DNA from: Roseinatronobacter domitianus
GTDB taxonomy: Bacteria; Pseudomonadota; Alphaproteobacteria; Rhodobacterales; Rhodobacteraceae
Reading direction: 5' to 3'
Length of the DNA: 64,000 nt
Assembly (NCBI RefSeq): GCF_023336755.1
Contig: NZ_JALZWP010000012.1
Span: 1-64,000 of the forward strand
The notes under the pieces were generated by a model. That model did no database searches. It worked only from the letters and a program-made list of their open reading frames with translations, and was not told the origin of the DNA. Of the stretch, positions 1 to 64,000 are shown piece by piece. Position numbers and translations under genes: made by a program. Numbering within the stretch: the stretch's first letter is position 1; each line of letters begins with the position of its first letter.

Positions 1-825
1 AGCCGGGGCTCCTTTGAGCTCGTCACCGGAATGCGATCCGGCGGCGTCTTCAAGCTGCCGGCCGGGGCGTGGACCGACGACACGGCGATGGCGCTCTGCC
101 TCGCAGACAGCCTGCTCGCTGCGCCTGAGCTGGACCATCAGGACCTCCTCGACCGGTTTTGCGACTGGGCCGCGAACGGAGCCAACACGAGCACCGGCGT
201 GTGCGTCGGCATTGGCCAGAACACCCTACGCGTCCTGGGGAACTATCATCGGACCGGGGCTCTGCGTGCCCCCGAGACCCGCCAGAAGTCCGACGGTAAC
301 GGTGCGCTCATGCGCTTGGCGCCTGTCCCGGTGAGGCATTGGCGCGACCTCGGGGTCGTCCGGCGCGTGGCCGGAGAGCAGAGCCGGACCACGCATTATT
401 CGGACATATCAGCGGGTGCGTGCGAGCTGACCGCCGTGATCCTCGCCGGCCTGATCTCGGGCCGGACATGGCGCGAGGCCCTGGTGGTGCCGCAGGACCC
501 GAGCTGGCCCGACATCGTGAAGGGTCTCGATCCCGCTACGGACTGGCAGGCGCGGCCCCGTGACAGCATCAGCTCGTCCGGGTTCGTGATCCACACGCTG
601 GAAGCCGCCCTCTGGGCAGTGGACAACACCTCGAGTTTCGAGGAGGCCGTCCTGCGGGCCGTCAACCTCGGCGATGACGCCGACAGCGTCGGCGCGGTGG
701 CCGGCCAACTCGCTGGCGCGCGCTACGGTTTGGGCGCCATCCCGGCGGGCTGGCGGCAGGAGCTCGTCGGCACGGAGAAAATCGAGAAGGTCGGGCGCGC
801 ACTCTTCGCCGCCAGTCACGAATGA
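1..825 (+). CDS. ADP-ribosylglycohydrolase (DraG-like), 5' end outside window
   Basis: The frame is open from the first base, so the true start lies upstream. The visible 274 residues carry the family landmarks: an early WTDDTAM motif (about bases 70-90) and a late GDDADSVGAVAG motif (about 670-710), both contributing Asp metal ligands in DraG/ARH enzymes. Such enzymes remove ADP-ribose from proteins or small molecules using two Mg ions, in the cytoplasm. The usual first motif (GxxxGDA) must be encoded upstream. No partner ADP-ribosyltransferase is visible in the window, so the substrate is unknown. Confidence 0.85.
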   Translation, partial: SRGSFELVTGMRSGGVFKLPAGAWTDDTAMALCLADSLLAAPELDHQDLLDRFCDWAANGANTSTGVCVGIGQNTLRVLGNYHRTGALRAPETRQKSDGNGALMRLAPVPVRHWRDLGVVRRVAGEQSRTTHYSDISAGACELTAVILAGLISGRTWREALVVPQDPSWPDIVKGLDPATDWQARPRDSISSSGFVIHTLEAALWAVDNTSSFEEAVLRAVNLGDDADSVGAVAGQLAGARYGLGAIPAGWRQELVGTEKIEKVGRALFAASHE

Positions 826-1053
826 CATGTGACATGCGCTCGGGGCAGGCGCAGGCCCAGTCCATGACCATGGTTCAGACCGGGGCGAATTTGATGTCCC
901 CGCCGCCGCGACGCCCACCCGTCACTTGTCGGACCTTCGGGAACACCATGACCTGTCAGTGAAACTGAACTGCGGCACATGACGGCCTGCGTTATTCCGT
1001 TTATGGGGTAACGCAGACCTGATCAGACTGAAAATCCCCTACAGGAGCTAAAA

Positions 1054-1788
1054 ATGACGGTACCGACACCATTCCTTTCAAGCCGACAGAAGACACCCCT
1101 TCTTGCCACTTCAGACACCCCCAAGAAGAACCTGCGTATCGCCTGTGTTCTCGCGTTCCTCAGTCCTCTCTTTCTTGTAGGACCCGCCTTGGCTGAAGAG
1201 GAGAATATCTCCACTGAACTCCGCTTTGAGGTCGTGGGGGAACGTCTGATGTTCAACGGCCGCGTAGCGAGAGAAGACGGGTATGTCGGAATTGAATATG
1301 GTGATGCGCGCGACCTGCGCCAAATCCTGCGAGACAACCCCGAAATTACAACACTGGAGCTCGATTCTGATGGTGGTGTGAGGCTTGCAGCGCTCGAAAT
1401 GACTGTCGCTGTCACAGATTTTGGTCTGAATACTGTTGTGACCGAACGCTGTGAGAGCGCCTGCACGTTGGTTTTCCTGGCCGGCGAAACTAGAACGCTC
1501 ACGCGTGGCGCGCGTCTTGGGTTCCACAGTGGGAGCTGGGCGCCCGACAGCATGAAAGAGTTTTACGAGGACATGCGTGAATCGAGTGGCTGGCTTGATG
1601 AGTTTGCCTTTGCCTCATGGGCTTACGAAGAAGGCTTGCGGGCCTTCAACAAGTCGCTGGAATTCCTTGTGTCACGAGGTGTGGATGTTCAGTTCATCAC
1701 CCGCGCGGCCTATGTTAATTTCTCTGATATATGGTACCCGACCCGGGACGAGCTGGTAAAATTTGGCATCATTCATCTTCCAGAATGA
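1054..1788 (+). CDS. ClpP/crotonase-fold periplasmic protein
   Basis: This 244-residue protein has a hydrophobic segment at about residues 29-47 ending in GPALA, which fits a Sec signal peptide after an unusually long charged N-region. The mature part has ELDSDGG, then CESACTLVFLAG, then GARLGFHSG. This is the layout of ClpP-like serine-protease-fold proteins in which the Ser of SAC is the nucleophile candidate and the GFHSG His supports it. Such proteins are common in alphaproteobacteria and their role is unclear. The start at 1054 is preceded by CAGGAGCT. It stands alone, with no co-oriented partner close by. Confidence 0.7.
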   Translation: MTVPTPFLSSRQKTPLLATSDTPKKNLRIACVLAFLSPLFLVGPALAEEENISTELRFEVVGERLMFNGRVAREDGYVGIEYGDARDLRQILRDNPEITTLELDSDGGVRLAALEMTVAVTDFGLNTVVTERCESACTLVFLAGETRTLTRGARLGFHSGSWAPDSMKEFYEDMRESSGWLDEFAFASWAYEEGLRAFNKSLEFLVSRGVDVQFITRAAYVNFSDIWYPTRDELVKFGIIHLPE

Positions 1789-2001
1789 AGACATGGTTTT
1801 TATGGAAGCGGGGGGCGCAGCAGCCCCCCAAAAATTAGGTAGATTCCAGGAGGGGCAGTGGCTCCCTTCTAACCCAAGAGCTTGCGACCATAAGACAGCC
1901 CTCGAGGCGGAAATGTTGGGCTCGGGAAGGGTTGGCTGGGTGAGTGTTGTTGAGTAAAGCAGGTATGATCTGTTATGATTAGATATGAAGGAGGACTCTT
2001 C

Positions 2002-2268
2002 ATGTCCAGACTGACCATCTCGATGCCCGACCAGATGAACGAGTGGGTCGAGTCCCAAATCGCCGCGGGCCGCTACGGTAACGTTAGCGAATACTTCCGG
2101 GACCTGGTGCGGCGCGACCAAGAGCGCAAGGAAGCGGCCATGGCCGAGCTCCGGACTGTGCTTGAGCGCGCGGAAGCGAGCGGTGTCTCCGATCGCACGT
2201 TCCCGGATATCCTGGAGGCGGCGCGCCGGGAGGCCCGGCAAAAGGGCCTGCTTCGTGACGAAAATTGA
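2002..2268 (+). CDS. parD: ParD-family antitoxin
   Basis: This 88-residue protein has an N-terminal ribbon-helix-helix (LTISMPDQMNEWVES) followed by GRYGNVSEYFRDLVRRDQ, the standard ParD sequence, and a charged C-terminal toxin-binding tail. An in-frame ATG lies nine codons upstream at 1975. The start at 2002 is chosen because AAGGAGGA at 1988-1995 sits six bases before it. The stop overlaps the start of the toxin gene, so the two are translationally coupled. It is expected to repress its own operon and neutralise ParE. Confidence 0.9.
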   Translation: MSRLTISMPDQMNEWVESQIAAGRYGNVSEYFRDLVRRDQERKEAAMAELRTVLERAEASGVSDRTFPDILEAARREARQKGLLRDEN

Positions 2269-2548
2269 GTTCACGCACGACGCCGAGCGGGACCTGATCA
2301 ACATCTTCCTCTACGGGATCGAACATTTCGGCCCGGTTCAGGCCGAGAGGTACGCGAAGACGCTCAACGCCAAGATCGAGATGGCGGGAGAGCACCCGGA
2401 TTTCGGAGCGGATTACGGTTTCGTCATCAGTGGTGTTCGTCGGTACGAGGCTGTGTCCCACGCCGTGTACTATCGTTCCACTCAAACAGGTATTCTCGTG
2501 CTACGCGTCCTGCACGGCCGGATGGATCCGGCCCGCCATCTCGCGTGA
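2255..2548 (+). CDS. parE: ParE/RelE-superfamily toxin
   Basis: This 97-residue protein starts with VTKIEFTHDAERDL and continues with IFLYGIEHFG, YAKTLNAKIE and a closing VLRVLHGRMDP, the typical ParE arrangement. The start is a GTG at 2255 inside the end of the antitoxin gene; longer ATG starts only add a basic non-ParE extension read from parD. ParE toxins usually poison DNA gyrase, whereas RelE relatives cut mRNA, and sequence alone favours ParE. Its probable role is addiction of the replicon. Confidence 0.9.
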   Translation: MTKIEFTHDAERDLINIFLYGIEHFGPVQAERYAKTLNAKIEMAGEHPDFGADYGFVISGVRRYEAVSHAVYYRSTQTGILVLRVLHGRMDPARHLA

Positions 2549-2567
2549 CAAAATCTACTCGCTATGA

Positions 2568-2750
2568 TCATCGCTTATGGGCCGAGACCCCTGCCGCGAA
2601 CCGGGCAGCCCGATCATCCGGCATCGCCTGGACGGCCTCACGTTCGGCCTTGGGCGTGAATTTCGGGATTTGCGGTGGGGCGGGCGGCCCGATGAACTCA
2701 CGCTGCTCCGCAAGAAGATCGTCAAAGGTCAGGCGGTGCGGCGTCATCAT
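2568..2750 (-). CDS. small conserved hypothetical protein
   Basis: This 60-residue protein, starting MMTPHRLTFDDLLAEQREF, is not assigned to a family. It follows the 2747-3046 gene with a 4-base overlap (its ATG lies in the other gene's stop region), so the two are probably co-translated. Its 3' end faces the ParE gene convergently with a 19-base gap. It is short, charged and has no membrane segment. Confidence 0.5.
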   Translation of the reverse strand: MMTPHRLTFDDLLAEQREFIGPPAPPQIPKFTPKAEREAVQAMPDDRAARFAAGVSAHKR

Positions 2751-3046
2751 GTGGTCCCTTCGTCCGGCGGGATCGCCGTGACGTGAAACACATCCTTGTT
2801 GTCGATCAGCTCGACAGCAAACCCCAATCTCGCAAGGCGTTCACCGGCCTCCTTGCGGATGCGGCGCCGGGAAGCCTGATCGTCGATGCCGTAGACCTCG
2901 ATGAAGGCGAAACCGGCCTGCCCATAGTGCGCCTGCCCGACCAGATAGAAATCGAGGTCCGGATTTGCCGCCTGGAGGTCTTGTTCCACTCGCCACAAGG
3001 CGTGAGGACGATCCAGGCGATCAGAATTTTGATCCTTGTTCGGCAT
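2747..3046 (-). CDS. hypothetical protein, first gene of a two-gene unit
   Basis: This 99-residue protein has an alternating pattern (FYLVGQAHYGQAGFAFIE, then RLARLGFAVELIDNKDVFHV) that suggests a small alpha/beta fold, but no family is recognised. The ATG at 3046 is preferred over one five codons upstream because GAGGGGG lies six bases before it. It is coupled to the downstream 60-residue gene. Confidence 0.5.
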   Translation of the reverse strand: MPNKDQNSDRLDRPHALWRVEQDLQAANPDLDFYLVGQAHYGQAGFAFIEVYGIDDQASRRRIRKEAGERLARLGFAVELIDNKDVFHVTAIPPDEGTT

Positions 3047-3130
3047 ACCCGACCCCCTCATTTGCGCCTCTGGCGCATTTCGAACGCATATGTAGCGTTG
3101 AAATGTATCTGTTAAACAGCGGCTTAACCT

Positions 3131-3183
3131 AGGGTGTCAAACCTTCTCTTCGCACGCATCCGAAGGGGCAGATCTGACACCCT
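3131..3183. repeat. hairpin element 1 (AGGGTGTCA arms)
   Basis: Perfect 9-base arms AGGGTGTCA and TGACACCCT enclose a second stem CCTTC/GAAGG (3142-3146 with 3162-3166). A second element with the same outer sequence and a changed but still paired inner stem lies at 56782-56828. It could be a REP-type or regulatory hairpin. Confidence 0.6.
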
Positions 3184-3244
3184 CCGAGTCGGTGGCGCGC
3201 AGTATCCGTCTAAAGGGGAGCTGCACTCTCCGTCCGAGATCAGA

Positions 3245-3295
3245 CCCCTGTTACGGCGCTGGCTCGGCCACGCTCAGCTCTCCACCACGGCATCA
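3245..3295 (+). pseudogene. tyrosine recombinase C-terminal remnant
   Basis: One frame reads PLLRRWLGHAQLSTTAS, nearly the same as the catalytic LGH...Y region of the recombinase at 52649-53254 (MLQRWLGHAQLSTTAIYAD). The catalytic Tyr segment and everything upstream are missing. It is best read as debris of an integrase gene related to that one, marking an old recombination point. The surrounding 3047-3389 stretch holds only this and hairpin element 1. Confidence 0.6.
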
Positions 3296-3389
3296 CACCC
3301 CATGTCCAATCTCTGGAGGCGGCCAGATCTGCGCCGGATACCCTGATGACCGGTCCAGCCCGAAACGACCGTTTTGGGACCTAATGAGA

Positions 3390-4043
3390 TTATACCGTAT
3401 CCAGTCCCCGAAACAGCTCGGCCAACGCCGCCTGGCTCGGTGCACGTTTCATGATCGCGAACCGCGAAAGATGGGGGAGCCCGATCCAGGTTCCGTCTGA
3501 AAACCTCCCCCTAGACGCCGTATAATTACCCCATCCAACAGGATATGATTTGACATCGTTCACGCCGAGAAGCTGTGCAACCTCCCGGTTGGCGGTTGCC
3601 CCCATGGACACAACAAGGGAGGGGCGGGCTGTCTTCAGGATTTCCGCCCACAGTGTTCTTCCGAACTCGATTGCACCGGGTGCGTTTTCGAGGGTGTCCT
3701 CACTTGGTGAACGAAAGGGGACCAGATTCCCTGCCAGAACCTCCTCGGGGGGTACGTTGAGGCGCCGGAACAGCTCCAGGACCTGATCCTGGAGCTGGCT
3801 GCTGGCTCCCCAGTTCTCGACCTCTTTCCGGTAAGCTGAGCCCCGTTCGCTCGAAAACACGCCGTGATCAGGATCGATGGTCGTCCCGCCGGGGTTCAGC
3901 CCGACAAAGGCCACCCGAGCCCCATCCAGAACACGACACGGGCTGTACAGCAGACGCCAGCCAAGCGGCCTACCGCTTGGGTTCTGGCGTAAGCGGGTCT
4001 CGTAGGCGAGCTGAATAGCGTTTTCGATTTCTGCGGGTCTCAT
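3390..4043 (-). CDS. uracil-DNA glycosylase-fold protein (MUG/TDG-like)
   Basis: This 217-residue protein has VAFVGLNPGG at about residues 44-53, matching the GINPG/GLNPG active-site loop of mismatch-specific uracil glycosylases, and GLPHLSRF near residue 187, a plausible version of the HPS loop. Known relatives excise uracil or thymine from mismatched DNA; activity here is inferred. Its ATG overlaps the stop of the PIN-domain gene by four bases, making it the third gene of an antitoxin-PIN-UDG operon. Why a glycosylase should travel with a toxin pair is unclear; damage repair after nuclease action is one option. Confidence 0.55.
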   Translation of the reverse strand: MRPAEIENAIQLAYETRLRQNPSGRPLGWRLLYSPCRVLDGARVAFVGLNPGGTTIDPDHGVFSSERGSAYRKEVENWGASSQLQDQVLELFRRLNVPPEEVLAGNLVPFRSPSEDTLENAPGAIEFGRTLWAEILKTARPSLVVSMGATANREVAQLLGVNDVKSYPVGWGNYTASRGRFSDGTWIGLPHLSRFAIMKRAPSQAALAELFRGLDTV

Positions 4044-4618
4044 AGGGCCTCGATGTCACGCCTCAGAGTCGCGGCCAGCTTGGGAAGTCCCGACTTCGTC
4101 AGATCGAACAGAAACTCCGAAGCCGTCATCGGCGGGGTCCGGTATCGCTTTCGGACCCGGGAAAGCGCCCGCGCAGCCTCAGACGGGAACAGCTCGTAGG
4201 TGCTGACCAGCATGTCGTCCGCTCCGAGCGTCTCGATCCCGTATTCTTCTAAGACGGCCGCGGGGAAATCGTGGCGGTTCTCCGTGACGATGACCTGCGC
4301 CGATGCCCGGATCGCGGCGGCGAGAACGTGCCGGTCCCCGGGGTCTGGGAGCTCGAGGCTGGGCATGATCGGCTGGTAACCGGTCACGAAGCACTCGTCG
4401 AACACCTCTCGGATCATGGCCTCCTGCTGACGCACGCTGGTCTCCAGGCGTGGTTTCAGGCGGATCAGGTTCCGGGTCCATTCATCGAGGATGTCGTCCG
4501 TGAACCGGGCCCGGAAAAGCCCTTCGTGTGCGAAGGTCAGCAGCACATCCCGGACCCGGAAGGGGAACAGGACGTTCGCATCCAGAAGCACCACGAAAGG
4601 GTTCGCGACGATGCTCAT
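4040..4618 (-). CDS. PIN-domain ribonuclease (VapC-like toxin)
   Basis: This 192-residue protein opens with FVVLLDANVLFPF, the first acidic strand of a PIN domain. It continues with DDILDEWTRNL, then LPDPGDRHVLAAAI and QVIVTENRHDFP, giving the usual four acidic residues. PIN toxins cut RNA with Mg. It is longer than classical VapC (about 130 residues) and has an extra C-terminal helical region. The start overlaps the preceding antitoxin-like gene by four bases (ATGA), so the two are made in fixed ratio. Confidence 0.8.
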   Translation of the reverse strand: MSIVANPFVVLLDANVLFPFRVRDVLLTFAHEGLFRARFTDDILDEWTRNLIRLKPRLETSVRQQEAMIREVFDECFVTGYQPIMPSLELPDPGDRHVLAAAIRASAQVIVTENRHDFPAAVLEEYGIETLGADDMLVSTYELFPSEAARALSRVRKRYRTPPMTASEFLFDLTKSGLPKLAATLRRDIEAL

Positions 4619-5067
4619 CCCTGATCGAATTCCTGTCCGAGACGGGCGAGGTCATCGAGAACATCTTCTCGGCGGCGCCTCTTGCGGTCCCGATACGCCA
4701 TCAGGGCGTCGAGCGGGACACGTCTGTGTTTCCCGACCTCTTCGAAGTCGATCTCACCCTCCTTAAGCAGCTTCGTCAGATGTGGCCGGGAGACGTTCAG
4801 CATGTCGGCCGCCTGCTGTGTCGTCAGCATCGTCCCTACGGGTACGAGCGTGACCATGTTGCCGCTGGCGACATGTCCCAGTAGCTCGATGATCAGATGC
4901 CCCACGGCCGGCGCGATCCGGACCGGTGATCCGTTCTCTCCCGTGATCCGCAGCCCGCCATCCAGCTCCATCGCCACCGCAATGGCGGTGGCGGCGTGGG
5001 CAGCGCTGTCGATTTCATCTGGTGTCGGTGGACGCTCCATCAGCCCACCATGGTCAATCTTGGACAT
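4615..5067 (-). CDS. antitoxin-like protein with excisionase-type HTH
   Basis: This 150-residue protein has an N-terminal half of unknown type. From about residue 80 comes a clear excisionase/MerR-like helix-turn-helix: LTTQQAADMLNVSRPHLTKLL, followed by FEEVGKHRRVPLDALM and an arginine-rich tail. The ATG at 5067 is preceded by GGAGGGAGA at optimal spacing; a start eight codons upstream is less likely. It is the first gene of the operon with the PIN protein and probably acts as antitoxin and autorepressor. The GTAAC-rich stretch upstream (5286-5556) is a possible target. Confidence 0.75.
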   Translation of the reverse strand: MSKIDHGGLMERPPTPDEIDSAAHAATAIAVAMELDGGLRITGENGSPVRIAPAVGHLIIELLGHVASGNMVTLVPVGTMLTTQQAADMLNVSRPHLTKLLKEGEIDFEEVGKHRRVPLDALMAYRDRKRRRREDVLDDLARLGQEFDQG

Positions 5068-5285
5068 GGGTCTCCCTCCGGTTTTCACCACATATGGAAC
5101 GTCACGCGCACCATCACAACAGAAATATCCGAAATATGAGAAATAAACGAAAAAGATTCACGTGATCCTGTCCGTCACCACCCTGATCAAGACCGTTTTC
5201 ATCGAAGAGAAACTAGATCACCGGCCGGGGGCGCGGCAGTTAACTCTCGTGTGAGTGGTCATTTTGACGGCTTGAAACGCCTTAG

Positions 5286-5556
5286 CGCGTTACAAACCGT
5301 GCCCGTTACATCCCCCTGTAACGGGAAAAGATCAATTAAATCAACGATGTTTCAATGTTACACCGTTTCAGGGATGAATATGTCTCTCTGCGCGCGCGTG
5401 TGCGTGTGTGTGTAGGCGTATATACCTTTATCTTTTTCTTTGTAACAAACATACACACATATAGAAAAATACCTTTATTCTTATAGGTTTAGGGGTGTTA
5501 CAAGGCCTGTAACATCCCCGTAACGGGGCTGTAACAGGACCTGTTTTGTAACGCGA
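5286..5556. repeat. cluster of GTAAC/GTTAC words with nested hairpins
   Basis: About ten GTAAC or GTTAC words occur in 270 bases, many paired. Examples are CCCGTTACA/TGTAACGGG (5302-5325, 9-base perfect stem), GGGGTGTTAC...GTAACATCCCC (5492-5519) and the palindrome CCCCGTAACGGGG (5516-5528). A tract of alternating GC/GT lies inside at about 5389-5416. No gene is convincing between 5068 and 5863. It may be an operator or protein-loading array for the flanking divergent genes. Confidence 0.55.
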
Positions 5557-5596
5557 TGGCCCCGGTCCGGCACAGACGCTAACCGGCGTCGTCGCC

Positions 5597-5914
5597 GATT
5601 TGCGAAAAATGTTCCTGAGGTCGCGGCCCCAGCCCATACTGATCCGTCTGTCATGCAGCATACAGAGGGGCGCGGGAGCGCCCGCCACTGTTGACGAATG
5701 CCCGCGACGGTCTGCGAAAACCTAACTATATAAATCAATGGTTTATACGATATCCTGGATGGATGCAGACGCCGTGATGTGATAGAAGGCCTTATGGAAT
5801 CCTGGGAGGGGGACATGATCTTCACGCAGAACACCAGACGGTAGCGCTGACCCGTCACCACCGATGAAACCCGCATCTCCACTACACCAAAGACCTGATC
5901 TGGCTCGGATCGCC
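5597..5914 (+). repeat. diverged direct repeat, copy A
   Basis: Alignable over about 318 bases with 6529-6850. Best conserved are GATTTGCGAAAAA at the left edge, the block ATATAAATCAATGGTTTA, GATGTGATAGAAG, and GGTAGCG followed by CTGACCCGTC. The right end runs into the first codons of the 5864-6382 gene. A 29-codon frame (5755-5844, beginning CTG) matches the one in copy B. Confidence 0.75.
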
Positions 5915-6382
5915 GAGGGGGACGTGCCGCTGAGCGCGTCTGAGAGGGATGCTCTGGGCCGTGTGGGCGTCGACGCGTCAGATGCCGTGTCCGACGCGGA
6001 TTTCTACAGGTCGGGTCCCGTGCTGGAGGGCATGACCCGACAGGCCCTCATGACGGCCGATGCCGTCCCGCTTGCCGAAGCGGCGCGGCGGATGGGGGTG
6101 AGCGATGCCCGCCTCCGACAGCGTATCGCCGCCGGCTCCCTGATGGCCGTACATCGCCCTCACGGGCGCGGCTGGCTCATCCCGGCGTTCCAGCTGACGG
6201 AGGCCGGAGAGGTCCCGCATCTCGGCCGCGTTCTGCAGGCAACGGGACGTCCGGTTTCCGCCCAAGCCATGGACCGGTTCTTCCGAACCCCCCGTGAGGA
6301 TCTTGAAGGGGTGTCGCCCCGGGAGTGGCTGATCGCGGGTGGTGATCCTGCGATCATAGAGAGCATCCTCAGCGGTCTTTGA
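5864..6382 (+). CDS. HTH DNA-binding protein with MbcA/ParS-like C-terminus
   Basis: This 172-residue protein has a central helix-turn-helix (VPLAEAARRMGVSDARLRQRI, then HGRGWLIPAFQL) like excisionase-type regulators. Its C-terminal segment is EGVSPREWLIAGGDPAIIES, resembling the toxin-binding end of Xre/MbcA/ParS antitoxins. No RES-type toxin gene follows, so it may be an orphan regulator of the repeats around it. Its start lies inside repeat copy A and no strong ribosome site is visible. The equivalent part of copy B lacks the ATG. Confidence 0.6.
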   Translation: MKPASPLHQRPDLARIAEGDVPLSASERDALGRVGVDASDAVSDADFYRSGPVLEGMTRQALMTADAVPLAEAARRMGVSDARLRQRIAAGSLMAVHRPHGRGWLIPAFQLTEAGEVPHLGRVLQATGRPVSAQAMDRFFRTPREDLEGVSPREWLIAGGDPAIIESILSGL

Positions 6383-6464
6383 CCGAGGCCCTCCAACTCA
6401 TGGACCATCTGCCAAGATCCCCCGGGGCGCCACCTGAGCTGCTGCCGGTTTCGTGGACTGGGGG

Positions 6465-6527
6465 TTAAGCTAGCATAGCGCGGGCCTCGAACTCCATGGG
6501 ACTTAGATAGCCCAGCTCCGGCGCCCC
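6465..6527 (-). pseudogene. IS3-family transposase 3' remnant
   Basis: Read on the minus strand the frame gives PELGYLSPMEFEARAMLA followed by a stop, the usual C-terminal end of the IS3-family OrfB integrase core. The bases beyond the stop (TTAACCCCCAGTCCACGAAA) resemble an IS3 element end. Only about 20 codons survive, cut off exactly where repeat copy B begins at 6529. Confidence 0.65.
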
Positions 6528-6528
6528 A

Positions 6529-6850
6529 GATTTGCGAAAAACGTTGCTGAAGTCGCGAGTCCCAGAACACGCTGCTCGGCCGCAACCCAGCATACTAGGG
6601 GTGCGGGAGGCTCGTCCGCGATTGGCGAATACCGACGACGCCTTGCGAAAAAACTAATCAATATAAATCAATGGTTTAGTCGATTTTATGAATGGATATC
6701 GATACCATGATGTGATAGAAGCCTTATGGAGCCTCTGGGAGGCGGACATGGCATTCACACTACACAACAGATGGTAGCGCCGGACGGCTGACCCGTCGCC
6801 ACTTCCCGATCCCGCATCTCAACCTCAGACCTGATCCGGTTCGGATCGGG
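6529..6850 (+). repeat. diverged direct repeat, copy B
   Basis: Second copy of the 318-base repeat at 5597-5914, just upstream of the AAA+/M41 cassette. It keeps the TTGCGAAAAA words, the identical block ATATAAATCAATGGTTTA and the 29-codon frame, but the start codon of the HTH gene found in copy A is lost. It probably contains the promoter of the downstream operon. Confidence 0.75.
6688..6777 (+). other. candidate 29-codon small ORF in repeat copy B
   Basis: The ATG frame shares about half of its residues with the equally long frame 5755-5844 in copy A; the shared core is DVIE.L...WE.DM.FT. Both end with TAG at the same relative place. No ribosome site is obvious. It may be a leader peptide or decayed coding sequence. 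Confidence 0.3.
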
Positions 6851-6941
6851 ACGACCTCCTGCTGCTCGAAAGACCCGCCGATGACCCTGATCGTTTCCTC
6901 CTGCGCGCCGGTCCGGTCCCCACTCGCTGAGGGAGGTCGCG

Positions 6942-8192
6942 ATGACTGACGCCCGCCAGCCCGGATTCGACGAGGCGATCGATTATCTCGTGAAACGGAC
7001 AAGGCCGGACCCCCGCCCTACCGGGTTCGACGAGGACGACCTTGTTGACGCGTCCGACGATCCGGGGATCGTCCCACGCAAACCGTATCCGGACGAGATC
7101 CTGGACGCGCTGGCGATCCTGCGCCTCTGTCGCGCCGTCGAGGACACTGGAGATCAACCGTTGAGCCCTGCGCGTGGCCTACTGACGACCATCGTCGCGC
7201 GTACCTGGGAAGACCGGAAGCGGCTCGCTAAGGTCATCCCGGAGCTCTCGTCGGCGCAGAGCGCTGTCACAATCCTTACAGAAGAACCACCGGACCGGAA
7301 CCGCAACGCCAGCGACTTCATCAAGAAGCTCGAAGGGATGCTCGAGCTTGGCCGCCGCACAATCGCGATTCTATCGACCCCGGAGGGACTATCCGCGCCG
7401 CTGGCTATTCTGGAAACCGCCCGGGTCATCGTGCCGCCGCTCAATGCGCGCATGCTTACCCTGATGCTCGAATATCTGTACCCCGGCGCCGATATTCAGG
7501 TCCCGCTGACCGACCTCCAGATCGCTAGGCTTCCGCCGCTGGCGTTCGGGCCAGCTTTCGTCTCTGAAGACGTGGAGAACGCGATCGCCCATCTGCGCCA
7601 TCTCGGGATGCGCCCTGTCGCAACGACGACCGGACCCACGCTCGACGACGTCCATGGCCAGCCCGAAGCTGTCGGGGTGCTCCGGCAGGTCGTACGCGAC
7701 CTTGAGGCTTGGCGGGCCGGGAAGATCAGGTGGGCCGAGGTGACCAGATCGTTCCTCTTGTACGGGCCGCCCGGGACGGGGAAGACGCTACTCGCCCACG
7801 CTCTGGCTGGATCGGCCGGTATCGGTTTCGTGAAAACCTCGTATAGCGATTGCCAGCGGGCGGGCCACCAAGGCGACATGCTGCGCGAGCTGAACGCGGC
7901 GGCGGACCGCGCGATCACCGGGGCTCCCGCGGCGTTTTTCGTCGATGAAATCGACAGTTTTTACGCGCGGGACATGTCGAGTAATGGATATGTGATAGGG
8001 GTTGTTAACGGTTTGCTCACCTTGCTCGACCGGCTTTCAGCGACGGAGGGTGTTGTTCTGATCGCCGCCACAAACGACCCGAAAAGGGTCGATCCGGCGG
8101 TCATCCGGTCTGGACGATTTGATCGTCACATCCGGGTCAGCGCGCCCAATCGGGCCGGAATCCGCGCCATGCTGGAGGCGGCCCTGAGATGA
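6942..8192 (+). CDS. AAA+ ATPase, FtsH-type ATPase half
   Basis: This 416-residue protein has about 260 N-terminal residues of unknown type and no transmembrane segment. A canonical AAA module follows: Walker A GPPGTGKT near residue 276, Walker B FFVDEIDSF near 332, sensor AATNDP near 376, and arginine finger RSGRFDRH near 388. The end, SAPNRAGIRAMLEAAL, stops where FtsH would enter its lid. The next gene supplies the missing lid and M41 peptidase, with an ATGA overlap. The start is well supported by GAGGGAGGT. The pair therefore looks like a soluble FtsH split into two chains, expected to unfold substrates for the partner peptidase. Confidence 0.8.
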   Translation: MTDARQPGFDEAIDYLVKRTRPDPRPTGFDEDDLVDASDDPGIVPRKPYPDEILDALAILRLCRAVEDTGDQPLSPARGLLTTIVARTWEDRKRLAKVIPELSSAQSAVTILTEEPPDRNRNASDFIKKLEGMLELGRRTIAILSTPEGLSAPLAILETARVIVPPLNARMLTLMLEYLYPGADIQVPLTDLQIARLPPLAFGPAFVSEDVENAIAHLRHLGMRPVATTTGPTLDDVHGQPEAVGVLRQVVRDLEAWRAGKIRWAEVTRSFLLYGPPGTGKTLLAHALAGSAGIGFVKTSYSDCQRAGHQGDMLRELNAAADRAITGAPAAFFVDEIDSFYARDMSSNGYVIGVVNGLLTLLDRLSATEGVVLIAATNDPKRVDPAVIRSGRFDRHIRVSAPNRAGIRAMLEAALR

Positions 8193-8902
8193 GTGTGAGT
8201 GACACAGACCTCGATCGTTTGGCGGACCAACTCCTCGGCCTCTCCGGGGCGGAGGTGGCGGCCGTTATCCGTGACGCGCGCACCCGAGCCCGGGCGTCTG
8301 AGCGTGAGCTGACGCTCACGGACCTCCAGGCCGCAGCTGACGCGGTCCAGCCGACTCCGGACCAAGATCTGCTCTGGCGCGTTTGCGTCCATGAAGCCGG
8401 ACATGTGGTTGCCGGGCACCTGCTGAGACTACCGCCAGCGACGTCGGCCCGAGTCACGCCGCGCGGAGGCGAGGTTCTACGCGCCCACCTGCCGCACATG
8501 ACGGACCGGACCGTTCGTGACGTGATGTGCGCTGTACTCGCGGGGCGTGCCGCTGAAGCGCTCTTTTTCGGGGACATCTCGTCAGGTGGTGGTGAGGGTA
8601 TGGGCAGTGATCTCGCCCAGGCGACCGAGCTCGCCACTAGGTTCGAGGCGGGGTTCGGATTCGGCGAGACCCTTGCTTGGATTCCGCCGGACACCCCTGT
8701 TCCTTTGCTCCCGGAAAACCTCCGGACGCGGGTCGAAGCCGCGCTTCAGGACGCGAACCGGACCGTTCACGGGCTGCTGGAGGGGCAGCAGGACCTCATT
8801 CGGCGCGTCGCGACCAGCCTTTCAGAGCGGCGCGAGCTGGACGCCGACGAGATCGCAGCGCTGTTCACCGGATCCGGTGAACCATGCGGGGAGAGCGCGT
8901 GA
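8189..8902 (+). CDS. M41 (FtsH-type) zinc metallopeptidase as a separate protein
   Basis: This 237-residue protein begins with an AAA lid-like region (LSGAEVAAVIRDARTRA, as in FtsH GADLANL). It then has the zinc-binding HEAGH at residues 68-72 and GSDLAQATELA with Asp141 as the third ligand, in the FtsH order. There is no ATPase domain; that is the upstream gene, whose stop overlaps this start. It should form a hexamer with the ATPase and degrade unfolded proteins in the cytoplasm. Separate M41 and AAA chains are unusual, since FtsH is normally one membrane-anchored chain. Confidence 0.8.
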   Translation: MSVSDTDLDRLADQLLGLSGAEVAAVIRDARTRARASERELTLTDLQAAADAVQPTPDQDLLWRVCVHEAGHVVAGHLLRLPPATSARVTPRGGEVLRAHLPHMTDRTVRDVMCAVLAGRAAEALFFGDISSGGGEGMGSDLAQATELATRFEAGFGFGETLAWIPPDTPVPLLPENLRTRVEAALQDANRTVHGLLEGQQDLIRRVATSLSERRELDADEIAALFTGSGEPCGESA

Positions 8903-9408
8903 TGTGGGAAGAAAACATGGACCCTAGGTGCCCACTTCTGGATGAGCTGATCACAGTCCGCGCGCTGCTCGGGGAGGATCCGGGGGAGTGGGGTTCGGTC
9001 AAGCTGACGCTCAGCCCGTGCCTCCGTCTGTTGTTCGCCGGCTATGCGCAGGACCAGGCCGACCAAGGCCGGGGAGCGGCCCGGCTCATAGACCTCATCT
9101 CGCACCTGGAACACCTCAGCACCGCGCAGCCCAGGGCAGAGGAGCTTCGGGATGCCCCTCTTCTGGATGAGTGGTCTGCTGGTGTTGGGGGTGACGGCTG
9201 CGCGCGGCTTTTCGGCCGGGTTACCGGACATCCTTTGCTACGCGAAAGGGCACGGATCTACACTTCACCCTACCTCCAAGTCGATCCACAGTCGGGGTGG
9301 GCCCGGACCTGGAGCCGGTTCTATCGGCTCGGTCGGCATGATCGGCGGTTCCTCGCGGAGATGATCATGGACGGTGCCGTTGGGCCCACAGAACCGATCA
9401 AGCTTTGA
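8902..9408 (+). CDS. hypothetical protein of the AAA/M41 cassette
   Basis: This 168-residue protein has no recognised family. It is mostly helical-looking, with WARTWSRFYRLGRHDRRFLAEM near the C-terminus. The ATG at 8902 overlaps the peptidase stop (TGATG) and has GGGGAGA upstream; an in-frame ATG six codons earlier is possible. The tight coupling argues for a shared function with the protease pair, for example adaptor, sensor or protected partner. Confidence 0.65.
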   Translation: MWEENMDPRCPLLDELITVRALLGEDPGEWGSVKLTLSPCLRLLFAGYAQDQADQGRGAARLIDLISHLEHLSTAQPRAEELRDAPLLDEWSAGVGGDGCARLFGRVTGHPLLRERARIYTSPYLQVDPQSGWARTWSRFYRLGRHDRRFLAEMIMDGAVGPTEPIKL

Positions 9409-9410
9409 CA

Positions 9411-10229
9411 ATGGGGGCTGCATATGTCGTTGGCGCTGATGAGTTGCAAAAAATCCGGGCTCACCTCAAGAAAATTCTGCCTATACGAATACTACTCCCA
9501 GACCCAATCAACGAAAACGACATTATGACCGTTTCAGGGATCTACGCCTTTCTTAAGCGAGGCCGGGTATGGGCGCACCTATACCTCGGAAAGTCCTTCG
9601 AGCGCCTTGGTCCCCGTGCCAGCGAACAGCTTCATCTGCGCCAGTGGGCGACCCACCTTCTGTTGTTTCCCCTGCCAGGCCTCCGACCCGAAACGCTTAC
9701 CGTGATTGAAAAACGACTTCTTCGGATATGTGCGAGGAAGTTTTTTTGGGCGTATTTGGATAACGAACGTGATCTTTCCGCGCCACACCCAGACCCATTC
9801 CTGAAAGGGGGAATATATCCGGACCTGGATGATCTCGTTTTAAAGATCGCTGGCACTGTCCTTACAGGGCTCGAGCCCTCGTGGGAGCGCCGCAAGAAAC
9901 TGTCCCCAACGCACACTCTCAGAACGCCGAACGGCGACACTTACGGTATGGCTTCACGACAAGGTGGATGGACGTATCTGCTGCCCGGGTCCCGATTACC
10001 ATCTCGTTTTCCGAACTACCGGGCGATCAAAAAGGACCCTGCCGCGCTTGAAAGACTCGAGGGATTCTACCGCCGCGGTGAGATCGCCTGGCGTCCGAGA
10101 AGAGGAAGTCGGCAGGCGGGGTTTGTTGTCACGGAACCGGTCCTGTTCAAGAAGATAAGCTCAGCCGCACGGATGCTCTATGTGGGCGAGAAGGTTACCG
10201 AAGAGTGGGAGCTCATAACGCCCAAGTAG
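9411..10229 (+). CDS. GIY-YIG-like nuclease with DUF4357-like C-terminus
   Basis: This 272-residue protein contains SGIYAFL followed by HLYLGKSFERLGPR and, further on, IEKRLLRICAR. This is a plausible GIY...YLG, Arg and Glu layout of GIY-YIG nucleases. The C-terminal part has the repeated motif ending SSAARMLYVG...WELI, like DUF4357 domains often found behind such nucleases. The ATG at 9411 is two bases after the previous stop; a TTG at 9405 would overlap it. It would cut DNA. Its place as last gene of the AAA/M41 cassette suggests a nuclease effector. The assignment rests on short motifs. Confidence 0.5.
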   Translation: MGAAYVVGADELQKIRAHLKKILPIRILLPDPINENDIMTVSGIYAFLKRGRVWAHLYLGKSFERLGPRASEQLHLRQWATHLLLFPLPGLRPETLTVIEKRLLRICARKFFWAYLDNERDLSAPHPDPFLKGGIYPDLDDLVLKIAGTVLTGLEPSWERRKKLSPTHTLRTPNGDTYGMASRQGGWTYLLPGSRLPSRFPNYRAIKKDPAALERLEGFYRRGEIAWRPRRGSRQAGFVVTEPVLFKKISSAARMLYVGEKVTEEWELITPK

Positions 10230-10268
10230 GACACATGAAAATGGGACAATCGGATGCCAGAATGACAG

Positions 10269-10640
10269 ATGTTCTCAGGGATACCCGTCCCGTACGCGTT
10301 ATGCAGTAATTTGAGCGTCGACTATGTCGCCGCGCTGGCCCGGTTCCCGGAAATCAGCCCCGCGTTCCGGGTCCTCTCATGTTTTGTCGGCTGCATGAAG
10401 CCGGACCGCCGCATCTATGAGCTGGTGCTTGAGGCCGCAGGCGTACCAGCGGCCCGCATCCTGTTCGTCGGCGACACTCCAGCCGCTGATCTAGAGGGAC
10501 CAATCCGCGCTGGCATGCGGGCTGTTCATATCGATGCGTTTCTGAATTCCTTCGCTGAGAGAGACAGGCGCGATGACTTTGGGGACGCTTTCCGTGCGGC
10601 ACGGGGCACAGTATCTCGCGATTTGGACATAGAAAGCTGA
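10269..10640 (+). pseudogene. HAD-superfamily hydrolase, N-terminally truncated
   Basis: The frame encodes the later HAD motifs: ALCSN (motif II), CMKPDRRIYE (motif III Lys) and ILFVGDTPAADLEG (motif IV), then AGMRAVHID. Motif I, the DxD nucleophile, is absent and is not found in the 39 bases after the preceding gene. The gene was probably cut when the upstream cassette arrived. It is unlikely to be active. Confidence 0.7.
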
Positions 10641-10652
10641 TCCGTGGAGGAA

Positions 10653-10680
10653 ATGGTACGAATGCGAAAAACCGTACCAT
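10653..10680. promoter_or_regulatory. KfrA-type operator 1
   Basis: Dyad ATGGTAC-N14-GTACCAT, matching those at 11225-11252 and 11281-11307. It lies downstream of the KfrA-like gene, just after the HAD remnant. Confidence 0.6.
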
Positions 10681-10759
10681 TACGATTTCCGGACCCGCCC
10701 CAGCACCGCTCGGGAGCCGTCAGGGTTTTCTAGCCGCCAGGCTCGGATCGCCGCAGGAT

Positions 10760-10781
10760 TTCACGCCCTAGTGGGCGTGAA
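10760..10781. terminator. possible bidirectional hairpin terminator
   Basis: TTCACGCCC and GGGCGTGAA form a perfect 9-bp stem with a 4-base loop between the convergent HAD remnant and KfrA-like gene. There is no strong T-run, so termination is an inference. Confidence 0.4.
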
Positions 10782-10801
10782 GCACCACATAAGTCAGCCC
10801 C

Positions 10802-11224
10802 TTATAGGCTGGATGAACGTTTCGACACACCCCTGTTGGGGCGAGCGAGTTTAGCCTCAAGCCGATCGATCTTGTTCAAGCTGTCAGACAAGAGTGTGTG
10901 GAGATGGGCGATTTCCTCGTCCGCGTAATACGCGCTGAGAGCCGCCTCGGTCTGCATCTCACGTATCCGCTCAGCAACCCGATCTACGATTTGGGACCAG
11001 AGGCGTACCCCGAACGCGCCGGCTTCTTCTTTCACGTCTTCCGGCATATCGAGCGCCACTTCGGCAAGCAGATGAGCGCGTTGCGCATGCCAGGTCTGAA
11101 GTGCTTTCCGGATATCACGTTTTGAGCCACGGCCACGGCGGTCGAGGATAGCGTCGTAAGTCAGCCGTTCGCCGGCGGCGTGCATATCGGCGCAAAGGGC
11201 GAGGAGCTCGTCATGTACAGCCAA
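10802..11224 (-). CDS. KfrA-like plasmid DNA-binding protein
   Basis: This 140-residue protein has near its N-terminus AAGERLTYDAILDRRGRGSK followed by DIRKALQTWHAQR. This corresponds to the KfrA N-terminal DNA-binding domain (compare GxxPTxxxVRxxLGxGSxxTI...LxxW). The rest is helical and ends in a short coiled-coil-like stretch (LHTLLSDSLNKIDRLEAKL), shorter than classical KfrA. The chosen start is TTG at 11224, with a strong AAGGAG six bases upstream; a TTG at 11266 is the alternative. The ribosome site lies inside an ATGGTAC dyad, so binding would block translation and transcription: autorepression. Confidence 0.75.
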   Translation of the reverse strand: MAVHDELLALCADMHAAGERLTYDAILDRRGRGSKRDIRKALQTWHAQRAHLLAEVALDMPEDVKEEAGAFGVRLWSQIVDRVAERIREMQTEAALSAYYADEEIAHLHTLLSDSLNKIDRLEAKLARPNRGVSKRSSSL

Positions 11225-11252
11225 TTGGTACTCCTTAATTTTGAAGTACCAT
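11225..11252. promoter_or_regulatory. KfrA-type operator 2, covering the ribosome site
   Basis: TTGGTAC-N14-GTACCAT ends at the base before the chosen TTG start of the KfrA-like gene and contains its AAGGAG (minus strand). It is a strong candidate autoregulatory site. Confidence 0.65.
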
Positions 11253-11280
11253 TCCGTTTTTCGCAAGCTCGGTCAAGCGG

Positions 11281-11307
11281 ATGGTACTCCATCAGAAACC
11301 GTACCAT
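11281..11307. promoter_or_regulatory. KfrA-type operator 3
   Basis: ATGGTAC-N13-GTACCAT, about 60 bases upstream of the KfrA-like start. It has the same arms as operators 1 and 2 with one base less spacer. Confidence 0.65.
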
Positions 11308-11359
11308 GTCCGTAAACGCGACGTCGAGGACCTATGCGGCGAGGCTTGACGGCTGCGTA

Positions 11360-11395
11360 CAGATACGGAAAAAGTTAAGAACGGTCAGGGACGAA
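11360..11395 (+). repeat. left 36-bp terminal inverted repeat
   Basis: It begins CAGATACGGAAAAAGTTAAG and ends CAGGGACGAA. Its exact reverse complement is at 17589-17624. The inner word GTTAARAACGG recurs next to the right copy (about 17560), as expected for recombinase half-sites. Confidence 0.9.
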
Positions 11396-11470
11396 ATCGA
11401 GGTTGTCGCTCCGGCGTCAGGCTTGGCTGATTGCCGTCCGGCCGTGGAACGGGCCGGCTGAACGCATGGC

Positions 11471-12229
11471 TTAGAAGTCTTCGTCGAAGTCGTGGTCATA
11501 TCCCCTGAGATCGCGAACCTTCCTCGCGAGGATCTCTATTTCTTCCTGATGTTCTCTGACCCTGTTACGTAGGCCCTCAAGTTCTGGCTCATGCTGTGCT
11601 GTCGCGGCATCCCAGCCTGCCTTCCATGCCTGATGGAATAAGGTTGAGACCTTCTTCTGGAGAGCTTGAGGTGGTCCTGATGTTTCATCCTGCCCTGACG
11701 CGTTGTCTCTAGGCTGTTCTGGGGCGTCGGCCCCAACATCATCCGGAGCTTTGGGTGATCCGGAAGTTTTTTTGCGCGTCTCCCATGCCACCTGCCGAGG
11801 ACTCTTCATCTCAGGGCGGCTTTCGAGGGCTTCGTCGTATCGTTTTTTCAGATCCACATAGGGGACCGGGCTTGGTCCTACAGCGTCTGCTAAGGCCTTC
11901 AGACCTTCCTGTGCATCAATTCGATACAGTCGTTCTGCAACCTCGATCGAAGAGATTTTCGGCGCTTCTGCGCCGCCCTGTTCGAGATCTCCTGGAGCAT
12001 GTGTATGTAGGAACGCATATGCGCGTCTGACTTTGTAGAGGTGTCCCGCCGAGATGGGCGCACCAAGTTCCGTCAGCTTATCCCGGAGCACATCTTGCCA
12101 GGGCCGTCCGGATGCATCGCCCCGGGAGTAAGCTTCCAGCTCAAACAAGAGTCGACCGATTGTCACCCAGTTCTTGGCCTGCTCCTGAGTTAAGTTACGA
12201 AGGGAGTGCTCCGGCGGTGCTGGCAGCAT
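11471..12229 (-). CDS. hypothetical protein with C-terminal coiled coil
   Basis: This 252-residue protein has an N-terminal helical domain (LTQEQAKNWVTIGRLLFELE, then GAPISAGHLYKVRRAYAFL), a charged low-complexity middle (about 150-200) and a heptad-like C-terminus (LEGLRNRVREHQEEIEILAR). No family is recognised. The ATG at 12229 has AAGAGGA upstream; an ATG 21 codons earlier is less likely. It is transcribed away from the recombinase genes and is probably cargo or a regulator of the element. Confidence 0.6.
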   Translation of the reverse strand: MLPAPPEHSLRNLTQEQAKNWVTIGRLLFELEAYSRGDASGRPWQDVLRDKLTELGAPISAGHLYKVRRAYAFLHTHAPGDLEQGGAEAPKISSIEVAERLYRIDAQEGLKALADAVGPSPVPYVDLKKRYDEALESRPEMKSPRQVAWETRKKTSGSPKAPDDVGADAPEQPRDNASGQDETSGPPQALQKKVSTLFHQAWKAGWDAATAQHEPELEGLRNRVREHQEEIEILARKVRDLRGYDHDFDEDF

Positions 12230-12254
12230 GGTGCAGTCCTCTTTTTTGGATGAG

Positions 12255-12263
12255 TTATCCACA
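12255..12263. promoter_or_regulatory. isolated DnaA box
   Basis: TTATCCACA, a perfect consensus, lies just upstream of the leftward hypothetical gene. A single site may be chance. No iterons are nearby. Confidence 0.3.
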
Positions 12264-12478
12264 TACAGCTTCGGTGACGTCCCGACAATCAAAACCTTGT
12301 GGCGCGCGTTGTTTGCGGGCTCGCGTGGTGAAGAAAAAGTGAGAGATGGGAAGAATGGATACTTGATCTAATGCTAATTTAAGTTTAGATGAGTCATCCA
12401 AGATAGACTTGGAGAGCTCAACGGCGCCCTGCAGGGTCGCTGTGATGCAGCCACCTAGACACAAGAAGGAGAAGGCCT

Positions 12479-13384
12479 TTGAATGTTATCGCCGACAGCA
12501 TGGCTGTCATCACCACTTTGTACCAAACTGGTGCTCTCGGGATCGGAGAAATGCGTGCGACGCTTGAGCTTCGCATCGAAGAAGACGGGACTGTGACCCT
12601 GGTTGCGAGAGACCAGCATCATACTGAGCTCAGCACGTTCAGCGAAGCACACGGTCTCACCTTGACGGCTGGAACCCTGCTTTGCCGGGACCAGGCCGTC
12701 ATCGCCGATATCGACAAGGTCTCTGACCTGGCCAGGCAGCTCGAGCCGCTCGTTGCGCGTGTTCTGCCTGGGCGGGACAGCTACTGGGACGGCTCGAACT
12801 GGATCGGCCGTCTTGAAGAGGACGCATGGGCTGCGTGGACCGAAATCACTGCCTTCTTCGAAGAACTCGAGGCCGAGCGGTGGACCACTGACGCGGCCGT
12901 CTGGGATGCGGAGGATTACATTTCCTATGGGCATGATGTCACCTCCCAGACGACGGATGCGGAGTTGAACCAGCTCGCGGCGGAATATGTCGCGGAAGCC
13001 GAAAGAGAAAATATTTACTTTCTCTACGGGTCGCATGGCGAGGGGCCCGAGGCCATGTGTGAAATTCTCTTCGAGATGCGTAAAGCGCTCAGGGCTGACG
13101 ACGAGGAGGACTGGGGCGAGGAGTATCAGGACCTCAAGGGTGTCATCAGTAACGCCGCACAGGCTTTCCTTGCCTCTGATGATGATGCTGAAAGTGGCGC
13201 TGTCGCCTTTCATGTGGGGAAGTGCCACGACGAAGTCTGGCAGGCCGTATTCACTCGTGGCCCTTCCTTGGAACTGGGTATGACCCGCATCGCGACTGGG
13301 GCGCAGGCTGAGGAGTTTCTCCGCGACCCTTCCACCGCGGCCCACATCGTTTTCAACTGCTGGGACGAAGACTGGACCGAATAA
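12479..13384 (+). CDS. acidic hypothetical protein (cargo of the 6.3-kb element)
   Basis: This 301-residue, strongly acidic protein (many DEE/EED runs, such as ADDEEDWGEEYQD) is rich in Trp, with no signal peptide or membrane segment. No family is recognised. The start is a TTG at 12479 preceded by AAGGAG seven bases upstream; an ATG seven codons later is possible. Acidity of this degree is seen in DNA-mimic and anti-restriction proteins, but nothing here proves such a role. The next gene is similar in character. Confidence 0.6.
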   Translation: MNVIADSMAVITTLYQTGALGIGEMRATLELRIEEDGTVTLVARDQHHTELSTFSEAHGLTLTAGTLLCRDQAVIADIDKVSDLARQLEPLVARVLPGRDSYWDGSNWIGRLEEDAWAAWTEITAFFEELEAERWTTDAAVWDAEDYISYGHDVTSQTTDAELNQLAAEYVAEAERENIYFLYGSHGEGPEAMCEILFEMRKALRADDEEDWGEEYQDLKGVISNAAQAFLASDDDAESGAVAFHVGKCHDEVWQAVFTRGPSLELGMTRIATGAQAEEFLRDPSTAAHIVFNCWDEDWTE

Positions 13385-13475
13385 CCACCCGAAGCATTCG
13401 AGGGTGCGGTTGGGTTCTGAGCTACCCATCCTCGAGGGGGTGAACCTTCAACTTAAACACAAAACGGAACGGAAT

Positions 13476-13880
13476 ATGGCTCTCAGGATCGAAAAAGTCG
13501 TGGCGGATCACATCGATGAGTACGCAACCCGCGAGGAATTCCACGAGGATTATGCGGGAGTTGCTATGGATGGGCTCGACGACCCGACCCACTACGACGC
13601 TGTGCTTATCAGACGCAATGCGGAGAATGGCCTCGTCACCTTCGTCGCGACACATGGCTTCTGGCGTGAAATACCTGAAGAGGGAGAGGCTGAGGTTGAG
13701 AAGCTCAGAGTCTACGAGGTTGAGTTTTCCCACTGGACGGACGAACCGCTTGGCGAACTTGCACTTTTGGCCAGTTTTGCGGCTCTGGACGCCGAGCACG
13801 GCTACGATCGCGCGATGTTCGGCGGCAGTCTTGTCAAGGATTATGAGACAGCCCTGAACGCGTGGAAGAAGGATTTGTGA
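13476..13880 (+). CDS. small acidic hypothetical protein
   Basis: This 134-residue acidic protein starts MALRIEKVVADHIDEY and has alternating strands (LVTFVATHGFW, KLRVYEVEFSHW) in its middle. It lies 92 bases after the 12479-13384 gene in the same direction and shares its Glu/Asp/Trp-rich composition, so the two are probably co-transcribed. A GTG start 24 codons upstream is possible but has no better ribosome site. No family is recognised. Confidence 0.55.
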   Translation: MALRIEKVVADHIDEYATREEFHEDYAGVAMDGLDDPTHYDAVLIRRNAENGLVTFVATHGFWREIPEEGEAEVEKLRVYEVEFSHWTDEPLGELALLASFAALDAEHGYDRAMFGGSLVKDYETALNAWKKDL

Positions 13881-13985
13881 AAAACTATTTCCTAACAGAT
13901 ACTTATATGTGGAAAACCCCAGATCTTCGGATGATTTTTTCGCCCACCTAGACTACTCTAAAGGAAGGAGACACGGAGTAGGAAC

Positions 13986-14210
13986 ATGACTGAATACCAC
14001 AGTATCGAGGCGATCGCAGATCGCTTCAAGCGCAACCCGCGTACGATCCGCGACTGGATCAACCACGGCTGCAAGACCCCGGACGGCACGATCCGGCTCC
14101 AGGCCGCAAAGCTGGGAAAATCATGGGTCGTGAAGCGCGACTGGCTCGAGTTCTTCGAATTCCAGATCAAGCCGCGCCCGGTGTTGGAAGAACTGGACCT
14201 CGATGAATAA
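13986..14210 (+). CDS. small HTH protein (excisionase-like)
   Basis: This 74-residue protein has EAIADRFKRNPRTIRDWINHG followed by GKSWVVKRDWLEFF, a winged-helix/excisionase pattern. The ATG follows AAGGAAGGAG-type sequence. Its stop overlaps the first recombinase start by eight bases, so it is coupled to it and most likely serves as directionality factor or repressor for the recombinases. Confidence 0.75.
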   Translation: MTEYHSIEAIADRFKRNPRTIRDWINHGCKTPDGTIRLQAAKLGKSWVVKRDWLEFFEFQIKPRPVLEELDLDE

Positions 14211-16128
14211 GCGCGTTGTGACCACCCAGACGGAGACCTATCAGGCCGTCGCAGACCGCCTGACCACGGCTTGGCCTGCGGGGACCCCGGAGGCCAAGAA
14301 GGGCGCGCGGATCGCCCGCCGTATTCTCTGGGTGTGCCGTCAGGCAAACTGGGTTCCTGAGACGACCGTGGCCTCGCACCAGGCGGTGACGAAATTTTTT
14401 GATACGCACACGCCCGCCACGTTCGGGGTGACGCCCGGCACCTACGCGGTTTACCGCTCCGAGGTCCTTTCCGTTCTGAAACCCCAACCGGTCCGGAAGG
14501 GGCGGTACATCCTCCAGATGACGGGTGTTTACCGCGAGGTCCATGACCGGACTGTGGATTCCGGCATGCCCGAGGCGTTCCGGTGGCGCTGCTCGCCTCT
14601 GCTCTGGTATCTCCACGATCACGGGATCGCGCCGCCTGATATCAGCGTTGACACGCTGATGGAGTACTATCAGTTCAGTCTTGACGTGGAACAGCTGGCG
14701 GAGGAGCGAGCCCGCCGCCGCGCACAAGACGCCGCCAAGTATATCTCTTTGATGGCGAGCGACCCGGACTTCGGAGAGTTTGGGTTCTGCCCGGTGGAGA
14801 TCACGTTTCCCAACAGGTCGATCAAGTATAATGTCCCGCGCGACATCGCCGACGCCCTCCTCAAGGAATACGACAACCGCGTGGTCCTCTGGGCACGGGG
14901 CGAGGTGTCCAACAAGGGCGAGACGTGGGCTGAGTACATCGCGCGCCTTGATGCGGCCGAGACACCAGCCTCGACCTCTGACAAGAAGCGGGCCTGGAAG
15001 GCCCGTCAGGCATACCAGGATACCATGGCGAAGGGAGAACAGGTTTCCCGGGCGCCGGCAAAGGGCTTCATGCCGGAGAGCCGCAGATGGAAGCCGGCGA
15101 CGGTCCGGAGCCGCCGTGACCACTGCGCAACCTGCGCGAAGGTGATGTACGAGGCGGGACAGTTTCACATCGAAACGGTCGAAGAGCTGACGGACCCCGA
15201 AATCGTCGAAGCCATCGCGAAACGGCTGGATGCGCGCAAGCCCAAAGATAACCCCCAGTCGTCCTACACCAGCGGTATCCTCTCGTTTATTTCAACCCTG
15301 GCGAAGGATTTCGTGCAACGCCCCCCGGACGATCTGGAGAAGATCGGAAAGGTCAAAACGAAGTACGGGAAGAAGCACGAAGGTATCGCGTTTAAGAACA
15401 AGGAAATACTACGAAAGTTTACGGATGCACGTATTCAGGCACTGATCGATATGCCTGACAGGATTACAGCGCATCTGAACCGGGAGGTGGTGCGCCGTCG
15501 CGAAGCGTATCGGCAGGAGCATGGGGTTCTTCCTCCTCCCGTGGCGGTGTTCGACCAGTCCTTGATCAAGCAGGTCATGCTCGCGCTTGCGGCGCACATC
15601 ATGCTGACGCGGGCCCCACGGCGCTCGAATCTGGCGGGCCTGCGCCTTGAGTGGCTCCGGTGGCGGGACGGGTGCGCGACCCTGGAAGTCCCGGCACCGT
15701 TCGTCAAGTCACGCAAGGTGCAGGATCCCCCGCTGATCATTCCCCTTGATGTCAAGGTGAGCAAACTTCTGGACCAGTACCTAAAGAGCTTGAGGCCAAA
15801 GATGCTCCATCCGGATGATGCCCAGAACCCGTTCCTCTTCCCCTCGCCGCCTCACGCCGGAAAGCAGCGGTTCGGCGGGTTCTATGTCGGCTTGCCGGAT
15901 AGACTTGTGGATCAGGTCCATGAACGGGTCGGGGTGCGCATCCACCCACATCTCTGGCGCCACCTGCTTGGGTGGATCTGGCTTAAGGAAGACCCGGACA
16001 AGTTGCCCGCCGTGCAGAAGCTTCTTGGGCACAAGAGCATCGAAACGACGATCAAATATTACGCGGACATCGACGAGAGCGTGGTCCTGAAGAAGTGGCT
16101 GGAGTATCTGGATGGCAAGAAAACGTAA
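14203..16128 (+). CDS. large tyrosine recombinase
   Basis: This 641-residue protein keeps all catalytic landmarks in the C-terminal third: Arg in RAPRRSNLAGL (about 471-480), Lys in FVKSRK (about 501), HPHLWRH (about 582), LLGHKS (about 607) and the nucleophile in KYYADID (about 619). The N-terminal 450 residues, including a long DNA-binding region, are much larger than in XerC/D. It overlaps the HTH gene upstream and a second recombinase downstream (17 bases). This three-gene overlap is like transposons moved by paired recombinases (Tn554 TnpA/TnpB type). It should act on the 36-bp terminal repeats. Confidence 0.85.
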   Translation: MNKRVVTTQTETYQAVADRLTTAWPAGTPEAKKGARIARRILWVCRQANWVPETTVASHQAVTKFFDTHTPATFGVTPGTYAVYRSEVLSVLKPQPVRKGRYILQMTGVYREVHDRTVDSGMPEAFRWRCSPLLWYLHDHGIAPPDISVDTLMEYYQFSLDVEQLAEERARRRAQDAAKYISLMASDPDFGEFGFCPVEITFPNRSIKYNVPRDIADALLKEYDNRVVLWARGEVSNKGETWAEYIARLDAAETPASTSDKKRAWKARQAYQDTMAKGEQVSRAPAKGFMPESRRWKPATVRSRRDHCATCAKVMYEAGQFHIETVEELTDPEIVEAIAKRLDARKPKDNPQSSYTSGILSFISTLAKDFVQRPPDDLEKIGKVKTKYGKKHEGIAFKNKEILRKFTDARIQALIDMPDRITAHLNREVVRRREAYRQEHGVLPPPVAVFDQSLIKQVMLALAAHIMLTRAPRRSNLAGLRLEWLRWRDGCATLEVPAPFVKSRKVQDPPLIIPLDVKVSKLLDQYLKSLRPKMLHPDDAQNPFLFPSPPHAGKQRFGGFYVGLPDRLVDQVHERVGVRIHPHLWRHLLGWIWLKEDPDKLPAVQKLLGHKSIETTIKYYADIDESVVLKKWLEYLDGKKT

Positions 16129-17497
16129 GCTCGACCCCGAGACCGCGCGGCTCTGGGATCGGCTGAGCGAACGTCACCCCGAATATCCGGCATCCCGCAA
16201 GGCCGCGATCGTCTCCGCCTATCGCGGATACCGTGAGGAATTCGGGAGCTGCCTTGTCTCTGATTTAGCCCTAAGGAGGTACCTGAAACGTCTGTTCCGG
16301 GAAAAAGGCGCGAACCAGGGCTACGCTGTGGCGATGCACCTGCGCGATGCGCTGAGGAGCCTCTGGGGGGATGACGCAGGGGCAACCGTGACCCGTCATG
16401 CCCGGGATATCCAGCCCCAAGCCGAAGTGACTCTGAAATCCGAGTGGGACGCCGTCCGGGGGGCTGTGGCCCACTTGCCCGCCGCGTGGCGTGCCCCGTT
16501 CGACGATTTCGTTACACGGTGTGAAACCGATCCACCTGACGATGCCCTGAGCCCCTTCACGCTTCAGGGCATGGCGGAGGCGCTCTCAAGTTGGGCCCGC
16601 TTCCAGCGCGACGACACCTCCCGCCCCCTGACAGGAGCCGAGCTGAATGACTACGCGGCGCATCTGGCAGAATCCGGGGTCTGGGTGTCGGCCGTGCGCT
16701 CCGCGGTCACGAAAATCTATATGTGCTATACGCACATCATTACCCCCGGGTTTAGGTCTGGTGCCTGCCAGGCCGTTCTACGGGACCTGAAGGGACGGGC
16801 AGAAACCGCTGGCCCCTGCCGGAAAACACCCGCGCAGATCGTGCCCGCGAGTCTGCTCTACAGAACGGGTCAGGAGATGATGGCCGAGGCCCAGTCCGGT
16901 TCCAGCCACGACATGCGGGCGGCCACCCTGTACCGGAACGGGCTTCTGCTGACGGTTGCCGCGGCCCTCCCTTTGCGGCGCCGCGCCCTGGCGAGCCTGG
17001 ACCTCGCCACGAGCTTTCGTCTTGAGGAGCGGCCGGTTATCCGGATCGACATATCTGGCCATTACCTCAAGCTTCGGTATGCCGAGAAAAATTACAGGCG
17101 CTACCAGGCGCAGCTCACCAGTCCGGTCGTGTGGGACGCTGTGCAGGTCTGGCGACAGCGGTTCCGCCCCATCTTTGATGGCGGCACGGCCCTGTGGCCG
17201 AGCGTGCGGGCCCGGGGCGAAGCCTTGGTCGCTGACGTCCTTGGGCAAGTTTTCGGGGAGACGACGGCCGAGCGCATCGGGGTCCGGGTTCCGATCCACC
17301 GGATCCGGGACTGCGCGGCGACTGAGTGCATCGAGGAGCTGGAACATGGAGCGAGCTGGGCGCAGCACCTGTTGAATCATCGTTCTGCACAGACGGCCAC
17401 CCAATTCTATGACCACTCCACCGGCGTTGCCGTCAGCCGCGAATTCGGGCAGATTGTGGCGGCGCGCAGGTCCGATCCGGTGGACCTGATCCTATGA
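16112..17497 (+). CDS. second tyrosine recombinase-like protein
   Basis: This 461-residue protein has ALPLRRRALASL (Arg box, about 285), HRIRDCAAT (HxxR, about 396), LLNHRSAQTATQFYDH (His/Trp position and Tyr, about 420-433). The sequence is divergent and the Lys region is less clear (EKNYRRY), so catalytic activity is likely but not certain. It overlaps the 641-residue recombinase gene. The pair probably forms a heteromeric recombination complex. It ends 92 bases before the right terminal repeat. Confidence 0.75.
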   Translation: MARKRKLDPETARLWDRLSERHPEYPASRKAAIVSAYRGYREEFGSCLVSDLALRRYLKRLFREKGANQGYAVAMHLRDALRSLWGDDAGATVTRHARDIQPQAEVTLKSEWDAVRGAVAHLPAAWRAPFDDFVTRCETDPPDDALSPFTLQGMAEALSSWARFQRDDTSRPLTGAELNDYAAHLAESGVWVSAVRSAVTKIYMCYTHIITPGFRSGACQAVLRDLKGRAETAGPCRKTPAQIVPASLLYRTGQEMMAEAQSGSSHDMRAATLYRNGLLLTVAAALPLRRRALASLDLATSFRLEERPVIRIDISGHYLKLRYAEKNYRRYQAQLTSPVVWDAVQVWRQRFRPIFDGGTALWPSVRARGEALVADVLGQVFGETTAERIGVRVPIHRIRDCAATECIEELEHGASWAQHLLNHRSAQTATQFYDHSTGVAVSREFGQIVAARRSDPVDLIL

Positions 17498-17588
17498 GTT
17501 GGAATCGCTTCCGCTCACCGCCGCAACTGCCTGTAATTGTTCATATTCGTAAGAATGGTTAAAAACGGTATAAGACGCGTCAACCGAG

Positions 17589-17624
17589 TTCGTCCCTGAC
17601 CGTTCTTAACTTTTTCCGTATCTG
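17589..17624 (-). repeat. right 36-bp terminal inverted repeat
   Basis: Exact reverse complement of 11360-11395. The rest of 17498-17838 holds only TTTTCGCAA words at about 17683-17692 and 17748-17756 and a hairpin at 17795; no gene is seen. Confidence 0.9.
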
Positions 17625-17794
17625 AACGCATCCGCCGTTAACCGCCCCGGATCCGACCGGATACCCCTTAACCACTTCGTTTTTCGCAAGAAAAGGGCAC
17701 CCGTTTCAAGGTGCCATGTTCACTCCGCTCAAGTATGGAAGGATGGATTTTCGCAAACTGGACGGGTCACGTGCGCCATGACCGAACGGGCACC

Positions 17795-17826
17795 AGCCCC
17801 CCCATCGAATTTCCAATGAGGGGGCT
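17795..17826. terminator. hairpin 3' of the 17839-18255 gene
   Basis: AGCCCCC and GGGGGCT pair around an 18-base loop, immediately after the stop of the leftward gene. No T-run is present, so it is a possible rho-assisted or barrier hairpin. Confidence 0.4.
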
Positions 17827-17838
17827 CTGATGATCAGA

Positions 17839-18255
17839 TCAGGGCTCCGGGGTGTCGTCAGGCTCCGGGGTCGGGACCTCCTCAAGGGAGGGCTCGTCCC
17901 GGACCGACTCCGGGAACACCGGGATGTCGTCCAGGTCCGACTTGATCTGGTCCATCCGGCGCCGGTGGATCGGGACGGTGGAGGCGCGACGGATCGGGTC
18001 CCGCATCTCCTCCGCCAGGAGGGTGAGCACCTCCTCGGTCAGGTCGTTCCGGATCGTGGTCAGGAACTGCCGGGTCTTGTCGGAAACCCCGGTCATCCCG
18101 GTCATGGCGACCCAGATCGGGCCGTTCATCTCGCAGGCGAGACCCGCGTGCGCGAGCAGCGGCTCGTCGGCCGGGTCAAAGCCGGGCCCGATCTGGACCA
18201 GGCGGATGTCAGAGTCGATCGGGTGAGCGACGACGATGGGCGGGTCTGTGGACAT
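17839..18255 (-). CDS. hypothetical protein
   Basis: This 138-residue protein starts MSTDPPIVVAHPIDSDIRLV and ends in an acidic Pro-rich tail (EVPTPEPDDTPEP). A helical middle (NDLTEEVLTLLAEEMRDPI) is visible. No family is recognised. The ATG is preceded by GAGGAGGG at good spacing, so expression is credible. It is separated from the IHF-like operon by about 195 bases of AT-richer DNA with no clear feature. Confidence 0.55.
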   Translation of the reverse strand: MSTDPPIVVAHPIDSDIRLVQIGPGFDPADEPLLAHAGLACEMNGPIWVAMTGMTGVSDKTRQFLTTIRNDLTEEVLTLLAEEMRDPIRRASTVPIHRRRMDQIKSDLDDIPVFPESVRDEPSLEEVPTPEPDDTPEP

Positions 18256-18450
18256 ATGTCCCTCCTCTTTTGTTTCTAAAGAGAAGGTCGCCTGACCGCG
18301 TGAAAACTCCTAGAAGAATCGAAAAGATATCCAAATAAATACATGATAAGAAATAGTTTTTCTATAATTCAGCAGCCACGAAGAAGAACAATGAAAGGTA
18401 CTTTCAGGTATCCCGTTGCACACGTACAGCGGGCCTAAAGCTGGAGGAAC

Positions 18451-18711
18451 TCATGCACCCGGCATCGTCGCACGGACCCGGTCAAGGGTGTCCAGCGCAT
18501 CCTCCAAAGTTTTCACCGCCCCGAATTTCTCACGGCTGCTCATGTTGGGGTTGCGCTGCATGACCCCGATCCCCTCCTCCAGAGCGTGCCGGACACCTAC
18601 CCCACGATCTTCTGACCGAGAAACCAGCTGGCTCATCAAGACCTGAACAAGCATGCTCTGCGCCACGAGCTGTCCCGCCATCACCTCGAGGTGGTCTTCA
18701 GGCCTGCCCAT
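18451..18711 (-). CDS. small helical hypothetical protein
   Basis: This 86-residue, largely helical protein (HLEVMAGQLVAQSMLVQVLM; REKFGAVKTLEDALDTLDRV) overlaps the end of the IHF-like gene and is probably the last gene of that operon. A start ten codons upstream is also possible. No family is recognised. Confidence 0.5.
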   Translation of the reverse strand: MGRPEDHLEVMAGQLVAQSMLVQVLMSQLVSRSEDRGVGVRHALEEGIGVMQRNPNMSSREKFGAVKTLEDALDTLDRVRATMPGA

Positions 18712-19000
18712 CGTCGTCCCCACCCGGATTAAGCCGGTCACGAAGCCCCTTGCCAGTCTTGAAGCGGATGGCGCGTTTTTCCGCTATCTCTACGGATGCG
18801 CCGGTCCGGGGGTTGCGACCCGTACGGGCGTCGTGCACCACCGTAAAGAAGGACCCAAAGCCCCGAATTTCAACGCGACCGCCACAGGAGAGGGCTGCGG
18901 TGATTTCACCAAAAATCACATCAACGACCCGCGTCGCATCCTTATGGGTGAGGTCCGGATACTGTTCTGTCAGACACTGAATGAGTTCCGAGCGGATCAT
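18698..19000 (-). CDS. IHF-beta/HU-family DNA-bending protein
   Basis: This 100-residue protein starts MIRSELIQCLTEQYPDLTHK and has VEIRGFGSFFTVVHDARTGRNP, the beta-arm signature of IHF-beta with the Pro that intercalates DNA. Chromosomal IHF-beta is about 94 residues, so this is full length. A plasmid-borne copy could support recombination or replication on the element, or replace the host protein. The start overlaps the preceding gene by four bases (ATGA). Confidence 0.9.
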   Translation of the reverse strand: MIRSELIQCLTEQYPDLTHKDATRVVDVIFGEITAALSCGGRVEIRGFGSFFTVVHDARTGRNPRTGASVEIAEKRAIRFKTGKGLRDRLNPGGDDDGQA

Positions 19001-20034
19001 GGTTGGGTCTCCCGAGAACAGTCGAAAAGGGATCCGGCCGCAACAAGGACCATCCGCTCCGGCTCGATCTCCAGCAGTCCGGCCTGCTGCCCATCCATCA
19101 GATTGACGAGATAGGCCGTCCCACGCCCGCCGATCATCGCGACATCAGCATAACCGACCGTGCTGCCGAGTGCCGCGACTGTGACGGAGTCAGAGCCGAA
19201 GCTGAAATCCATTGCACCGTTCCCAAAGGTCTCGGAGAAACACGACCACGTCCCCTCGAAAGGCCAAACAGTTGCTGCAGGGGTCGACGCAACAGCGGCG
19301 GGCTTGATTTCCGGCTGCGGCGGCTGCGCGGTTTCTACCGCCGTTGGAGCGGGTCGTGCGGTCTCGATCGGCTCACGAACCGGGGGCTGCTCAGCCGCGC
19401 CTGCACCCGGACGCGGTGGCGGCGCGGAAACTCTACGACAATCAAAAATGTCGCCAGACGCGGGTGATGACCAGATCATGGTGGTGGACGTGACATCCAT
19501 CAGCCCCGTCCGATACCCGTCCATGTAGGTGATCCCAAAATTCCCGGGAGTGAACTCCTCGATCGACATATAAGGGAGGTGGGGTGCGTCGGGGCTGGTC
19601 GCGTATCCGTCGTAGCGATAAGAAAATACCCCGACACCGCAATCCCAGACGCCGAAGAAGGCGTCCCACTCCGGCAGTTCCTCAGGCGGCAACGGCAGCA
19701 GGCCCGTCAGAAATGCCTTGGCCCCCTCTTCCGTGTCCACTCGGACCTGTTCTCCCGCGGCAAGCACAGCCGCGGCCTGCTGCCGGATCGCCTCACGAGT
19801 TCCTGGCCCAATTAGCCCATCAACTGTGCCGTCATAATACCCTCGCCGCTCGAGGCGTTGTTGAATGACATACCGCTCGTCCTCCGAAAGTTGGCTGAAC
19901 GCTCGGTTAACCGCCTCCGGGGAGAACGGAACCGTGCCCGCAAGCATCGTCCCACTACCTGGCGGATTTTCCTGCGCCTGCGCCGTCATCCCCATCATGG
20001 CGAGGAATGCCGCCACACCGATTGTTCTGATCAT
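18997..20034 (-). CDS. secreted peptidoglycan-binding-like protein
   Basis: This 345-residue protein has a signal peptide (MIRTIGVAAFLAMMGMTAQA). A peptidoglycan-binding-type repeat follows (ERYVIQQRLERRGYYDGTVD, then GLIGPGTREAIR). A first all-beta module, a Pro/Ala-rich linker (about 205-245) and a second similar beta module (WSCF...FDCSR) come after; both modules have paired Cys. It is probably periplasmic or cell-wall associated. The ATG at 20034 is chosen because a signal peptide starts there and CGGGGA lies upstream. Confidence 0.7.
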   Translation of the reverse strand: MIRTIGVAAFLAMMGMTAQAQENPPGSGTMLAGTVPFSPEAVNRAFSQLSEDERYVIQQRLERRGYYDGTVDGLIGPGTREAIRQQAAAVLAAGEQVRVDTEEGAKAFLTGLLPLPPEELPEWDAFFGVWDCGVGVFSYRYDGYATSPDAPHLPYMSIEEFTPGNFGITYMDGYRTGLMDVTSTTMIWSSPASGDIFDCRRVSAPPPRPGAGAAEQPPVREPIETARPAPTAVETAQPPQPEIKPAAVASTPAATVWPFEGTWSCFSETFGNGAMDFSFGSDSVTVAALGSTVGYADVAMIGGRGTAYLVNLMDGQQAGLLEIEPERMVLVAAGSLFDCSRETQP

Positions 20035-20047
20035 CCAATATCCCCGT

Positions 20048-21067
20048 TCATACATTCAACCTTTCTCGCAGATCGGCGAACTCCGGATCTGCTGCATAAA
20101 GCCGCTCCATCTCGCGACGCGAATCCGCCTTCCGGCCCACCTGTTCATATAAGAGCGCCCGGTCATACCGGATCTGGCGCATCAGCTCATCCGGTCGATC
20201 TTTCCGGCGCCGGTTGGCCAACGTCAGGACGTCTATCGCGCCAGCCGGCATCCCAAGCGCGGCCAGGGCCCGCCCCCGGAAAAGCAGCACCGCTGTGTCA
20301 ACGGGGGTTTCGTTCGCGACCCCTGCGGTCAGCCCAACAACCCGCTCCATCAGCGTCCGGTCCGTCGGCGTATCAAGCGCAAGCTCTGCGAAGGCTAAAA
20401 GAATGACTGGGTCAGTCGGGTCAAGCGTCAGGAGCCGGTCTATATGGGCCCTGGCGTCCGCGGATCGCCCCTCAAGCTGCGCGATCTCGATCAGCGCCAG
20501 CCGTGTGCCGCGCTCACGTGGGAAGACATGGGCGAAGATGTCCTCGGTGATCGGAAGGTTGACCTGTGCTGCGATATCGTATTTTGCGAACAGAGAACCA
20601 AGGTCCGAAAGACGCCCCAGAACACCCTGAAAATGCGCCTTAGCCTGATCAAACTCTTCCCGACGCAAGCGGATCATCCCCGCCATCCAGGCCGCGTCCG
20701 GCAGATCGCTCGCCTCCTCCAGGGCAGCCAAAGCCGCATTCTGGTCGCCGTCATTCAGTGCGCAGATCCCATCAACAAATCGGCGCTCTTCCGTGGGCGT
20801 CATCAGGCGCTGGAAGAACCCGAGGCTCAGCCGGTCCCTTTTGGGCACCGCTCGGGCGGGTGCTGAAGCACCACGGCCGGATCTGTTCCGGTCATGGACC
20901 GTATAGAACAAACCGGTCCCCGGGATTCCGGCTGTTGCCCGGTTACCATGCGGGCTGATCGTGTATTTCGCGCCGGGTGGGCCGAAGGACAACGACGCCG
21001 TCGACTTGCTCAGGTTCAGCGTCACCCCTGGAGCAAGACGAACACGACGCCAGAACCGGAAACTCAT
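20048..21067 (-). CDS. DUF4236 domain protein with TPR-like C-terminus
   Basis: This 339-residue protein opens with FRFWRRVRLAPGVTLNLSKS followed by SASLSFGPPGAKYTI-like sequence and GIPGTGLFY, the DUF4236 domain. Residues about 95-339 form helical repeats resembling tetratricopeptides (LNDGDQNAALAALEEAS and others). The role of DUF4236 is unknown. It sits in the middle of a leftward operon with short gaps. Confidence 0.8.
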   Translation of the reverse strand: MSFRFWRRVRLAPGVTLNLSKSTASLSFGPPGAKYTISPHGNRATAGIPGTGLFYTVHDRNRSGRGASAPARAVPKRDRLSLGFFQRLMTPTEERRFVDGICALNDGDQNAALAALEEASDLPDAAWMAGMIRLRREEFDQAKAHFQGVLGRLSDLGSLFAKYDIAAQVNLPITEDIFAHVFPRERGTRLALIEIAQLEGRSADARAHIDRLLTLDPTDPVILLAFAELALDTPTDRTLMERVVGLTAGVANETPVDTAVLLFRGRALAALGMPAGAIDVLTLANRRRKDRPDELMRQIRYDRALLYEQVGRKADSRREMERLYAADPEFADLRERLNV

Positions 21068-21079
21068 ATCACCCCCATT

Positions 21080-21535
21080 TTAGCAGTACCCGGCGCGCCG
21101 GATCCGGGACCGGGCTGCCGGGGTCTCTAGGTCACGATACCGGCCACCTGAGTAACGACGGCAGTCGAGCGCGTGTCCGTTCGCGACGGCGATCGCGGCG
21201 ATGTCCTGCCCATCTAGATAACAGATCCCGACCCACCTGTCGTAGGTCCGGGTTCCGTCCAACACACAAGCGACGGTTTCGCCCTGAACAAGGCGCGCCA
21301 TGAAGGTGCGGGCCTCACGGCCGACACGGGTTGAGGTCTCCGGCCCGTCCACTCCGTTGAGCCGGACGGGGGTCCCAGCCACGACGATCGTGTCCACGTC
21401 GCGCACGACCGTGACGCGGCCCTCCAGGATTCGGTCTGCTAGCGCCGGGGACGCCAGAACCCCGAGCAGGGCTGCAACCTTCCAGATTGAAATGCGCACA
21501 GAATTAGAGGGGCTCATTTTCAACAGGCGCTTCAT
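21080..21535 (-). CDS. staphylococcal nuclease-like secreted endonuclease
   Basis: This 151-residue protein has a signal peptide ending ASPALA (about residue 33). The nuclease-fold signature follows: VVRDVDTIVVAGTPVRLNGV, then DGPET with catalytic Arg/Glu, and RTYDRWVGICYLDGQDI with the second Arg. The metal-binding Asp of DxDT is present. It should cleave nucleic acid in the periplasm or outside the cell. It is coupled to the next upstream gene by a 4-base overlap. Confidence 0.85.
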   Translation of the reverse strand: MKRLLKMSPSNSVRISIWKVAALLGVLASPALADRILEGRVTVVRDVDTIVVAGTPVRLNGVDGPETSTRVGREARTFMARLVQGETVACVLDGTRTYDRWVGICYLDGQDIAAIAVANGHALDCRRYSGGRYRDLETPAARSRIRRAGYC

Positions 21536-21714
21536 CTCCGATCCCGCCCCGGATCCTTCCGCTCAAGGATCGCATCCATCTCGTTGCATTCCGCCCGCCA
21601 GATCTGATCGAGGCACTCATTCTCTGCCTGGTCATCAATCTGACGTCGTGTCTGTACCCAGCTCATCAGCTTCCGCCACCCGGCCCGGAGATGCTCAACC
21701 AGAGACCGCATCAC
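21532..21714 (-). CDS. small hypothetical protein
   Basis: This 60-residue charged protein (MMRSLVEHLRAGWRKLMSWV; ENECLDQIWRAECNEMDAIL) overlaps its neighbours on both sides by four bases. No family is recognised. Its place in the operon is the only clue to its role. Confidence 0.5.
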   Translation of the reverse strand: MMRSLVEHLRAGWRKLMSWVQTRRQIDDQAENECLDQIWRAECNEMDAILERKDPGRDRR

Positions 21715-22076
21715 GCGGGACCTACTCTCGAAAAAACGCTCGGAGGGGTTGTTTTGACGACGGAGCCCCAGACGGAAACGCTGATCCGGGCGCGACGATC
21801 GGCAGCCAGATGTGCCGGCTGCAACTCGACAATCCTGATCCGAAGCGGGGTCCGCACGTCCAATATCGGACGCAGAAGGTCTCCCGCGGCTTCGTTCAGC
21901 ACACCGATCCGGACCGGACGCGACAGCCCAAACCGGGTTAACCAGCCCGACGGTCTCTGCGCAAAAGCCGCAACCGTCCCATCAGCTTGCGAATGCAACT
22001 CGACCGGGCTGTTCGGAGCGAGCCAAACTGGAGCGCGCTCCACGGCGAGCTCGGTTTTGTAAATCAGCGTCTGCAT
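21711..22076 (-). CDS. hypothetical protein
   Basis: This 121-residue, mostly beta-strand protein (MQTLIYKTELAVERAPVWLA; PVRIGVLNEAAGDLLRP) has no recognised family. It is the first gene of the short-gap operon running left to 18451. A GTG three codons upstream is an alternative start. RmuC lies 56 bases further upstream in the same direction and may share a transcript. Confidence 0.5.
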   Translation of the reverse strand: MQTLIYKTELAVERAPVWLAPNSPVELHSQADGTVAAFAQRPSGWLTRFGLSRPVRIGVLNEAAGDLLRPILDVRTPLRIRIVELQPAHLAADRRARISVSVWGSVVKTTPPSVFSRVGPA

Positions 22077-22132
22077 AGCAGTCACTTACATATAAAACTC
22101 GCCCCGATACAGATATGATTATTGATTATGGT

Positions 22133-23938
22133 CTACTGAACGACGTCCTCGACCAGGGCGTGCGCTCCTTCCGAAGCGCGCATTTCCGATCCGGTTTCCT
22201 GATCAAAATCCATCCCGATTGACTTGGTCGTTTTGGCGCCCAACTCCTTCAACATCTCGGTTTGCCGCAGCAGGTTCCCGCTCCCCTGCGAGAGCTGCCC
22301 AATCGCCACGTCGTAGGAGTCCTGCGCCTGGCGGAGACGGGTGCCGACCCCCTCCATACTGGAGACGAAGCCAACCACTTTGTCGTAGAGAAACCCGGCC
22401 CGTTTCGCGATCTCCTCCGCGTTCCGGTTGCGCCGCTCCACCGCCCAGACGTGGGAGACGGTCCGCAGCGCCATCATGAGCGTGGTCGGGGTCGCGATCG
22501 TGATGTGGCGTTCTAGCGCGTACTCGGTCAGCGCCCCGTCCTCCCGCAGCGCTTCGGAAAGCGCCCCCTCGATCGGGACGAAGAGGATCACATAGTCGAC
22601 CGTGAACTCCTCGGCCGCCTGATACGCTTTCGCTGAGAGCCCGTTGATGTGGGACCGGATTGAGGCAACGTGGCGCTTGCGGGCGGCGGCGGCCTCCTCC
22701 TCCGTCTCCGCGTTGACCGCGTCCGTGTAGGCGACGAGAGAGACCTTGCTGTCCACCACGAGGGACTTCCCGCCTGGGATCCGGACGACCACGTCAGGCC
22801 GGAGCCGCTCCCCATCCGTCCCGGTCCGGTGCGCCTGGGTCTCGTACTCCTCCCCCTCGCGCAGGCCGGACCGCTCAAGGATGTTGGCGAGGATCATCTC
22901 CCCCCAGGCCCCCTGTTTCTGCTGGTCGGACTTGAGGGCCCGGGTGAGCGCCGTCGCCTCCTTCGAGATGTCCTCGGACCGCTGCGTGAGGTTCCGGATC
23001 TCCGCCTTGAGGGCGGCCCGATCGTCCACGGTGGCCTGGTGGACCGCCTTCAGCTCCCGCTCAAAATGCCCCACATGCTCCTTGAGCGGGGTCAGGGTGG
23101 CGTTGAGCCGTTCGATATTGGTTGCGGAGAAGGCCTCCCCCTGCACCTTGAGCGCCTCGCGCGCCAGCTCGCCGAACTTCGCCTCCATGTCCGCGCGCAC
23201 CCGGGAGAGGATCTCGATCTTCTCCGCAGCCGCCTCGCCTTGCGCCTTCAGCTCCGCCTGCAGCTTGTTGACCTGCCCGGTGAGGGCCTGCTTCTCCGCG
23301 CCGGCCTGGTCGAGCTTCCCGCGCAGGTCGCGCACCTGCCCGTCCCGCTCCGTGATCTGGGCGCGCAGGTCCGTGAGGGTCTCCGAGGTCCGGGTCGCCG
23401 TGGTCTTCGCCAGCGCCTCGGCCGCGCGAAGGTCCGCCTCGAGCTGGCTGATCCGGGATTTCAGCGTGCTGATCTCCTCGGATTTCGCCGTCCCGGCCGC
23501 CGTCAGATCCCGGACCTGGCCCCGGAGCGTGTCGGCCTGGGTCTCCCGGTCCCGGAGCGAGATCTCAAACCGGGCCTGGGCCGCCTCCGCCTCCTCCCGC
23601 TCCCCGCGCAGCTCGGTATCGAGCGCGGAGATCCGAGACGCGTCCTCGCGCGCTTTCTGCGCGTCCTCGTCGAGCTTGATACGGAGTTTGGACAAGTCCC
23701 CGTTAAGACGGTCGACTTCCGTCTTCCGCTCCTCGGCGAGCGCCTCTGCGCGGTTCGCGCCATTCAGGGCGTCACGCAGTTCAGCCTCTCGCGCAACCAG
23801 AGCGTCCCGGAGTGGCCCACTTCCATCTTTTGGTCTGCGAAAACTCAAGACAAGAACGAGCAGCCCAAGCAACCCCAAACCCACCAAAACTGGATCAGTT
23901 CGACCGATTAGCTCAGAAAAATCAGAAAACTCTGTCAT
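22133..23938 (-). CDS. rmuC: RmuC-family DNA recombination protein
   Basis: This 601-residue protein has an N-terminal membrane helix (DPVLVGLGLLGLLVLVLSF), a long coiled coil to about residue 270, then the RmuC nuclease-like domain. Landmarks are QKQGAWGEMILANILERSGL, RLRPDVVVRIPGGKSLVVDS and VDYVILFVPIEGAL. RmuC restrains recombination at inverted repeats and can act against foreign DNA. The ATG at 23938 is preferred because the membrane helix starts there and AGAGGT precedes it; an upstream start would add 51 unrelated residues. A plasmid copy is notable. Confidence 0.9.
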   Translation of the reverse strand: MTEFSDFSELIGRTDPVLVGLGLLGLLVLVLSFRRPKDGSGPLRDALVAREAELRDALNGANRAEALAEERKTEVDRLNGDLSKLRIKLDEDAQKAREDASRISALDTELRGEREEAEAAQARFEISLRDRETQADTLRGQVRDLTAAGTAKSEEISTLKSRISQLEADLRAAEALAKTTATRTSETLTDLRAQITERDGQVRDLRGKLDQAGAEKQALTGQVNKLQAELKAQGEAAAEKIEILSRVRADMEAKFGELAREALKVQGEAFSATNIERLNATLTPLKEHVGHFERELKAVHQATVDDRAALKAEIRNLTQRSEDISKEATALTRALKSDQQKQGAWGEMILANILERSGLREGEEYETQAHRTGTDGERLRPDVVVRIPGGKSLVVDSKVSLVAYTDAVNAETEEEAAAARKRHVASIRSHINGLSAKAYQAAEEFTVDYVILFVPIEGALSEALREDGALTEYALERHITIATPTTLMMALRTVSHVWAVERRNRNAEEIAKRAGFLYDKVVGFVSSMEGVGTRLRQAQDSYDVAIGQLSQGSGNLLRQTEMLKELGAKTTKSIGMDFDQETGSEMRASEGAHALVEDVVQ

Positions 23939-23957
23939 AAAATAACCTCTATTCAGT

Positions 23958-24434
23958 CTACCCGACGATGATCCGCGTATCTTCGTCGTTCGTGTGCAAA
24001 AGTTCGAAATCTGTTCCAGTCCAACGGGCCTTACACCGCTCACGCCGATAGGTGTCACCCTGGTTCCAAACGGTTCCCAGCAGGTCTTCAATCAGGTCAT
24101 CTAGGATCACGTCCTCCCCCACCTCGAGATCAGGTGGCAGTAGATAAGCGGCGAAAGGCAGATCCCACGCATATGGATAACGAAAGGTCCATGGAATGAT
24201 GACGTCCCACTCTTGCGAAAGTCCGAAAAACTGGGTGGCACGATAATCCCCATCGCAACGGACCTCTCCGGTCTCTCGGTGCTGTACGACCTGATATTTT
24301 GTCTGGATTTCAGGGTTTGGCTCAATCTTCTTGATAAGCGGGCGAAACCCCTGCTTCACAGCCCTATTCATGGCCTTCAGGCTGCGCGCCGTAGAGATAC
24401 GTCGGATCTCAGGGGCCGGTTCAAACGGGGTCAT
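23958..24434 (-). CDS. hypothetical protein
   Basis: This 158-residue protein is rich in aromatic residues (EWDVIIPWTFRYPYAWDLPF) with an acidic stretch (DVILDDLIEDLL). No family is recognised. Its start overlaps the end of the 24421-24675 gene by 14 bases, and it lies 19 bases before rmuC, so the genes are probably one unit. Confidence 0.5.
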   Translation of the reverse strand: MTPFEPAPEIRRISTARSLKAMNRAVKQGFRPLIKKIEPNPEIQTKYQVVQHRETGEVRCDGDYRATQFFGLSQEWDVIIPWTFRYPYAWDLPFAAYLLPPDLEVGEDVILDDLIEDLLGTVWNQGDTYRRERCKARWTGTDFELLHTNDEDTRIIVG

Positions 24435-24675
24435 GTGGGATAATCCTTATGGTGGGAGCCTCAAGGCGAAAGCTGACGCAGAGATCTGGTTTCGACTGAA
24501 ACAGGCGCAGCGCATCCTGCTCTGGAAGTTGATCAATCTGAACGACCGCGTAATCACACAATCGGCAGCGTCCCTCCTCCAACTGGCCACGGCTCACCCC
24601 TTTCGGGCAGTGAACCCGTTTTAGGAAGTTGCCGTCATCGTCCCAAAGTGTCTTGGTGATCGGGTTATACTGCAT
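24421..24675 (-). CDS. small hypothetical protein with Cys pairs
   Basis: This 84-residue protein has VHCPKG and CRLCDYAVV, which give three Cys and a possible zinc knuckle. The rest is unassigned. It follows the DUF499-like fragment by eight bases and overlaps the next gene. Confidence 0.5.
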   Translation of the reverse strand: MQYNPITKTLWDDDGNFLKRVHCPKGVSRGQLEEGRCRLCDYAVVQIDQLPEQDALRLFQSKPDLCVSFRLEAPTIRIIPHDPV

Positions 24676-24683
24676 GGGACGTT

Positions 24684-25598
24684 TTACTCCTCGGCTTCTG
24701 CAGGCTTGAGGCTCACCAGGTCAGAATTATTCGCCACATCGCCGCACAGTCGCTTGCGCGCGATCTCTAGCTTTTCAGCGGGGGTGGCCGGCTGCCAGCG
24801 CTCTACGAACTTGAAAATCTTGTGAAGCTCGGTTCGGATCTCGCGGGCCCTACGGTCTGAAAAGACGACCCCCTCAGGCTCAGAAGCAACGAGGACAGCC
24901 CCCGGCACGCGGCGAACCGCCTCACTGAAAGAAAAAATAAAACCCAGGTGTGCCAACAGCGCTTCATCATCAGGTCGTTCCGAGGCCTGACCAACATGGT
25001 TGAGATATGACAGCCATCCATCCACAAGGATTAGGCAGGGCGAATGGTCGGATAAAACGTTCATGAGGAGATTAGACGGAGGAGGAGTTCCCGTACGATC
25101 ATGATCCGCAACGATCTCATAGGCTTCCCGCCCACCGATCTGCCAGGCGATCTCACCCCACAGGGTTTTGATTTCAAAATCATCCAAGGCATCACCCACC
25201 ACGCGCGGATGGCTGACTCCCCCCGTGATCACAACCCTATTTATTTTCTCGGGCAGGGCCGTCGAAGCCTCGGAAAATAGGCCGCGAAGCTCTGGGACGT
25301 TCAAAGAGGCCCCTGCACCGACCATATGATATAGCGCCAAGAGAGCGTGTGTTTTCCCGCCGCCCGAGCGCGCGTCCAGTTCATATATACTCGGCAGAAA
25401 GTTACCCGAGAGCCCACCAGCAACACGAATCATAAGATCGCGCAGCCCCGCAGTAAAATAGGTCTCTCGGAAGAATGCTTGGGGCGACCAAAATCTTTGC
25501 TCCGACAGTTTCGGTGGAATTCGGATATCCAGAGACCCCAAACCCTCATTGAGAAGTGCGACACTGGCACATGCGCTATTCTTTAAATTTTCAACCAT
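24684..25598 (-). CDS. DUF499-like ATPase, apparently C-terminally truncated
   Basis: This 304-residue protein has SIYELDARSGGGKTHALLALYH near residues 70-92, the Walker A style (GGGKTH...LYH) of large DUF499 ATP-binding proteins, and CLILVDGWLSYL as a Walker B-like strand. DUF499 proteins are known at roughly 1000 residues with restriction/defence neighbours. Here only the N-terminal part is present, ending in a clean charged tail, so it is either a short relative or a remnant. Confidence 0.55.
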   Translation of the reverse strand: MVENLKNSACASVALLNEGLGSLDIRIPPKLSEQRFWSPQAFFRETYFTAGLRDLMIRVAGGLSGNFLPSIYELDARSGGGKTHALLALYHMVGAGASLNVPELRGLFSEASTALPEKINRVVITGGVSHPRVVGDALDDFEIKTLWGEIAWQIGGREAYEIVADHDRTGTPPPSNLLMNVLSDHSPCLILVDGWLSYLNHVGQASERPDDEALLAHLGFIFSFSEAVRRVPGAVLVASEPEGVVFSDRRAREIRTELHKIFKFVERWQPATPAEKLEIARKRLCGDVANNSDLVSLKPAEAEE

Positions 25599-25642
25599 AG
25601 CATTAGGATACTTTTATTCATATTTTCAAAGCATTATTTCGC

Positions 25643-26362
25643 TCAAAGTAGCTGGCAGTTCTGCGCGCCGTAAGCGCGCATCCAGACGGTCGGACGCATT
25701 TCTTCATCCGATAGAAACGTACGAACGCAGAACATGGGCAGACGAGGCAGTACGGAGACAAATCGTCCCCATTCACACTCGATAGGGAAGTCCTGCACCC
25801 AGCCCGACCATGTCCCAGGCATCATGGCCCGATAATGCTGCCCATCATGCTCAGGGATGACCTCCTCATTCTCCCAAGACTGGAAGATCTGTTTCGCCTC
25901 CGCATCGATGTGGGGAAGAATGGGCGCATGGAAATCAACCTCAGACCGCTCGACGAAGCGCTCAAGGGCATGCTTCCCGAAGCTCACGCCTTCGGTCCAG
26001 ATTGAAATCCCCGCGCGGCGCGCTTGGAAGCGCACTCCGATGTAGGTGATCGCCTGATCGTTGTATTTCAGGAGTTCATCCGGCTTCTGAAACGTCATCG
26101 TTTTAACGTATCGGCCCACCAGCAAGAACCGCTTGCCACAGGAAGAGGCGGAGACATTGGTCACTCCAGTTTGACGTTTTGCCCGCGCCAGAAGTCGCTT
26201 GACGCTTTTGGCGTTGGGACGTGCTTCCATGATCATATCAAACAGGCGTTCCGGAACTAGGGGCTGGCTGGATGCTGTCGTCAAAGCCTCTCGGGCCCGT
26301 CCTCGCTTGAAAGACTCTCTCATGGACTTGGATGTCGAAAATTCCCCGTGACGCATCTGCAT
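25643..26362 (-). CDS. hypothetical protein
   Basis: This 239-residue protein has a basic N-terminus and a central YVKTMTFQKPDELLKYNDQA followed by KHALERFVERSEVDFH. The latter resembles short metallo or nuclease-like motifs but is not assignable. The ATG at 26362 has GGGAGGA upstream. A promoter-like TTGACA (minus strand, about 26431) and the dyad at 26471 lie upstream, the latter shared with the MerR gene region. Confidence 0.5.
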   Translation of the reverse strand: MQMRHGEFSTSKSMRESFKRGRAREALTTASSQPLVPERLFDMIMEARPNAKSVKRLLARAKRQTGVTNVSASSCGKRFLLVGRYVKTMTFQKPDELLKYNDQAITYIGVRFQARRAGISIWTEGVSFGKHALERFVERSEVDFHAPILPHIDAEAKQIFQSWENEEVIPEHDGQHYRAMMPGTWSGWVQDFPIECEWGRFVSVLPRLPMFCVRTFLSDEEMRPTVWMRAYGAQNCQLL

Positions 26363-26470
26363 AGGCCTGTCCTCCCGCTCCCCATCCGATTCGCTGTCTG
26401 TGAGACACACTTATGGGGAACGACAATTACTGTCAAGTTGGGTGTAAATTTTCAATATAATACCTGAATT

Positions 26471-26488
26471 AACATTACACCCCATGTT
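26471..26488. promoter_or_regulatory. candidate operator AACAT-N8-ATGTT (site 1)
   Basis: AACATTACACCCCATGTT has the same arms and spacing as 27189-27206 and the pattern AACATYACAYYYYATGTT. It is located about 110 bases upstream of the leftward 25643-26362 gene. Partial extra match: TGTCAAGTT-N2-GYGTAA occurs near both sites. Confidence 0.5.
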
Positions 26489-27080
26489 AAGTTAACCTCC
26501 CAGAACTCCACACACATTCCTCTACAGCCGCCCTTAATGGCGTCCCGACCCCAACGGGTGCGCGCCGCATGTAGTCAAGGGATGCCTGCCGCTCAGATTG
26601 CGAAAAATCATCAGACAGAACGCTCAGCGCTCGCCGCACTGAGAACGAGGCGCCATCGGACAGGCGCGCGGTGAAGTTGGGTGGCAGTGCGGTCCAGATG
26701 ACCGCATCAAAGTCAGCTTGACCCAGGAACTCTTCAATACCCTGAACAGCAGACGGGTGCCGAAGCGCGGCACGTCCGCTGGCCGCACCAGACACCGCGA
26801 CAGCCCATCCCACATCTTCTTTGTGGTAAAGACCCTCGCGCGCCGCAAGGTTATCAACGGCATCACCGATATTACTGAAGGCGCTCTGCGCAACAAAGGT
26901 CCGGCAGGGAGCGCCATGCTCCTCATCAATGACAAGCGTCAACCGTCGCCGCCCATCCGGACCCGAGATGCGGCTAAACTCGAGAGGAAGGTGAGGCCCG
27001 GCCAGCCTGAAGTCACTCTGAACCATCAAGTTTCGCGGATCCCAGATCAGAGACCCCCAAGCGCAAACACCAACCTTCAC
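26487..27080 (-). CDS. gamma-glutamylcyclotransferase-like protein
   Basis: This 197-residue protein starts MKVGVCAWGSLIWDPRNL, the substrate-loop signature (YGSLIW.P) of the gamma-glutamylcyclotransferase fold. LVIDEEHGAPCRTF could hold the catalytic acid. The fold acts on gamma-glutamyl amines or peptides; the substrate here is unknown. The gene points away from the MerR gene, with the shared dyad at 27189 between them. Confidence 0.6.
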   Translation of the reverse strand: MKVGVCAWGSLIWDPRNLMVQSDFRLAGPHLPLEFSRISGPDGRRRLTLVIDEEHGAPCRTFVAQSAFSNIGDAVDNLAAREGLYHKEDVGWAVAVSGAASGRAALRHPSAVQGIEEFLGQADFDAVIWTALPPNFTARLSDGASFSVRRALSVLSDDFSQSERQASLDYMRRAPVGVGTPLRAAVEECVWSSGRLT

Positions 27081-27188
27081 GAAACCATCACATTCGAGCT
27101 ATTGAACATATTTATCCTCGATCCATCTTCTTTTGTGTACTGCGCTGCGAGCGCCATATGTAAACTATTATTTGTCAAGTTTAGCGTA

Positions 27189-27206
27189 ACATCACATTTT
27201 ATGTTG
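27189..27206. promoter_or_regulatory. candidate operator AACAT-N8-ATGTT (site 2)
   Basis: AACATCACATTTTATGTT lies 33 bases before the MerR start and is enclosed by TGTCAA (27175-27180) and TTGACA (27205-27210), giving a nested dyad over the divergent promoter region. It is a candidate MerR-family binding site. Confidence 0.55.
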
Positions 27207-27238
27207 ACACTCAACAAAACAGATGGCAGAAGGCCATC

Positions 27239-27976
27239 ATGATTGAACATGACAACGACCTCACCCTCGAAGAAATCAGCAAAGAGACCGACGTTTCCAT
27301 CCGAACCCTGCGGTCCTGGATTGACGAAGGCCTACTGGAACCGCCCGACAAATCCGGACGTGGCGCCCGCTATCCGCGAGAAAACGTGGACCGCGTATGG
27401 TCGGTTCTGGCCTTGAAGGCGCAGAAGCGGTCGCTGAAGGAGATCGCTGAAATGTTCATTATGGCCGGCCCTTCGGACTTCCAGGATTGGGCAGCGCAAG
27501 CGCCCCGATCAAACACGAACGTGATCGCTTCCTATGTAGAGAATAATGTTCCACAGGAGGCGCGCGGCACGCCCACCAAGCCGCAATCTTTCGTTCATCT
27601 GGATGATCCCGATGTGTCGGCATCGATGTCGCCGGAAAAGCAGGACTACCTGCGCCGGAAACACATGCCGACGGGTGGCCGTCCGGACAAACCCCGGATG
27701 AGCAGCCGTGCACGACGTGAGGAGGAAATCACCGCAATTGAAGACCTGATCCCTGAACTCGAACGCATTTTAGGCTCAGTGAAACCCCCAAGGCGGGTCA
27801 GATCGGAACCATGGATCCGATTACCCGTCACGTTCGGCTTCGAACTCTCTGTACGCGGCGATCTATCGCCCCGTGAGAGGCACGTTTTCGAACAATTCGC
27901 GGGCGAACTCAGAGCCTTGTTAAGAAGAAGGGATCAAGATGAACGAACTGAACTTTACCCTGACGGCCGGCGTTGA
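27239..27976 (+). CDS. MerR-family transcriptional regulator
   Basis: This 245-residue protein has an N-terminal MerR winged helix (LTLEEISKETDVSIRTLRSW, then YPRENVDRVWSVLALKAQKR). The C-terminal region is long, disordered-looking and basic, ending in a beta-rich part (TFGFELSVRGDLSP), so it is not a classical metal-sensing MerR. It overlaps the next gene by 38 bases, an arrangement that couples the regulator to the vWA operon. It probably controls this operon and itself through the 27189 dyad. Confidence 0.8.
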   Translation: MIEHDNDLTLEEISKETDVSIRTLRSWIDEGLLEPPDKSGRGARYPRENVDRVWSVLALKAQKRSLKEIAEMFIMAGPSDFQDWAAQAPRSNTNVIASYVENNVPQEARGTPTKPQSFVHLDDPDVSASMSPEKQDYLRRKHMPTGGRPDKPRMSSRARREEEITAIEDLIPELERILGSVKPPRRVRSEPWIRLPVTFGFELSVRGDLSPRERHVFEQFAGELRALLRRRDQDERTELYPDGRR

Positions 27977-29261
27977 CCGCAAGCTGTTTTGGGAGGGTGG
28001 CGACTCTGTGCGCTACCTTGTGGCACGACTCAATGCCGCAAAATCCGATGACACGCGTGTTGCGGCGCGCCAGCCACTGAACATCGCCATGGTGATTGAT
28101 GCCAGCGGCTCCATGGGAGGCGGCAAACTGGCCGCAGCCCAGATGGCGGCGATCGGACTGGTCGAACGCCTGTCTGCTGACGACCGTATCAGCGTGGTGT
28201 CTTTTGCAGAGGATATTGTCGTGCATATCGACGGCATGCAGGCTGGAGCTGAGACGCTCCCGCAAATCCGTGCCGAGATTTCAGGCATTCGTACACGCGG
28301 TATGACCTTCCTGTCAGGCGGGTACTTTGCGGGCGTGGAATGTGCGGCATCCATTACTGCTCAAGATCCGACAATGATCCCACGCGTGCTTTTGCTAAGC
28401 GATGGGCATGCCAACCAGGGCCTGACCGATCCGGACGAACTGTTTGAACATGTCGGCCAGTTGCGCCAGCGCGGTGTCCTGACGTCGACCCTGGGCATCG
28501 GGGACGGGTATGATGAGCACCTGCTGCGCGGCATGGCCGAACATGGTGGCGGGCGCCTCCATGATGCCGAGCTGACAGAAGAGATCACCTCTATTCTGCA
28601 TGGGGAACTCGACGATATTCTGTTGACGGTGGTCGAGGACGCAAAACTGCACCTGACCTTCCCTGACAGCGTTCAGGTCGATCTTCTGGGCACCCTGCCG
28701 CATGTGGCGCATGGGAACGGCGTCGACGTGACCCTGGGTCCCATCCAAAACGACGTTGAGCGCGTGGTCGTATTCAAGGTGACTTGCCCGATGGCGGATA
28801 TTTTTTCGCAGCAGCTGGATTTCGTCGTCATGACCCTGGGTCAAGACGTGGAAACCGGGGAAGCTGTTTCGGTCGGACCCGAAACCATGACGCTGTCTGC
28901 CGCATCCGCAGTCGAGAATAACGCCCAACCACGCGATGACGCCCTCGCGGCAATCGTTGCGCGCATCTGGAGCGCACATATCATCGCGACGGCCGCGCGG
29001 TTCAATCGTGATGAAGCCTATCGCGAAGCGGAAGAGTACGTAGCCGAACAGGTGCATCATTTCCGCCGTTACGTGCAGGGTCTTGATGGGGCCGACGACA
29101 TGGTGCGCGAACTGCGCATGCTTGCGGGCCGTGTTGGGCGCCGCATGTCGTCGCGCAGCACCAAGGAGATGTATCTCCACAGCAACCGCGTGTCGTCGAG
29201 CCGGACAGACCGCCGCGGGATGAAACCGAGCTGGAGTGATCGCCTGCGTGACGACCGTTAA
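27939..29261 (+). CDS. von Willebrand factor A domain protein
   Basis: This 440-residue protein has an intact MIDAS: DASGSMGGGK at about residues 54-63, a Thr/Ser loop in RTRGMTFLSGG, and LLLSDGHANQG. The C-terminal half is beta-rich then helical. No signal peptide is present, so it is cytoplasmic. It is known for vWA proteins to pair with MoxR ATPases, one of which is encoded 3 kb downstream in the same operon. AAGGGA lies before the ATG. Confidence 0.85.
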   Translation: MNELNFTLTAGVDRKLFWEGGDSVRYLVARLNAAKSDDTRVAARQPLNIAMVIDASGSMGGGKLAAAQMAAIGLVERLSADDRISVVSFAEDIVVHIDGMQAGAETLPQIRAEISGIRTRGMTFLSGGYFAGVECAASITAQDPTMIPRVLLLSDGHANQGLTDPDELFEHVGQLRQRGVLTSTLGIGDGYDEHLLRGMAEHGGGRLHDAELTEEITSILHGELDDILLTVVEDAKLHLTFPDSVQVDLLGTLPHVAHGNGVDVTLGPIQNDVERVVVFKVTCPMADIFSQQLDFVVMTLGQDVETGEAVSVGPETMTLSAASAVENNAQPRDDALAAIVARIWSAHIIATAARFNRDEAYREAEEYVAEQVHHFRRYVQGLDGADDMVRELRMLAGRVGRRMSSRSTKEMYLHSNRVSSSRTDRRGMKPSWSDRLRDDR

Positions 29262-29280
29262 CGGTTACACCAGACCCAAC

Positions 29281-29310
29281 CGCCCTGATCCCGGCTGAGG
29301 GATCAGGGCG
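29281..29310. terminator. strong intra-operon hairpin
   Basis: CGCCCTGATCCC and GGGATCAGGGCG pair perfectly (12 bp) around a 6-base loop, 20 bases after the vWA stop. There is no T-run. It could attenuate the downstream genes or protect the upstream mRNA. Confidence 0.55.
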
Positions 29311-29402
29311 GCCTCTCCTCACCGCAGCCTGCCATACCGCATGACGTGTCATGCGCATGAATGTCTGCGGCCGCTCGCTACAGTTTTTATCCGAGGCTCC
29401 AC

Positions 29403-30563
29403 ATGACCCAAGCATCATCTGTCATCCCCCTGTCCCGTATCCCCTTGGTTTCCCCTTCCCAGGTGAAGTCTGCCGCGTTGAACGATATCCCCTACGCCCA
29501 ACTGTCAAAGAAATACGACACCCTGCTGAGCCATCTTGCCGGGCCGCTCACACCGCGGGTCCTTCGTGTCTTCGGCCATGAACACGCCCCGCTTTACATC
29601 CTGACAGATCCCGCGCGCCGCCAGGTCTGGAACGCCTGCCTCGCTGCAGAATACCCGGAGGGAGATATGGCCTACTTGCGCCGGAATTTCCTTATGGAGC
29701 GCTCCAAGCATCTCCTGGAAGATGCCTTTGGAAGCGTCCCGGATGGGTTTCAAGGGCTGCTGCGCCGTGCCGGTGAGACCGGACATGATCCCAACTACTA
29801 CACCTTCTGGCATGATCACCTGACGCATTTTCCGGAGGACTTCGCGTATGTTTCAGGGCGTCTTGAGATCTGTGCGGATCTGACAGAAGCGCTCATGAAG
29901 CTTCCCGCCCCGCTGCGCCGGTTGCGCATCTACAAATGCTTCAAGAACATGCGCGACCTGACCGATTTCGTCACGGCGATGACGGCGGTGCATGGCGGTA
30001 CTCCCTCGGATGAGATCTGGGACGACATCCGTGAGCAACTCTATGCAGGGCAGAGCCCGCTCAAGATACTGCTTAAGATCGTTGATGCAGTGCCCTGCCC
30101 ACCCCCTTTCATCACCGGGGATGATCGTTTCCGTCACCTCGGCTCAGTCAAGGCCCTGAAATCTGCCGGGCTCAAGTTCCACAACTGCCTGCGCTCGGCT
30201 TTCATGATCAAGGATGTCATTCGTGGCCCCTCGCAGTGCTACGAATTCCTGGCTGGAGATGAGCCCTGCATGGTCGGCCTGACAACGGATGGCCCCTTTG
30301 GCTGCCGTCTGGATGATATCCGCGGCCTGAAGAACAAATGCGTCTCTGACAAAACCCAGAAAATTGTCGAACAGGCCCTTGCGGAGCACGGGATCGTCAA
30401 ACGCCGCAGCGTGATTGCTATCGCGGAAGACTGGGAGGAGCGCTACGAGCGCTCTGACGATACCGACTTTTCCGCTTTTGACATGGATCAGGAAGACCTC
30501 ATCCAAGAACTGGCGCTGCATATGCGCCTTCTCGATGAAGACGATATTCAAGGGACAGAATGA
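29403..30563 (+). CDS. hypothetical protein of the vWA/MoxR operon
   Basis: This 386-residue protein has HHNCLR-type sequence (LKFHNCLRSAFMIKDV, near residue 260) followed by QCYEFLAGDEPCMVGLTTDG. This pattern of a Cys near a core strand is reminiscent of PcfJ-like proteins but cannot be assigned with confidence. It ends in an acidic tail and overlaps the next start (ATGA). Confidence 0.55.
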   Translation: MTQASSVIPLSRIPLVSPSQVKSAALNDIPYAQLSKKYDTLLSHLAGPLTPRVLRVFGHEHAPLYILTDPARRQVWNACLAAEYPEGDMAYLRRNFLMERSKHLLEDAFGSVPDGFQGLLRRAGETGHDPNYYTFWHDHLTHFPEDFAYVSGRLEICADLTEALMKLPAPLRRLRIYKCFKNMRDLTDFVTAMTAVHGGTPSDEIWDDIREQLYAGQSPLKILLKIVDAVPCPPPFITGDDRFRHLGSVKALKSAGLKFHNCLRSAFMIKDVIRGPSQCYEFLAGDEPCMVGLTTDGPFGCRLDDIRGLKNKCVSDKTQKIVEQALAEHGIVKRRSVIAIAEDWEERYERSDDTDFSAFDMDQEDLIQELALHMRLLDEDDIQGTE

Positions 30564-32230
30564 CGTATCAGGACACTGCTATTTCGTACCACCTTCTGAC
30601 TGCCCCAGATGACCGGGACGGCATTTTTGTCATGCACAATGCCGCCCGCCATCTTCGGGCGGACGGGCACCACCTGCGCTGCGTCGATCTGATCGACAAC
30701 CCGCACCTGGAAACGCTCGACCTGTCGGCCTGCGCAACGCCGGTGCACCTGACGGTGCGGGGCTGCCCCAAGCTGGCCACGGTTCTCCTTCCGGTGGCCC
30801 CGGAGGGGGCGTTCCTTCACTGGGAATTCGGAGACATGGGCAGCCCAGTTCAGATCTGCGGAAGCCTCGCATCATTCGACAGCTGTCAGCCGGATGGGCA
30901 TACATGCCAGATCAAGACGGACGGGCCGATGTATGACCACTCTCTGCTCGTGCCGCCAGGCGCAGCCCCGCGCACGCCAATCGAAGACACGGCTTTGTTC
31001 ATCCTTCTCGCCCCTCCCGAAGGGCTGCACACACTGGCACCGATCGTCACGCCCAACCTCCGGGCCGTGCACCTGCACGGCCTTACGAACACGGACGACC
31101 TCGACCTGAACGGCCCCGCGCTCACTCAGGCCCAGATCGTCAACCTGCCATCGCTCAAGCACCTTAAGGCCGGGCCGGAGATGTCAGCCCTGTCCATGGA
31201 CCGCTGTCCGGAATTGTGCACGCTCACCGCAAGCGGATCGGTCCTGCGCATCCACCGCAGCGGTGGGAGCGAGATGGATCTGGTGGGGGTTTGGGACCAC
31301 GCGCATTTCGTGGCCGTCAACGCGCGCTTGAAAAGCGGTCTGATCGGGTCGACACAGGCCCATAACTGTCGCCACATCTTTTCCGACACGGCGAGCCTGT
31401 CAAACGCGACCGCTCCTCTGGCGGCCTTGCCGTCCCCAGACGCAATCCACGACCCCTATTGGCGGACCACGCTGCACCGTTGGGTCACCACAACCCATTC
31501 CCCGTCGGCTGTTCTGCCCGCCCTGAAGATTCTGCACGCCCTTCTGGAGACCGAGGGCGATGCTGATGAGCTTTGGGCCATGCGGCGTCACCTGCACCAG
31601 CGGCATGCCAAACTCTCCCATCTGGGCCCGGGACGCAGCGCTCTGTGGAAAGCCCCCCGGGACCTCGCCTTCGAGACCCAACAGGCGGACTTCGCCCTGT
31701 GGCGCGCATGCGTCTCACAGGGCGTCGAGGACACGGCCTATCAAGCCGCATTGAACACCCTTCCCTGGGTCCTCCCGATGGCCGTTCTGGCGCGCGCCGC
31801 ACGCAGCGCCTCCTCAGAACAAGATCAGCAAGCCTTGTTGACCTGTCTCTCGGCCTCGATCAGCAACATGCCGACAGGGTCGGACATTCCCGCAAAACAC
31901 CAGGAGCCCCACCAACATACGCTGGTCGGGGTTGCGCGTCTGATCGAGGGATTGCTGCCCCTGCGCACCCACCCCACGGCCGCATCCATATTCTGGGATC
32001 TGCCGGCATTCCTCGAAAAAACCCTACCGGCTTCCTCCCGCCTCTCTCCTTTGGCGGCCCTCAATCAGATGGGGCTGAGCAGCGCAGGGGCACAGCTTCT
32101 CGCACAGGCCCGAGACCTGCTCAAAGACAACCCGGATCTGGCCGCGAGGTTCCATGCCGCAGCGCTCCAACCTCCGCGCACGGACCTGCTGGCTGCCATT
32201 CAGAAAGGACACCCCCAACATGCCGACTAA
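30560..32230 (+). CDS. leucine-rich-repeat-like protein of the vWA/MoxR operon
   Basis: This 556-residue protein has an N-terminal half of irregular repeats with LRR spacing (LRCVDLIDNPHLETLDLSAC; VHLTVRGCPKLATVLLP; LSMDRCPELCTLTASG). From about residue 300 it turns into a helical region. LRR surfaces usually bind proteins, so it is a candidate recognition subunit. It is coupled on both sides by overlaps. Confidence 0.55.
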   Translation: MTYQDTAISYHLLTAPDDRDGIFVMHNAARHLRADGHHLRCVDLIDNPHLETLDLSACATPVHLTVRGCPKLATVLLPVAPEGAFLHWEFGDMGSPVQICGSLASFDSCQPDGHTCQIKTDGPMYDHSLLVPPGAAPRTPIEDTALFILLAPPEGLHTLAPIVTPNLRAVHLHGLTNTDDLDLNGPALTQAQIVNLPSLKHLKAGPEMSALSMDRCPELCTLTASGSVLRIHRSGGSEMDLVGVWDHAHFVAVNARLKSGLIGSTQAHNCRHIFSDTASLSNATAPLAALPSPDAIHDPYWRTTLHRWVTTTHSPSAVLPALKILHALLETEGDADELWAMRRHLHQRHAKLSHLGPGRSALWKAPRDLAFETQQADFALWRACVSQGVEDTAYQAALNTLPWVLPMAVLARAARSASSEQDQQALLTCLSASISNMPTGSDIPAKHQEPHQHTLVGVARLIEGLLPLRTHPTAASIFWDLPAFLEKTLPASSRLSPLAALNQMGLSSAGAQLLAQARDLLKDNPDLAARFHAAALQPPRTDLLAAIQKGHPQHAD

Positions 32231-33386
32231 CGCGACACCGGACCAGGTCAGCACCATCCTCGAGACGATGATTGACGCGCTCCATGCAGAGCCAAAAGAC
32301 GCCGGTCTGATCCCACCCCTCATGATCTGGGGTCCGCCGGGCATCGGCAAGTCCGCCATCGTCCGGGGCCTAGCGGAACAACGGAAGATGGGGCTGGTTG
32401 ATGTCCGCCTCGCACAGCGGGAACCGGTCGACATGCGCGGCCTGCCGGTCCCGGACGGGGACAGCGTGCGGTGGCTGGTGGCCTCGGAATGGCCGCGCGA
32501 TCCGGACAGCCGCGGCATCATCTTCTTTGACGAATTGACGGCTGCCGACAGCACGCTTCAGGCGGCGGCCTATGAATTGATCCTGGACCGCCGCCTTGGT
32601 GATCTCTACCGCGTCCCGGATGGCTGGTACATCGTGGCAGCCGGCAACCGCCTCGAAGACCAGGCCGTGGCGTCCACCATGTCCTCGGCCCTATCGAACC
32701 GGTTCTGTCACCTTGAAATGGCCCCCGACACGAGCGCCTGGCTGGGATGGGGACGCAAGGTTGGCCTCCACCCCACCGTTCTGGGCTTCCTGGCCTGGCG
32801 GCCAGATCTGCTGTTCAAGATGGAGAGTGACAGCCAGCGCGGATGGGCCAGCCCGCGGTCCTGGGAGCGGGTCAGCTATCTGGTAAAACTGTTCGACACG
32901 GCAGGCGACACGCCACAGGAGGACCTCCTCGCACTCCAGATCGCGGGGTTGGTTGGCGAAGCGGTGGCCACGGAATTCCTCGCCTTCCGTCATATTGCGC
33001 TCGAAGGCCCCTCCGCCGAGGACATCCTGCTGCGTGGTCAGGAGCCCATGGTTCCACGGCAAGGAGACCGCCGCTTTGCGCTCGCCTCCGCCCTCATCCA
33101 TGTCGCTCTGACACATCGGCAGCGGCACCCGTCCATCCTCTTGCGCCTTCTCGCGGTGACAGAAGCCTTCGGCGCCGACTTTGCCGCGATGATCGTCAAT
33201 GCCGTGACGGATGTTCTGAGCGTGCCGGAACTCGAAGCCCTGATGGCGACACCGGAGATGGCCTCCTGGCGAAAACGTCACGGTGTTGCCATCGGCGGCT
33301 ATTCGCGACCGACCGGATCGGCTTCCGCCACCTCAGCGCAGGAGGACATGTTCGACCTGGATACCCTTATGAAAGCGGCGCAATGA
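32220..33386 (+). CDS. MoxR-family AAA+ ATPase
   Basis: This 388-residue protein has Walker A GPPGIGKS at about residues 39-46, IIFFDELTAAD as Walker B near 100, and IVAAGNRLEDQA as sensor 1. This is the MoxR pattern in which the arginine finger lies in SNRFCHLEM. The ATG at 32220 lies inside the end of the LRR-like gene, with AAAGGA upstream; a start 22 codons earlier is less likely. MoxR ATPases remodel or activate vWA partners, and two vWA proteins are encoded in this operon. Confidence 0.85.
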   Translation: MPTNATPDQVSTILETMIDALHAEPKDAGLIPPLMIWGPPGIGKSAIVRGLAEQRKMGLVDVRLAQREPVDMRGLPVPDGDSVRWLVASEWPRDPDSRGIIFFDELTAADSTLQAAAYELILDRRLGDLYRVPDGWYIVAAGNRLEDQAVASTMSSALSNRFCHLEMAPDTSAWLGWGRKVGLHPTVLGFLAWRPDLLFKMESDSQRGWASPRSWERVSYLVKLFDTAGDTPQEDLLALQIAGLVGEAVATEFLAFRHIALEGPSAEDILLRGQEPMVPRQGDRRFALASALIHVALTHRQRHPSILLRLLAVTEAFGADFAAMIVNAVTDVLSVPELEALMATPEMASWRKRHGVAIGGYSRPTGSASATSAQEDMFDLDTLMKAAQ

Positions 33387-34669
33387 TCCACGACGCCACA
33401 GACCCCGAAGCTGGGGAGATCGAAGCCCTCCAGCGCCTTAAACGCGAGGCTCAGGACGCACTGGAAAGCATCCGCGCCGGGTTCCTGCTCCGCCGGCCGT
33501 TTCTGGCGATGATCGCCATGCGGCTTGATCTGGTCGCGGTGATCGATGACCGTCTGCGCACGGCAGCCACGAATGGGAGCGTCATCTACTTCGATGCCCG
33601 GTTCTTCTTTGAGTGCTCCGAGGAGAAACGTCTGTTCGTCTTTGCCCACGAGGTCTGGCACTGCGCTCTTGGGCACATGTCCCGGGCCGCCGGGCGTCTT
33701 CCCAACCTCTGGAACATCGCGGTTGATCATGAAGTCAACTGCCTGCTCCAGGAGGACGGCTTCCCGCGACCGGACGATGCCGTGTACTTTGAAAAATATG
33801 ACGGGGTGAATGCGGAAAGAGTCTATGATCACCTCGTGAACTCTGGCGCGGATCTCCCGTCAGGCTTTGACCTTCACCTGCCCCTTACGGGGCTGCCAGA
33901 AGAGGGCGGCGCGGGATCAGGTGACAACACGGTGCTGATCGACACGGACTTTCGGCCCTTCGATGCCCCGCCGAGCGAGGCGCAGGCCACGCGGATGCGC
34001 CTCGAGGCCGCACGTGAGGCTACGAAACGTCATGGCACCCTGCCCGGTCTGGTCGCGTTCGAGTTGGATCAGCTGGAGCGCGCGCGCACCGACTGGAGAC
34101 CGATCCTGTCCCGCTTCGTGAAAAACGCCATGATGACCCGTCTCAACTGGTCACGACCGCAGCGCCGCCATGTCCACGCGGGTCTTTATCTCCCCAGTCG
34201 GCGGCGGGACAAAATGCGCATCGCCATCGCCGTCGATGTCTCGGGCAGCGTGTTCGATATCGCGCCCGCCTTCATCGCCGAGGCTATGGGCATCCTGTCC
34301 CAAAGCTCCGTGACGGGCATAGACCTGATGCTGTTCGATATTGCCATCCGAACACGGGCCAACCTGACCTCTCCAGATGATCTCCCCGCTATTCTCAAAA
34401 ACTGTCAGGGCGGTGGCGGAACAGACTTCCGGCCTCTGTTTGTTGACGGCCTGTTGGATGAGACTGTGGCGGCCCTGATCGTGCTGACGGACGGCTTTGG
34501 TCCCGCGCCTGACACCGCGCCCAAAACCCCGACTTTGTGGGCCCTGACCACGGACGGTGAAAAACCAGCGCCCTGGGGCGAAATGATCCGCCTGCCAGAC
34601 TTGACACCTTCCCCCGAGCGGCGGCTTCCGCGACTGTCAATGCGACATCCCCCGCGCAGCCCCCGTTGA
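33383..34669 (+). CDS. DUF2201-like metallopeptidase/vWA protein
   Basis: This 428-residue protein has an N-terminal zincin-like domain with HEVWH at about residues 89-93 and a further AVDHEVN. A C-terminal vWA-like domain follows (IAVDVSGSV near 284, TDGFG near 371), the usual fusion in DUF2201-type proteins. It overlaps the MoxR stop by four bases. MoxR plus a HExxH/vWA protein is a known pairing; the substrate is unknown. A longer frame upstream overlaps MoxR and is rejected. Confidence 0.8.
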   Translation: MIHDATDPEAGEIEALQRLKREAQDALESIRAGFLLRRPFLAMIAMRLDLVAVIDDRLRTAATNGSVIYFDARFFFECSEEKRLFVFAHEVWHCALGHMSRAAGRLPNLWNIAVDHEVNCLLQEDGFPRPDDAVYFEKYDGVNAERVYDHLVNSGADLPSGFDLHLPLTGLPEEGGAGSGDNTVLIDTDFRPFDAPPSEAQATRMRLEAAREATKRHGTLPGLVAFELDQLERARTDWRPILSRFVKNAMMTRLNWSRPQRRHVHAGLYLPSRRRDKMRIAIAVDVSGSVFDIAPAFIAEAMGILSQSSVTGIDLMLFDIAIRTRANLTSPDDLPAILKNCQGGGGTDFRPLFVDGLLDETVAALIVLTDGFGPAPDTAPKTPTLWALTTDGEKPAPWGEMIRLPDLTPSPERRLPRLSMRHPPRSPR

Positions 34670-34700
34670 CCGCACCGCCCATTTTGGAAAGACCTCGTCC

Positions 34701-35852
34701 ATGAGCATTTTTAGCTATTCAAATCACGCAGGAACCGCACTCCTGACACTGCTGGCCTTGACGTCTTGGTCTGGACGGGGCCAGGCGCAGGACATGGAGG
34801 CCGTCTGGGGTGTCTGGGGCGGGCGCGTTGGTGACGTCGAAATCAGGATGTGCGCACAATCTGAACCGGGGCAGCCATTCAACGACGACTGCGTCGCGAT
34901 CTACACGACACAGGACTACAACATCGAACTTCTGGACCGAGAGAGCAGCACGACATGGAGCCCGAGGCTTGCGCGAGAACAGATCGTCAGCCTAGCCGTC
35001 CTCGAAGATGGCTCCGTCCGTCTTGAGAGGTCCCCAGCGGACCTTTGGTCAGGTGTCCCCCTCGCCCCGATAGACGGGCCGGCTGACACCAGGCCTTGCG
35101 TCTCTGACGCCTTCAACGCGCCCCGCATCTTCCTGCCCGATCCTGTCACAAGACCTGCCGAAATGGATGGGGTGCCGTATGAGGTGGTCAGTATCATCGA
35201 CCCATCCGGGCATGGAGAGGTCACCACCTTCCGTCTTCCCGGCACCGGGGCCGGGATTGCAGCCATCAACGCGCGGCTGACCGAGGCCCTGCCGCAAGCG
35301 GCCGAGGAGGCCCCCTATTATGCCTGCACCCTCGATGCGCTCCAGGTTGGGGCGGGAAGCTTCTGGGAGCACCAGATCCAGCCCGAGTGGATAACAGACC
35401 GGTTCATCGTGGTGGAGGACGTCGAGGATGTCTTTTGCGGTGGCGCACGCCCGAGTTATGCGGTCGACTGGCGTGTATTTGATGTGGAGACCGGCGATGA
35501 AATCGACACGAGCGCATGGATCCGAGAGGACGCCTTCTACGACCTCGGACCCTATGCCGGACAGGGACCAGAAATCGGTGATTCAGAGGTGGCGAGAGGG
35601 TTTCGGGAACTGATGGTCGAGGCGTTCGCGGCAACGAACCCCAGTCAGTCCTGTCAGGATTTGCTGGACCTCGTCGAAACCTGGGACGTCAGACCAAGCA
35701 GGGAGGGACTGGTACTCACGCCATCAGACGATCTCGGGCCCGCGAGAGGATGCGCAATAGGGTTGTCCCTCTCGGTTGAGGCGATCACGCCTTACCTGAC
35801 GGATGCGGGTACTATCACTCAAGGCTATCAATCGAAACTTAGAAATCGATAA
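34701..35852 (+). CDS. secreted hypothetical protein
   Basis: This 383-residue protein has a signal peptide (ALLTLLALTSWSGRGQAQ) and a mature part with several Cys (RMCAQS, DDCVAIY, RPCVSD, YYACTL, VFCGG, SQSCQD). It resembles periplasmic proteins of roseobacters but has no assignable family. It lies 31 bases after the DUF2201 gene and could be transcribed with it. Confidence 0.6.
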   Translation: MSIFSYSNHAGTALLTLLALTSWSGRGQAQDMEAVWGVWGGRVGDVEIRMCAQSEPGQPFNDDCVAIYTTQDYNIELLDRESSTTWSPRLAREQIVSLAVLEDGSVRLERSPADLWSGVPLAPIDGPADTRPCVSDAFNAPRIFLPDPVTRPAEMDGVPYEVVSIIDPSGHGEVTTFRLPGTGAGIAAINARLTEALPQAAEEAPYYACTLDALQVGAGSFWEHQIQPEWITDRFIVVEDVEDVFCGGARPSYAVDWRVFDVETGDEIDTSAWIREDAFYDLGPYAGQGPEIGDSEVARGFRELMVEAFAATNPSQSCQDLLDLVETWDVRPSREGLVLTPSDDLGPARGCAIGLSLSVEAITPYLTDAGTITQGYQSKLRNR

Positions 35853-35927
35853 GAATATCGGGGTCGCACACTGCCATGTTTGAAATCCGTATCGGATAAA
35901 ATAAAGAAAAGAAGAGGAAAAAACAGC

Positions 35928-36674
35928 ATGACATTTCCACACACCAGTCGAATTTATTGGTACCCTGGGTCTGGGAATGACTTAATGCCGATATTGCTAA
36001 TGGCGCCAAGTTCTCACTGTTTCGGCGAGCATCTTGAAAGTAACTTTACTTCCAATAAAAAAACAGGCCTTCACCTCTGGCTCACTGATTTAGAGGGCTT
36101 AGATGATCCGCTCCGCCTCTTTGAAGCGGGGCAGCCCTATGCCAGTCTCTGGGACCAGTTCAATACTAAAATTAGCGATATTATAGTCGAAAATCACCCC
36201 AATCTGGATCTAAGTAAACGGTTTTCTGGAACGCACTTTTTAATCACGGCATATATTAGCCGTCAAGGTATTTCCGAACGCCATTGCTTTACCTACACAG
36301 TTGGCGACGCTCTCGAACTTTACAATGACTTCATCAAGCAAGATATAAATATAGTTTGGCTGACCTTGATAAAGTTCAATGCAATGTCTGGAACGATTGG
36401 ACGCATGCCGCAACTTATTAAAAGAATTATTTCGAAAAATGGAACAACCCATCCCTCTGTTCCAGATCTAATTATAAGTGATGGCTACTTCTATTGTAAG
36501 GATCTTCCTTTTGAACGGCTAGGAAGTCGTTCTTCATTTTGGGGCGATCCGCACCATCAAATTGTGAGAGGTGGTGGCGTAAGAGGCTGGGGATTTGGCC
36601 GCACCTCAACAAACTGGGCTTTACCCCGTGTCTACGATCACTACATGAGTTTTATATTGAGTGATGAACTCTAA
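35928..36674 (+). CDS. AT-rich orphan hypothetical protein
   Basis: This 248-residue cytoplasmic protein (MTFPHTSRIYWYPGSGNDLM) ends in a Gly-rich patch (RGGGVRGWGFGR). No family is recognised. Base composition is visibly more AT-rich than on either side, pointing to separate transfer. GAAGAGGA precedes the ATG; an upstream in-frame start is possible. It abuts a transposase remnant. Confidence 0.55.
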   Translation: MTFPHTSRIYWYPGSGNDLMPILLMAPSSHCFGEHLESNFTSNKKTGLHLWLTDLEGLDDPLRLFEAGQPYASLWDQFNTKISDIIVENHPNLDLSKRFSGTHFLITAYISRQGISERHCFTYTVGDALELYNDFIKQDINIVWLTLIKFNAMSGTIGRMPQLIKRIISKNGTTHPSVPDLIISDGYFYCKDLPFERLGSRSSFWGDPHHQIVRGGGVRGWGFGRTSTNWALPRVYDHYMSFILSDEL

Positions 36675-36784
36675 CAGGTCGCTGAAATAGTCCTGCCTCG
36701 ACGCGGTTACGAGAACATGATTCACCGTTGGCACGGAAACGGCGGGGTAATCCCCCCATTTTTACGGGGGCTCGGTCGTAGAAT

Positions 36785-36835
36785 TTACGCGGCCATCTTC
36801 AGTTTCTGGGCGGGTGTCATGCCGCCGTTGGAAAA
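36785..36835 (-). pseudogene. transposase 3' remnant
   Basis: Minus-strand frame reads FSNGGMTPAQKLKMAA and stops, like the end of an integrase-core transposase (IS3/IS481 type). The sequence beyond the stop includes GAGCCCCCGTAAAAATGGGG, which looks like an element end. It marks the left border of the replicon module. Confidence 0.45.
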
Positions 36836-36838
36836 GGT

Positions 36839-37069
36839 ATGTTTGCCAGAACTGCCCGTAGGGCCGATGACCCCGAGCCTGAGCAACCAAAGTCTCCTCA
36901 CTTTCTTGATCCCGATTACGAAGGACCAAGCCAAGAGGAGCTTGAACGTGCCCGCAAACTTGAGCGCGCTATCCGCGTGCACAAGAAACGCCAGGCGCGA
37001 AGAGAGGCTGAGGAGTTTCTCAAAAGGGAACGTGAGCGAGATAGGGATCGCGACGGACCGGAACGATAA
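36839..37069 (+). CDS. small highly charged hypothetical protein
   Basis: This 76-residue protein is dominated by charged residues (ERARKLERAIRVHKKRQARR). It ends right at the repeats upstream of parA. Possibly a genuine small protein of the partition region or a fragment fused at the junction. GGAAAAGGT precedes the ATG. Confidence 0.35.
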   Translation: MFARTARRADDPEPEQPKSPHFLDPDYEGPSQEELERARKLERAIRVHKKRQARREAEEFLKRERERDRDRDGPER

Positions 37070-37142
37070 CTCTAACTTTAGAGTTAAAGATAACATTAAA
37101 GTTAGAGTTAATGATATAGTTAAAGATAACGTTAGAGTTGAC
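37065..37142 (+). repeat. centromere-like repeats upstream of parA
   Basis: Repeats of GTTAGAGTT and GTTAAAGATAAC in direct and inverted order (for example TAACTCTAACTTTAGAGTTA) fill 78 bases ending 31 bases before parA. Such arrays are the partition sites of small ParA/RHH systems and serve also as par operators. Confidence 0.65.
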
Positions 37143-37173
37143 AATGTAGACGAATACGCGCACGCTTGGTCTC

Positions 37174-37902
37174 ATGTTCGTAATCACCTTCGCCAATCCG
37201 AAGGGCGGGTCAGGAAAGACGACATCCGCCATGTTGCTGGCAGAGCAGATCGCTCTGTCAGGTGGCCGTGTCGCCGTCCTCGATCTCGACCCCAATGCCA
37301 ACATCCTTGGCTGGTTCAACGCGCGCCAGTCTGAAGGGCGCTCTACGCCTTTCGGCGTCCATGCACGTCCGCAAGCTGAGGATACCGTCGCCCTCATCGA
37401 CAGCCTCGATGGCAGTGCCGACTACCTCATCATCGACCTTGAAGGGTCGAAGGATCAGATCGTGACTTACGCGCTCTCGCGCACTGATCTCTGTCTTATC
37501 CCGATGGACGGCTCTCCGATGGAGGCGCGGCAAGCGGCACAAGCCGTTCGGCTGATCGAGACGACTGGCAACATGATCCGCACACGGATTCCCTACGCAC
37601 TTCTCTTCACCAGAACGAATGCCGCCTTCCAGACGACCGATGAGCGGGATGTTCGGAGCGAGATGGAGCAAAACAACATCTCCACCTTGCCCGTGCGCAT
37701 TGCCAAGCGCGCGCCCTACACACGCATCTTTCGTGACAACGTGCTGCTTTCAGAGCTTCCTGCGATCATCGAGGCAGAGACGGAAGGCAAGTCGGCCTCC
37801 GTCACTGACAAGGCGCTCAAGCAGGTCATCTCCGCTATCGAGAACGCCCAAGACTATGCGCAGACGGTCATCGACCATCTGACGAAGGCGAGGGCGGCAT
37901 GA
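37174..37902 (+). CDS. parA: ParA partition ATPase
   Basis: This 242-residue protein has the deviant Walker A KGGSGKTT at about residues 10-17, VLDLDPNAN and YLIIDLEGS. The short form without an N-terminal DNA-binding domain is a type Ib-like ParA. It segregates the replicon together with the next gene and the repeats upstream. A four-base overlap couples the two genes. Confidence 0.92.
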   Translation: MFVITFANPKGGSGKTTSAMLLAEQIALSGGRVAVLDLDPNANILGWFNARQSEGRSTPFGVHARPQAEDTVALIDSLDGSADYLIIDLEGSKDQIVTYALSRTDLCLIPMDGSPMEARQAAQAVRLIETTGNMIRTRIPYALLFTRTNAAFQTTDERDVRSEMEQNNISTLPVRIAKRAPYTRIFRDNVLLSELPAIIEAETEGKSASVTDKALKQVISAIENAQDYAQTVIDHLTKARAA

Positions 37903-38213
37903 GCGAAAAGGCCAGCAAATACGGATTTGGAGGAGGCATTCAGCTTCCCAAACAAGAAGCGGCACCATCGCTGCCAAGACAGGAAGCCCCTGATCTGAGC
38001 AAAGCGCTCAAGGCGGGCAACGACCTTGGCTTCGTGAACCGCGAGCCATCCACGCGCCGCAAGCCAGGGCCGAAGAGAACAGAGCCGCAGGACAAGGTTT
38101 CCATTCCTGGTCCGAAGCGGATCATCGACCGCTATCGCGCCTACTGCGCGGAACGCAATCTGACCCTCTGGCAGGGTTTGGAAGACCTTCTGGACGAAGC
38201 CGAGCGCCGCTGA
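37899..38213 (+). CDS. partition partner protein (ParB/ParG-like)
   Basis: This 104-residue protein has a flexible N-terminus and a C-terminal compact region (KVSIPGPKRIIDRYRAYCAE, then LTLWQGLEDLLDEAE) of ribbon-helix-helix appearance. Position directly after parA with ATGA overlap makes it the DNA-binding partner. The stop is one base from the end of the convergent rep gene. Confidence 0.7.
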   Translation: MSEKASKYGFGGGIQLPKQEAAPSLPRQEAPDLSKALKAGNDLGFVNREPSTRRKPGPKRTEPQDKVSIPGPKRIIDRYRAYCAERNLTLWQGLEDLLDEAERR

Positions 38214-39257
38214 TCAGGGGCGGCCGCGCCGCTCAAACCATTTCCGGCAGAAGCCGACAAAGGCAGCGTCAGGGTTTCTCGGGGCTTCGGTCATCCACCC
38301 ACGCCATTCTTGTTCGAGCACATAAACGTCCCAGCCTGGCGCGGCTTCCTTCGCCTTGGCATACACGTCAGCACTCAGGCGCACGCGGGGCAGGGGCTCA
38401 GCATCGACAATATCCGAGGCGAGCAGCGTGCCCCGATTGGTGAAGGTTACGTTGTCGGACACTTCATCGAAGCGGACGTTGTAGTCGGGCAGGTGGTCAT
38501 GATCGACCAGGTGTCGCACGGCACGGCGGAACTCCTTGAGAGACGACTTCGAGCCAGACTTCTTCAGCAGCGTATCGAGACCAATCGTCCAGCTTGCCTG
38601 ACGCCCGCAATGCTTGCGCGCGATCTCATAGACCCGCCGTTCAATCGGCTTGCGCAGACGAAAATAGTCCTTGTGAAGTGTCAGAACCTCTTGCGCCTGG
38701 ATCGCGTTGAACACCCAATTTGAAAGCTCGACCTCGCACCAGAGCAGACGCCCATCCAGCCCATGCTTACGGCGGATCGAGGCCGCGTCGATCAGTCCGA
38801 ACGTGTCATATTGCTCTTCATCGCCCGTGCGGATGTTCGTGCTGATCCGAGTTCCTGACAGGCGGTCAATCGCTTCGACAAGCGCCGCATAGTCTTTGCC
38901 TGCCGTTCCTCGGTTGGTGAAGATCAAAAGGTCATGCGTGTTGATGCGCACGCGCCGCGAAACGGCCTCACCCCCCCTCAGTTTGTGCATGATCTGAGAG
39001 ATGCAGTAGATCAGGATGTCCTTGTCGTAGATCGTCGCCAAGCCCTTGTAGCTTGGCTTGATTTCGACCCAGTTGCCGTTGTGGTCATACCGTCGAACGG
39101 CCATCTCGGGCTTCTTCGACAGCGAGTAGAACGGATGCTCCATGTGCTGCATCACGTCCTTGAGCACCGCATCGGCCACATCGCAGATGAACAGGTCATG
39201 CTGCGGGTGCCGATCCGGCAAAAGGGGTAGACTCGTGTTCGGGGTTTCACACACCAT
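38214..39257 (-). CDS. repA: RPA-family plasmid replication initiator
   Basis: This 347-residue protein has HPFYSLSKKPEMAVRRYDHN, then DILIYCISQIMHKLRGG, VRINTHDLLIFTNR and FRLRKPIERRVYEIARKHCG. These are the conserved blocks of the RPA (replication initiator protein A) family of alphaproteobacterial plasmids, with winged-helix DNA binding. Start at 39257; iteron 1 overlaps the first codons, so the initiator can control its own translation and transcription. It binds the iterons next to its start to open the origin. Confidence 0.88.
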   Translation of the reverse strand: MVCETPNTSLPLLPDRHPQHDLFICDVADAVLKDVMQHMEHPFYSLSKKPEMAVRRYDHNGNWVEIKPSYKGLATIYDKDILIYCISQIMHKLRGGEAVSRRVRINTHDLLIFTNRGTAGKDYAALVEAIDRLSGTRISTNIRTGDEEQYDTFGLIDAASIRRKHGLDGRLLWCEVELSNWVFNAIQAQEVLTLHKDYFRLRKPIERRVYEIARKHCGRQASWTIGLDTLLKKSGSKSSLKEFRRAVRHLVDHDHLPDYNVRFDEVSDNVTFTNRGTLLASDIVDAEPLPRVRLSADVYAKAKEAAPGWDVYVLEQEWRGWMTEAPRNPDAAFVGFCRKWFERRGRP

Positions 39258-39366
39258 GGCATCATATTCGGGGTTTCACACACCCCCGTCAACAGGTTTC
39301 GGGGTTTTACCCACCGCCCCACCAGATTCGGGGTTTTACCCACCAAGATTCGGGGTTTTACCCACC
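39238..39366. repeat. five replication iterons
   Basis: Iterons at 39238, 39267, 39298, 39327 and 39349, each 18 bases. Two read TTCGGGGTTTCACACACC and three TTCGGGGTTTTACCCACC. The starts are 22-31 bases apart. A reversed partial copy (GGTGGGTAAAAT) lies at 39529-39540. Confidence 0.9.
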
Positions 39367-39471
39367 GATTACGAAAAATAGAGCCGATTCATCGTTTATT
39401 TTCAATGCGTTGCGAGGTTTCCAGAATCCCGTAACACTATATTTAACACATATATAACACTACACGCAGCC

Positions 39472-39480
39472 TGTGGATAA
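39472..39480. promoter_or_regulatory. origin DnaA box
   Basis: TGTGGATAA, the reverse complement of consensus TTATCCACA, about 105 bases beyond the last iteron. The DNA between (39430-39465) is AT-rich (ATATTTAACACATATATAAC) and is the likely melting region. Beyond it, 39541-39907 holds no feature I can support. Confidence 0.75.
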
Positions 39481-39907
39481 CTTCCCAAAAGCCCTGAAGT
39501 CCTGCCACTTACCGATCATGTGATGCCTGGTGGGTAAAATCCATCGGCGGCACTATCAACGCCCCGAAGCAAGAGCTCAAGCTCACCAAAGAATGAGTCG
39601 GCTCTCTGCACTTCGAACAGCGCCATTCGCTGAGAGCTGTCCTAGCGCCCATGCCTCGCCAGCAGCAAGGCACGCTGCGCTCTTCGGCGTTGCCCCTGCC
39701 AAGACCGGTCGCTTGTCGGACATCGCGATGGCGGCTCCGAAGAATGAGATCACGAATCCTGTCCTTCTCTATGGGAAGCGTGATTCGTTTTCAGGGGGGA
39801 GAGGCGTTTTTTCTCAAACCCTTAATCAGCACCGCGCGCAGCGGTTCGATTGACCAGTGTCGATGAACAGCTTATGCTTTCAGCAAAACAACGAAGGGCA
39901 GAAGAGG

Positions 39908-40207
39908 ATGAGGCATCCGGGCGCTCAGGTGCGCAAAGAATGCATTGCAAAGAACGGGCTGACAGTCACCAAGGCAGCCCGCATCCTGCATGTGGATCGC
40001 CAGACCCTCAGCAATCTCCTCAACGGTCATTCAGGGATGTCTCCCGAGATGGCAGTGCGGCTTGAGAAGGTCTTCGGCACGCCCGCCAAGGACTGGATGC
40101 AACGCCAACTCGATTATGACTACGCCCAGGTGATGAAACGGGCGGCCAAGATCACGGTGGAGCCGTTCACGCCCGCCGACGAACAACAACAAGGGGGCAG
40201 GGGATAG
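39908..40207 (+). CDS. HigA-like antitoxin/regulator
   Basis: This 99-residue protein has MRHPGAQVRKECIAKNGLT, then TKAARILHVDRQTLSNLLNG and MAVRLEKVFGTPAKDWM, the HigA-family HTH pattern. No HigB toxin gene is found beside it (39541-39907 encodes nothing similar). It ends immediately before the mod gene (no gap), so it may act as controller of the restriction-modification operon. Several in-frame starts exist upstream; this one gives the normal HigA length. Confidence 0.7.
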   Translation: MRHPGAQVRKECIAKNGLTVTKAARILHVDRQTLSNLLNGHSGMSPEMAVRLEKVFGTPAKDWMQRQLDYDYAQVMKRAAKITVEPFTPADEQQQGGRG

Positions 40208-42331
40208 ATGGCACGACTGACAGAGCAGGAACAGCAGGAAATCATCCGGTTCATCGAGGCAGGAAAGCCCCTGCCTGACAAGTACCGCTTCCTTCTGTTT
40301 GACGACAAGCGCGAGGTCGAGCTTGTCTGGAACGGCAAGACCAACGAGGTGACGAATGTTGTGTTGCCTTTCCAAACGATTGAACAGGTGGATGAGCCAC
40401 GCGCCGAGAAGCCCGAGGACACGGCGGCGCAAGGCAACCTATTCGCGATGGACAACCGAGGTCGCCAGCTTCAAGGCTGGACCAACAAACTGATATGGGG
40501 CGACAACAAGCTTATCCTATCATCGCTCAAAAGTGGCCCGATGCGCGACGAGATAGAGCGGCAAGGCGGTATCAAACTCATCTACATTGACCCGCCCTTT
40601 GATGTGGGCGCAGATTTTTCAATGGATATCGAGGTTGGAGAAGAGACGTTTACAAAGAGGCCCAACATTCTTGAAGAAATTGCGTACCGAGACACTTGGG
40701 GCAAAGGAGCAGATTCATTCTTGGCCATGCTCTATGAGCGACTTTCTCTAATGAGAGAGCTGCTGGCTGATGACGGCACGATATATGTTCACTGCGACTG
40801 GCGCGTTAACGCGTATGTCAGGTTGCTACTGGATGAAGTTTTTGGCGGACAGTACTTTCGCAATGAAATTACATGGTATTACGCGAATACTGGACTGAAA
40901 GCACGGTCAAAAAAATTTCATCAAGTTTGCGATACAATCTTTAGCTTCTCAAAAAGTGAAAACTTCAAGTTCAATCACATCTTTAAAAAGAGAAAAGATG
41001 GACAAGCAAAACAAGCAAAACGAAAATTTAATCCCATAACAAAGAAGGCCGACATGGTGCGGGATGAAAATGGAAAAATAATTTATGAAATAAGGGAAGA
41101 AATCTTGGAAAACTCCCTCTGGGAGACTGGCAGTATGAGCAATAGTCCTGAAAGAATAGGATATCCAACTCAAAAACCAGAAGCACTTATCAAAAAAATA
41201 ATCTTAGCTTCCTCATGTCCTGGTGATGTCGTCGCAGATTTCTTCGCAGGCTCAGGGACAGTCGCGAGTGTAGCCGAGCAGAATGATAGGAAGTGGATAC
41301 TGTCGGACCTTGGGAAGTTCGCCGTTCACACCACGCGCAAACGAATGATCGCTGTTCAACGCGCTTTGAAGGCGGAAGGAAAAGATTATCGCGCTTTCGA
41401 AATCCTGAACCTCGGCAAGTACGAGCGCCAGCACTATGTTGGCGTCAACACTGATTTGCGCGAAGAGCAGCGCCAGCAGCAACTTGAAGCGCGAGAGCAG
41501 GCTTTTCTAGACCTTATCTTGCGCGCCTACCGCGCCGAAAGGACAGATGGTTTTGCCAGCTTTCATGGCAAGCGCGCGGGACGGCTCGTCGCAATTGGCC
41601 CGGTGAACATGCCTGTCTCGCGGCTGTTCGTTGAGGAAATAATCCTAGAATGCCGCAAGAAGCGTATAACCAAGGTCGATATTCTCGGCTTCGAGTTCGA
41701 GATGGGGTTGTTCCCGAATGTGCTAGACGAGGCCCGCGAGAAAGGCATCGACATCGCGCCGAAGTATATCCCTCGCGATGTGTTCGATAAACGCGCGGTG
41801 GAGCGCAACCAGGTGGTTTTCCACGATGTGTCGTTCATCGAGGTCCGCCCGCACTTCAAGGGCAATACCGTAGCGGTAGAGCTGACTGATTTCTCGGTCT
41901 TCTACTCGCAGGACTCCATCGCCCACGCCGAAGCGACCTTGAAGAACAAGGCGAGCAAAATCGTCGTCGAGAAGGGCCAAATCATCAAGGTCAGCAAAGA
42001 CAAGGATGGCATCCTGACCCGTGAGCAACTGACCGAGACCTGGACCGACTGGATTGACTACTGGTCCGTGGATTTCGACTTTGAAAGCAAGCGCGAAATC
42101 GTCCGCGTCGAGGACCCTGATACCGGGGAATGGGAAGAGCAATGGACGGGCGACTACATCTTTGAAAACGAGTGGCAATCTTTCCGCACAAAGAAGGACC
42201 GTTCGCTTGAACTGAAAAGCGTGTTCCACGAATGCGCGCCAGGACGGCGCAAGATTGCGGTCAAGGTCGTGGATATCTTCGGGAACGACACGATGACGAT
42301 TGTGGATGTGAATGTCGGAGGGTCGAACTGA
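40208..42331 (+). CDS. mod: type III restriction-modification methyltransferase (Mod)
   Basis: This 707-residue protein has catalytic DPPF at about residue 127 before FAGSGT at about 346, the order of beta-class N6-adenine methyltransferases. The region between (about 215-330) is the target-recognition part and is clearly more AT-rich than the rest. The C-terminal 300 residues bind Res. TGATG overlap couples it to the res gene. It methylates the host DNA to protect it. Confidence 0.92.
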   Translation: MARLTEQEQQEIIRFIEAGKPLPDKYRFLLFDDKREVELVWNGKTNEVTNVVLPFQTIEQVDEPRAEKPEDTAAQGNLFAMDNRGRQLQGWTNKLIWGDNKLILSSLKSGPMRDEIERQGGIKLIYIDPPFDVGADFSMDIEVGEETFTKRPNILEEIAYRDTWGKGADSFLAMLYERLSLMRELLADDGTIYVHCDWRVNAYVRLLLDEVFGGQYFRNEITWYYANTGLKARSKKFHQVCDTIFSFSKSENFKFNHIFKKRKDGQAKQAKRKFNPITKKADMVRDENGKIIYEIREEILENSLWETGSMSNSPERIGYPTQKPEALIKKIILASSCPGDVVADFFAGSGTVASVAEQNDRKWILSDLGKFAVHTTRKRMIAVQRALKAEGKDYRAFEILNLGKYERQHYVGVNTDLREEQRQQQLEAREQAFLDLILRAYRAERTDGFASFHGKRAGRLVAIGPVNMPVSRLFVEEIILECRKKRITKVDILGFEFEMGLFPNVLDEAREKGIDIAPKYIPRDVFDKRAVERNQVVFHDVSFIEVRPHFKGNTVAVELTDFSVFYSQDSIAHAEATLKNKASKIVVEKGQIIKVSKDKDGILTREQLTETWTDWIDYWSVDFDFESKREIVRVEDPDTGEWEEQWTGDYIFENEWQSFRTKKDRSLELKSVFHECAPGRRKIAVKVVDIFGNDTMTIVDVNVGGSN

Positions 42332-45012
42332 TGGCGCTTCACCCCGATTTCCCCGACTCCCCGCACGAAATTCTTGACCCGACCATCCGCTGGTTCCCGG
42401 CGGACGAGGCGTTGCGCGACACCGGTATGGAAAAACTCATGCCGCCGCTGGTCGCGGCGCTGCGCGTCAAGGTGAAGGAGTTTCGCGATAGCGGCTATGT
42501 CGGCGCGTCCGACACGAGCAAAAGCCTGCTGAATTGGTGGTTCAACACCCCGCACCTGTTGCCGCAGGCCGATGGCAACATGGCCGAGTTCAAGTATTTC
42601 TTCTCACAGCGTGAGGCGCTGGAAACCATCATCTATCTCTATGACGTCATGGGCGCGAAGGACAAGTCTGACCTGATGCGCTTCGACAGCTCTGGCGCTG
42701 TATCGGCCAGTATGTTCGACGAGACCTGGCGGCGCTATGTCGTAAAAATGGCGACCGGCGCAGGCAAGACCAAGGTGTTAAGCCTTGCTCTGGCGTGGGG
42801 CTATTTCCACAAGCTTTACGAGCCGGATAGCGAGCTGGCCCGAAACTTCCTGCTTATCGCGCCGAATATCATCGTGCTCGACCGCATCTATAAGGATTTT
42901 GAGGGACTACGACTCTTCTACGAAGACCCGGTTATCCCCGACAATGGGTTCGATGGCCGGAACTGGCACGACGACTTCCAATTGACGCTTCACCTTCAAG
43001 ATGAGGTGCGCGTCACCCAGCCGACCGGCAACATCTTCCTGACCAACATCCACCGCGTCTATGCGGGCGAGGACATTCCCCCGACCGCTGACGACGACGA
43101 CACGATGGATTTCTTTCTGGGGAAGCGGCCTACGGGCGGGACAACCGACTCCAAGGTAGACCTTGGGATGATTGTCCGGGACATCGACGAGCTGATGGTG
43201 CTGAACGATGAGGCGCACCATATCCACGATTCACGTCTAGCCTGGTTCAAGTCGATTGAGGACATCCACAATCGCTTGGTCCAGAAAGGCTCTGGCCTCT
43301 CACTACAGGTCGATGTCACGGCTACGCCAAAGCACAACAACGGCGCAATCTTCGTCCAGACCGTGGCCGACTACCCGTTGGTCGAGGCGATTTCGCAGAA
43401 TGTGGTGAAGCACCCGGTCCTGCCCGACGCGGCAAGCCGAGCGAAGTTGGCCGAGCGCCAGAGCGCGAAATACACAGAGAAATACGCCGACTATCTTGAC
43501 CTTGGCGTTATCGAATGGCGCAAAGCTTACGAAGAGCACCAGAAGATGGGCAAGAAGGCCATCCTCTTCGTGATGACCGATGATACCAAGAACTGCGACG
43601 ATGTGGCGGCCTATCTCGAAGGCACCTACCCTGATTTGAAGGACTCGGTCCTGGTCATTCACACCAAGGCAAACGGCGAGCTTTCAAAAGCAGCCAGCGG
43701 CAAGAAGAAGGAAGAGCTAGAAGAGTTGCGCAAGGACGCCAATGAAATTGACGACCCCACCAGCCCCTACAAGGCAGTTGTATCCGTCCTGATGCTCAAA
43801 GAGGGCTGGGATGTGCGCAATGTGACAACGATTGTCGGGCTGCGCGCATACAGTGCCCAGAGCAACATCCTGCCCGAGCAGACCTTGGGTCGCGGCCTGC
43901 GGAAGATGTACCCCGGCGGTGTCGAGGAATATTTGAGCGTTGTCGGCACCGACGCCTTTATGGAGTTTGTCGAGTCCATCCAAGCCGAGGGCGTCGAGCT
44001 TGAACGCAAACCCATGGGGTCAGGCACCAAGCCCAAGACGCCGATTGTCGTGGAGGTGGATAAAGAAGACCCAGACAAAGACCTAGATTCGCTCGACATC
44101 GAAATCCCAGTTCTGACCCCCCGGATTTACCGAGAATACAAGAACCTAGCCGACCTTGATGTGTCCTCGTTCAGCCATCAGAATGTTATCTACCAAAGTT
44201 TTAGCGAGGAAGAGCAGCGCGAGATTGTCTTCAAGGACATCACGACCGGCGTGGTGACGCATACAACTGTCCTCGATACCGCGGGCATTGCTGACTATCG
44301 AAGTGTCATCGGCTACTTCACCAAGACCATTATGGATGATTTGCGCTTGGTCAGTGGCTATGACGTTCTCTATGGCAAGGTGAAGTCCTTTGTTCAAGAC
44401 CATCTGTTCGGGACGACCATTGACCTTGAAAGTGCCAATACGCTGCGGAACTTGTCAGAGCTAGCCGCGACGAAGACCATCTTGGAGAGCTTCAAGAAGG
44501 CCATCAACGCCCTGACTGTGAAAGACCGAGGCGACGCAGAAATCCGCGATACCATCAAGCTACGGAACACCCGTCCCTTTGTCGTCAAAGAGCAAGGCTA
44601 CATCGTCCCGAAACGCAGCCTCTTCAACCGTGTGATTGGCGATAGTCATCTTGAACTTCGGTTCGCAAGCTTTCTTGAGGGCTGTAACGAGGTTCAGGCA
44701 TACGCCAAGAACTACTTCGCGGTTCACTTCAAGATTGACTATGTGAACGCTGATGGAAGCATCTCGAACTACTACCCGGATTTCATCGTCAAGCTCAAAA
44801 ATAGCCGTGTCTTCATCGTCGAAACAAAGGGTCAGGAAGACCTGGATGTGCCATTGAAGATGGAGCGCTTGCGGCAATGGTGCGAAGACATCAACTCTGC
44901 GCAATCCGAAGTGCACTTCGATTTCGTCTATGTTGATGAAGAAAGCTTTGAAAAATACAAACCAAAATCATTCAGTCAGCTTTCTTCAAGCTTCGTTGAG
45001 TATAAGGGGTAG
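42331..45012 (+). CDS. res: type III restriction-modification nuclease/helicase (Res)
   Basis: This 893-residue protein has Walker A TGAGKTK at about 142, LNDEAHH at about 292, TATPKH at about 330 and the motif VI region QTLGRGLRK at about 517. A C-terminal PD-(D/E)xK-like nuclease site lies at about 815-834 (YYPDFIV...FIVETKG). It uses ATP to translocate or scan and cuts when two sites meet. The start is at 42331, overlapping the mod stop. Confidence 0.92.
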   Translation: MALHPDFPDSPHEILDPTIRWFPADEALRDTGMEKLMPPLVAALRVKVKEFRDSGYVGASDTSKSLLNWWFNTPHLLPQADGNMAEFKYFFSQREALETIIYLYDVMGAKDKSDLMRFDSSGAVSASMFDETWRRYVVKMATGAGKTKVLSLALAWGYFHKLYEPDSELARNFLLIAPNIIVLDRIYKDFEGLRLFYEDPVIPDNGFDGRNWHDDFQLTLHLQDEVRVTQPTGNIFLTNIHRVYAGEDIPPTADDDDTMDFFLGKRPTGGTTDSKVDLGMIVRDIDELMVLNDEAHHIHDSRLAWFKSIEDIHNRLVQKGSGLSLQVDVTATPKHNNGAIFVQTVADYPLVEAISQNVVKHPVLPDAASRAKLAERQSAKYTEKYADYLDLGVIEWRKAYEEHQKMGKKAILFVMTDDTKNCDDVAAYLEGTYPDLKDSVLVIHTKANGELSKAASGKKKEELEELRKDANEIDDPTSPYKAVVSVLMLKEGWDVRNVTTIVGLRAYSAQSNILPEQTLGRGLRKMYPGGVEEYLSVVGTDAFMEFVESIQAEGVELERKPMGSGTKPKTPIVVEVDKEDPDKDLDSLDIEIPVLTPRIYREYKNLADLDVSSFSHQNVIYQSFSEEEQREIVFKDITTGVVTHTTVLDTAGIADYRSVIGYFTKTIMDDLRLVSGYDVLYGKVKSFVQDHLFGTTIDLESANTLRNLSELAATKTILESFKKAINALTVKDRGDAEIRDTIKLRNTRPFVVKEQGYIVPKRSLFNRVIGDSHLELRFASFLEGCNEVQAYAKNYFAVHFKIDYVNADGSISNYYPDFIVKLKNSRVFIVETKGQEDLDVPLKMERLRQWCEDINSAQSEVHFDFVYVDEESFEKYKPKSFSQLSSSFVEYKG

Positions 45013-45021
45013 GCAGAAATC

Positions 45022-45783
45022 TTGCCCTTCCCGCTATCGTCCCAGAGCGTCGACGCCATCGCCGACATCATCAGCGGCGGCGGGGGCAACGACACGACGC
45101 CTCCCATCGGCATCTATCGCAGCGGGCCGAAGATCGAGAAATTCATGCGTGCCTGCAACGTCGCTTTCACGGTGAACGGCTCTCGCGTGCCCTCCCTGGT
45201 GGAGTGCCTGATAAATCTCAACAACGGCTTCGAGGCCGAGCAGGTGCTCCCGAGGATCATCGAGGCAGCCGCAGACCCCCGCGACTTCACCCAAGAGCCC
45301 GAACGTCATACCGCCGTGCTCGACCATCTCAACCGCTCGCTGCGCTTCGACGGCTTCGAGCTTCAGCAGCAGGGCGGGCGGATGCGGCTTGTCGAGGCGG
45401 GCAAGAATGTCCTTGTCCTGGCGGAGCTGGCCGGGCTGTCAGAGGTGATCGACTTCGACACGGTGAGCCGCGATCTGGACCGCGCCCTTGCCAGCAGCCA
45501 GACCGACCCCGAGGATGCCGTCACCGCCGCGTGCAGCACGGTCGAGAGCGTGTGCCGGTCGATCCTCATCGAGCTGGGGCAGCCGCTTCCAGCCAAGAAG
45601 GACGTGCAGGGGCTCTACAATGCCGTGAAGCAGCCGCTTGGTCTGTCCCCTGACCGCTCCGACATCGACCCATTGATCGCAGATGATGTGCGACGAATCC
45701 TTTCCGGCCTACCCGCCGAACCGGGCCATCGCCCTGTGGATGAGGAATACGCTGATCCCGCTCGACATGCTGTTCATCGATGA
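45022..45783 (+). CDS. Abi_C-type abortive infection protein, 3' end replaced at a junction
   Basis: The 253-residue frame has a helical N-terminal part and then the Abi_C domain (STVESVCRSILIELGQPLPA; DVQGLYNAVKQPLGLSP; RRILSGL). The family normally continues with a HEPN-like end (GxxxxRNxxGDAHG), which is missing. After RRILSGL, about base 45705, the sequence becomes a DUF192 gene in another frame, leaving about 24 foreign residues. The protein is probably inactive. It lies ten bases after res, as defence genes often do. Confidence 0.75.
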   Translation: MPFPLSSQSVDAIADIISGGGGNDTTPPIGIYRSGPKIEKFMRACNVAFTVNGSRVPSLVECLINLNNGFEAEQVLPRIIEAAADPRDFTQEPERHTAVLDHLNRSLRFDGFELQQQGGRMRLVEAGKNVLVLAELAGLSEVIDFDTVSRDLDRALASSQTDPEDAVTAACSTVESVCRSILIELGQPLPAKKDVQGLYNAVKQPLGLSPDRSDIDPLIADDVRRILSGLPAEPGHRPVDEEYADPARHAVHR

Positions 45784-45967
45784 CGCGGGGGTTATCCAGT
45801 TCATCAAACACGAGGCGCAGCCGAACGACCTCACCCAGGTTCCGGTTCCAACAGGGATCGCGGCGCGGGCGGCCCTTGAGATCAACGGTGGACGGGCGGA
45901 AGAGCTTGGGATTGCGGTCGGGGACCGGGTTCAGCCCATCTGGGCGGAGGGCTGCGAAGGTTCCTAA
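45705..45967 (+). pseudogene. DUF192 gene, 3' fragment
   Basis: This frame encodes AYPPNRAIALWMRNTLIPLD and DMLFIDDAGVIQFIKH up to a normal stop. It is highly similar to the second half of the intact gene at 54932-55426; signal peptide and first half are missing. The loss point coincides with the Abi_C break. Confidence 0.8.
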
Positions 45968-46127
45968 CGCGGAACCGGAACCGCCTGCCGGAGAACCTCT
46001 CACTCAACGCATCTGTTCGGGCGATGCGGTTCACCACAGCGGTCCGGCTCAGCCGCCTCGGGCGCGTTGCATCCCATAGACAGGCGTGACAGATAGGCCG
46101 CCCCGTCAACCACGACCAGATTCACAG

Positions 46128-46337
46128 ATGCACCTCTCTGAACATGACCGCGAAACCCTGTTGAAAACCCTGACCGCTAAGGATCCAGCGATTATTCAGG
46201 CACGGATGGCGAATGCCCTGCTCCTGCTAGCGGAAGGGCTGAGCACGGAAGACGTTGCGGGTCTTCTCTATCTGGACGAGGCGAGCGTCGCCGGATGGCA
46301 GGCTCTGTTCTTTAAACGGAGCCCGAAGGCGGCGTGA
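46128..46337 (+). CDS. small HTH-like hypothetical protein
   Basis: This 69-residue protein has ARMANALLLLAEGLSTEDVA followed by LLYLDEASVAGWQALFF. It resembles the N-terminal helix-turn-helix of IS630-type transposases or related regulators. It could be a short regulator or the surviving start of a transposase. A start 14 codons upstream is also possible. Confidence 0.5.
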   Translation: MHLSEHDRETLLKTLTAKDPAIIQARMANALLLLAEGLSTEDVAGLLYLDEASVAGWQALFFKRSPKAA

Positions 46338-46403
46338 GGCCCACAGAAGGTTGTATTGCGTTTTGCGCTACAGCGGGCCATATCTCTATCAAGGAGAGAC
46401 GCC

Positions 46404-46703
46404 ATGATCAGCCCCGCCGAACGTAAGGACCACCCGATCTCGATGCGTCTGCCCGAGGCGGATGTCGCGATGATTGACCGCGCTGCGGGCCTGCGCGGTC
46501 GGTCCCGGACCGACTTCGTGCGTGAGGCCGCCGTGCGAGCGGCCGAGGAGGTCGTCATGGAGCAGGCGTTGATCAGGATGAGCTCGGAAGGCTTCTCTCA
46601 GTTTATGGACGTGCTGGCGCGCCCTGTCGCGCCGGTCCCGGAGATGGTGCGTGACCTGAAGCGGCCCGCGCCCTGGGAGCCTGGCTACACGTCCAAGGGA
46701 TGA
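46404..46703 (+). CDS. tacA: TacA-like (DUF1778) antitoxin
   Basis: This 99-residue protein has a ribbon-helix-helix N-terminus (HPISMRLPEADVAMIDRAAG) and then LRGRSRTDFVREAAVRAAEE, the DUF1778 signature. The ATG follows AAGGAGAG. It neutralises the acetyltransferase toxin encoded three bases downstream and represses the operon. Confidence 0.9.
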   Translation: MISPAERKDHPISMRLPEADVAMIDRAAGLRGRSRTDFVREAAVRAAEEVVMEQALIRMSSEGFSQFMDVLARPVAPVPEMVRDLKRPAPWEPGYTSKG

Positions 46704-46706
46704 TCT

Positions 46707-47216
46707 GTGAGCCTGTCAGCCCCTGAGCCGCTCACCGCGGCGCATGACGTTTCGGCATTCTCCTGCGGGAAACCTGTTCTGGATCATTGGCTGAAGGCGC
46801 GTGCGCTGTCCAATCAGCAGAAGGGGTTCACAGCCGTTCTCGTGGTTCACGAAGCCGAACGCGTGGTCGGCTACTACGGCCTCGCGCCGATGGCCATAGT
46901 TCCCGCCGCGCTGCCCCGCGCGATCCGGACGGGCCAGCCCCCAAACCCGGTTCCCTGCATCCTGCTCGGCCAGCTTGCGACAGATGCTGGGTGGGCGGGG
47001 CTGGGGATTGGGACCGGTCTTGTGAAGCATGCCCTTCAACGATGCGTTGAGGCGGCCGCCTTGATTGGGGGCAGGGCCCTGATCGTTAACGCCGTAGATG
47101 GGGACGCGGCTGCGTTTTGGAAGCGGCGCGGGTTTGAGGTGTCTAGAGACGATCCCATAGTCCTATTCCGATCGATCGGCGACATCGCAGCCTCTCTGCG
47201 TGAAAGCAGTGCCTGA
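46707..47216 (+). CDS. tacT: TacT-like GNAT acetyltransferase toxin
   Basis: This 169-residue protein has VVGYYGLAPMAIV, the acetyl-CoA loop QLATDAGWAGLGIGTGLVKH and a closing FWKRRGFEV, typical of TacT toxins that acetylate aminoacyl-tRNA. It starts with GTG. The Tn402-like transposon begins 44 bases after its stop. Confidence 0.9.
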   Translation: MSLSAPEPLTAAHDVSAFSCGKPVLDHWLKARALSNQQKGFTAVLVVHEAERVVGYYGLAPMAIVPAALPRAIRTGQPPNPVPCILLGQLATDAGWAGLGIGTGLVKHALQRCVEAAALIGGRALIVNAVDGDAAAFWKRRGFEVSRDDPIVLFRSIGDIAASLRESSA

Positions 47217-47298
47217 AGTCTCTGGGAGTCGTTGGGACCTGATGTTTCCCGATCATGTTGTGTGACCGGCATCGCTATCTGACGCGTTATTGGCACCG

Positions 47299-47880
47299 CT
47301 ATTTGGCTGTTGGGCCTTCGGTGACACCGTTGGCTGCGCGGACGTAGCTGTAGAGGGTGGGCTTTGAAATCCCCATCATGGCGCAGATCCGGCTGATGGG
47401 CGTCTGACGTTCGTTGTATAGACGTACGGCGAGGGCGCGCTTGTCTGCGTTGAGCGCGGGGCGGCGTCCACCCGTTCGTCCCCGGGCCCGGGCGGCTGCG
47501 AGGCCGGCTTGGGTCCGATCGCGGATCAGGGTGCGCTCAAACTCTGCTAGTGCACCGAAGATGTGGAAGGTCAGCTTGCCGGTGGGCGTCGTGGTGTCGA
47601 TCGCTTCGTGCAGGGAGCGCAGGCCGATCTCGTGCTCGTCGAGGTAGCTGACCCAGGCAATGAGGTCCTTGAGCGACCGGCCGAGCCGGTCAAGTCGCCA
47701 AACGACGAGCGTGTCGCCTCCACGGAGGATGTCCTTGAGTTGCACGAGGCCCGGACGGGCGGAGGCCGCACCGGACATCCTGTCGACGATTACCCGTTCA
47801 CAGCCCGCGGCCTCAAGAGCGTCGTGTTGCAGATCGAGGTTCTGGTCATGTGTGGACACCCGCGCGTATCCGATCAGCAT
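47299..47880 (-). CDS. serine resolvase of the transposon (TniR/TnpR-like)
   Basis: This 193-residue protein has GYARVSTHDQNLDLQ with the nucleophile Ser, then VWRLDRLGRSLKDLI and FERTLIRDRTQAGL. A C-terminal HTH follows (ISRICAMMGISKPTLYSYV). It should resolve cointegrates of the surrounding transposon. It points away from tniA. Confidence 0.9.
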   Translation of the reverse strand: MLIGYARVSTHDQNLDLQHDALEAAGCERVIVDRMSGAASARPGLVQLKDILRGGDTLVVWRLDRLGRSLKDLIAWVSYLDEHEIGLRSLHEAIDTTTPTGKLTFHIFGALAEFERTLIRDRTQAGLAAARARGRTGGRRPALNADKRALAVRLYNERQTPISRICAMMGISKPTLYSYVRAANGVTEGPTAK

Positions 47881-47910
47881 GGGAGGCGCCGTTCACATCG
47901 GCGGAACTTA

Positions 47911-48751
47911 GGGTCTGTGGACATTCATCGTGAAGCGATGATGGTAGCTGCGAGATGCCAGTTGGCAGCATAGCTAGACGCTGTCTTTTCGTATCGGGTT
48001 GCTATGGCTCTGAATTCCTTGATCTTTGCGAAGAAGTTTTCGATCAAGTGCCGCCACTTGTAGGCATGTTTATCATAATCGCGTAGGAACTTGCGGTTCG
48101 CTTTTGGTGGGATAATCGCGCTGGCACCGCGCGCATCGAGTTCTGCGAGGAGCCAATCGGTGTCGAACGCTTTGTCGGCCAAGAGAGCATCGAAGGCCAT
48201 GCCATCGATGAGCGGTTCCACGCCCTTCATGTCGTGAGCCTGACCGGGCAGAAGAACGAAGTTGGCCAGGTTTCCGAGCGCGTCGACCAAAGCAACAATC
48301 TTGGTGGTCAATCCGCCACGCGAGCGTCCGATGGCTTGATTTTGAGTCCCCCTTTTGCGCCGCTCGCCTTTTGGTGAGCCTGAACGATCGTGCCGTCGAT
48401 CATTGCGTATTCGAAATCGGGAGTGCCGCTGATTTCTTTGAAAATTCGTTCGAATACGCCACTCTCAGCCCATCTGCGAAACCGTCGGAAAACGCTGTTC
48501 CAGTTGCCGAAATCAGCAGGCAGGTCACGCCACGGTAACCCAGTCCGCACACGCCATAGAACTGCTTCCAGAAACAGACGATTATCCTTGCCCGTCGCAC
48601 CTGCATCGCCCTGCTTGCCAGGCAAGTGTGGCGCAAGAAGGACCCAGACCTCATCTGTCAACACAAACCGCTCTTCATTCATTCAAACCTCCATTTTGGA
48701 AGCTTGAATCAGAAATCAGGCAGGTTGGGAATCCTGAATGTCCACAGACCC
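47911..48751 (-). mobile_element. IS5-family (IS427 group) insertion sequence
   Basis: The 841-base element has perfect 17-base ends GGGTCTGTGGACATTCA (47911-47927) and its complement (48735-48751). It is flanked by TA on both sides, the short duplication typical of this group. It sits between the resolvase and tniA. Confidence 0.95.
47925..48682 (-). CDS. IS5-family transposase made by -1 frameshifting
   Basis: The first frame (48308-48682) begins MNEERFVLTDEVWVLLAPHL and has the first catalytic Asp in AMIDGTIVQAH. The second frame (47925-48311) has VDALGNLANFVLLPG, ADKAFDTDWLL and a late Glu in HLIENFFAKIKEFR. Reading -1 at AAAAGGGGG (about 48347) joins them through GGTQNQAIGRSRGGLTTKI, the standard uninterrupted IS5 sequence. 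So the element is probably intact and expressed by programmed slippage. GGAGG precedes the ATG. Confidence 0.9.
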
Positions 48752-50198
48752 TAGTAGATGGGTAAGGAACTCGTTTGTTCATATCGTTTCCTGACGTAGA
48801 TTGATTTACTGTGTTTTCTTACTCGCAGATCCGTTATTCTTCAATCTGAAGGGAGGTGGTGCGCCATGGGCAAACAAACCGACGTTTCCTTGCCCGCCAA
48901 CGGGCGGACTGAGGCCATAATCCGCTTCGAGGTCCTGCGCCCTCATCTGGAGGACAACGTGCCGCTCGCGCGTGCGGCCGAGGCGGCGGGCGTACCTATC
49001 CGTACCGCGCGGCGCTGGCTCGTACACTTCCGGCAAGACGGCTTGGCGGGCCTTGCCCGGAAGGAGAGAGCCGACCGAAGCCGGCGCCGATTGCCCGAAG
49101 ACCTGGTGCGAATGGTGGAGGGCATGGCGCTCGCCCGACCGCCGCCTTCGGCCGCCACGATCCACCGGCGCTTGTTGGAGATCGCCCCGGAACGGGGGTG
49201 GCCAGTTCCTGCCCCACGCACGGTGCGTGCGATCATCGCCTCCCTCGATCCGGCGATGCGCACGCTCGCACATCATGGACCGGCCGCCTACAGGGACCGC
49301 TACGAGCTGATCCACCGCCACCGAGCCAAGCGGCCCAACGCGCTCTGGCAGTGCGACCACACCGAACTGGACATTCTTGTCGTGACACCGGGTCGGCAAC
49401 CACTGCGCCCTTGGCTGACACTGGTCCTTGATGACCATTCCCGCGCCATCGCGGGGTACAGCCTACTCACCGACGCGCCTTCGGCAATAAACACCGCGCT
49501 TGCGCTGCGGCAAGCCATCTGGCGCAAGGGTGATCCGGACTGGCCGGTCTGCGGAATTCCTGACGTGCTCTATGTCGACCACGGGACCGACTTCACCAGC
49601 ACGCATATCGTACAGGTGGCTGTAGACCTGCGGATGCGCCTCGTACATTCCACCGTTGCCCGCCCCCAAGGGCGGGGGAAAATCGAGCGCCTCTTCGGAA
49701 CCATCAACACTGAACTGCTGACTGACCTCCCCGGTCGCCTCGTGGGTGGCAAGCCTGTAACCACGCCGCGCCTGACGCTCAGCGACCTTGACGCCGCCGT
49801 TCGCGCGTTCATCGTTGAGAACTACAACACACGGCCCCACCCTGCGACCGGCGCGACCCCAAACGCCGCCTGGACTTCGGATGGCTGGCTACCGCGCATG
49901 CCCGACCGGCTTGAAGATCTTGATGAACTGCTCGTTCTGGTCGCGCGCCCCCGCGTGGTCGGGCGCGACGGCATCCGTTTCGGCGGGCTGCGCTACCTCG
50001 ATCCTACGCTCGCCGCTTTCGTGGGAGAACGCGTCACCATCCGCCACGATCCGCGCGACGTGGCTGAAATCCAAGTCTACCACCGCGATCGCTTCCTGTG
50101 TCGTGCCATCAACGCCGAGCACGCGGATCAGACCGTGTCCCTACGCGATGTACAAGCTGCTCGCCGTGCACATCGGAGAGCTCTGCGGGCAGGGATTA

Positions 50199-51574
50199 GA
50201 GAAACGCGCGAAAGTTGGTGATGCCCTGAGGGGCGGCATATCATGGCGGTGTCGAAGCGCCGTCAATTCTCAGCCGAGAAAGGGATATGCCACATGTCAG
50301 ACGATACCATCGCCACACTGCCCGATCCATCCGGATTTTCTCCGGATCCGCTGACCGAGATTATTCGGGACGGGGCGCGCAAGCTGATCGCGCAGGCGAT
50401 CGAGGCGGAACTGGCCACGCTGCTGACCGCGTTCGCCGACGATAAGCTGGAAGACGGCCGTGCCCGGCTGGTGCGCCACGGTCATCTCCCGGAGCGGGAA
50501 ATTCTGACCGGGGTCGGCCCTGTTGCCGTGACGGTGCCGCGTGTGCGAGATCGGGGTGCTGGCGACAACAATGTCACGTTCACGCCCAGCATCCTGCCGC
50601 GGTATCTGCGCAAGGCAAAGTCGGTCGAGGAGCTGCTGCCGTGGCTGTATCTCAAGGGTGTGTCGACCGGCGATTTCACGGAAGCCTTGGAGGCGTTGCT
50701 TGGCCCGAACGCCAAGGGCCTGTCCGCCAAGACCGTCACGCGGCTGAAGGCTGACTGGTGGACGGATTATGAGGCTTGGCAGAAACGCGATCTTGGCGCG
50801 CGGCGGTTTCTCTACATCTGGGCCGATGGGGTCTACTTCAAGCCGCGGATGGCTGAGGAAAAACAATGTGTTCTGGTGATAGTGGGCGCTGATGAATACG
50901 GCCGCAAGGAGTTGCTGGCGATGACCGACGGCTTCCGCGAAAGCACACAAAGCTGGCGCGAGGTGCTGCTCGATCTCAAACGCCGTGGCCTGAAACAGGA
51001 CCCCAAGCTGGCGATCGGCGACGGCGCGCTCGGGTTCTGGACGGCTCTGCGCGAGGTGTTCGCCACGACCAGGGAACAACGGTGTTGGCTCCACAAGACC
51101 ATGAACGTGCTCAATGCGCTGCCGAAATCCGTGCAGGCCAAGGCGAAAGCACATCTGCACGACATCTGGCAGGCCGAGACAAAGGCCAAAGCCAACACCG
51201 CCTTCGATTTCTTTGTCGAAACCTACGGCGTGAAATGGGACAAGGCGGTGGCCAAGCTGGTCAAGGACAGGGATGCGCTGCTGACCTTCTACGATTTCCC
51301 GGCCGAGCAATGGAAACACATCCGGACGTCAAATCCGATCGAGAGCACCTTCGCCACCGTCCGACATAGAACGAAACGCACCAAGGGCTGCCTCAGCCGA
51401 AAGACCGGTCTGGCCATGGCGTTCAAGCTGATGATGTCGGCGCAGAAGAAATGGCGCAAACTCGACGGCCAGAACCGCCTGCCTGAAATCATTGAAGGGG
51501 TTGAGTTCCGCGACGGCCTCCGCCAACTTCAAACCGCCGCCTGATCAAGCGTCACCAACTTCTGCGCATATCTC
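50199..51574 (+). mobile_element. IS256-family insertion sequence in tniA
   Basis: The 1376-base element has imperfect 25-base ends (GAGAAACGCGCGAAAGTTGG at left, GAGATATGCGCAGAAGTTGG read inward at right). It is flanked by AGGGATTA at 50191-50198 and 51575-51582, the 8-bp duplication of IS256 elements. It appears complete and recent. Confidence 0.95.
50294..51544 (+). CDS. IS256-family (Mutator-type) transposase
   Basis: This 416-residue protein has IWADGVYFK (about 175), AIGDGALGFW (about 241) and SNPIESTFATVRHRT (about 348), the DDE residues of IS256 transposases. The region around VTVPRVRDRGAG and WLYLKGVSTGDF is also typical. AAAGGGA lies before the ATG at 50294. Full length. Confidence 0.93.
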   Translation: MSDDTIATLPDPSGFSPDPLTEIIRDGARKLIAQAIEAELATLLTAFADDKLEDGRARLVRHGHLPEREILTGVGPVAVTVPRVRDRGAGDNNVTFTPSILPRYLRKAKSVEELLPWLYLKGVSTGDFTEALEALLGPNAKGLSAKTVTRLKADWWTDYEAWQKRDLGARRFLYIWADGVYFKPRMAEEKQCVLVIVGADEYGRKELLAMTDGFRESTQSWREVLLDLKRRGLKQDPKLAIGDGALGFWTALREVFATTREQRCWLHKTMNVLNALPKSVQAKAKAHLHDIWQAETKAKANTAFDFFVETYGVKWDKAVAKLVKDRDALLTFYDFPAEQWKHIRTSNPIESTFATVRHRTKRTKGCLSRKTGLAMAFKLMMSAQKKWRKLDGQNRLPEIIEGVEFRDGLRQLQTAA

Positions 51575-51700
51575 AGGGATTAACCAACGCATCGCTGCCG
51601 TCTCGGCCAAACCGGACGCTCGCGGCAGCGCAGATATAGAACTCCCATCCCCACGCAAACAGCGGCACCCCCGTCTCAAGATCTATCGAGAGGAGTGAGT

Positions 51701-52552
51701 ATGCCCACCGTCGCGTTCGACTGGATAAGCACGCTGCGCGGTCCCGACCGTATGCCCGGCTTCATCGCAACCCGCGAGCATCGCCGCTTTGTCGAGTTCG
51801 CAGGCGCAGTGCGCCGTCAACGCATGATCGGTCTGTGCTTTGGGCCCGCAGGTGTAGGAAAGACATGGTCGGCGCGCCGGTATTCCCATTGGAATCGGAT
51901 CGAGCCATTCCTCTTGGAATGGGGCCCGCGGGATGCGTCCGGCGCGCGTATCCATACTATGGCGGCGAGTAGTCGAACTGTCTTCTACACGCCTGCTGTC
52001 GGTGGGGGTCTCAAGCAGATAAAGGACGACCTGAATTTTCTCGCCGTCCGCATGGGCTTCTGCATCAGTGCCGGCCTTGCGCTGAAAGACGCGTCGGTGG
52101 ATTCTATGTGCATTACCCCCATAGAGCTGTTGATCGTGGATGAGGCCGAGCGGCTGAACGTTACCGCGCTCGAATACCTGCGCGACTTTTACGATCGCGC
52201 TCCCATAGGGCTTGTCATCATCGGGATGCCGGGGATCGAGAAACGGCTTTCACGCTACCCGCAACTCTATAGCCGTGTAGGCTTTGCCCACGAGTACCAG
52301 CCTCTTCAGGGCGAGGAACTGGCCTTCGTGCTCCGCCGCCATTGGAAGAGGCTTGGCCTGGCGCTCAACGCCGACGACTTCACGGACGATCGCGCCATCG
52401 CGGTCGTCGCCCGCATCACCGGCGGAAACTTCCGCCTGCTCCAGCGCCTGTTCAGCCAGATTGAACGCATCCTCACCGTCAACGAGATGACCACCATCAC
52501 CGAGGACGTAGTCGACGCCGCTCGATCCACGCTTGTCATCGGGGCCAACTAA
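51701..52552 (+). CDS. tniB: TniB-like AAA ATPase, transposition regulator
   Basis: This 283-residue protein has Walker A GPAGVGKT at about residue 48, LLIVDEAERL as Walker B near 145 and GMPGIEKRLSRYPQLYSRVG. This is the MuB/TniB layout that picks target DNA and activates TniA. It starts two bases after the restored tniA stop, with GAGAGGAG upstream. Confidence 0.85.
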   Translation: MPTVAFDWISTLRGPDRMPGFIATREHRRFVEFAGAVRRQRMIGLCFGPAGVGKTWSARRYSHWNRIEPFLLEWGPRDASGARIHTMAASSRTVFYTPAVGGGLKQIKDDLNFLAVRMGFCISAGLALKDASVDSMCITPIELLIVDEAERLNVTALEYLRDFYDRAPIGLVIIGMPGIEKRLSRYPQLYSRVGFAHEYQPLQGEELAFVLRRHWKRLGLALNADDFTDDRAIAVVARITGGNFRLLQRLFSQIERILTVNEMTTITEDVVDAARSTLVIGAN

Positions 52553-52648
52553 CGTTGCCAAAACCGTGCCAAATATCGGTGCCGGTCACAGGCAGGGGGG
52601 GGTGTTTCGGGATTCCCTATTTAACAGTATTCGGGTAAACTGTTCACT

Positions 52649-53254
52649 ATGTCTGAAATGCGCCTCCATGACCCCGCCGGAAACCGGCTCTATCTGAACG
52701 CCGAAGAGCGCGCAGCCTTCCTCGCCGCGGCCCGGCGCCAGCCCGCCCGCGACCGAACCCTGTGTGAAGCGCTTCACTGGACCGGGTGCCGCCCGTCCGA
52801 GCTCCTGGAGATCACACCAGCCCGGGTTGATCTCTCCGGCGGGACCATTGCGGTCAGGTCTCTGAAGAAACGCAAGGATGCCTCTGGCAGCGCCAAGATC
52901 GTGTTCCGGTCCGTGCCGGTCCCGCCCGAGTTCCTCGATACGCTGAACACCGCCCATGGCGTGCGCGAGTCCCAAGCGTCTCGTAAGAAATCAGCTCTGC
53001 CGATCTGGCCCTTGAGCCGCGTGCGTGTTTGGCAGATCGTGAAACGGGTTATGATCGAGGCCAGACTTCCTGATGCGCCGCATCGCAGCCCGAAGGGCCT
53101 CAGGCACGGGTTCGGCGTTCACGCCACTGTCCAGGGTGTCCCGCTGCATATGCTCCAACGCTGGCTCGGCCATGCACAGCTCAGTACCACCGCGATCTAT
53201 GCGGATGCGGTCGGGAAAGAAGAACAATATATTGCAGCGCGGATGTGGGGGTAA
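52649..53254 (+). CDS. short tyrosine recombinase
   Basis: This 201-residue protein consists of the catalytic domain only: Arg in TGCRPSELLEIT, Lys region VRSLKKRKD, KGLRHGFGVHA (Arg), WLGHAQLSTTAIYAD (His and Tyr). It lacks the N-terminal core-binding domain. A related fragment is at 3245-3295. It lies just outside the Tn402-like element and next to two WGR genes. Confidence 0.85.
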   Translation: MSEMRLHDPAGNRLYLNAEERAAFLAAARRQPARDRTLCEALHWTGCRPSELLEITPARVDLSGGTIAVRSLKKRKDASGSAKIVFRSVPVPPEFLDTLNTAHGVRESQASRKKSALPIWPLSRVRVWQIVKRVMIEARLPDAPHRSPKGLRHGFGVHATVQGVPLHMLQRWLGHAQLSTTAIYADAVGKEEQYIAARMWG

Positions 53255-53256
53255 AG

Positions 53257-53472
53257 ATGGACCTAACGTGGATCGACCCACCCAGCAATGCGCGCCGATT
53301 CTACCGGATGGAAATTGTACCAGGCCTTTTTGGGGACTGGTCGCTCATTCGAGAGTGGGGCCGGAGCGGCCAGGCTGGCCAGGTTCGGGTCGATTGGTTC
53401 GACACCGAAGCCGCCGCGAAGACTGCGCGGTTCAACATCCAGATGCAGAAGGCGAAGCGGGGCTATGATTGA
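53257..53472 (+). CDS. WGR-domain protein 1
   Basis: This 71-residue protein is a single WGR domain: ARRFYRMEIVPGLFGDWSLI then REWGRSGQAGQ. WGR domains bind nucleic acid ends in PARP-like and repair proteins; single-domain versions are common in alphaproteobacteria and uncharacterised. The ATG is two bases after the recombinase stop. Confidence 0.8.
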   Translation: MDLTWIDPPSNARRFYRMEIVPGLFGDWSLIREWGRSGQAGQVRVDWFDTEAAAKTARFNIQMQKAKRGYD

Positions 53473-53885
53473 TCTTCTGCCACATGGAAAAAGCAGAAGT
53501 CAGTCGTGGCTCTGACATGGCTTATTTGACTTCTAGAGGCTGCATCACATATTCGTGATTACCAGTGGGTGGGCTTGGGGAGGAGCCCACCAATTGGTTG
53601 GCGGATCGTTTGTTGCGGACCTTGCGATCTGCGGTGTCCATTAGCGCCCACCCGAACGATCCGCCTCGCTAAGAGCTCTTATGGAGGTGGATACCGGTAG
53701 GAGGGCGAGATCGTATCATAAGGCCTTCTCCCTGATCTTTGCCCAGTGATATTCGCCTGTGAGAAGGATGTGCGCCCAACTTGCGCGCGCTCATCGGGGT
53801 CTGAAACCGCAAGGTCTTCCTTCATGAAGTGCTGGATCGACCGCGAACCACCTGATATTATCTACGAATAGAGATGAGGTGCATC
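53473..53885. other. intergenic stretch with hairpin and short repeat
   Basis: No gene is seen. GTGGGCT/AGCCCAC forms a 7-bp hairpin at about 53567-53589. The part 53664-53724 resembles 63364-63420 beside the last resolvase gene (shared GGATxCCGGTAGG and GATCGTATCA), probably debris of a related element. Confidence 0.5.
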
Positions 53886-54146
53886 ATGCCGGACTGCGGC
53901 GGCCAATTTGAGGTTTTCCCGACCGATCTGCACCTGCGGCGGATTGATCCGGTCCGGAATGCCCGCCGTTTCTACAAAATGTCCGTCCAGCGCGATCTTT
54001 TTGGCTGCGCATCATTGATCCGCGTCTGGGGCCGGATCGGAACCCGCGGCCGCCAGATGATCGATACCTATCCGGATGAGGGCATAGCGGTAAACGCGCT
54101 GATGGATTTAGCGAAAGAGAAGCGCCGCCGCGGGTATGCGCTCTAG
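53886..54146 (+). CDS. WGR-domain protein 2
   Basis: This 86-residue second WGR protein (RRIDPVRNARRFYKMSVQRD; LIRVWGRIGTRGRQM) is similar to the one at 53257 but with a longer N-terminus. The ATG at 53886 has GAGG upstream; an ATG four codons earlier is the alternative. Two separate WGR genes this close suggest an old duplication. Confidence 0.75.
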   Translation: MPDCGGQFEVFPTDLHLRRIDPVRNARRFYKMSVQRDLFGCASLIRVWGRIGTRGRQMIDTYPDEGIAVNALMDLAKEKRRRGYAL

Positions 54147-54156
54147 GGGCTTTAGT

Positions 54157-54930
54157 TCAGGGCGCGCCCTGAATACGAATGTCATAAGAAATGTTCTGGA
54201 CCGCATCCCCTCCGGGAGTGTCAGGATTGGTGTAGAATGCCCGAAATTCTATTCGGTGATCGCCCGGGGACAGGGGGGCTAACATGACCCAGAATCCATC
54301 TGTGGCGCTCGGATAGAACGGCCTCGGCTCCACGGCCGACGGCGCCCGTCCAGCGAGATCGAAACAGGTCTCTGGCGCGATCCGGGTCCGCTTGAGATCG
54401 GGGATCCTAACCCCATCGACCTCGACCATGAGATGGACGTACCGATCATTATTCTGTGTGGCTTCAGCGCGCACCTCCTCGCAGGTGCGGGTCTGCCCTG
54501 GCATCGTCGTGACGACGGTATTGATGATCGGGAAGAAGATGAAACGCCCAGCCGGAACGACGCAGGCCCGGCGGATCCGTGCCGAGCCGAACCCGCCCGC
54601 CAGATACCAGACTGGTCCGCCCTGATTCACGCCACATAGGCGGCCGTTATCATCCCGGATCGGGCTCTGATCTGTGGGCATGGAGAAGGCCCACTGCCAC
54701 CAGTCCTGCGCATACCAGGCGAGGTATTGGCCTGCGACGAGGTTACCCGGTGTGAGCGTTAGGTCAGCCGGATCGGCCCCCGCCGCACCGGCGATGCTGG
54801 TCAGGCACAGGATCCGGAGCGCTCGTGAAAGCGCCGTGAGGGCCTCCACTGTCGTGGCAGAGAGGCCCTTTCCATTCCCTGGGTGGTGCGCGACTATTGC
54901 CGCGCCATCAGGATCCGGAGTGCGTAGCAT
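54157..54930 (-). CDS. secreted hypothetical protein
   Basis: About 257 residues from the ATG at 54930; a GTG at 54849 just before a signal-peptide-like stretch (ALRILCLTSIAGAAGA) may be the real start. The mature part (AWYAQDWWQWAFSMPTDQ, IRRACVVPAGRFIFFPIINT) is seen in uncharacterised exported proteins. It is divergent from the DUF192 gene, whose ATG is one base away if the longer start is used. Confidence 0.6.
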   Translation of the reverse strand: MLRTPDPDGAAIVAHHPGNGKGLSATTVEALTALSRALRILCLTSIAGAAGADPADLTLTPGNLVAGQYLAWYAQDWWQWAFSMPTDQSPIRDDNGRLCGVNQGGPVWYLAGGFGSARIRRACVVPAGRFIFFPIINTVVTTMPGQTRTCEEVRAEATQNNDRYVHLMVEVDGVRIPDLKRTRIAPETCFDLAGRAPSAVEPRPFYPSATDGFWVMLAPLSPGDHRIEFRAFYTNPDTPGGDAVQNISYDIRIQGAP

Positions 54931-54931
54931 A

Positions 54932-55426
54932 ATGATCACAGACCTTTTTCGCAGGGCGGTTCTGACCGCCGTCATCGTAAGCGCCGCGCCTACTTTCGCC
55001 AGCGCCGATACGCCGACCTGTAATGTGACATCTCTCGCGATCGAAACCCAGCAGGGTGAGATCCCTATTACCGTCGAAGTCGCCACGACGCCCGAGACAC
55101 GCGAGATCGGACTGATGAACCGGACCGACCTTGCTCCGGACGCGGGGATGCTGTTCGTCTATCCTCCGGGCAGGGCGATCGCCCTCTGGATGAAGAACAC
55201 GCTCATCCCGTTAGATATGCTGTTCATCGACGACACTGGGATTATTCGGTTTATCAAACATGACGCACAGCCGCATGAGCTCACCCCGGTTCCGGGTCCG
55301 AACGGGATCGCTGCTCGGGCGGCCCTTGAGCTGAACGGTGGTCGTTCAGCGGAGCTGGGGATTGAGGTTGGTGACCGGATCCCCCCAATCTGGGCCGAAG
55401 TTAACCTAGGCTGCGAAGGCGAGTGA
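54932..55426 (+). CDS. DUF192 periplasmic protein, intact copy
   Basis: This 164-residue protein has a signal peptide (VLTAVIVSAAPTFASA) and the DUF192 core (ETREIGLMNRTDL; YPPGRAIALWMKNTLIPLDM; GIRFI/GIAARAALELNGGR). The function of DUF192 is unknown. A 3' fragment of a close paralogue lies at 45705-45967; similarity also continues slightly past the stop. Confidence 0.85.
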   Translation: MITDLFRRAVLTAVIVSAAPTFASADTPTCNVTSLAIETQQGEIPITVEVATTPETREIGLMNRTDLAPDAGMLFVYPPGRAIALWMKNTLIPLDMLFIDDTGIIRFIKHDAQPHELTPVPGPNGIAARAALELNGGRSAELGIEVGDRIPPIWAEVNLGCEGE

Positions 55427-55463
55427 GGTCCATATCGGCGGATGCTGGAGCCGCCTCAGGCGA

Positions 55464-55826
55464 TCATGCAATCCCGAGGTTTTCCACCCGCAGGAGGTCT
55501 GCGACCTGCTTCAGGCTGGTCAGGTCACTGATTGCGGAAGACCCAAGAGAGAGATCATCCATATCCACTTCATGGCTCTCCTCAGTCAGACGGGCTTCCA
55601 TCTCAGTGAGATAGGTTAACATCACCTCTCGCGGAAACATCTGACGCACGCGCGTGACGAAGGAGGGGAGCTGCGCGGCGAATGCGGGCTGCCCTCTGGT
55701 GGCCGAGACGAAATGTAGGAGTTTCTCTCCGACCAGATAGTCAAGTGCGGCGCGTTCCCCGTATCGGGACAGGATTGTGGCTGTGGCCTCGCACTGATCG
55801 CGCCAGACCTCTTCGAATTTCACCAT
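55464..55826 (-). CDS. hypothetical protein
   Basis: This 120-residue helical protein (QCEATATILSRYGERAALDY, FVTRVRQMFPREVMLTYLTE) has an acidic C-terminal third. AGGAGATC precedes the ATG. No family is recognised. Confidence 0.5.
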   Translation of the reverse strand: MVKFEEVWRDQCEATATILSRYGERAALDYLVGEKLLHFVSATRGQPAFAAQLPSFVTRVRQMFPREVMLTYLTEMEARLTEESHEVDMDDLSLGSSAISDLTSLKQVADLLRVENLGIA

Positions 55827-55965
55827 GATCGTTGATCTCCTGTTGCCCTTGGTTAACCGTCCAAGCCTTCGTTGACGCGATTAAAAAGAAATTTTCAGGG
55901 GTTTCCAAGTAGACACATGTGTTCCCTGTGTGTTCTTTTGATGCCGATGCGGCTGAGGACATGAC

Positions 55966-56778
55966 ATGCCCCGCCCGGACCCAAGACAACTCGATCTATT
56001 TAGCATACCGATAAGAGCCCCATCTCAAGCGGTTACCCATGTTGCGGAGGCGGCCGTTCCATTCAGATCGATTGATCCGGATGACCTTGATGACGGAAAA
56101 CTCCTCGAGGCGTTTCGGACCTCGACACTGACCGATACGGTATTTCTGGCTGAAGCGATCGTGCGTCGGCAGCCAACAGGTTGGCAATATGCCGCCATGC
56201 ATGTCTGGAACCGGTTTTTCGGATTTGAACATGGTGGCACTTTGCCAGAGCAGCGCGCCGTGCTGGGTCTCGTACGAGATCTTCTGGGGCGACCGGTCTT
56301 GACGGAAATCCTGCGTCGGGGTGGTATTCCCGAAAGCCTAAACGGGGGCCTCCTGCAGGCCGCCGCCGCTTGCGACCATCCTCTGCCTGCGGATCTGGTC
56401 CGATCTGGGCTTCTTTCCAGAGATGAGGCGCTGCGGGAAGCTGCGCTGCGGATGGCCATCTCCTCCGGGGTGGAGCCGCTTGAGCTTCACACCCTTCTCA
56501 CGGACCGGCAGATCGCAGTGCGGGATCTGGCGGCGATCGTGCTTGCCGAGGTGGGTGATCCGGAATCGCGCGGGTCGCTCTTTCTCAATTTGAAGGCGAG
56601 ACCCTCAGAAAGAGGCTTGGACGCGCTGGCCCTGTTCATGGACGAGGATGCGATCATTCAACTCGGTCAGCTTGCACGCGCGCATCCGAAGTGGGTTGGG
56701 CACATCCGGGGGCTGATCGAAGACTCCGCGCATCCCAAGGCACCGTCGATCATCGCAACACTGCCTATCGCGGTCTAG
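55966..56778 (+). CDS. HEAT-like helical repeat protein
   Basis: This 270-residue protein has tandem helical pairs with HEAT-like spacing (DRQIAVRDLAAIVLAEVGDP and others), preceded by a Pro-rich start. Such proteins usually form protein-binding scaffolds. It ends three bases before hairpin element 2, which may terminate it. No closer family is recognised. Confidence 0.5.
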   Translation: MPRPDPRQLDLFSIPIRAPSQAVTHVAEAAVPFRSIDPDDLDDGKLLEAFRTSTLTDTVFLAEAIVRRQPTGWQYAAMHVWNRFFGFEHGGTLPEQRAVLGLVRDLLGRPVLTEILRRGGIPESLNGGLLQAAAACDHPLPADLVRSGLLSRDEALREAALRMAISSGVEPLELHTLLTDRQIAVRDLAAIVLAEVGDPESRGSLFLNLKARPSERGLDALALFMDEDAIIQLGQLARAHPKWVGHIRGLIEDSAHPKAPSIIATLPIAV

Positions 56779-56781
56779 AGG

Positions 56782-56828
56782 GGTGTCAAACCTACCCCAC
56801 CGGTCGCCAGTAGGGAAAGTTTGACACC
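56782..56828. repeat. hairpin element 2 (GGTGTCAAAC arms)
   Basis: Arms GGTGTCAAAC and GTTTGACACC (10 bp) enclose an inner stem CCTAC/GTAGG. It has the same outer arms as element 1 (3131-3183), whose inner stem is CCTTC/GAAGG: both strands of the stem changed together. Confidence 0.65.
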
Positions 56829-57041
56829 GTGGATAAGGGTTAATCTTAACAATGGGATACGAGGTTAAGGTGCGTGCGCCGAATGCGCATAAAGCGCAAT
56901 TTGCGCCGTCTCCTGCCGCGGCTCATCGCAGTCTGCCCTGTGTCGGTCGACCAGGGACGCCTGTTGATCACAATACCGAAGAAGCGCGTTCCAGTCGCGG
57001 CCCAAGAAGTACCGCCACCATCCTGCCCTGCCTCCAGATGA

Positions 57042-57338
57042 TTAAAATCCCTGAAAAACCATATCCACCGCCCGTGTGATCTCGTCCTGGTGTCCCGACA
57101 GGTCACCCACCGCAGGCCCGAGCGCCGAGGCGCGCACCGCCGCCATGGACTGGACGATCAACACGAATTTCTCGTCATCCAGCGTGATGACCGGGTTGAG
57201 GTGTCTGGCGGGCGGGGGGCTTTGACCCACCGGCACAAGCGGGGCGACAACCCGCGTATCGGCCCAGTCCAGAAAATCACTTTGCAGGTTCACCACCCGG
57301 CCACCGCCAGGCAGGGCGTGCAGGCTGAACCGCGCCAT
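57042..57338 (-). CDS. ccdB: CcdB toxin
   Basis: This 98-residue protein has MARFSLHALPGGGRVVNLQS, VVAPLVPVGQSPPPA, LNPVITLDDEKFVLIVQSMA and a C-terminal DMVFQGF, the CcdB pattern with the closing Trp/Gly-Phe region that contacts gyrase. Length is near the family norm (101). Start overlaps the ccdA stop by one base. Confidence 0.92.
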   Translation of the reverse strand: MARFSLHALPGGGRVVNLQSDFLDWADTRVVAPLVPVGQSPPPARHLNPVITLDDEKFVLIVQSMAAVRASALGPAVGDLSGHQDEITRAVDMVFQGF

Positions 57339-57559
57339 CAGAACTGCCGGTATTTTTCAAGTGGCAGGCCGTTCTGCTCGATCCAGGCGTTGTAGCCTTC
57401 CAGCGCCGCGCGGTTTTCTTCCAGCCATTTCGCGGCCTTCTCTTTGCGTACAGCCTCGCGCAGGCTGGCCTCGAAGGTCGCGGAGAGGTTGATGTTCAAC
57501 CCGCGGGCTTCATCCAGAAGCACCGGGTCGACGGTTAGGTTGGTTGCGCGCTTGTTCAT
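57338..57559 (-). CDS. ccdA: CcdA antitoxin
   Basis: This 73-residue protein has NLTVDPVLLDEARGLNINLS (ribbon-helix-helix) and the toxin-binding tail KWLEENRAALEGYNAWIEQN. ATG at 57559 with AGGAGG upstream. It forms an addiction module with ccdB. Confidence 0.92.
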   Translation of the reverse strand: MNKRATNLTVDPVLLDEARGLNINLSATFEASLREAVRKEKAAKWLEENRAALEGYNAWIEQNGLPLEKYRQF

Positions 57560-57676
57560 GCATGCCTCCTGCGGAGTTGTAATGCGCATTCATAACACAC
57601 ATTCGGGCTCTGGCAAAGCTATGGCACCGGCGAACAGCCTGCGCTGCTCATCGCGGTCTACCCTGTGTAGCCCGCA

Positions 57677-58134
57677 TTACCGGGCGGCATCTCGGGTCTG
57701 CCAAGCTGGCGCTTCCGGATCTGATCCAAGCATGGAAAGTGTCGCTGGATCCAACACCCCGTCACACCACCGGTCAAGCGCCACCCGAAACAGTGGATCC
57801 TCGGGGTCGACCATCGCAAACAAGGTCATCGACGACCGGAACTTCAGGTCGTCAGGCGAGCCGAGGATTTCGTGTAGTGAGCAGTCCCGCAGCGGTATGA
57901 TCGCTTCCACGCAGTCCTTCAGACGCGGACCTAGGACAGGATGGATGAGATATTCACGCGCCTCTGTCCCGGAGGTGATGCCGTAGCGTTCCGCCATGGC
58001 TGACCTGCCGAGCCCGCTAGTTGCGGAAAGATGAACCACATCCAGTGGGTCCGCTTCCGTCCCGCGCGCAGTTCAGCGAGAGCCGTGCTGTAGACCCCGT
58101 CTTGTGCAGACAGAAACCGCTCGAGACCGTCCAT
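57677..58134 (-). pseudogene. DUF1810 gene with a one-base frameshift
   Basis: The first 37 codons give MDGLERFLSAQDGVYSTALA up to HWMWFIFPQL, then the frame is lost near 58019. The second frame continues GLGRSAMAERYGITSGTEAR, HPVLGPRLKDCVEAI and KFRSSMTLFAMVDP to a stop at 57677. Inserting one base in the PQL-xGLG joint restores a normal DUF1810 protein of about 152 residues. Confidence 0.85.
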
Positions 58135-58149
58135 CCTCATACCTCTCGC

Positions 58150-60366
58150 TTACCCTGATATTCGTCGCTGTGCGGCGTCATTATGCGCGGGATCTCGTAA
58201 CCATTCATCGAGCTTCGACCAGCGCCGCCGCCCAGACACGTTCTTCACGGCAATCGCTACGGCTTTCTTCTGACCGACCAGGACCACCAGCTTTTTCCCG
58301 CGTGTCACCCCGGTGTAGATCAGGTTCCGCTGGAGCATCGTGTAGTGCTGGGTCATCACCGGGATGACCACGGCGGGGTATTCCGAGCCCTGGCTCTTGT
58401 GGATCGTCGCCGCGTAGGCTGGCACCAGCGTGTCGAGTTCCCCGAAAACGAAGGTGAGGGTTCGCCCGTCAAAGTTCACTGCGAGCTCGCCCTCATCCAG
58501 ATCGACATCCTCGACCGTGCCGATGTCCCCGTTGTAGACGTCCTTGTCGTAGTCGTTCTCGATCTGCATGACCTTGTCGCCGGGGGCGAAGGTCCAACCG
58601 AACCGCTCGATCTTCTTCTCACCTGCCGGGTTCAGCGCGGCTTGCAGCTCGATGTTGAGGGACCGGGCCCCGACGCCGCCCCGGTTCATCGGACAGAGGA
58701 CCTGGATGTCCCGGATCGGGTCGAAACCGAACCGGTGCGGGATGCGCCTGGAGACCAGCTCGACGATCCGGCACTCCGCCTGGTCCGGGTCCGCGGCGGG
58801 TACGAAGTAGAAATCAGCCTCACCGTCCGGTGGGGCGAGGTCGGGCATGCGCCCGGCGTTGATCGCGTGCGCCGTCGTGATGATCTTGCTCTCCGCCGCC
58901 TGCCGGAACACCTCGGTCAAGCGCACCACCGGCACGACGCCCGAGCTGATGACGTCAGCGAGCACCTGGCCGGGCCCCACCGAGGGGAGCTGGTCGATGT
59001 CACCGACGATGAGGAGGGCGGCGTGATCCGGGACCGCCTTGAGCAGGGACTGCATCAGCATCACGTCCACCATCGAACTCTCGTCCACGACGAGCAGATC
59101 ACAGTCCAGCGGGTTCTCGAGGTCCCGTTTGAACCTGAACGCCTTGGGATCGAACTCGAGAAGCCGGTGGATCGTCTTGGCCTCCCGCTCGGTCGCTTCC
59201 GTCATCCGCTTGGCGGCCCGGCCGGTCGGGGCGCAGAGGAGCAGGTTCACCCGCTTCGCCGCCAGGATACGCAGGATCGAGTTGACGATGGTCGTCTTGC
59301 CGACGCCCGGCCCGCCCGTGATCACCGTGACCTTTGAGCGGAGCGCGAGCCGGACCGCCTCAGCCTGGCTCTCCGCGAGGCTGAGGCCCGTCTTCTGCTC
59401 GATCCAGGGCAGCGCCTTCTCGGCGTCGATCTCGGGCCAGGGGAGGGGGCCGGATCGGATCCTCTGGATCTGCTCCGCGATCCCGCGCTCGGCGAGGTAC
59501 AGCCCGGTCAGGAAGACGCACTCCGCATCGCCCACCCGGTCCGGAGTGACCGTCTCCTCCGCGATCTCCTCGGCCAGGGCCCCCTCGATGAGCGGGGGTG
59601 GGACCTCCAGGAGCTTTTCGGCCAGGCTGATCAGGGCCTTTCGCGGCAGGCCGCAGTGCCCGTCCCCCATCGCCTCGGTCAGTGCAAAGGAGATCCCGGC
59701 CCGGACCCGGATCATCGCGGTCTTCTCGATCCCAAGCTTCTCGGCGATCAGGTCGGCGGTCCGGAACCCGATCCCCCGAATATCCTTGGCGAGCCGGTAG
59801 GGGTTCTCGCTCATCACCTGGACCGCGTCGGTCCCATAGGTCTTGAAGATCCGCACGGCCCGGGCCGTGCCAACCCCGTGCTGGTGCAGGAACACCATGA
59901 TCTCCCGGATCACCTTCTGATCGGCCCACCCGGAGGTGATCTTGTCGGCCCGCTTGGGGCCGATCCCGTCCACCTCGCGCAGACGGTCTGGGTCCGCCTC
60001 GATCACGTCGAAGACGTCCTTGCCGAACATCTTCACCAGTCTCTTGGCGTAGACTGGCCCGATCCCTTTGATCATGCCCGAGCCGAGGTATTTCTCGATC
60101 CCGTCAAGGCTGGAGGGGGCGGAGGTCTTCAGGAAGTGGGCCTTGAACTGGAGCCCGTGGGTCCGGTCGTTGACCCAGGTCCCCGATGCGGTGACCCACT
60201 CCCCGGCGGAGATCATCGCCGCGTGTCCGACGGTGGTCACCAGGTCCCGGTGCCCCCGCGCCTTGACCCGCAGGACGCAGAACCCGCTCTCCTCGCTGTG
60301 GAAGGTGACCCGCTCCACAAGCCCGGCGAGGACCTCGGTCGTGCTGTCAGGCCCTGCGCCGGTCAT
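58150..60366 (-). CDS. recD2: RecD2-family DNA helicase
   Basis: This 738-residue protein has an N-terminal helix-hairpin-helix region (GIGPVYAKRLVKMFGKDVFD, DGIGPKRADKI) and Walker A TGGPGVGKTT at about 350. DLLVVDESSMVDV (motif II), GDIDQLPSVGPG and a C-terminal IHKSQGSEYPAVV (motif V-VI) follow. RecD2 is a 5'-3' helicase in repair and recombination, distinct from RecBCD RecD. Full length. It runs together with the resolvase gene upstream (3-base gap). Confidence 0.93.
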   Translation of the reverse strand: MTGAGPDSTTEVLAGLVERVTFHSEESGFCVLRVKARGHRDLVTTVGHAAMISAGEWVTASGTWVNDRTHGLQFKAHFLKTSAPSSLDGIEKYLGSGMIKGIGPVYAKRLVKMFGKDVFDVIEADPDRLREVDGIGPKRADKITSGWADQKVIREIMVFLHQHGVGTARAVRIFKTYGTDAVQVMSENPYRLAKDIRGIGFRTADLIAEKLGIEKTAMIRVRAGISFALTEAMGDGHCGLPRKALISLAEKLLEVPPPLIEGALAEEIAEETVTPDRVGDAECVFLTGLYLAERGIAEQIQRIRSGPLPWPEIDAEKALPWIEQKTGLSLAESQAEAVRLALRSKVTVITGGPGVGKTTIVNSILRILAAKRVNLLLCAPTGRAAKRMTEATEREAKTIHRLLEFDPKAFRFKRDLENPLDCDLLVVDESSMVDVMLMQSLLKAVPDHAALLIVGDIDQLPSVGPGQVLADVISSGVVPVVRLTEVFRQAAESKIITTAHAINAGRMPDLAPPDGEADFYFVPAADPDQAECRIVELVSRRIPHRFGFDPIRDIQVLCPMNRGGVGARSLNIELQAALNPAGEKKIERFGWTFAPGDKVMQIENDYDKDVYNGDIGTVEDVDLDEGELAVNFDGRTLTFVFGELDTLVPAYAATIHKSQGSEYPAVVIPVMTQHYTMLQRNLIYTGVTRGKKLVVLVGQKKAVAIAVKNVSGRRRWSKLDEWLRDPAHNDAAQRRISG

Positions 60367-60369
60367 CGC

Positions 60370-60912
60370 TCACACCACGCGCCGGATCGTCTTATCGCTG
60401 ACATTAAACAGCGCGGCGATCTCCGGGATGGGTCGGCGCTCCTCGTCGCGCATGCGCTTCACCTCAGCCTTTTGGGCGGGCGATAGTGCAGGGGGCCTCC
60501 CCCCGACCCGGCCCCGTTTCCGGGCCGCCTCCAGACCCTCCTTCGTCCTCTCGACGATCCGTTCCCGTTCGAACTGCGCGATTGATGCGAAAACGTGAAA
60601 CACCAACCGCCCGGCCGGGGTGGTGGTGTCGATATCTTCCCCGAGGGACCGGAACCCTGCGCCGCGCGCCTGGATCAGGTCGACGATTTCGAGCAAGTCC
60701 TTCAGGCTCCGGGCGAGACGGTCGTATTTCGTGACAACGACCACGTCACCTGATCGGAGCTCAGAGAGGAGCCGGTCCAGCTCGGGCCGGGCCCGGGCGG
60801 TCCCGGTGATCGTGTCTGCGAAAACCCGTTCCGCCCCGGCGGCCGCGAGGGCATCGCGTTGGCCGTCGAGGTTCTGGTCCCGGGTCGAGACCCGGGCATA
60901 CCCTAAAATCAT
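60370..60912 (-). CDS. serine recombinase/resolvase 2
   Basis: This 180-residue protein starts MILGYARVSTRDQNLDGQRD and has VVTKYDRLARSLKDLL, FERERIVERTKEGLEAAR and an HTH (PIPEIAALFNVSDKTIRRVV). The ATG has GGGAGGA upstream. It is different from the two other serine recombinases here. Its likely res site is the repeat-rich start of 60913-61233. Confidence 0.9.
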   Translation of the reverse strand: MILGYARVSTRDQNLDGQRDALAAAGAERVFADTITGTARARPELDRLLSELRSGDVVVVTKYDRLARSLKDLLEIVDLIQARGAGFRSLGEDIDTTTPAGRLVFHVFASIAQFERERIVERTKEGLEAARKRGRVGGRPPALSPAQKAEVKRMRDEERRPIPEIAALFNVSDKTIRRVV

Positions 60913-61233
60913 GGACAAAATCCTCCCAAAACCTGATTGGTTTTGTCAGGGGGTTTAGTCCAGGTCAACCCGTTGAAATCAGGTAGGGCAGGGGAGGGCG
61001 GTCAAAAACGACCGTTTTTGGCAAATCCACTGGCTGCATAGTGATCAACACTTATCGTGTATCAGCAACAACTGTTTCATTGAAAACGGCAGGTCTGCCT
61101 GATCGTAAGACGCCAGTCAGGGCAAAAAGTGCTTGCCTAACGGACGGATTTCAGAGATCTATACGCAATATGAAGCTCGACGTCGGAAATGTTCGTCTAT
61201 AGATGGGACAAATACGTATAAGGAAATAGCGAT
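60913..61233. other. intergenic, possible res site
   Basis: It holds AAAACCTGATTGGTTTT (60934-60950) and a second AATCAGGT (60978-60985) on the opposite sense, and GTCAAAAACGACCGTTTTTG (61001-61020). These dyads beside a resolvase gene fit a recombination/operator site. The rest is AT-richer with no gene. Confidence 0.35.
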
Positions 61234-61971
61234 TTGAAAAATTTTTTATTCCTATTGATGGCCCCATTCGCTGTAATTTCAACTCCTTCTCAGGCTTTTT
61301 TTATTCCAAGCACATCAAGCACATATGGTGGCGAAGTGTGCCAATTTGAAATTCAGCGCGACAATTTAACCCTAAGTTCAGGATTCGTGCCTAGGCAAGA
61401 TCGTATACGTGCATTAATCGAAATAGAGCAGTCTGACGGGGTGAGCCGTTTTATATATTTTAAATTAGATTCGGAAATCGTAGGAGAATCTATAATTCTA
61501 GGAGATTTTATAATAGATGGGATAGGCGTCCAGGAAGATCATTTTCGGAGCGCCACTTTTATTGATCCTGAAATGGCTTTTATTCCGAACGCGGGCCAGG
61601 AGTTTACCGTTTTAATGGAATCGCCAAGCGATCCTGGCCTAGGTCGTGTGCGTTTTGACGGCTCAGCCCGCAACGGCGACCACGCACATGGCCAATCAGA
61701 TGGCGTGGTGCTATTTCAAGCCTATAACTATTCCGACGTTGATGGAGAGCTGAATCCGTATCGTTGGTTTCATGAGCATCTTTTAGACGGCGGACAGGTC
61801 TCTATTGCCGTAGGGCTTTGGCCAATTGAAGCGGGAAATCTGACAATATTCAGACGTTTTGAAGTCTCAGGAAACGGATTTTCAGAAATACTTAGCGTAG
61901 CAAGGGATGAGATATGGCAAATAAAAAACGACCCTACAAACTCTGAAAATTGTTCTCCGCTCGAGGGATAA
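61234..61971 (+). CDS. secreted hypothetical protein, AT-rich
   Basis: This 245-residue protein has a signal peptide (NFLFLLMAPFAVISTPSQAF) and an all-beta mature part. A single Cys near each end (GEVCQFE, ENCSPLEG) could form a disulfide. No family is recognised. Codon use is AT-rich, unlike the RecD2 gene, suggesting foreign origin; it pairs with the next gene. Confidence 0.6.
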   Translation: MKNFLFLLMAPFAVISTPSQAFFIPSTSSTYGGEVCQFEIQRDNLTLSSGFVPRQDRIRALIEIEQSDGVSRFIYFKLDSEIVGESIILGDFIIDGIGVQEDHFRSATFIDPEMAFIPNAGQEFTVLMESPSDPGLGRVRFDGSARNGDHAHGQSDGVVLFQAYNYSDVDGELNPYRWFHEHLLDGGQVSIAVGLWPIEAGNLTIFRRFEVSGNGFSEILSVARDEIWQIKNDPTNSENCSPLEG

Positions 61972-62002
61972 CAGGAAAATCGTATATAACGTGGTGTCCT
62001 CA

Positions 62003-62776
62003 ATGGCACGCCTTTCAGCTTGTTTTTTATTTTTGGTGTTTTGGACAAGCGTAACAGACGCGCAAAGCACTAGTTTTCCAGATGCGCTTTGGTCTTCGGA
62101 CCTGATTGCGCGTGCTGAAATGCCTTTAAGTTCCATTATGCAAGGGCAGCACATTCTTCTACCGGACCCGCCGCTCCAAGGAAGTGAAGAGGAGAGTTAC
62201 GAACTCAGCCGCCTTCTGATGATGCAAGACACACTACGAAGTCAGAGTAGGATAGCTCAAATCATTGAAGAGCATACGGCCCCCGATATACTTGATTTTT
62301 TAGTATCTCGCGGTGTGATTCCATTTGAAATCGATGCTCCAGTTCTTTGGGAAGTTCTAAGGCATGGCTTGTATGATATCGAAATTATCACTATCAGGGA
62401 AAAGCTTCGCTTCAACAGACCGCGCCCATCCCAAATTCAAGAAAATATTGAAACAGCAGTGCCAAATCCACCGCACGCAGCTTATCCGTCTGGTCATGCG
62501 AGCCAGGCAGAATTCGTCTCACAAGTCCTTCGGCGCTTAGTCCCAGTTTGCGAGTACACATATCGGCGTTTTGCGTCAGAGATCGCGTTTAACAGAGAAA
62601 TTGCGGGCGTTCACTATCCCTCCGATAGTGTGGCGGGCTTCTTGTTAGCTTCTCGCTATACAGAGATTCTCGAACAAAGCGAATTTTGGGCTTTGTATCG
62701 TGACGATGCTCGCCGAGAGCTCTGGTTGTATGTTAGGTCAAATACTTGCGCAGTGAACAATGGAGCAGAAGATTAA
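62003..62776 (+). CDS. PAP2-family acid phosphatase
   Basis: This 257-residue protein has a signal peptide and the three PAP2 motifs: KLRFNRPRP (about 134), YPSGH (about 161) and REIAGVHYPSD (about 197). These make a His-based phosphatase active in the periplasm. A GTG four codons upstream is possible. It follows the secreted hypothetical by 31 bases and shares its AT-rich style. Confidence 0.85.
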   Translation: MARLSACFLFLVFWTSVTDAQSTSFPDALWSSDLIARAEMPLSSIMQGQHILLPDPPLQGSEEESYELSRLLMMQDTLRSQSRIAQIIEEHTAPDILDFLVSRGVIPFEIDAPVLWEVLRHGLYDIEIITIREKLRFNRPRPSQIQENIETAVPNPPHAAYPSGHASQAEFVSQVLRRLVPVCEYTYRRFASEIAFNREIAGVHYPSDSVAGFLLASRYTEILEQSEFWALYRDDARRELWLYVRSNTCAVNNGAED

Positions 62777-62953
62777 GGAAGGTCTGAAAAACCTCGCGCT
62801 CTGATTTGGTTGCGGTTGACTGAGCGGGACATTGAAAGATGCCCACCGATGCCTAAGGAACGTCTGAACAACGCCTTCGGCTGCGCCGCCGTCACCGTTT
62901 GAGGTCAGTTTGGGGCCAGGCAGGCTCCGTTTCCAGCGATTTTCGCGCCATTT

Positions 62954-63217
62954 GGGGGTCTGTTACGGCTGAGTGCAGGATCGTACGTTAGCTGCGGATC
63001 ACTGCATGCAGGCGGTCCCCTTTGCGCGATCTTGAATAAGAAACAGGTTAAGGTGCATGTTTTAAGCGCTCAAGGCCATCTTTGGCAGGTTGTCTCAAAC
63101 CAGCGCTTGAGACACAGATTGGCAATTGGCTTTGACGATAGTCATTTAAAATCAATCTGTTGCGGACTTCCAGAAGAGTTTATCGTACTATTTTGCACTC
63201 AGCCGTAAACGACCCCC
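62954..63217. mobile_element. miniature inverted-repeat element (Tn3-like ends)
   Basis: The ends GGGGGTCTGTTACGGCTGAG and, inverted, GGGGGTCGTTTACGGCTGAG continue with about 70% match to GTACGTTA-like sequence, giving arms of roughly 38 bases around a 264-base unit without a gene. GGGGTC starts and the length of arms are like Tn3-family ends, so this may be a non-autonomous derivative. Confidence 0.65.
63091..63114. promoter_or_regulatory. candidate resolvase binding site
   Basis: TGTCTCAA-N8-TTGAGACA, a perfect dyad inside the miniature element, next to a serine recombinase gene. It fits one subsite of a res region. Confidence 0.5.
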
Positions 63218-63411
63218 AGTATGGGCGCATAAGCTGCGCGGGATTTTGTCTAAGCACTGTTCAAGATGTGTCGCTCGATTAACCCACTCGCGATCGCGCT
63301 CTGAGGCTTGGTCTCCGGCCCCTCCGAAGAGCTCATCCGCCGCCGATCAGATGAACTGAAGCCCCTCGCTCAACCAGAACGGGGTGGATTCCGGTAGGGG
63401 GCAGGATCGTA

Positions 63412-64000
63412 TCACAAGGCATTTTGGCGGTGCCGTCTGACGATGTCGGTGACGGTATTTTTCGAGATACCGAGATCCCGGGCAATCCATCGGTATGACC
63501 GTCCGTCTTCGATGGCCTGGAGAACCTTCGGGGCCAGCTTGTCAGACTTGGGTCGTTGTCCCGGCTGCCGCCCAAGCTTTTTGCCACGTGCTCGCGCGGC
63601 GGCAAGGCCGGATTTCACGCGCTCGCTGAGAAGGTCGCGCTCGAACTGGGCGATCCCTGCCAGCATGGTGGCCATCATCCGACCATGGGGTGTGTCGAGC
63701 TCGAAGGTCATGCCGTTCATAGCCACGACCGAGACTTTCCAGCCTGCGAGCCGATTGAGGGTATCGAGCAGATCCTGTGTGGACCGCCCCCACCGGGAAA
63801 GCTCACTGACCAGAATGGCGTCTATCTGTCGGGCCTGCGCGAGATCGAGGATCTGGTTGCGTGCAGCGCGATTGGCTGAGGCCCCAGAGGCCGTTTCCTT
63901 GAATACGCCGACCACGTCAAAGCTCCCGCGTTCTGCGAATGCGGTCAGTTCCGCGACCTGCCGCTCACAAGACTGGTCGGACGTCGAAACTCTGGCGTAG
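63412..64000 (-). CDS. serine recombinase 3, N-terminus outside window
   Basis: The frame is open to the right edge, where it reads YARVSTSDQSCERQVAELTA, so the start is beyond 64000. It continues with VSELSRWGRSTQDLL, FERDLLSERVKSGLAAARARG and an HTH (SYRWIARDLGISKNTVTDIV). A DNA invertase/resolvase of Tn3 type. The miniature element lies 195 bases past its stop. Confidence 0.9.
   Translation of the reverse strand, partial: YARVSTSDQSCERQVAELTAFAERGSFDVVGVFKETASGASANRAARNQILDLAQARQIDAILVSELSRWGRSTQDLLDTLNRLAGWKVSVVAMNGMTFELDTPHGRMMATMLAGIAQFERDLLSERVKSGLAAARARGKKLGRQPGQRPKSDKLAPKVLQAIEDGRSYRWIARDLGISKNTVTDIVRRHRQNAL

What the first reader, a model, noticed from the sequence alone, without database searches (positions are those of the whole stretch)
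6942..10229. Split FtsH-type ATPase and peptidase fused into an operon with a GIY-YIG nuclease
A soluble AAA+ protein ends where FtsH would enter its lid, and the next gene (ATGA overlap) starts with the lid and carries HEAGH plus the third Asp ligand. An unknown protein and a GIY-YIG-like nuclease follow with overlaps or a 2-base gap. There is no membrane anchor. A proteolysis pair coupled to a DNA nuclease in a mobile region looks like an uncharacterised defence or conflict cassette; the function is inferred.
Basis: partly seen in the sequence, partly recalled or inferred. Interest (0 to 1): 0.8.

Follow-up and report, generated by a model that had tools for sequence, protein, structure and literature searches.

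The report
Split soluble FtsH-like protease with nuclease
Bacteria related to Rhodobacter carry a little-studied gene cassette that pairs a soluble, ATP-driven zinc protease with a DNA-cutting enzyme, and this genome has an odd version in which the protease is cut into two genes and the probable nuclease is of a different type; it looks like a conflict or defence cassette, but no function has been tested.

Summary
Window 6942-10229 encodes AAA, lid+M41 (ATGA overlap), DUF6634 and a very divergent GIY-YIG/DUF4357-like protein. AAA and zinc residues are intact; no membrane anchor is evident. The exact four-gene set was found nowhere else.

The protease belongs to a soluble M41 family, normally one fused gene, in 51 of 292 sampled genomes of the order. 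It usually sits in a conserved unit: divergent RHH regulator, small protein X, nuclease, AAA-M41. In 64 scorable loci the slot upstream holds a GIY-YIG-type gene in 41 and a PD-(D/E)XK-type gene in 10; the type changes about 7 times on the protease tree. Two genomes carry near-identical copies in unrelated flanks, so it seems to move as a unit.

The window copy is a derived variant: protease split (a fission that also arose separately in rhizobia), no X, RHH or zinc-ribbon nuclease, DUF6634 and another probable nuclease gained, and an HTH gene that shares a duplicated upstream region with the operon.

Best reading: a mobile conflict cassette in which a soluble AAA zinc protease controls a co-encoded nuclease. 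The anatomy is well supported except the last gene, whose GIY-YIG call rests on one relative. Defence and direction of control are inferred.

The parts
5560..5930 (+). First copy of a ~370-bp diverged direct repeat upstream of and into the HTH gene; holds TATAAATCAATGGTTTA, here part of an imperfect palindrome, and a 9-codon ORF at 5815
   Evidence: 255 of 359 ungapped positions identical to 6492-6866; only these two copies in the own genome, apart from a 28-nt chance-level hit at E 0.31
5864..6382 (+). Helix-turn-helix protein, probable regulator of the cassette (inferred from the shared upstream region)
   Evidence: HTH_17 0.003 and Rv2175c_wHTH 1.9e-4, both under their cut-offs; repeat shared with the AAA upstream region
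6492..6866 (+). Second copy of the repeat, upstream of the AAA gene; possible shared operator/promoter
   Evidence: no sigma-70-type promoter match in 5400-10500
6942..8192 (+). AAA subunit: probable degenerate AAA-like N-domain (no Walker A) followed by an intact AAA core; ends where the lid would begin
   Evidence: Pfam AAA 3.5e-30; model positions 1-188; Walker A/B, sensor 1 and Arg fingers present; fold matches
8189..8902 (+). Lid + M41 zinc peptidase subunit (HEAGH and third Asp ligand), ATGA overlap with the AAA gene
   Evidence: Pfam M41 1.1e-12; FtsH structures 1.8e-15; model positions 192-418
8902..9408 (+). DUF6634 protein (alternative start 8884), 1-nt overlap with the M41 stop
   Evidence: Pfam PF20339 2.2e-17
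9411..10229 (+). Probable, very divergent GIY-YIG nuclease with DUF4357-like C-terminus (alternative TTG start 9405); GC3 0.59 against 0.71-0.74 for the three genes before it, so probably acquired separately
   Evidence: full-length relative (BLASTP 5e-12, 24% identity) which links it to GIY-YIG/DUF4357 proteins; motif residues G45/Y47, Y60/G62, R71, E102, N120 shared by both; composition

Best explanation
A derived, rearranged member of a mobile accessory cassette family of Rhodobacterales in which a soluble AAA+ zinc protease is genetically coupled to a nuclease. Most likely mechanism: the AAA subunit (probable degenerate first AAA domain plus an active AAA core) and the lid-M41 subunit assemble in trans into a hexameric cytosolic protease. 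Under repression by a small DNA-binding protein (RHH in the canonical unit, the HTH protein here) it is made together with a nuclease. A trigger such as incoming phage or plasmid DNA makes the protease remove or remodel a small partner (X, or DUF6634 here) and so frees the nuclease to cut DNA. Shown: the genes, intact protease residues, recurrent nuclease coupling, nuclease exchange, near-identical units in unrelated flanks. Inferred: assembly in trans, nuclease activity, the target, the direction of control, and the anti-element role.
For: 51 of 292 genomes of the order have a match to the soluble family stronger than 1e-80 (hand count of the table). Of 70 loci studied, 64 have two or more upstream genes; 51 of these have a nuclease-type gene one or two places upstream on the same strand: 41 GIY-YIG type, 10 PD-(D/E)XK type; X (any of four sequence clusters in that place) accompanies 44 of the 51 and RHH (three clusters) 38 of the 51. 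X and GIY distances follow the protease's (Mantel r 0.72 for 31 loci and 0.59 for 36, 0 of 2000 permutations as high), while nuclease type changes 7 times over 46 tips (shuffled mean 9.1; 24 of 500 shuffles as low): the slot is kept, the enzyme is swapped. Of 79 aligned members, Walker A Lys 78/78, Walker B Asp 78/79 and Glu 79/79, sensor-1 Asn 79/79, both Arg fingers 79/79, the two zinc His, the catalytic Glu and the zinc Asp 78/78 each. Near-identical units: 4,285 bp at 99.7% twice in G338, 4,657 bp at 99.98% twice in G381, unrelated flanks. The split pair's sister (72% identical in the AAA core, support 0.94) is split at the same junction.
Against: No function was measured. The sister split pair in G416 has no recognised nuclease or DUF6634 beside it. 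13 of 64 loci, the window included, have neither nuclease type upstream. The canonical nuclease is upstream; the window's is downstream, of different composition, and its GIY-YIG identity rests on one relative, so it may be a passenger or another enzyme. Pfam support for the canonical GIY-YIG type is thin (7 and 4 of 39 members). Flanking genes include housekeeping genes, and defence models are scattered (no control set). X and DUF6634 are not detectably related. The FtsH pore-loop aromatic (recalled) is His in 64 of 78 members, so unfoldase activity is not certain.
Confidence: 0.42

Rival explanations
1. Toxin-antitoxin-like maintenance module: the nuclease is the toxin, X (or DUF6634) the labile inhibitor, the protease the dedicated degrader of the inhibitor, the RHH protein the autorepressor. 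It stabilises the plasmid or island rather than fighting phages.
For: Divergent RHH gene in 38 of 51 nuclease-bearing units (Pfam RHH_1 in 27 of 39 proteins scanned); plasmid records with a relative of the M41 gene: 58, of which at least two of the 40 listed are annotated as FtsH; serine recombinase within four genes downstream in 17 of 70 loci; the window cassette lies near ParDE and PIN/HTH pairs and a KfrA-like gene.
Against: RHH is encoded divergently rather than in a two-gene toxin operon; a protease of some 700 aa is unusual for addiction (judgement); some loci have no nuclease beside them.
Confidence: 0.2
2. The unit is a selfish mobile element: the nuclease acts like a homing endonuclease that copies the unit into new sites, and the protease supports or regulates this.
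For: Near-identical units with unrelated flanks and no transposase gene called inside; nuclease families that include homing enzymes (GIY-YIG; group I intron-associated PD-(D/E)XK by record annotation); a TTATCCACA-like site concentrated within 300 bp after the AAA-M41 stop (21 hits in 68 loci against 0-5 in each of 29 other bins, near-duplicate loci included; exact site in 10 of 60 loci without near-duplicates, 0.36 expected).
Against: No clear terminal repeats or target duplication and no empty site for the one junction searched. One G381 copy lies beside a Y2 (IS91-like) transposase, which can move neighbours (recalled); in that copy the site lies 80 bp beyond the end of the shared block and in the other copy it is missing, so the borders may not be element ends. 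The window has no such site in the cassette.
Confidence: 0.15
3. The protease has an independent regulatory or quality-control role in islands and plasmids; neighbours, including the window's DUF6634 and last gene, are mere cargo.
For: The G416 split pair and several other copies stand without a recognised nuclease; several rhizobial copies have metallophosphoesterases or unknown genes beside them instead.
Against: 51 of 64 loci have a nuclease-type gene in the same slot, with correlated divergence and exchange, too regular for cargo.
Confidence: 0.23

Closest known systems
FtsH / M41 AAA+ metalloproteases
   Same: AAA core, lid, M41 domain, HEAGH and third Asp ligand; best sequence matches of the M41 gene among solved structures are FtsH
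   Different: No membrane anchor evident, probable degenerate AAA-like N-domain, split into two genes here; 106.2 and 56.9 bits against the FtsH equivalog cut-off of 600; present in addition to the genome's own FtsH on contig C7
IetAS (AAA ATPase IetA with a protease IetS; partner identity recalled, papers seen only as a listing)
   Same: AAA + protease pairing proposed for phage defence; IetA is the best PADLOC model for the AAA subunit (4.3e-18)
   Different: Match covers the AAA core only (residues 266-415); protease is M41 zinc type, not the recalled subtilisin-like type; nuclease and RHH/X partners
SNIPE (membrane-bound GIY-YIG defence nuclease, PMC13190303, passages seen)
   Same: GIY-YIG nuclease whose activity must be kept off host DNA
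   Different: SNIPE is one protein held off host DNA by a membrane anchor and carries DUF4041; in the passages seen FtsH appears only as a labelling fusion, not as a partner
GIY-YIG/DUF4357 proteins of Rhodobacterales
   Same: Same domain order and motifs as the family of the window's last gene
   Different: The window protein alone does not reach the profile and sits with a protease

Membership tests
FtsH (ATP-dependent membrane zinc protease) | AAA core with Walker A/B, sensor 1 and Arg fingers | tested here: met
FtsH (ATP-dependent membrane zinc protease) | M41 domain with HExxH and third Asp ligand | tested here: met
FtsH (ATP-dependent membrane zinc protease) | N-terminal membrane anchor | tested here: not met
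   best hydropathy 1.42/1.43 against 2.35 for own FtsH; simple hydropathy scan only
FtsH (ATP-dependent membrane zinc protease) | NCBIfam FtsH equivalog cut-off (600 bits) | tested here: not met
   106.2 and 56.9 bits for the two genes
Soluble AAA-M41 family of Rhodobacterales (defined here) | Score on profile A3 beyond FtsH and membership of its clade | tested here: met
   267.9 + 225.9 bits for the two genes, FtsH-level matches up to about 258; nested in the clade
Canonical unit RHH-X-nuclease-AAA-M41 | Divergent RHH, X and nuclease directly upstream | tested here: not met
   window has none of them upstream
GIY-YIG nuclease (superfamily) | GIY...YIG, Arg, Glu, Asn in order (motif recalled) | tested here: met
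   GIY, YLG, R71, E102, N120, all shared with its one relative
GIY-YIG nuclease (superfamily) | Match of the protein itself to a GIY-YIG profile | tested here: not met
   no Pfam or NCBIfam hit; alone 12.6 against the GIY-YIG/DUF4357 alignment, within its shuffles (at most 21.7)
GIY-YIG nuclease (superfamily) | Match through homologues | tested here: met
   BLASTP 5e-12 to the Sulfitobacter relative; pair profile 54.6, 50 shuffles at most 19.4; relative alone 34.7
GIY-YIG nuclease (superfamily) | GIY-YIG fold | tested here: inconclusive
   single-sequence model, mean pLDDT 37
DUF6634 | Pfam PF20339 over gathering score | tested here: met
   63.7 bits, cut-off 27
IetAS defence system | IetA model over the whole protein plus IetS protease | tested here: not met
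   IetA matches residues 266-415 only; no IetS hit among the nine proteins scanned
Anti-phage defence system (any) | Protection against phage or plasmid | not testable with these tools
   needs an experiment

The most novel reading that the evidence does not exclude
A new class of protease-gated nuclease cassettes: a soluble tandem-AAA M41 protease with an interchangeable nuclease slot (GIY-YIG, PD-(D/E)XK, possibly metallophosphoesterase in rhizobia), moving as a compact unit, and in two lineages with the protease cut at the AAA/lid boundary so that the motor and the peptidase can be supplied separately.
Probability: 0.35. Interest if true: 0.85.

Novelty: new variant of a known kind. Interest (0 to 1): 0.65.

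Why it matters
FtsH-type proteases are usually thought of as membrane housekeeping enzymes. Here a soluble M41 branch is an accessory, mobile gene in 51 of 292 sampled genomes of the order, tied to DNA-cutting enzymes that are swapped around it. If the protease gates the nuclease, this is a new control principle for bacterial conflict systems. The two independent fissions at the AAA/lid boundary also give a natural test of whether an AAA+ protease can work with its lid and peptidase on a separate chain. I found no paper that describes the association in searches for DUF6634, FtsH + GIY-YIG + defense (56), M41/AAA/anti-phage/soluble FtsH (57), T5orf172/MUG113/GIY-YIG/anti-phage (80), IetAS and related terms (81, 110), ATP-dependent Zn protease + GIY-YIG (107) and FtsH/AAA protease/GIY-YIG nuclease/Rhodobacter/mobile genetic element (108). 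I saw these as listings and read passages of one paper only; most subscription papers are not in that library.

Tried and rejected
A sequencing frameshift as the cause of the split: rejected as main reading because the overlap is ATGA with a ribosome-binding-like site, the sister pair in G416 is split at the same junction, and five rhizobial pairs are split at or near the same boundary in a separate clade.

Conserved four-gene cassette: rejected. The last gene was found in the own genome only, among 248 and 337 genomes; no match in phages, none confirmed in viral contigs; one distant relative on a Sulfitobacter plasmid.

GIY-YIG call for the last gene: my first comparison used ten proteins, one of them (L255) a wrong ORF; without it the pair profile scores 54.6.

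Phage origin: 25 viral-contig loci matched the AAA region; the two best by E-value were 39-40% identical, as for ordinary AAA proteins (L046-L053); they were not analysed further.

Defence islands: PADLOC and Pfam on 139 flanking proteins (one per cluster, 180 aa or longer, from 200 candidates; the window's last gene left out of the 140). No PADLOC family was matched by more than 2 (methyltransferase models and mad3 among those with 2) and no Pfam family by more than 4 (phage integrase). The output does not tell how many of the 139 hit some model, and no control set was run, so neither enrichment nor depletion is claimed.

X related to DUF6634: no. Window's last gene related to the canonical zinc-ribbon GIY-YIG: 17% probability, in the right region. 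Sequence profile of the N-domain against the AAA core: weak (4% probability), so the degenerate-AAA reading rests on a model (mean pLDDT 69.6, five sequences) and on fold matches, of which 3 of the 50 rows listed span both parts.

Empty site for one G338 junction: 54 genomes of its genus searched with joined flanks; no match spanned the junction. Terminal repeats or target duplications: none clear.

L199 upstream gene looks CoiA-like by recall; Pfam gave only DUF7830 at 2.4e-4, so it is not counted as a nuclease.

Limits: gene calls in the loci come from my own codon-score script, not a standard caller. Some slot genes are short or in pieces (L169, L181). 15 of the 72 rows stronger than 1e-80 were not among the 70 (one, the second G381 copy, was fetched later). 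The genome search scores only the best candidates per genome, so copies may be missed.
Full report
What is there. Four ORFs lie at the stated coordinates on the + strand. The first is an AAA protein (Pfam AAA 3.5e-30), the second has a lid (22.4 bits, below the 27.2 cut-off) and M41 domain (1.1e-12), the third is DUF6634 (2.2e-17), the fourth has no Pfam family at a meaningful level. The first two overlap by ATGA, with GGAGG 10 nt before the second start (sequence). Scored against a profile of the soluble family, the first gene ends at model position 188 and the second starts at 192, which is the AAA-core/lid boundary. Walker A and B, sensor 1, both Arg fingers, HEAGH and the third Asp ligand are present. 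No membrane segment is evident in a hydropathy scan.

The fourth gene. It is missed by curated profiles and by sequence search of solved structures. Its only relative found, on a Sulfitobacter plasmid, is homologous over the full length (24% identity, 5e-12 in a pairwise comparison) and shares GIY/GLY, YLG, Arg, Glu and Asn in the GIY-YIG order. The two-sequence profile aligns over 217 columns to nine Rhodobacterales GIY-YIG/DUF4357 proteins with score 54.6 and probability 93% (96% in global mode), against at most 19.4 for 50 column-shuffled controls; five other alignments gave 31.4 or less, the highest being the canonical GIY-YIG family itself. Against this, the window protein alone scores 12.6, within its shuffles (at most 21.7), and only the relative alone stands out (34.7 against 21.5; two short HMMER matches, one at the GIY-YIG motif and one in the DUF4357 part). 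I read it as a probable, very divergent GIY-YIG nuclease with a DUF4357-like tail, a call that rests on one relative. Its third-position GC, 0.59 against 0.71-0.74, suggests separate acquisition.

The family. The own genome has an ordinary FtsH (contig C7) and a second, fused soluble homologue (C33) besides this split one. Over 292 genomes of the order, 72 matches in 51 genomes are stronger than 1e-80 (275.9 bits or more, my hand count), while FtsH-level matches reach about 258 bits; split or cut members (the window at 270.1, G319:C5 at a contig end, G416:C23) fall between or among these. Three same-genus genomes in that sample showed at most an FtsH-level match. In a class sample, 13 of 190 genomes had a match at 1e-75; besides the own genome six of them score above 320 bits, and these were not examined. 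On plasmids, 58 records hold a relative of the M41 gene, at least two of the 40 listed being annotated as FtsH.

The canonical unit. In 64 loci with at least two genes upstream, 41 have a GIY-YIG type gene and 10 a PD-(D/E)XK type gene one or two places upstream; 13 have neither, the window included. X is present in 44 of the 51 and a divergent RHH gene in 38 of the 51, where X means any of four and RHH any of three sequence clusters in that place. Assignments: RHH_1 in 27 of 39; PDDEXK_5 in 6 of 11; for the GIY-YIG type, MUG113 in 7 and T5orf172 in 4 of 39 at E 0.01, invariant Tyr, Lys-x-Gly, Arg and Glu and conserved zinc-ribbon Cys, and the record annotation 'GIY-YIG nuclease family protein'. 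X has no consistent Pfam family. Six near-duplicate loci left out, nuclease type changes 7 times over 46 tips of the protease tree (shuffled mean 9.1; 24 of 500 shuffles as low; 8 over 47 if the unclassified L199 gene is added), while X and GIY distances track protease distances (Mantel r 0.72 for 31 loci and 0.59 for 36; 0 of 2000 permutations as high). So the slot is kept and the enzyme in it is exchanged.

Mobility. G338 carries the unit twice, 4,285 bp at 99.7% identity, in unrelated flanks, the identity starting about 70 bp outside RHH and ending 18-32 bp after the AAA-M41 stop. G381 carries X-nuclease-AAA-M41 twice, 4,657 bp at 99.98%, beside two serine recombinases only 44% identical. 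No transposase gene was called inside. How it moves is open: no clear terminal repeats or empty site were found, one G381 copy has a Y2 (IS91-like) transposase next to it, and 17 of 70 loci have a serine recombinase within four genes downstream.

The split. The window pair is sister to a split pair in G416 (72% and 54% identical in AAA core and M41; support 0.94), within a clade (support 0.84) whose other members (L042, L007, L005, L006, L179) are fused. Five rhizobial split pairs form a separate clade (support 1.0) (annotated as separate ATP-binding and Zn protease genes; one reaches the start of its record). Fission at the AAA/lid boundary thus happened at least twice on this tree.

The second flavour. 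DUF6634 lies near AAA-M41 in 6 of 70 loci and in a Bosea plasmid record; the Falsirhodobacter record has the contig length of one of the six and is not counted again. Of 30 DUF6634 loci of the order, 10 have a metallophosphoesterase within about 1.5 kb and 4 (window included) have AAA-M41. Several rhizobial AAA-M41 genes sit beside metallophosphoesterases, and so does the only relative of the window's last gene. AAA-M41, DUF6634, phosphoesterase and this GIY-YIG-like family are therefore linked by neighbourhood, in few loci each.

Regulation in the window. A 370-bp diverged repeat (255 of 359 identical) precedes both the HTH gene at 5864 and the AAA gene; no other copy was found in the genome. 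Both copies hold TATAAATCAATGGTTTA, an imperfect palindrome in the first copy. I infer that the HTH protein regulates both, in the place of the RHH protein.

Mechanism and verdict. The best reading is a mobile conflict cassette: a two-chain soluble AAA+ zinc protease that controls a co-encoded nuclease. Anatomy, coupling and near-identical moved units are shown; nuclease activity, target, trigger, direction of control and defence are inferred. Against it stand the nuclease-free sister in G416, the unusual place and uncertain identity of the window's last gene, and flanks in which no defence family recurs. The exact window arrangement may be a one-off; the family it belongs to is not.

Noticed in passing
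window 5560-5930 and 6492-6866: Diverged 370-bp direct repeat before the HTH gene and before the AAA gene, with a shared 17-nt AT-rich core and a 9-codon ORF in each (5815 MIFTQNTRR, 6748 MAFTLHNRW); only two copies found in the genome.
   Followed up: partly
0-300 bp after the AAA-M41 stop in 68 oriented loci: TTATCCACA (DnaA-box-like) with at most one mismatch: 21 hits in this bin against 0-5 in each of 29 other bins; exact motif in 12 of 69 loci where 0.6 was expected, in 10 of 60 without near-duplicates, 0.36 expected. In G338 it lies at the border of the duplicated unit. Unexplained; absent from the window cassette.
   Followed up: partly
L159/L162 (G338) and L265/L266 (G381): Near-identical intragenomic copies of the unit in unrelated flanks.
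   Followed up: yes
G000:C33:3158-5752 (L152): Own genome also has a fused soluble AAA-M41 with extended X (324 aa), PD-(D/E)XK-type gene (PDDEXK_5 3.2e-4), RHH-type gene and a serine recombinase.
   Followed up: yes
L009, L237, L238, L242, L244: Rhizobial plasmid AAA-M41 genes are also split, in a clade of their own; their neighbours gave no hit to my GIY-YIG, X, DUF6634 or phosphoesterase profiles (L009 not).
   Followed up: partly
L012-L041: DUF6634 genes often lie beside a metallophosphoesterase (10 of 30 loci); no paper of the library holds the word DUF6634.
   Followed up: partly
window 2002-2548, 3390-5091: ParD/ParE pair, a UDG-like protein and a PIN/HTH pair upstream of the cassette.
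   Followed up: no
window 10269-10640: HAD-like hydrolase that matches only the C-terminal part of the family, probably a remnant.
   Followed up: no
window 10802-17497: KfrA-like plasmid gene and a large integrase-family protein, and an excisionase-like ORF at 13986 by eye, so the region looks plasmid- or island-borne.
   Followed up: no
soluble AAA family, model column 79: Pore-loop position that is Phe in FtsH (recalled) is His in 64 of 78 members.
   Followed up: no
L153 (G284:C1): Copy of the unit with no X or nuclease called but AAA-M41 kept, 97.8% identical to the plasmid copy over 2.4 kb.
   Followed up: no
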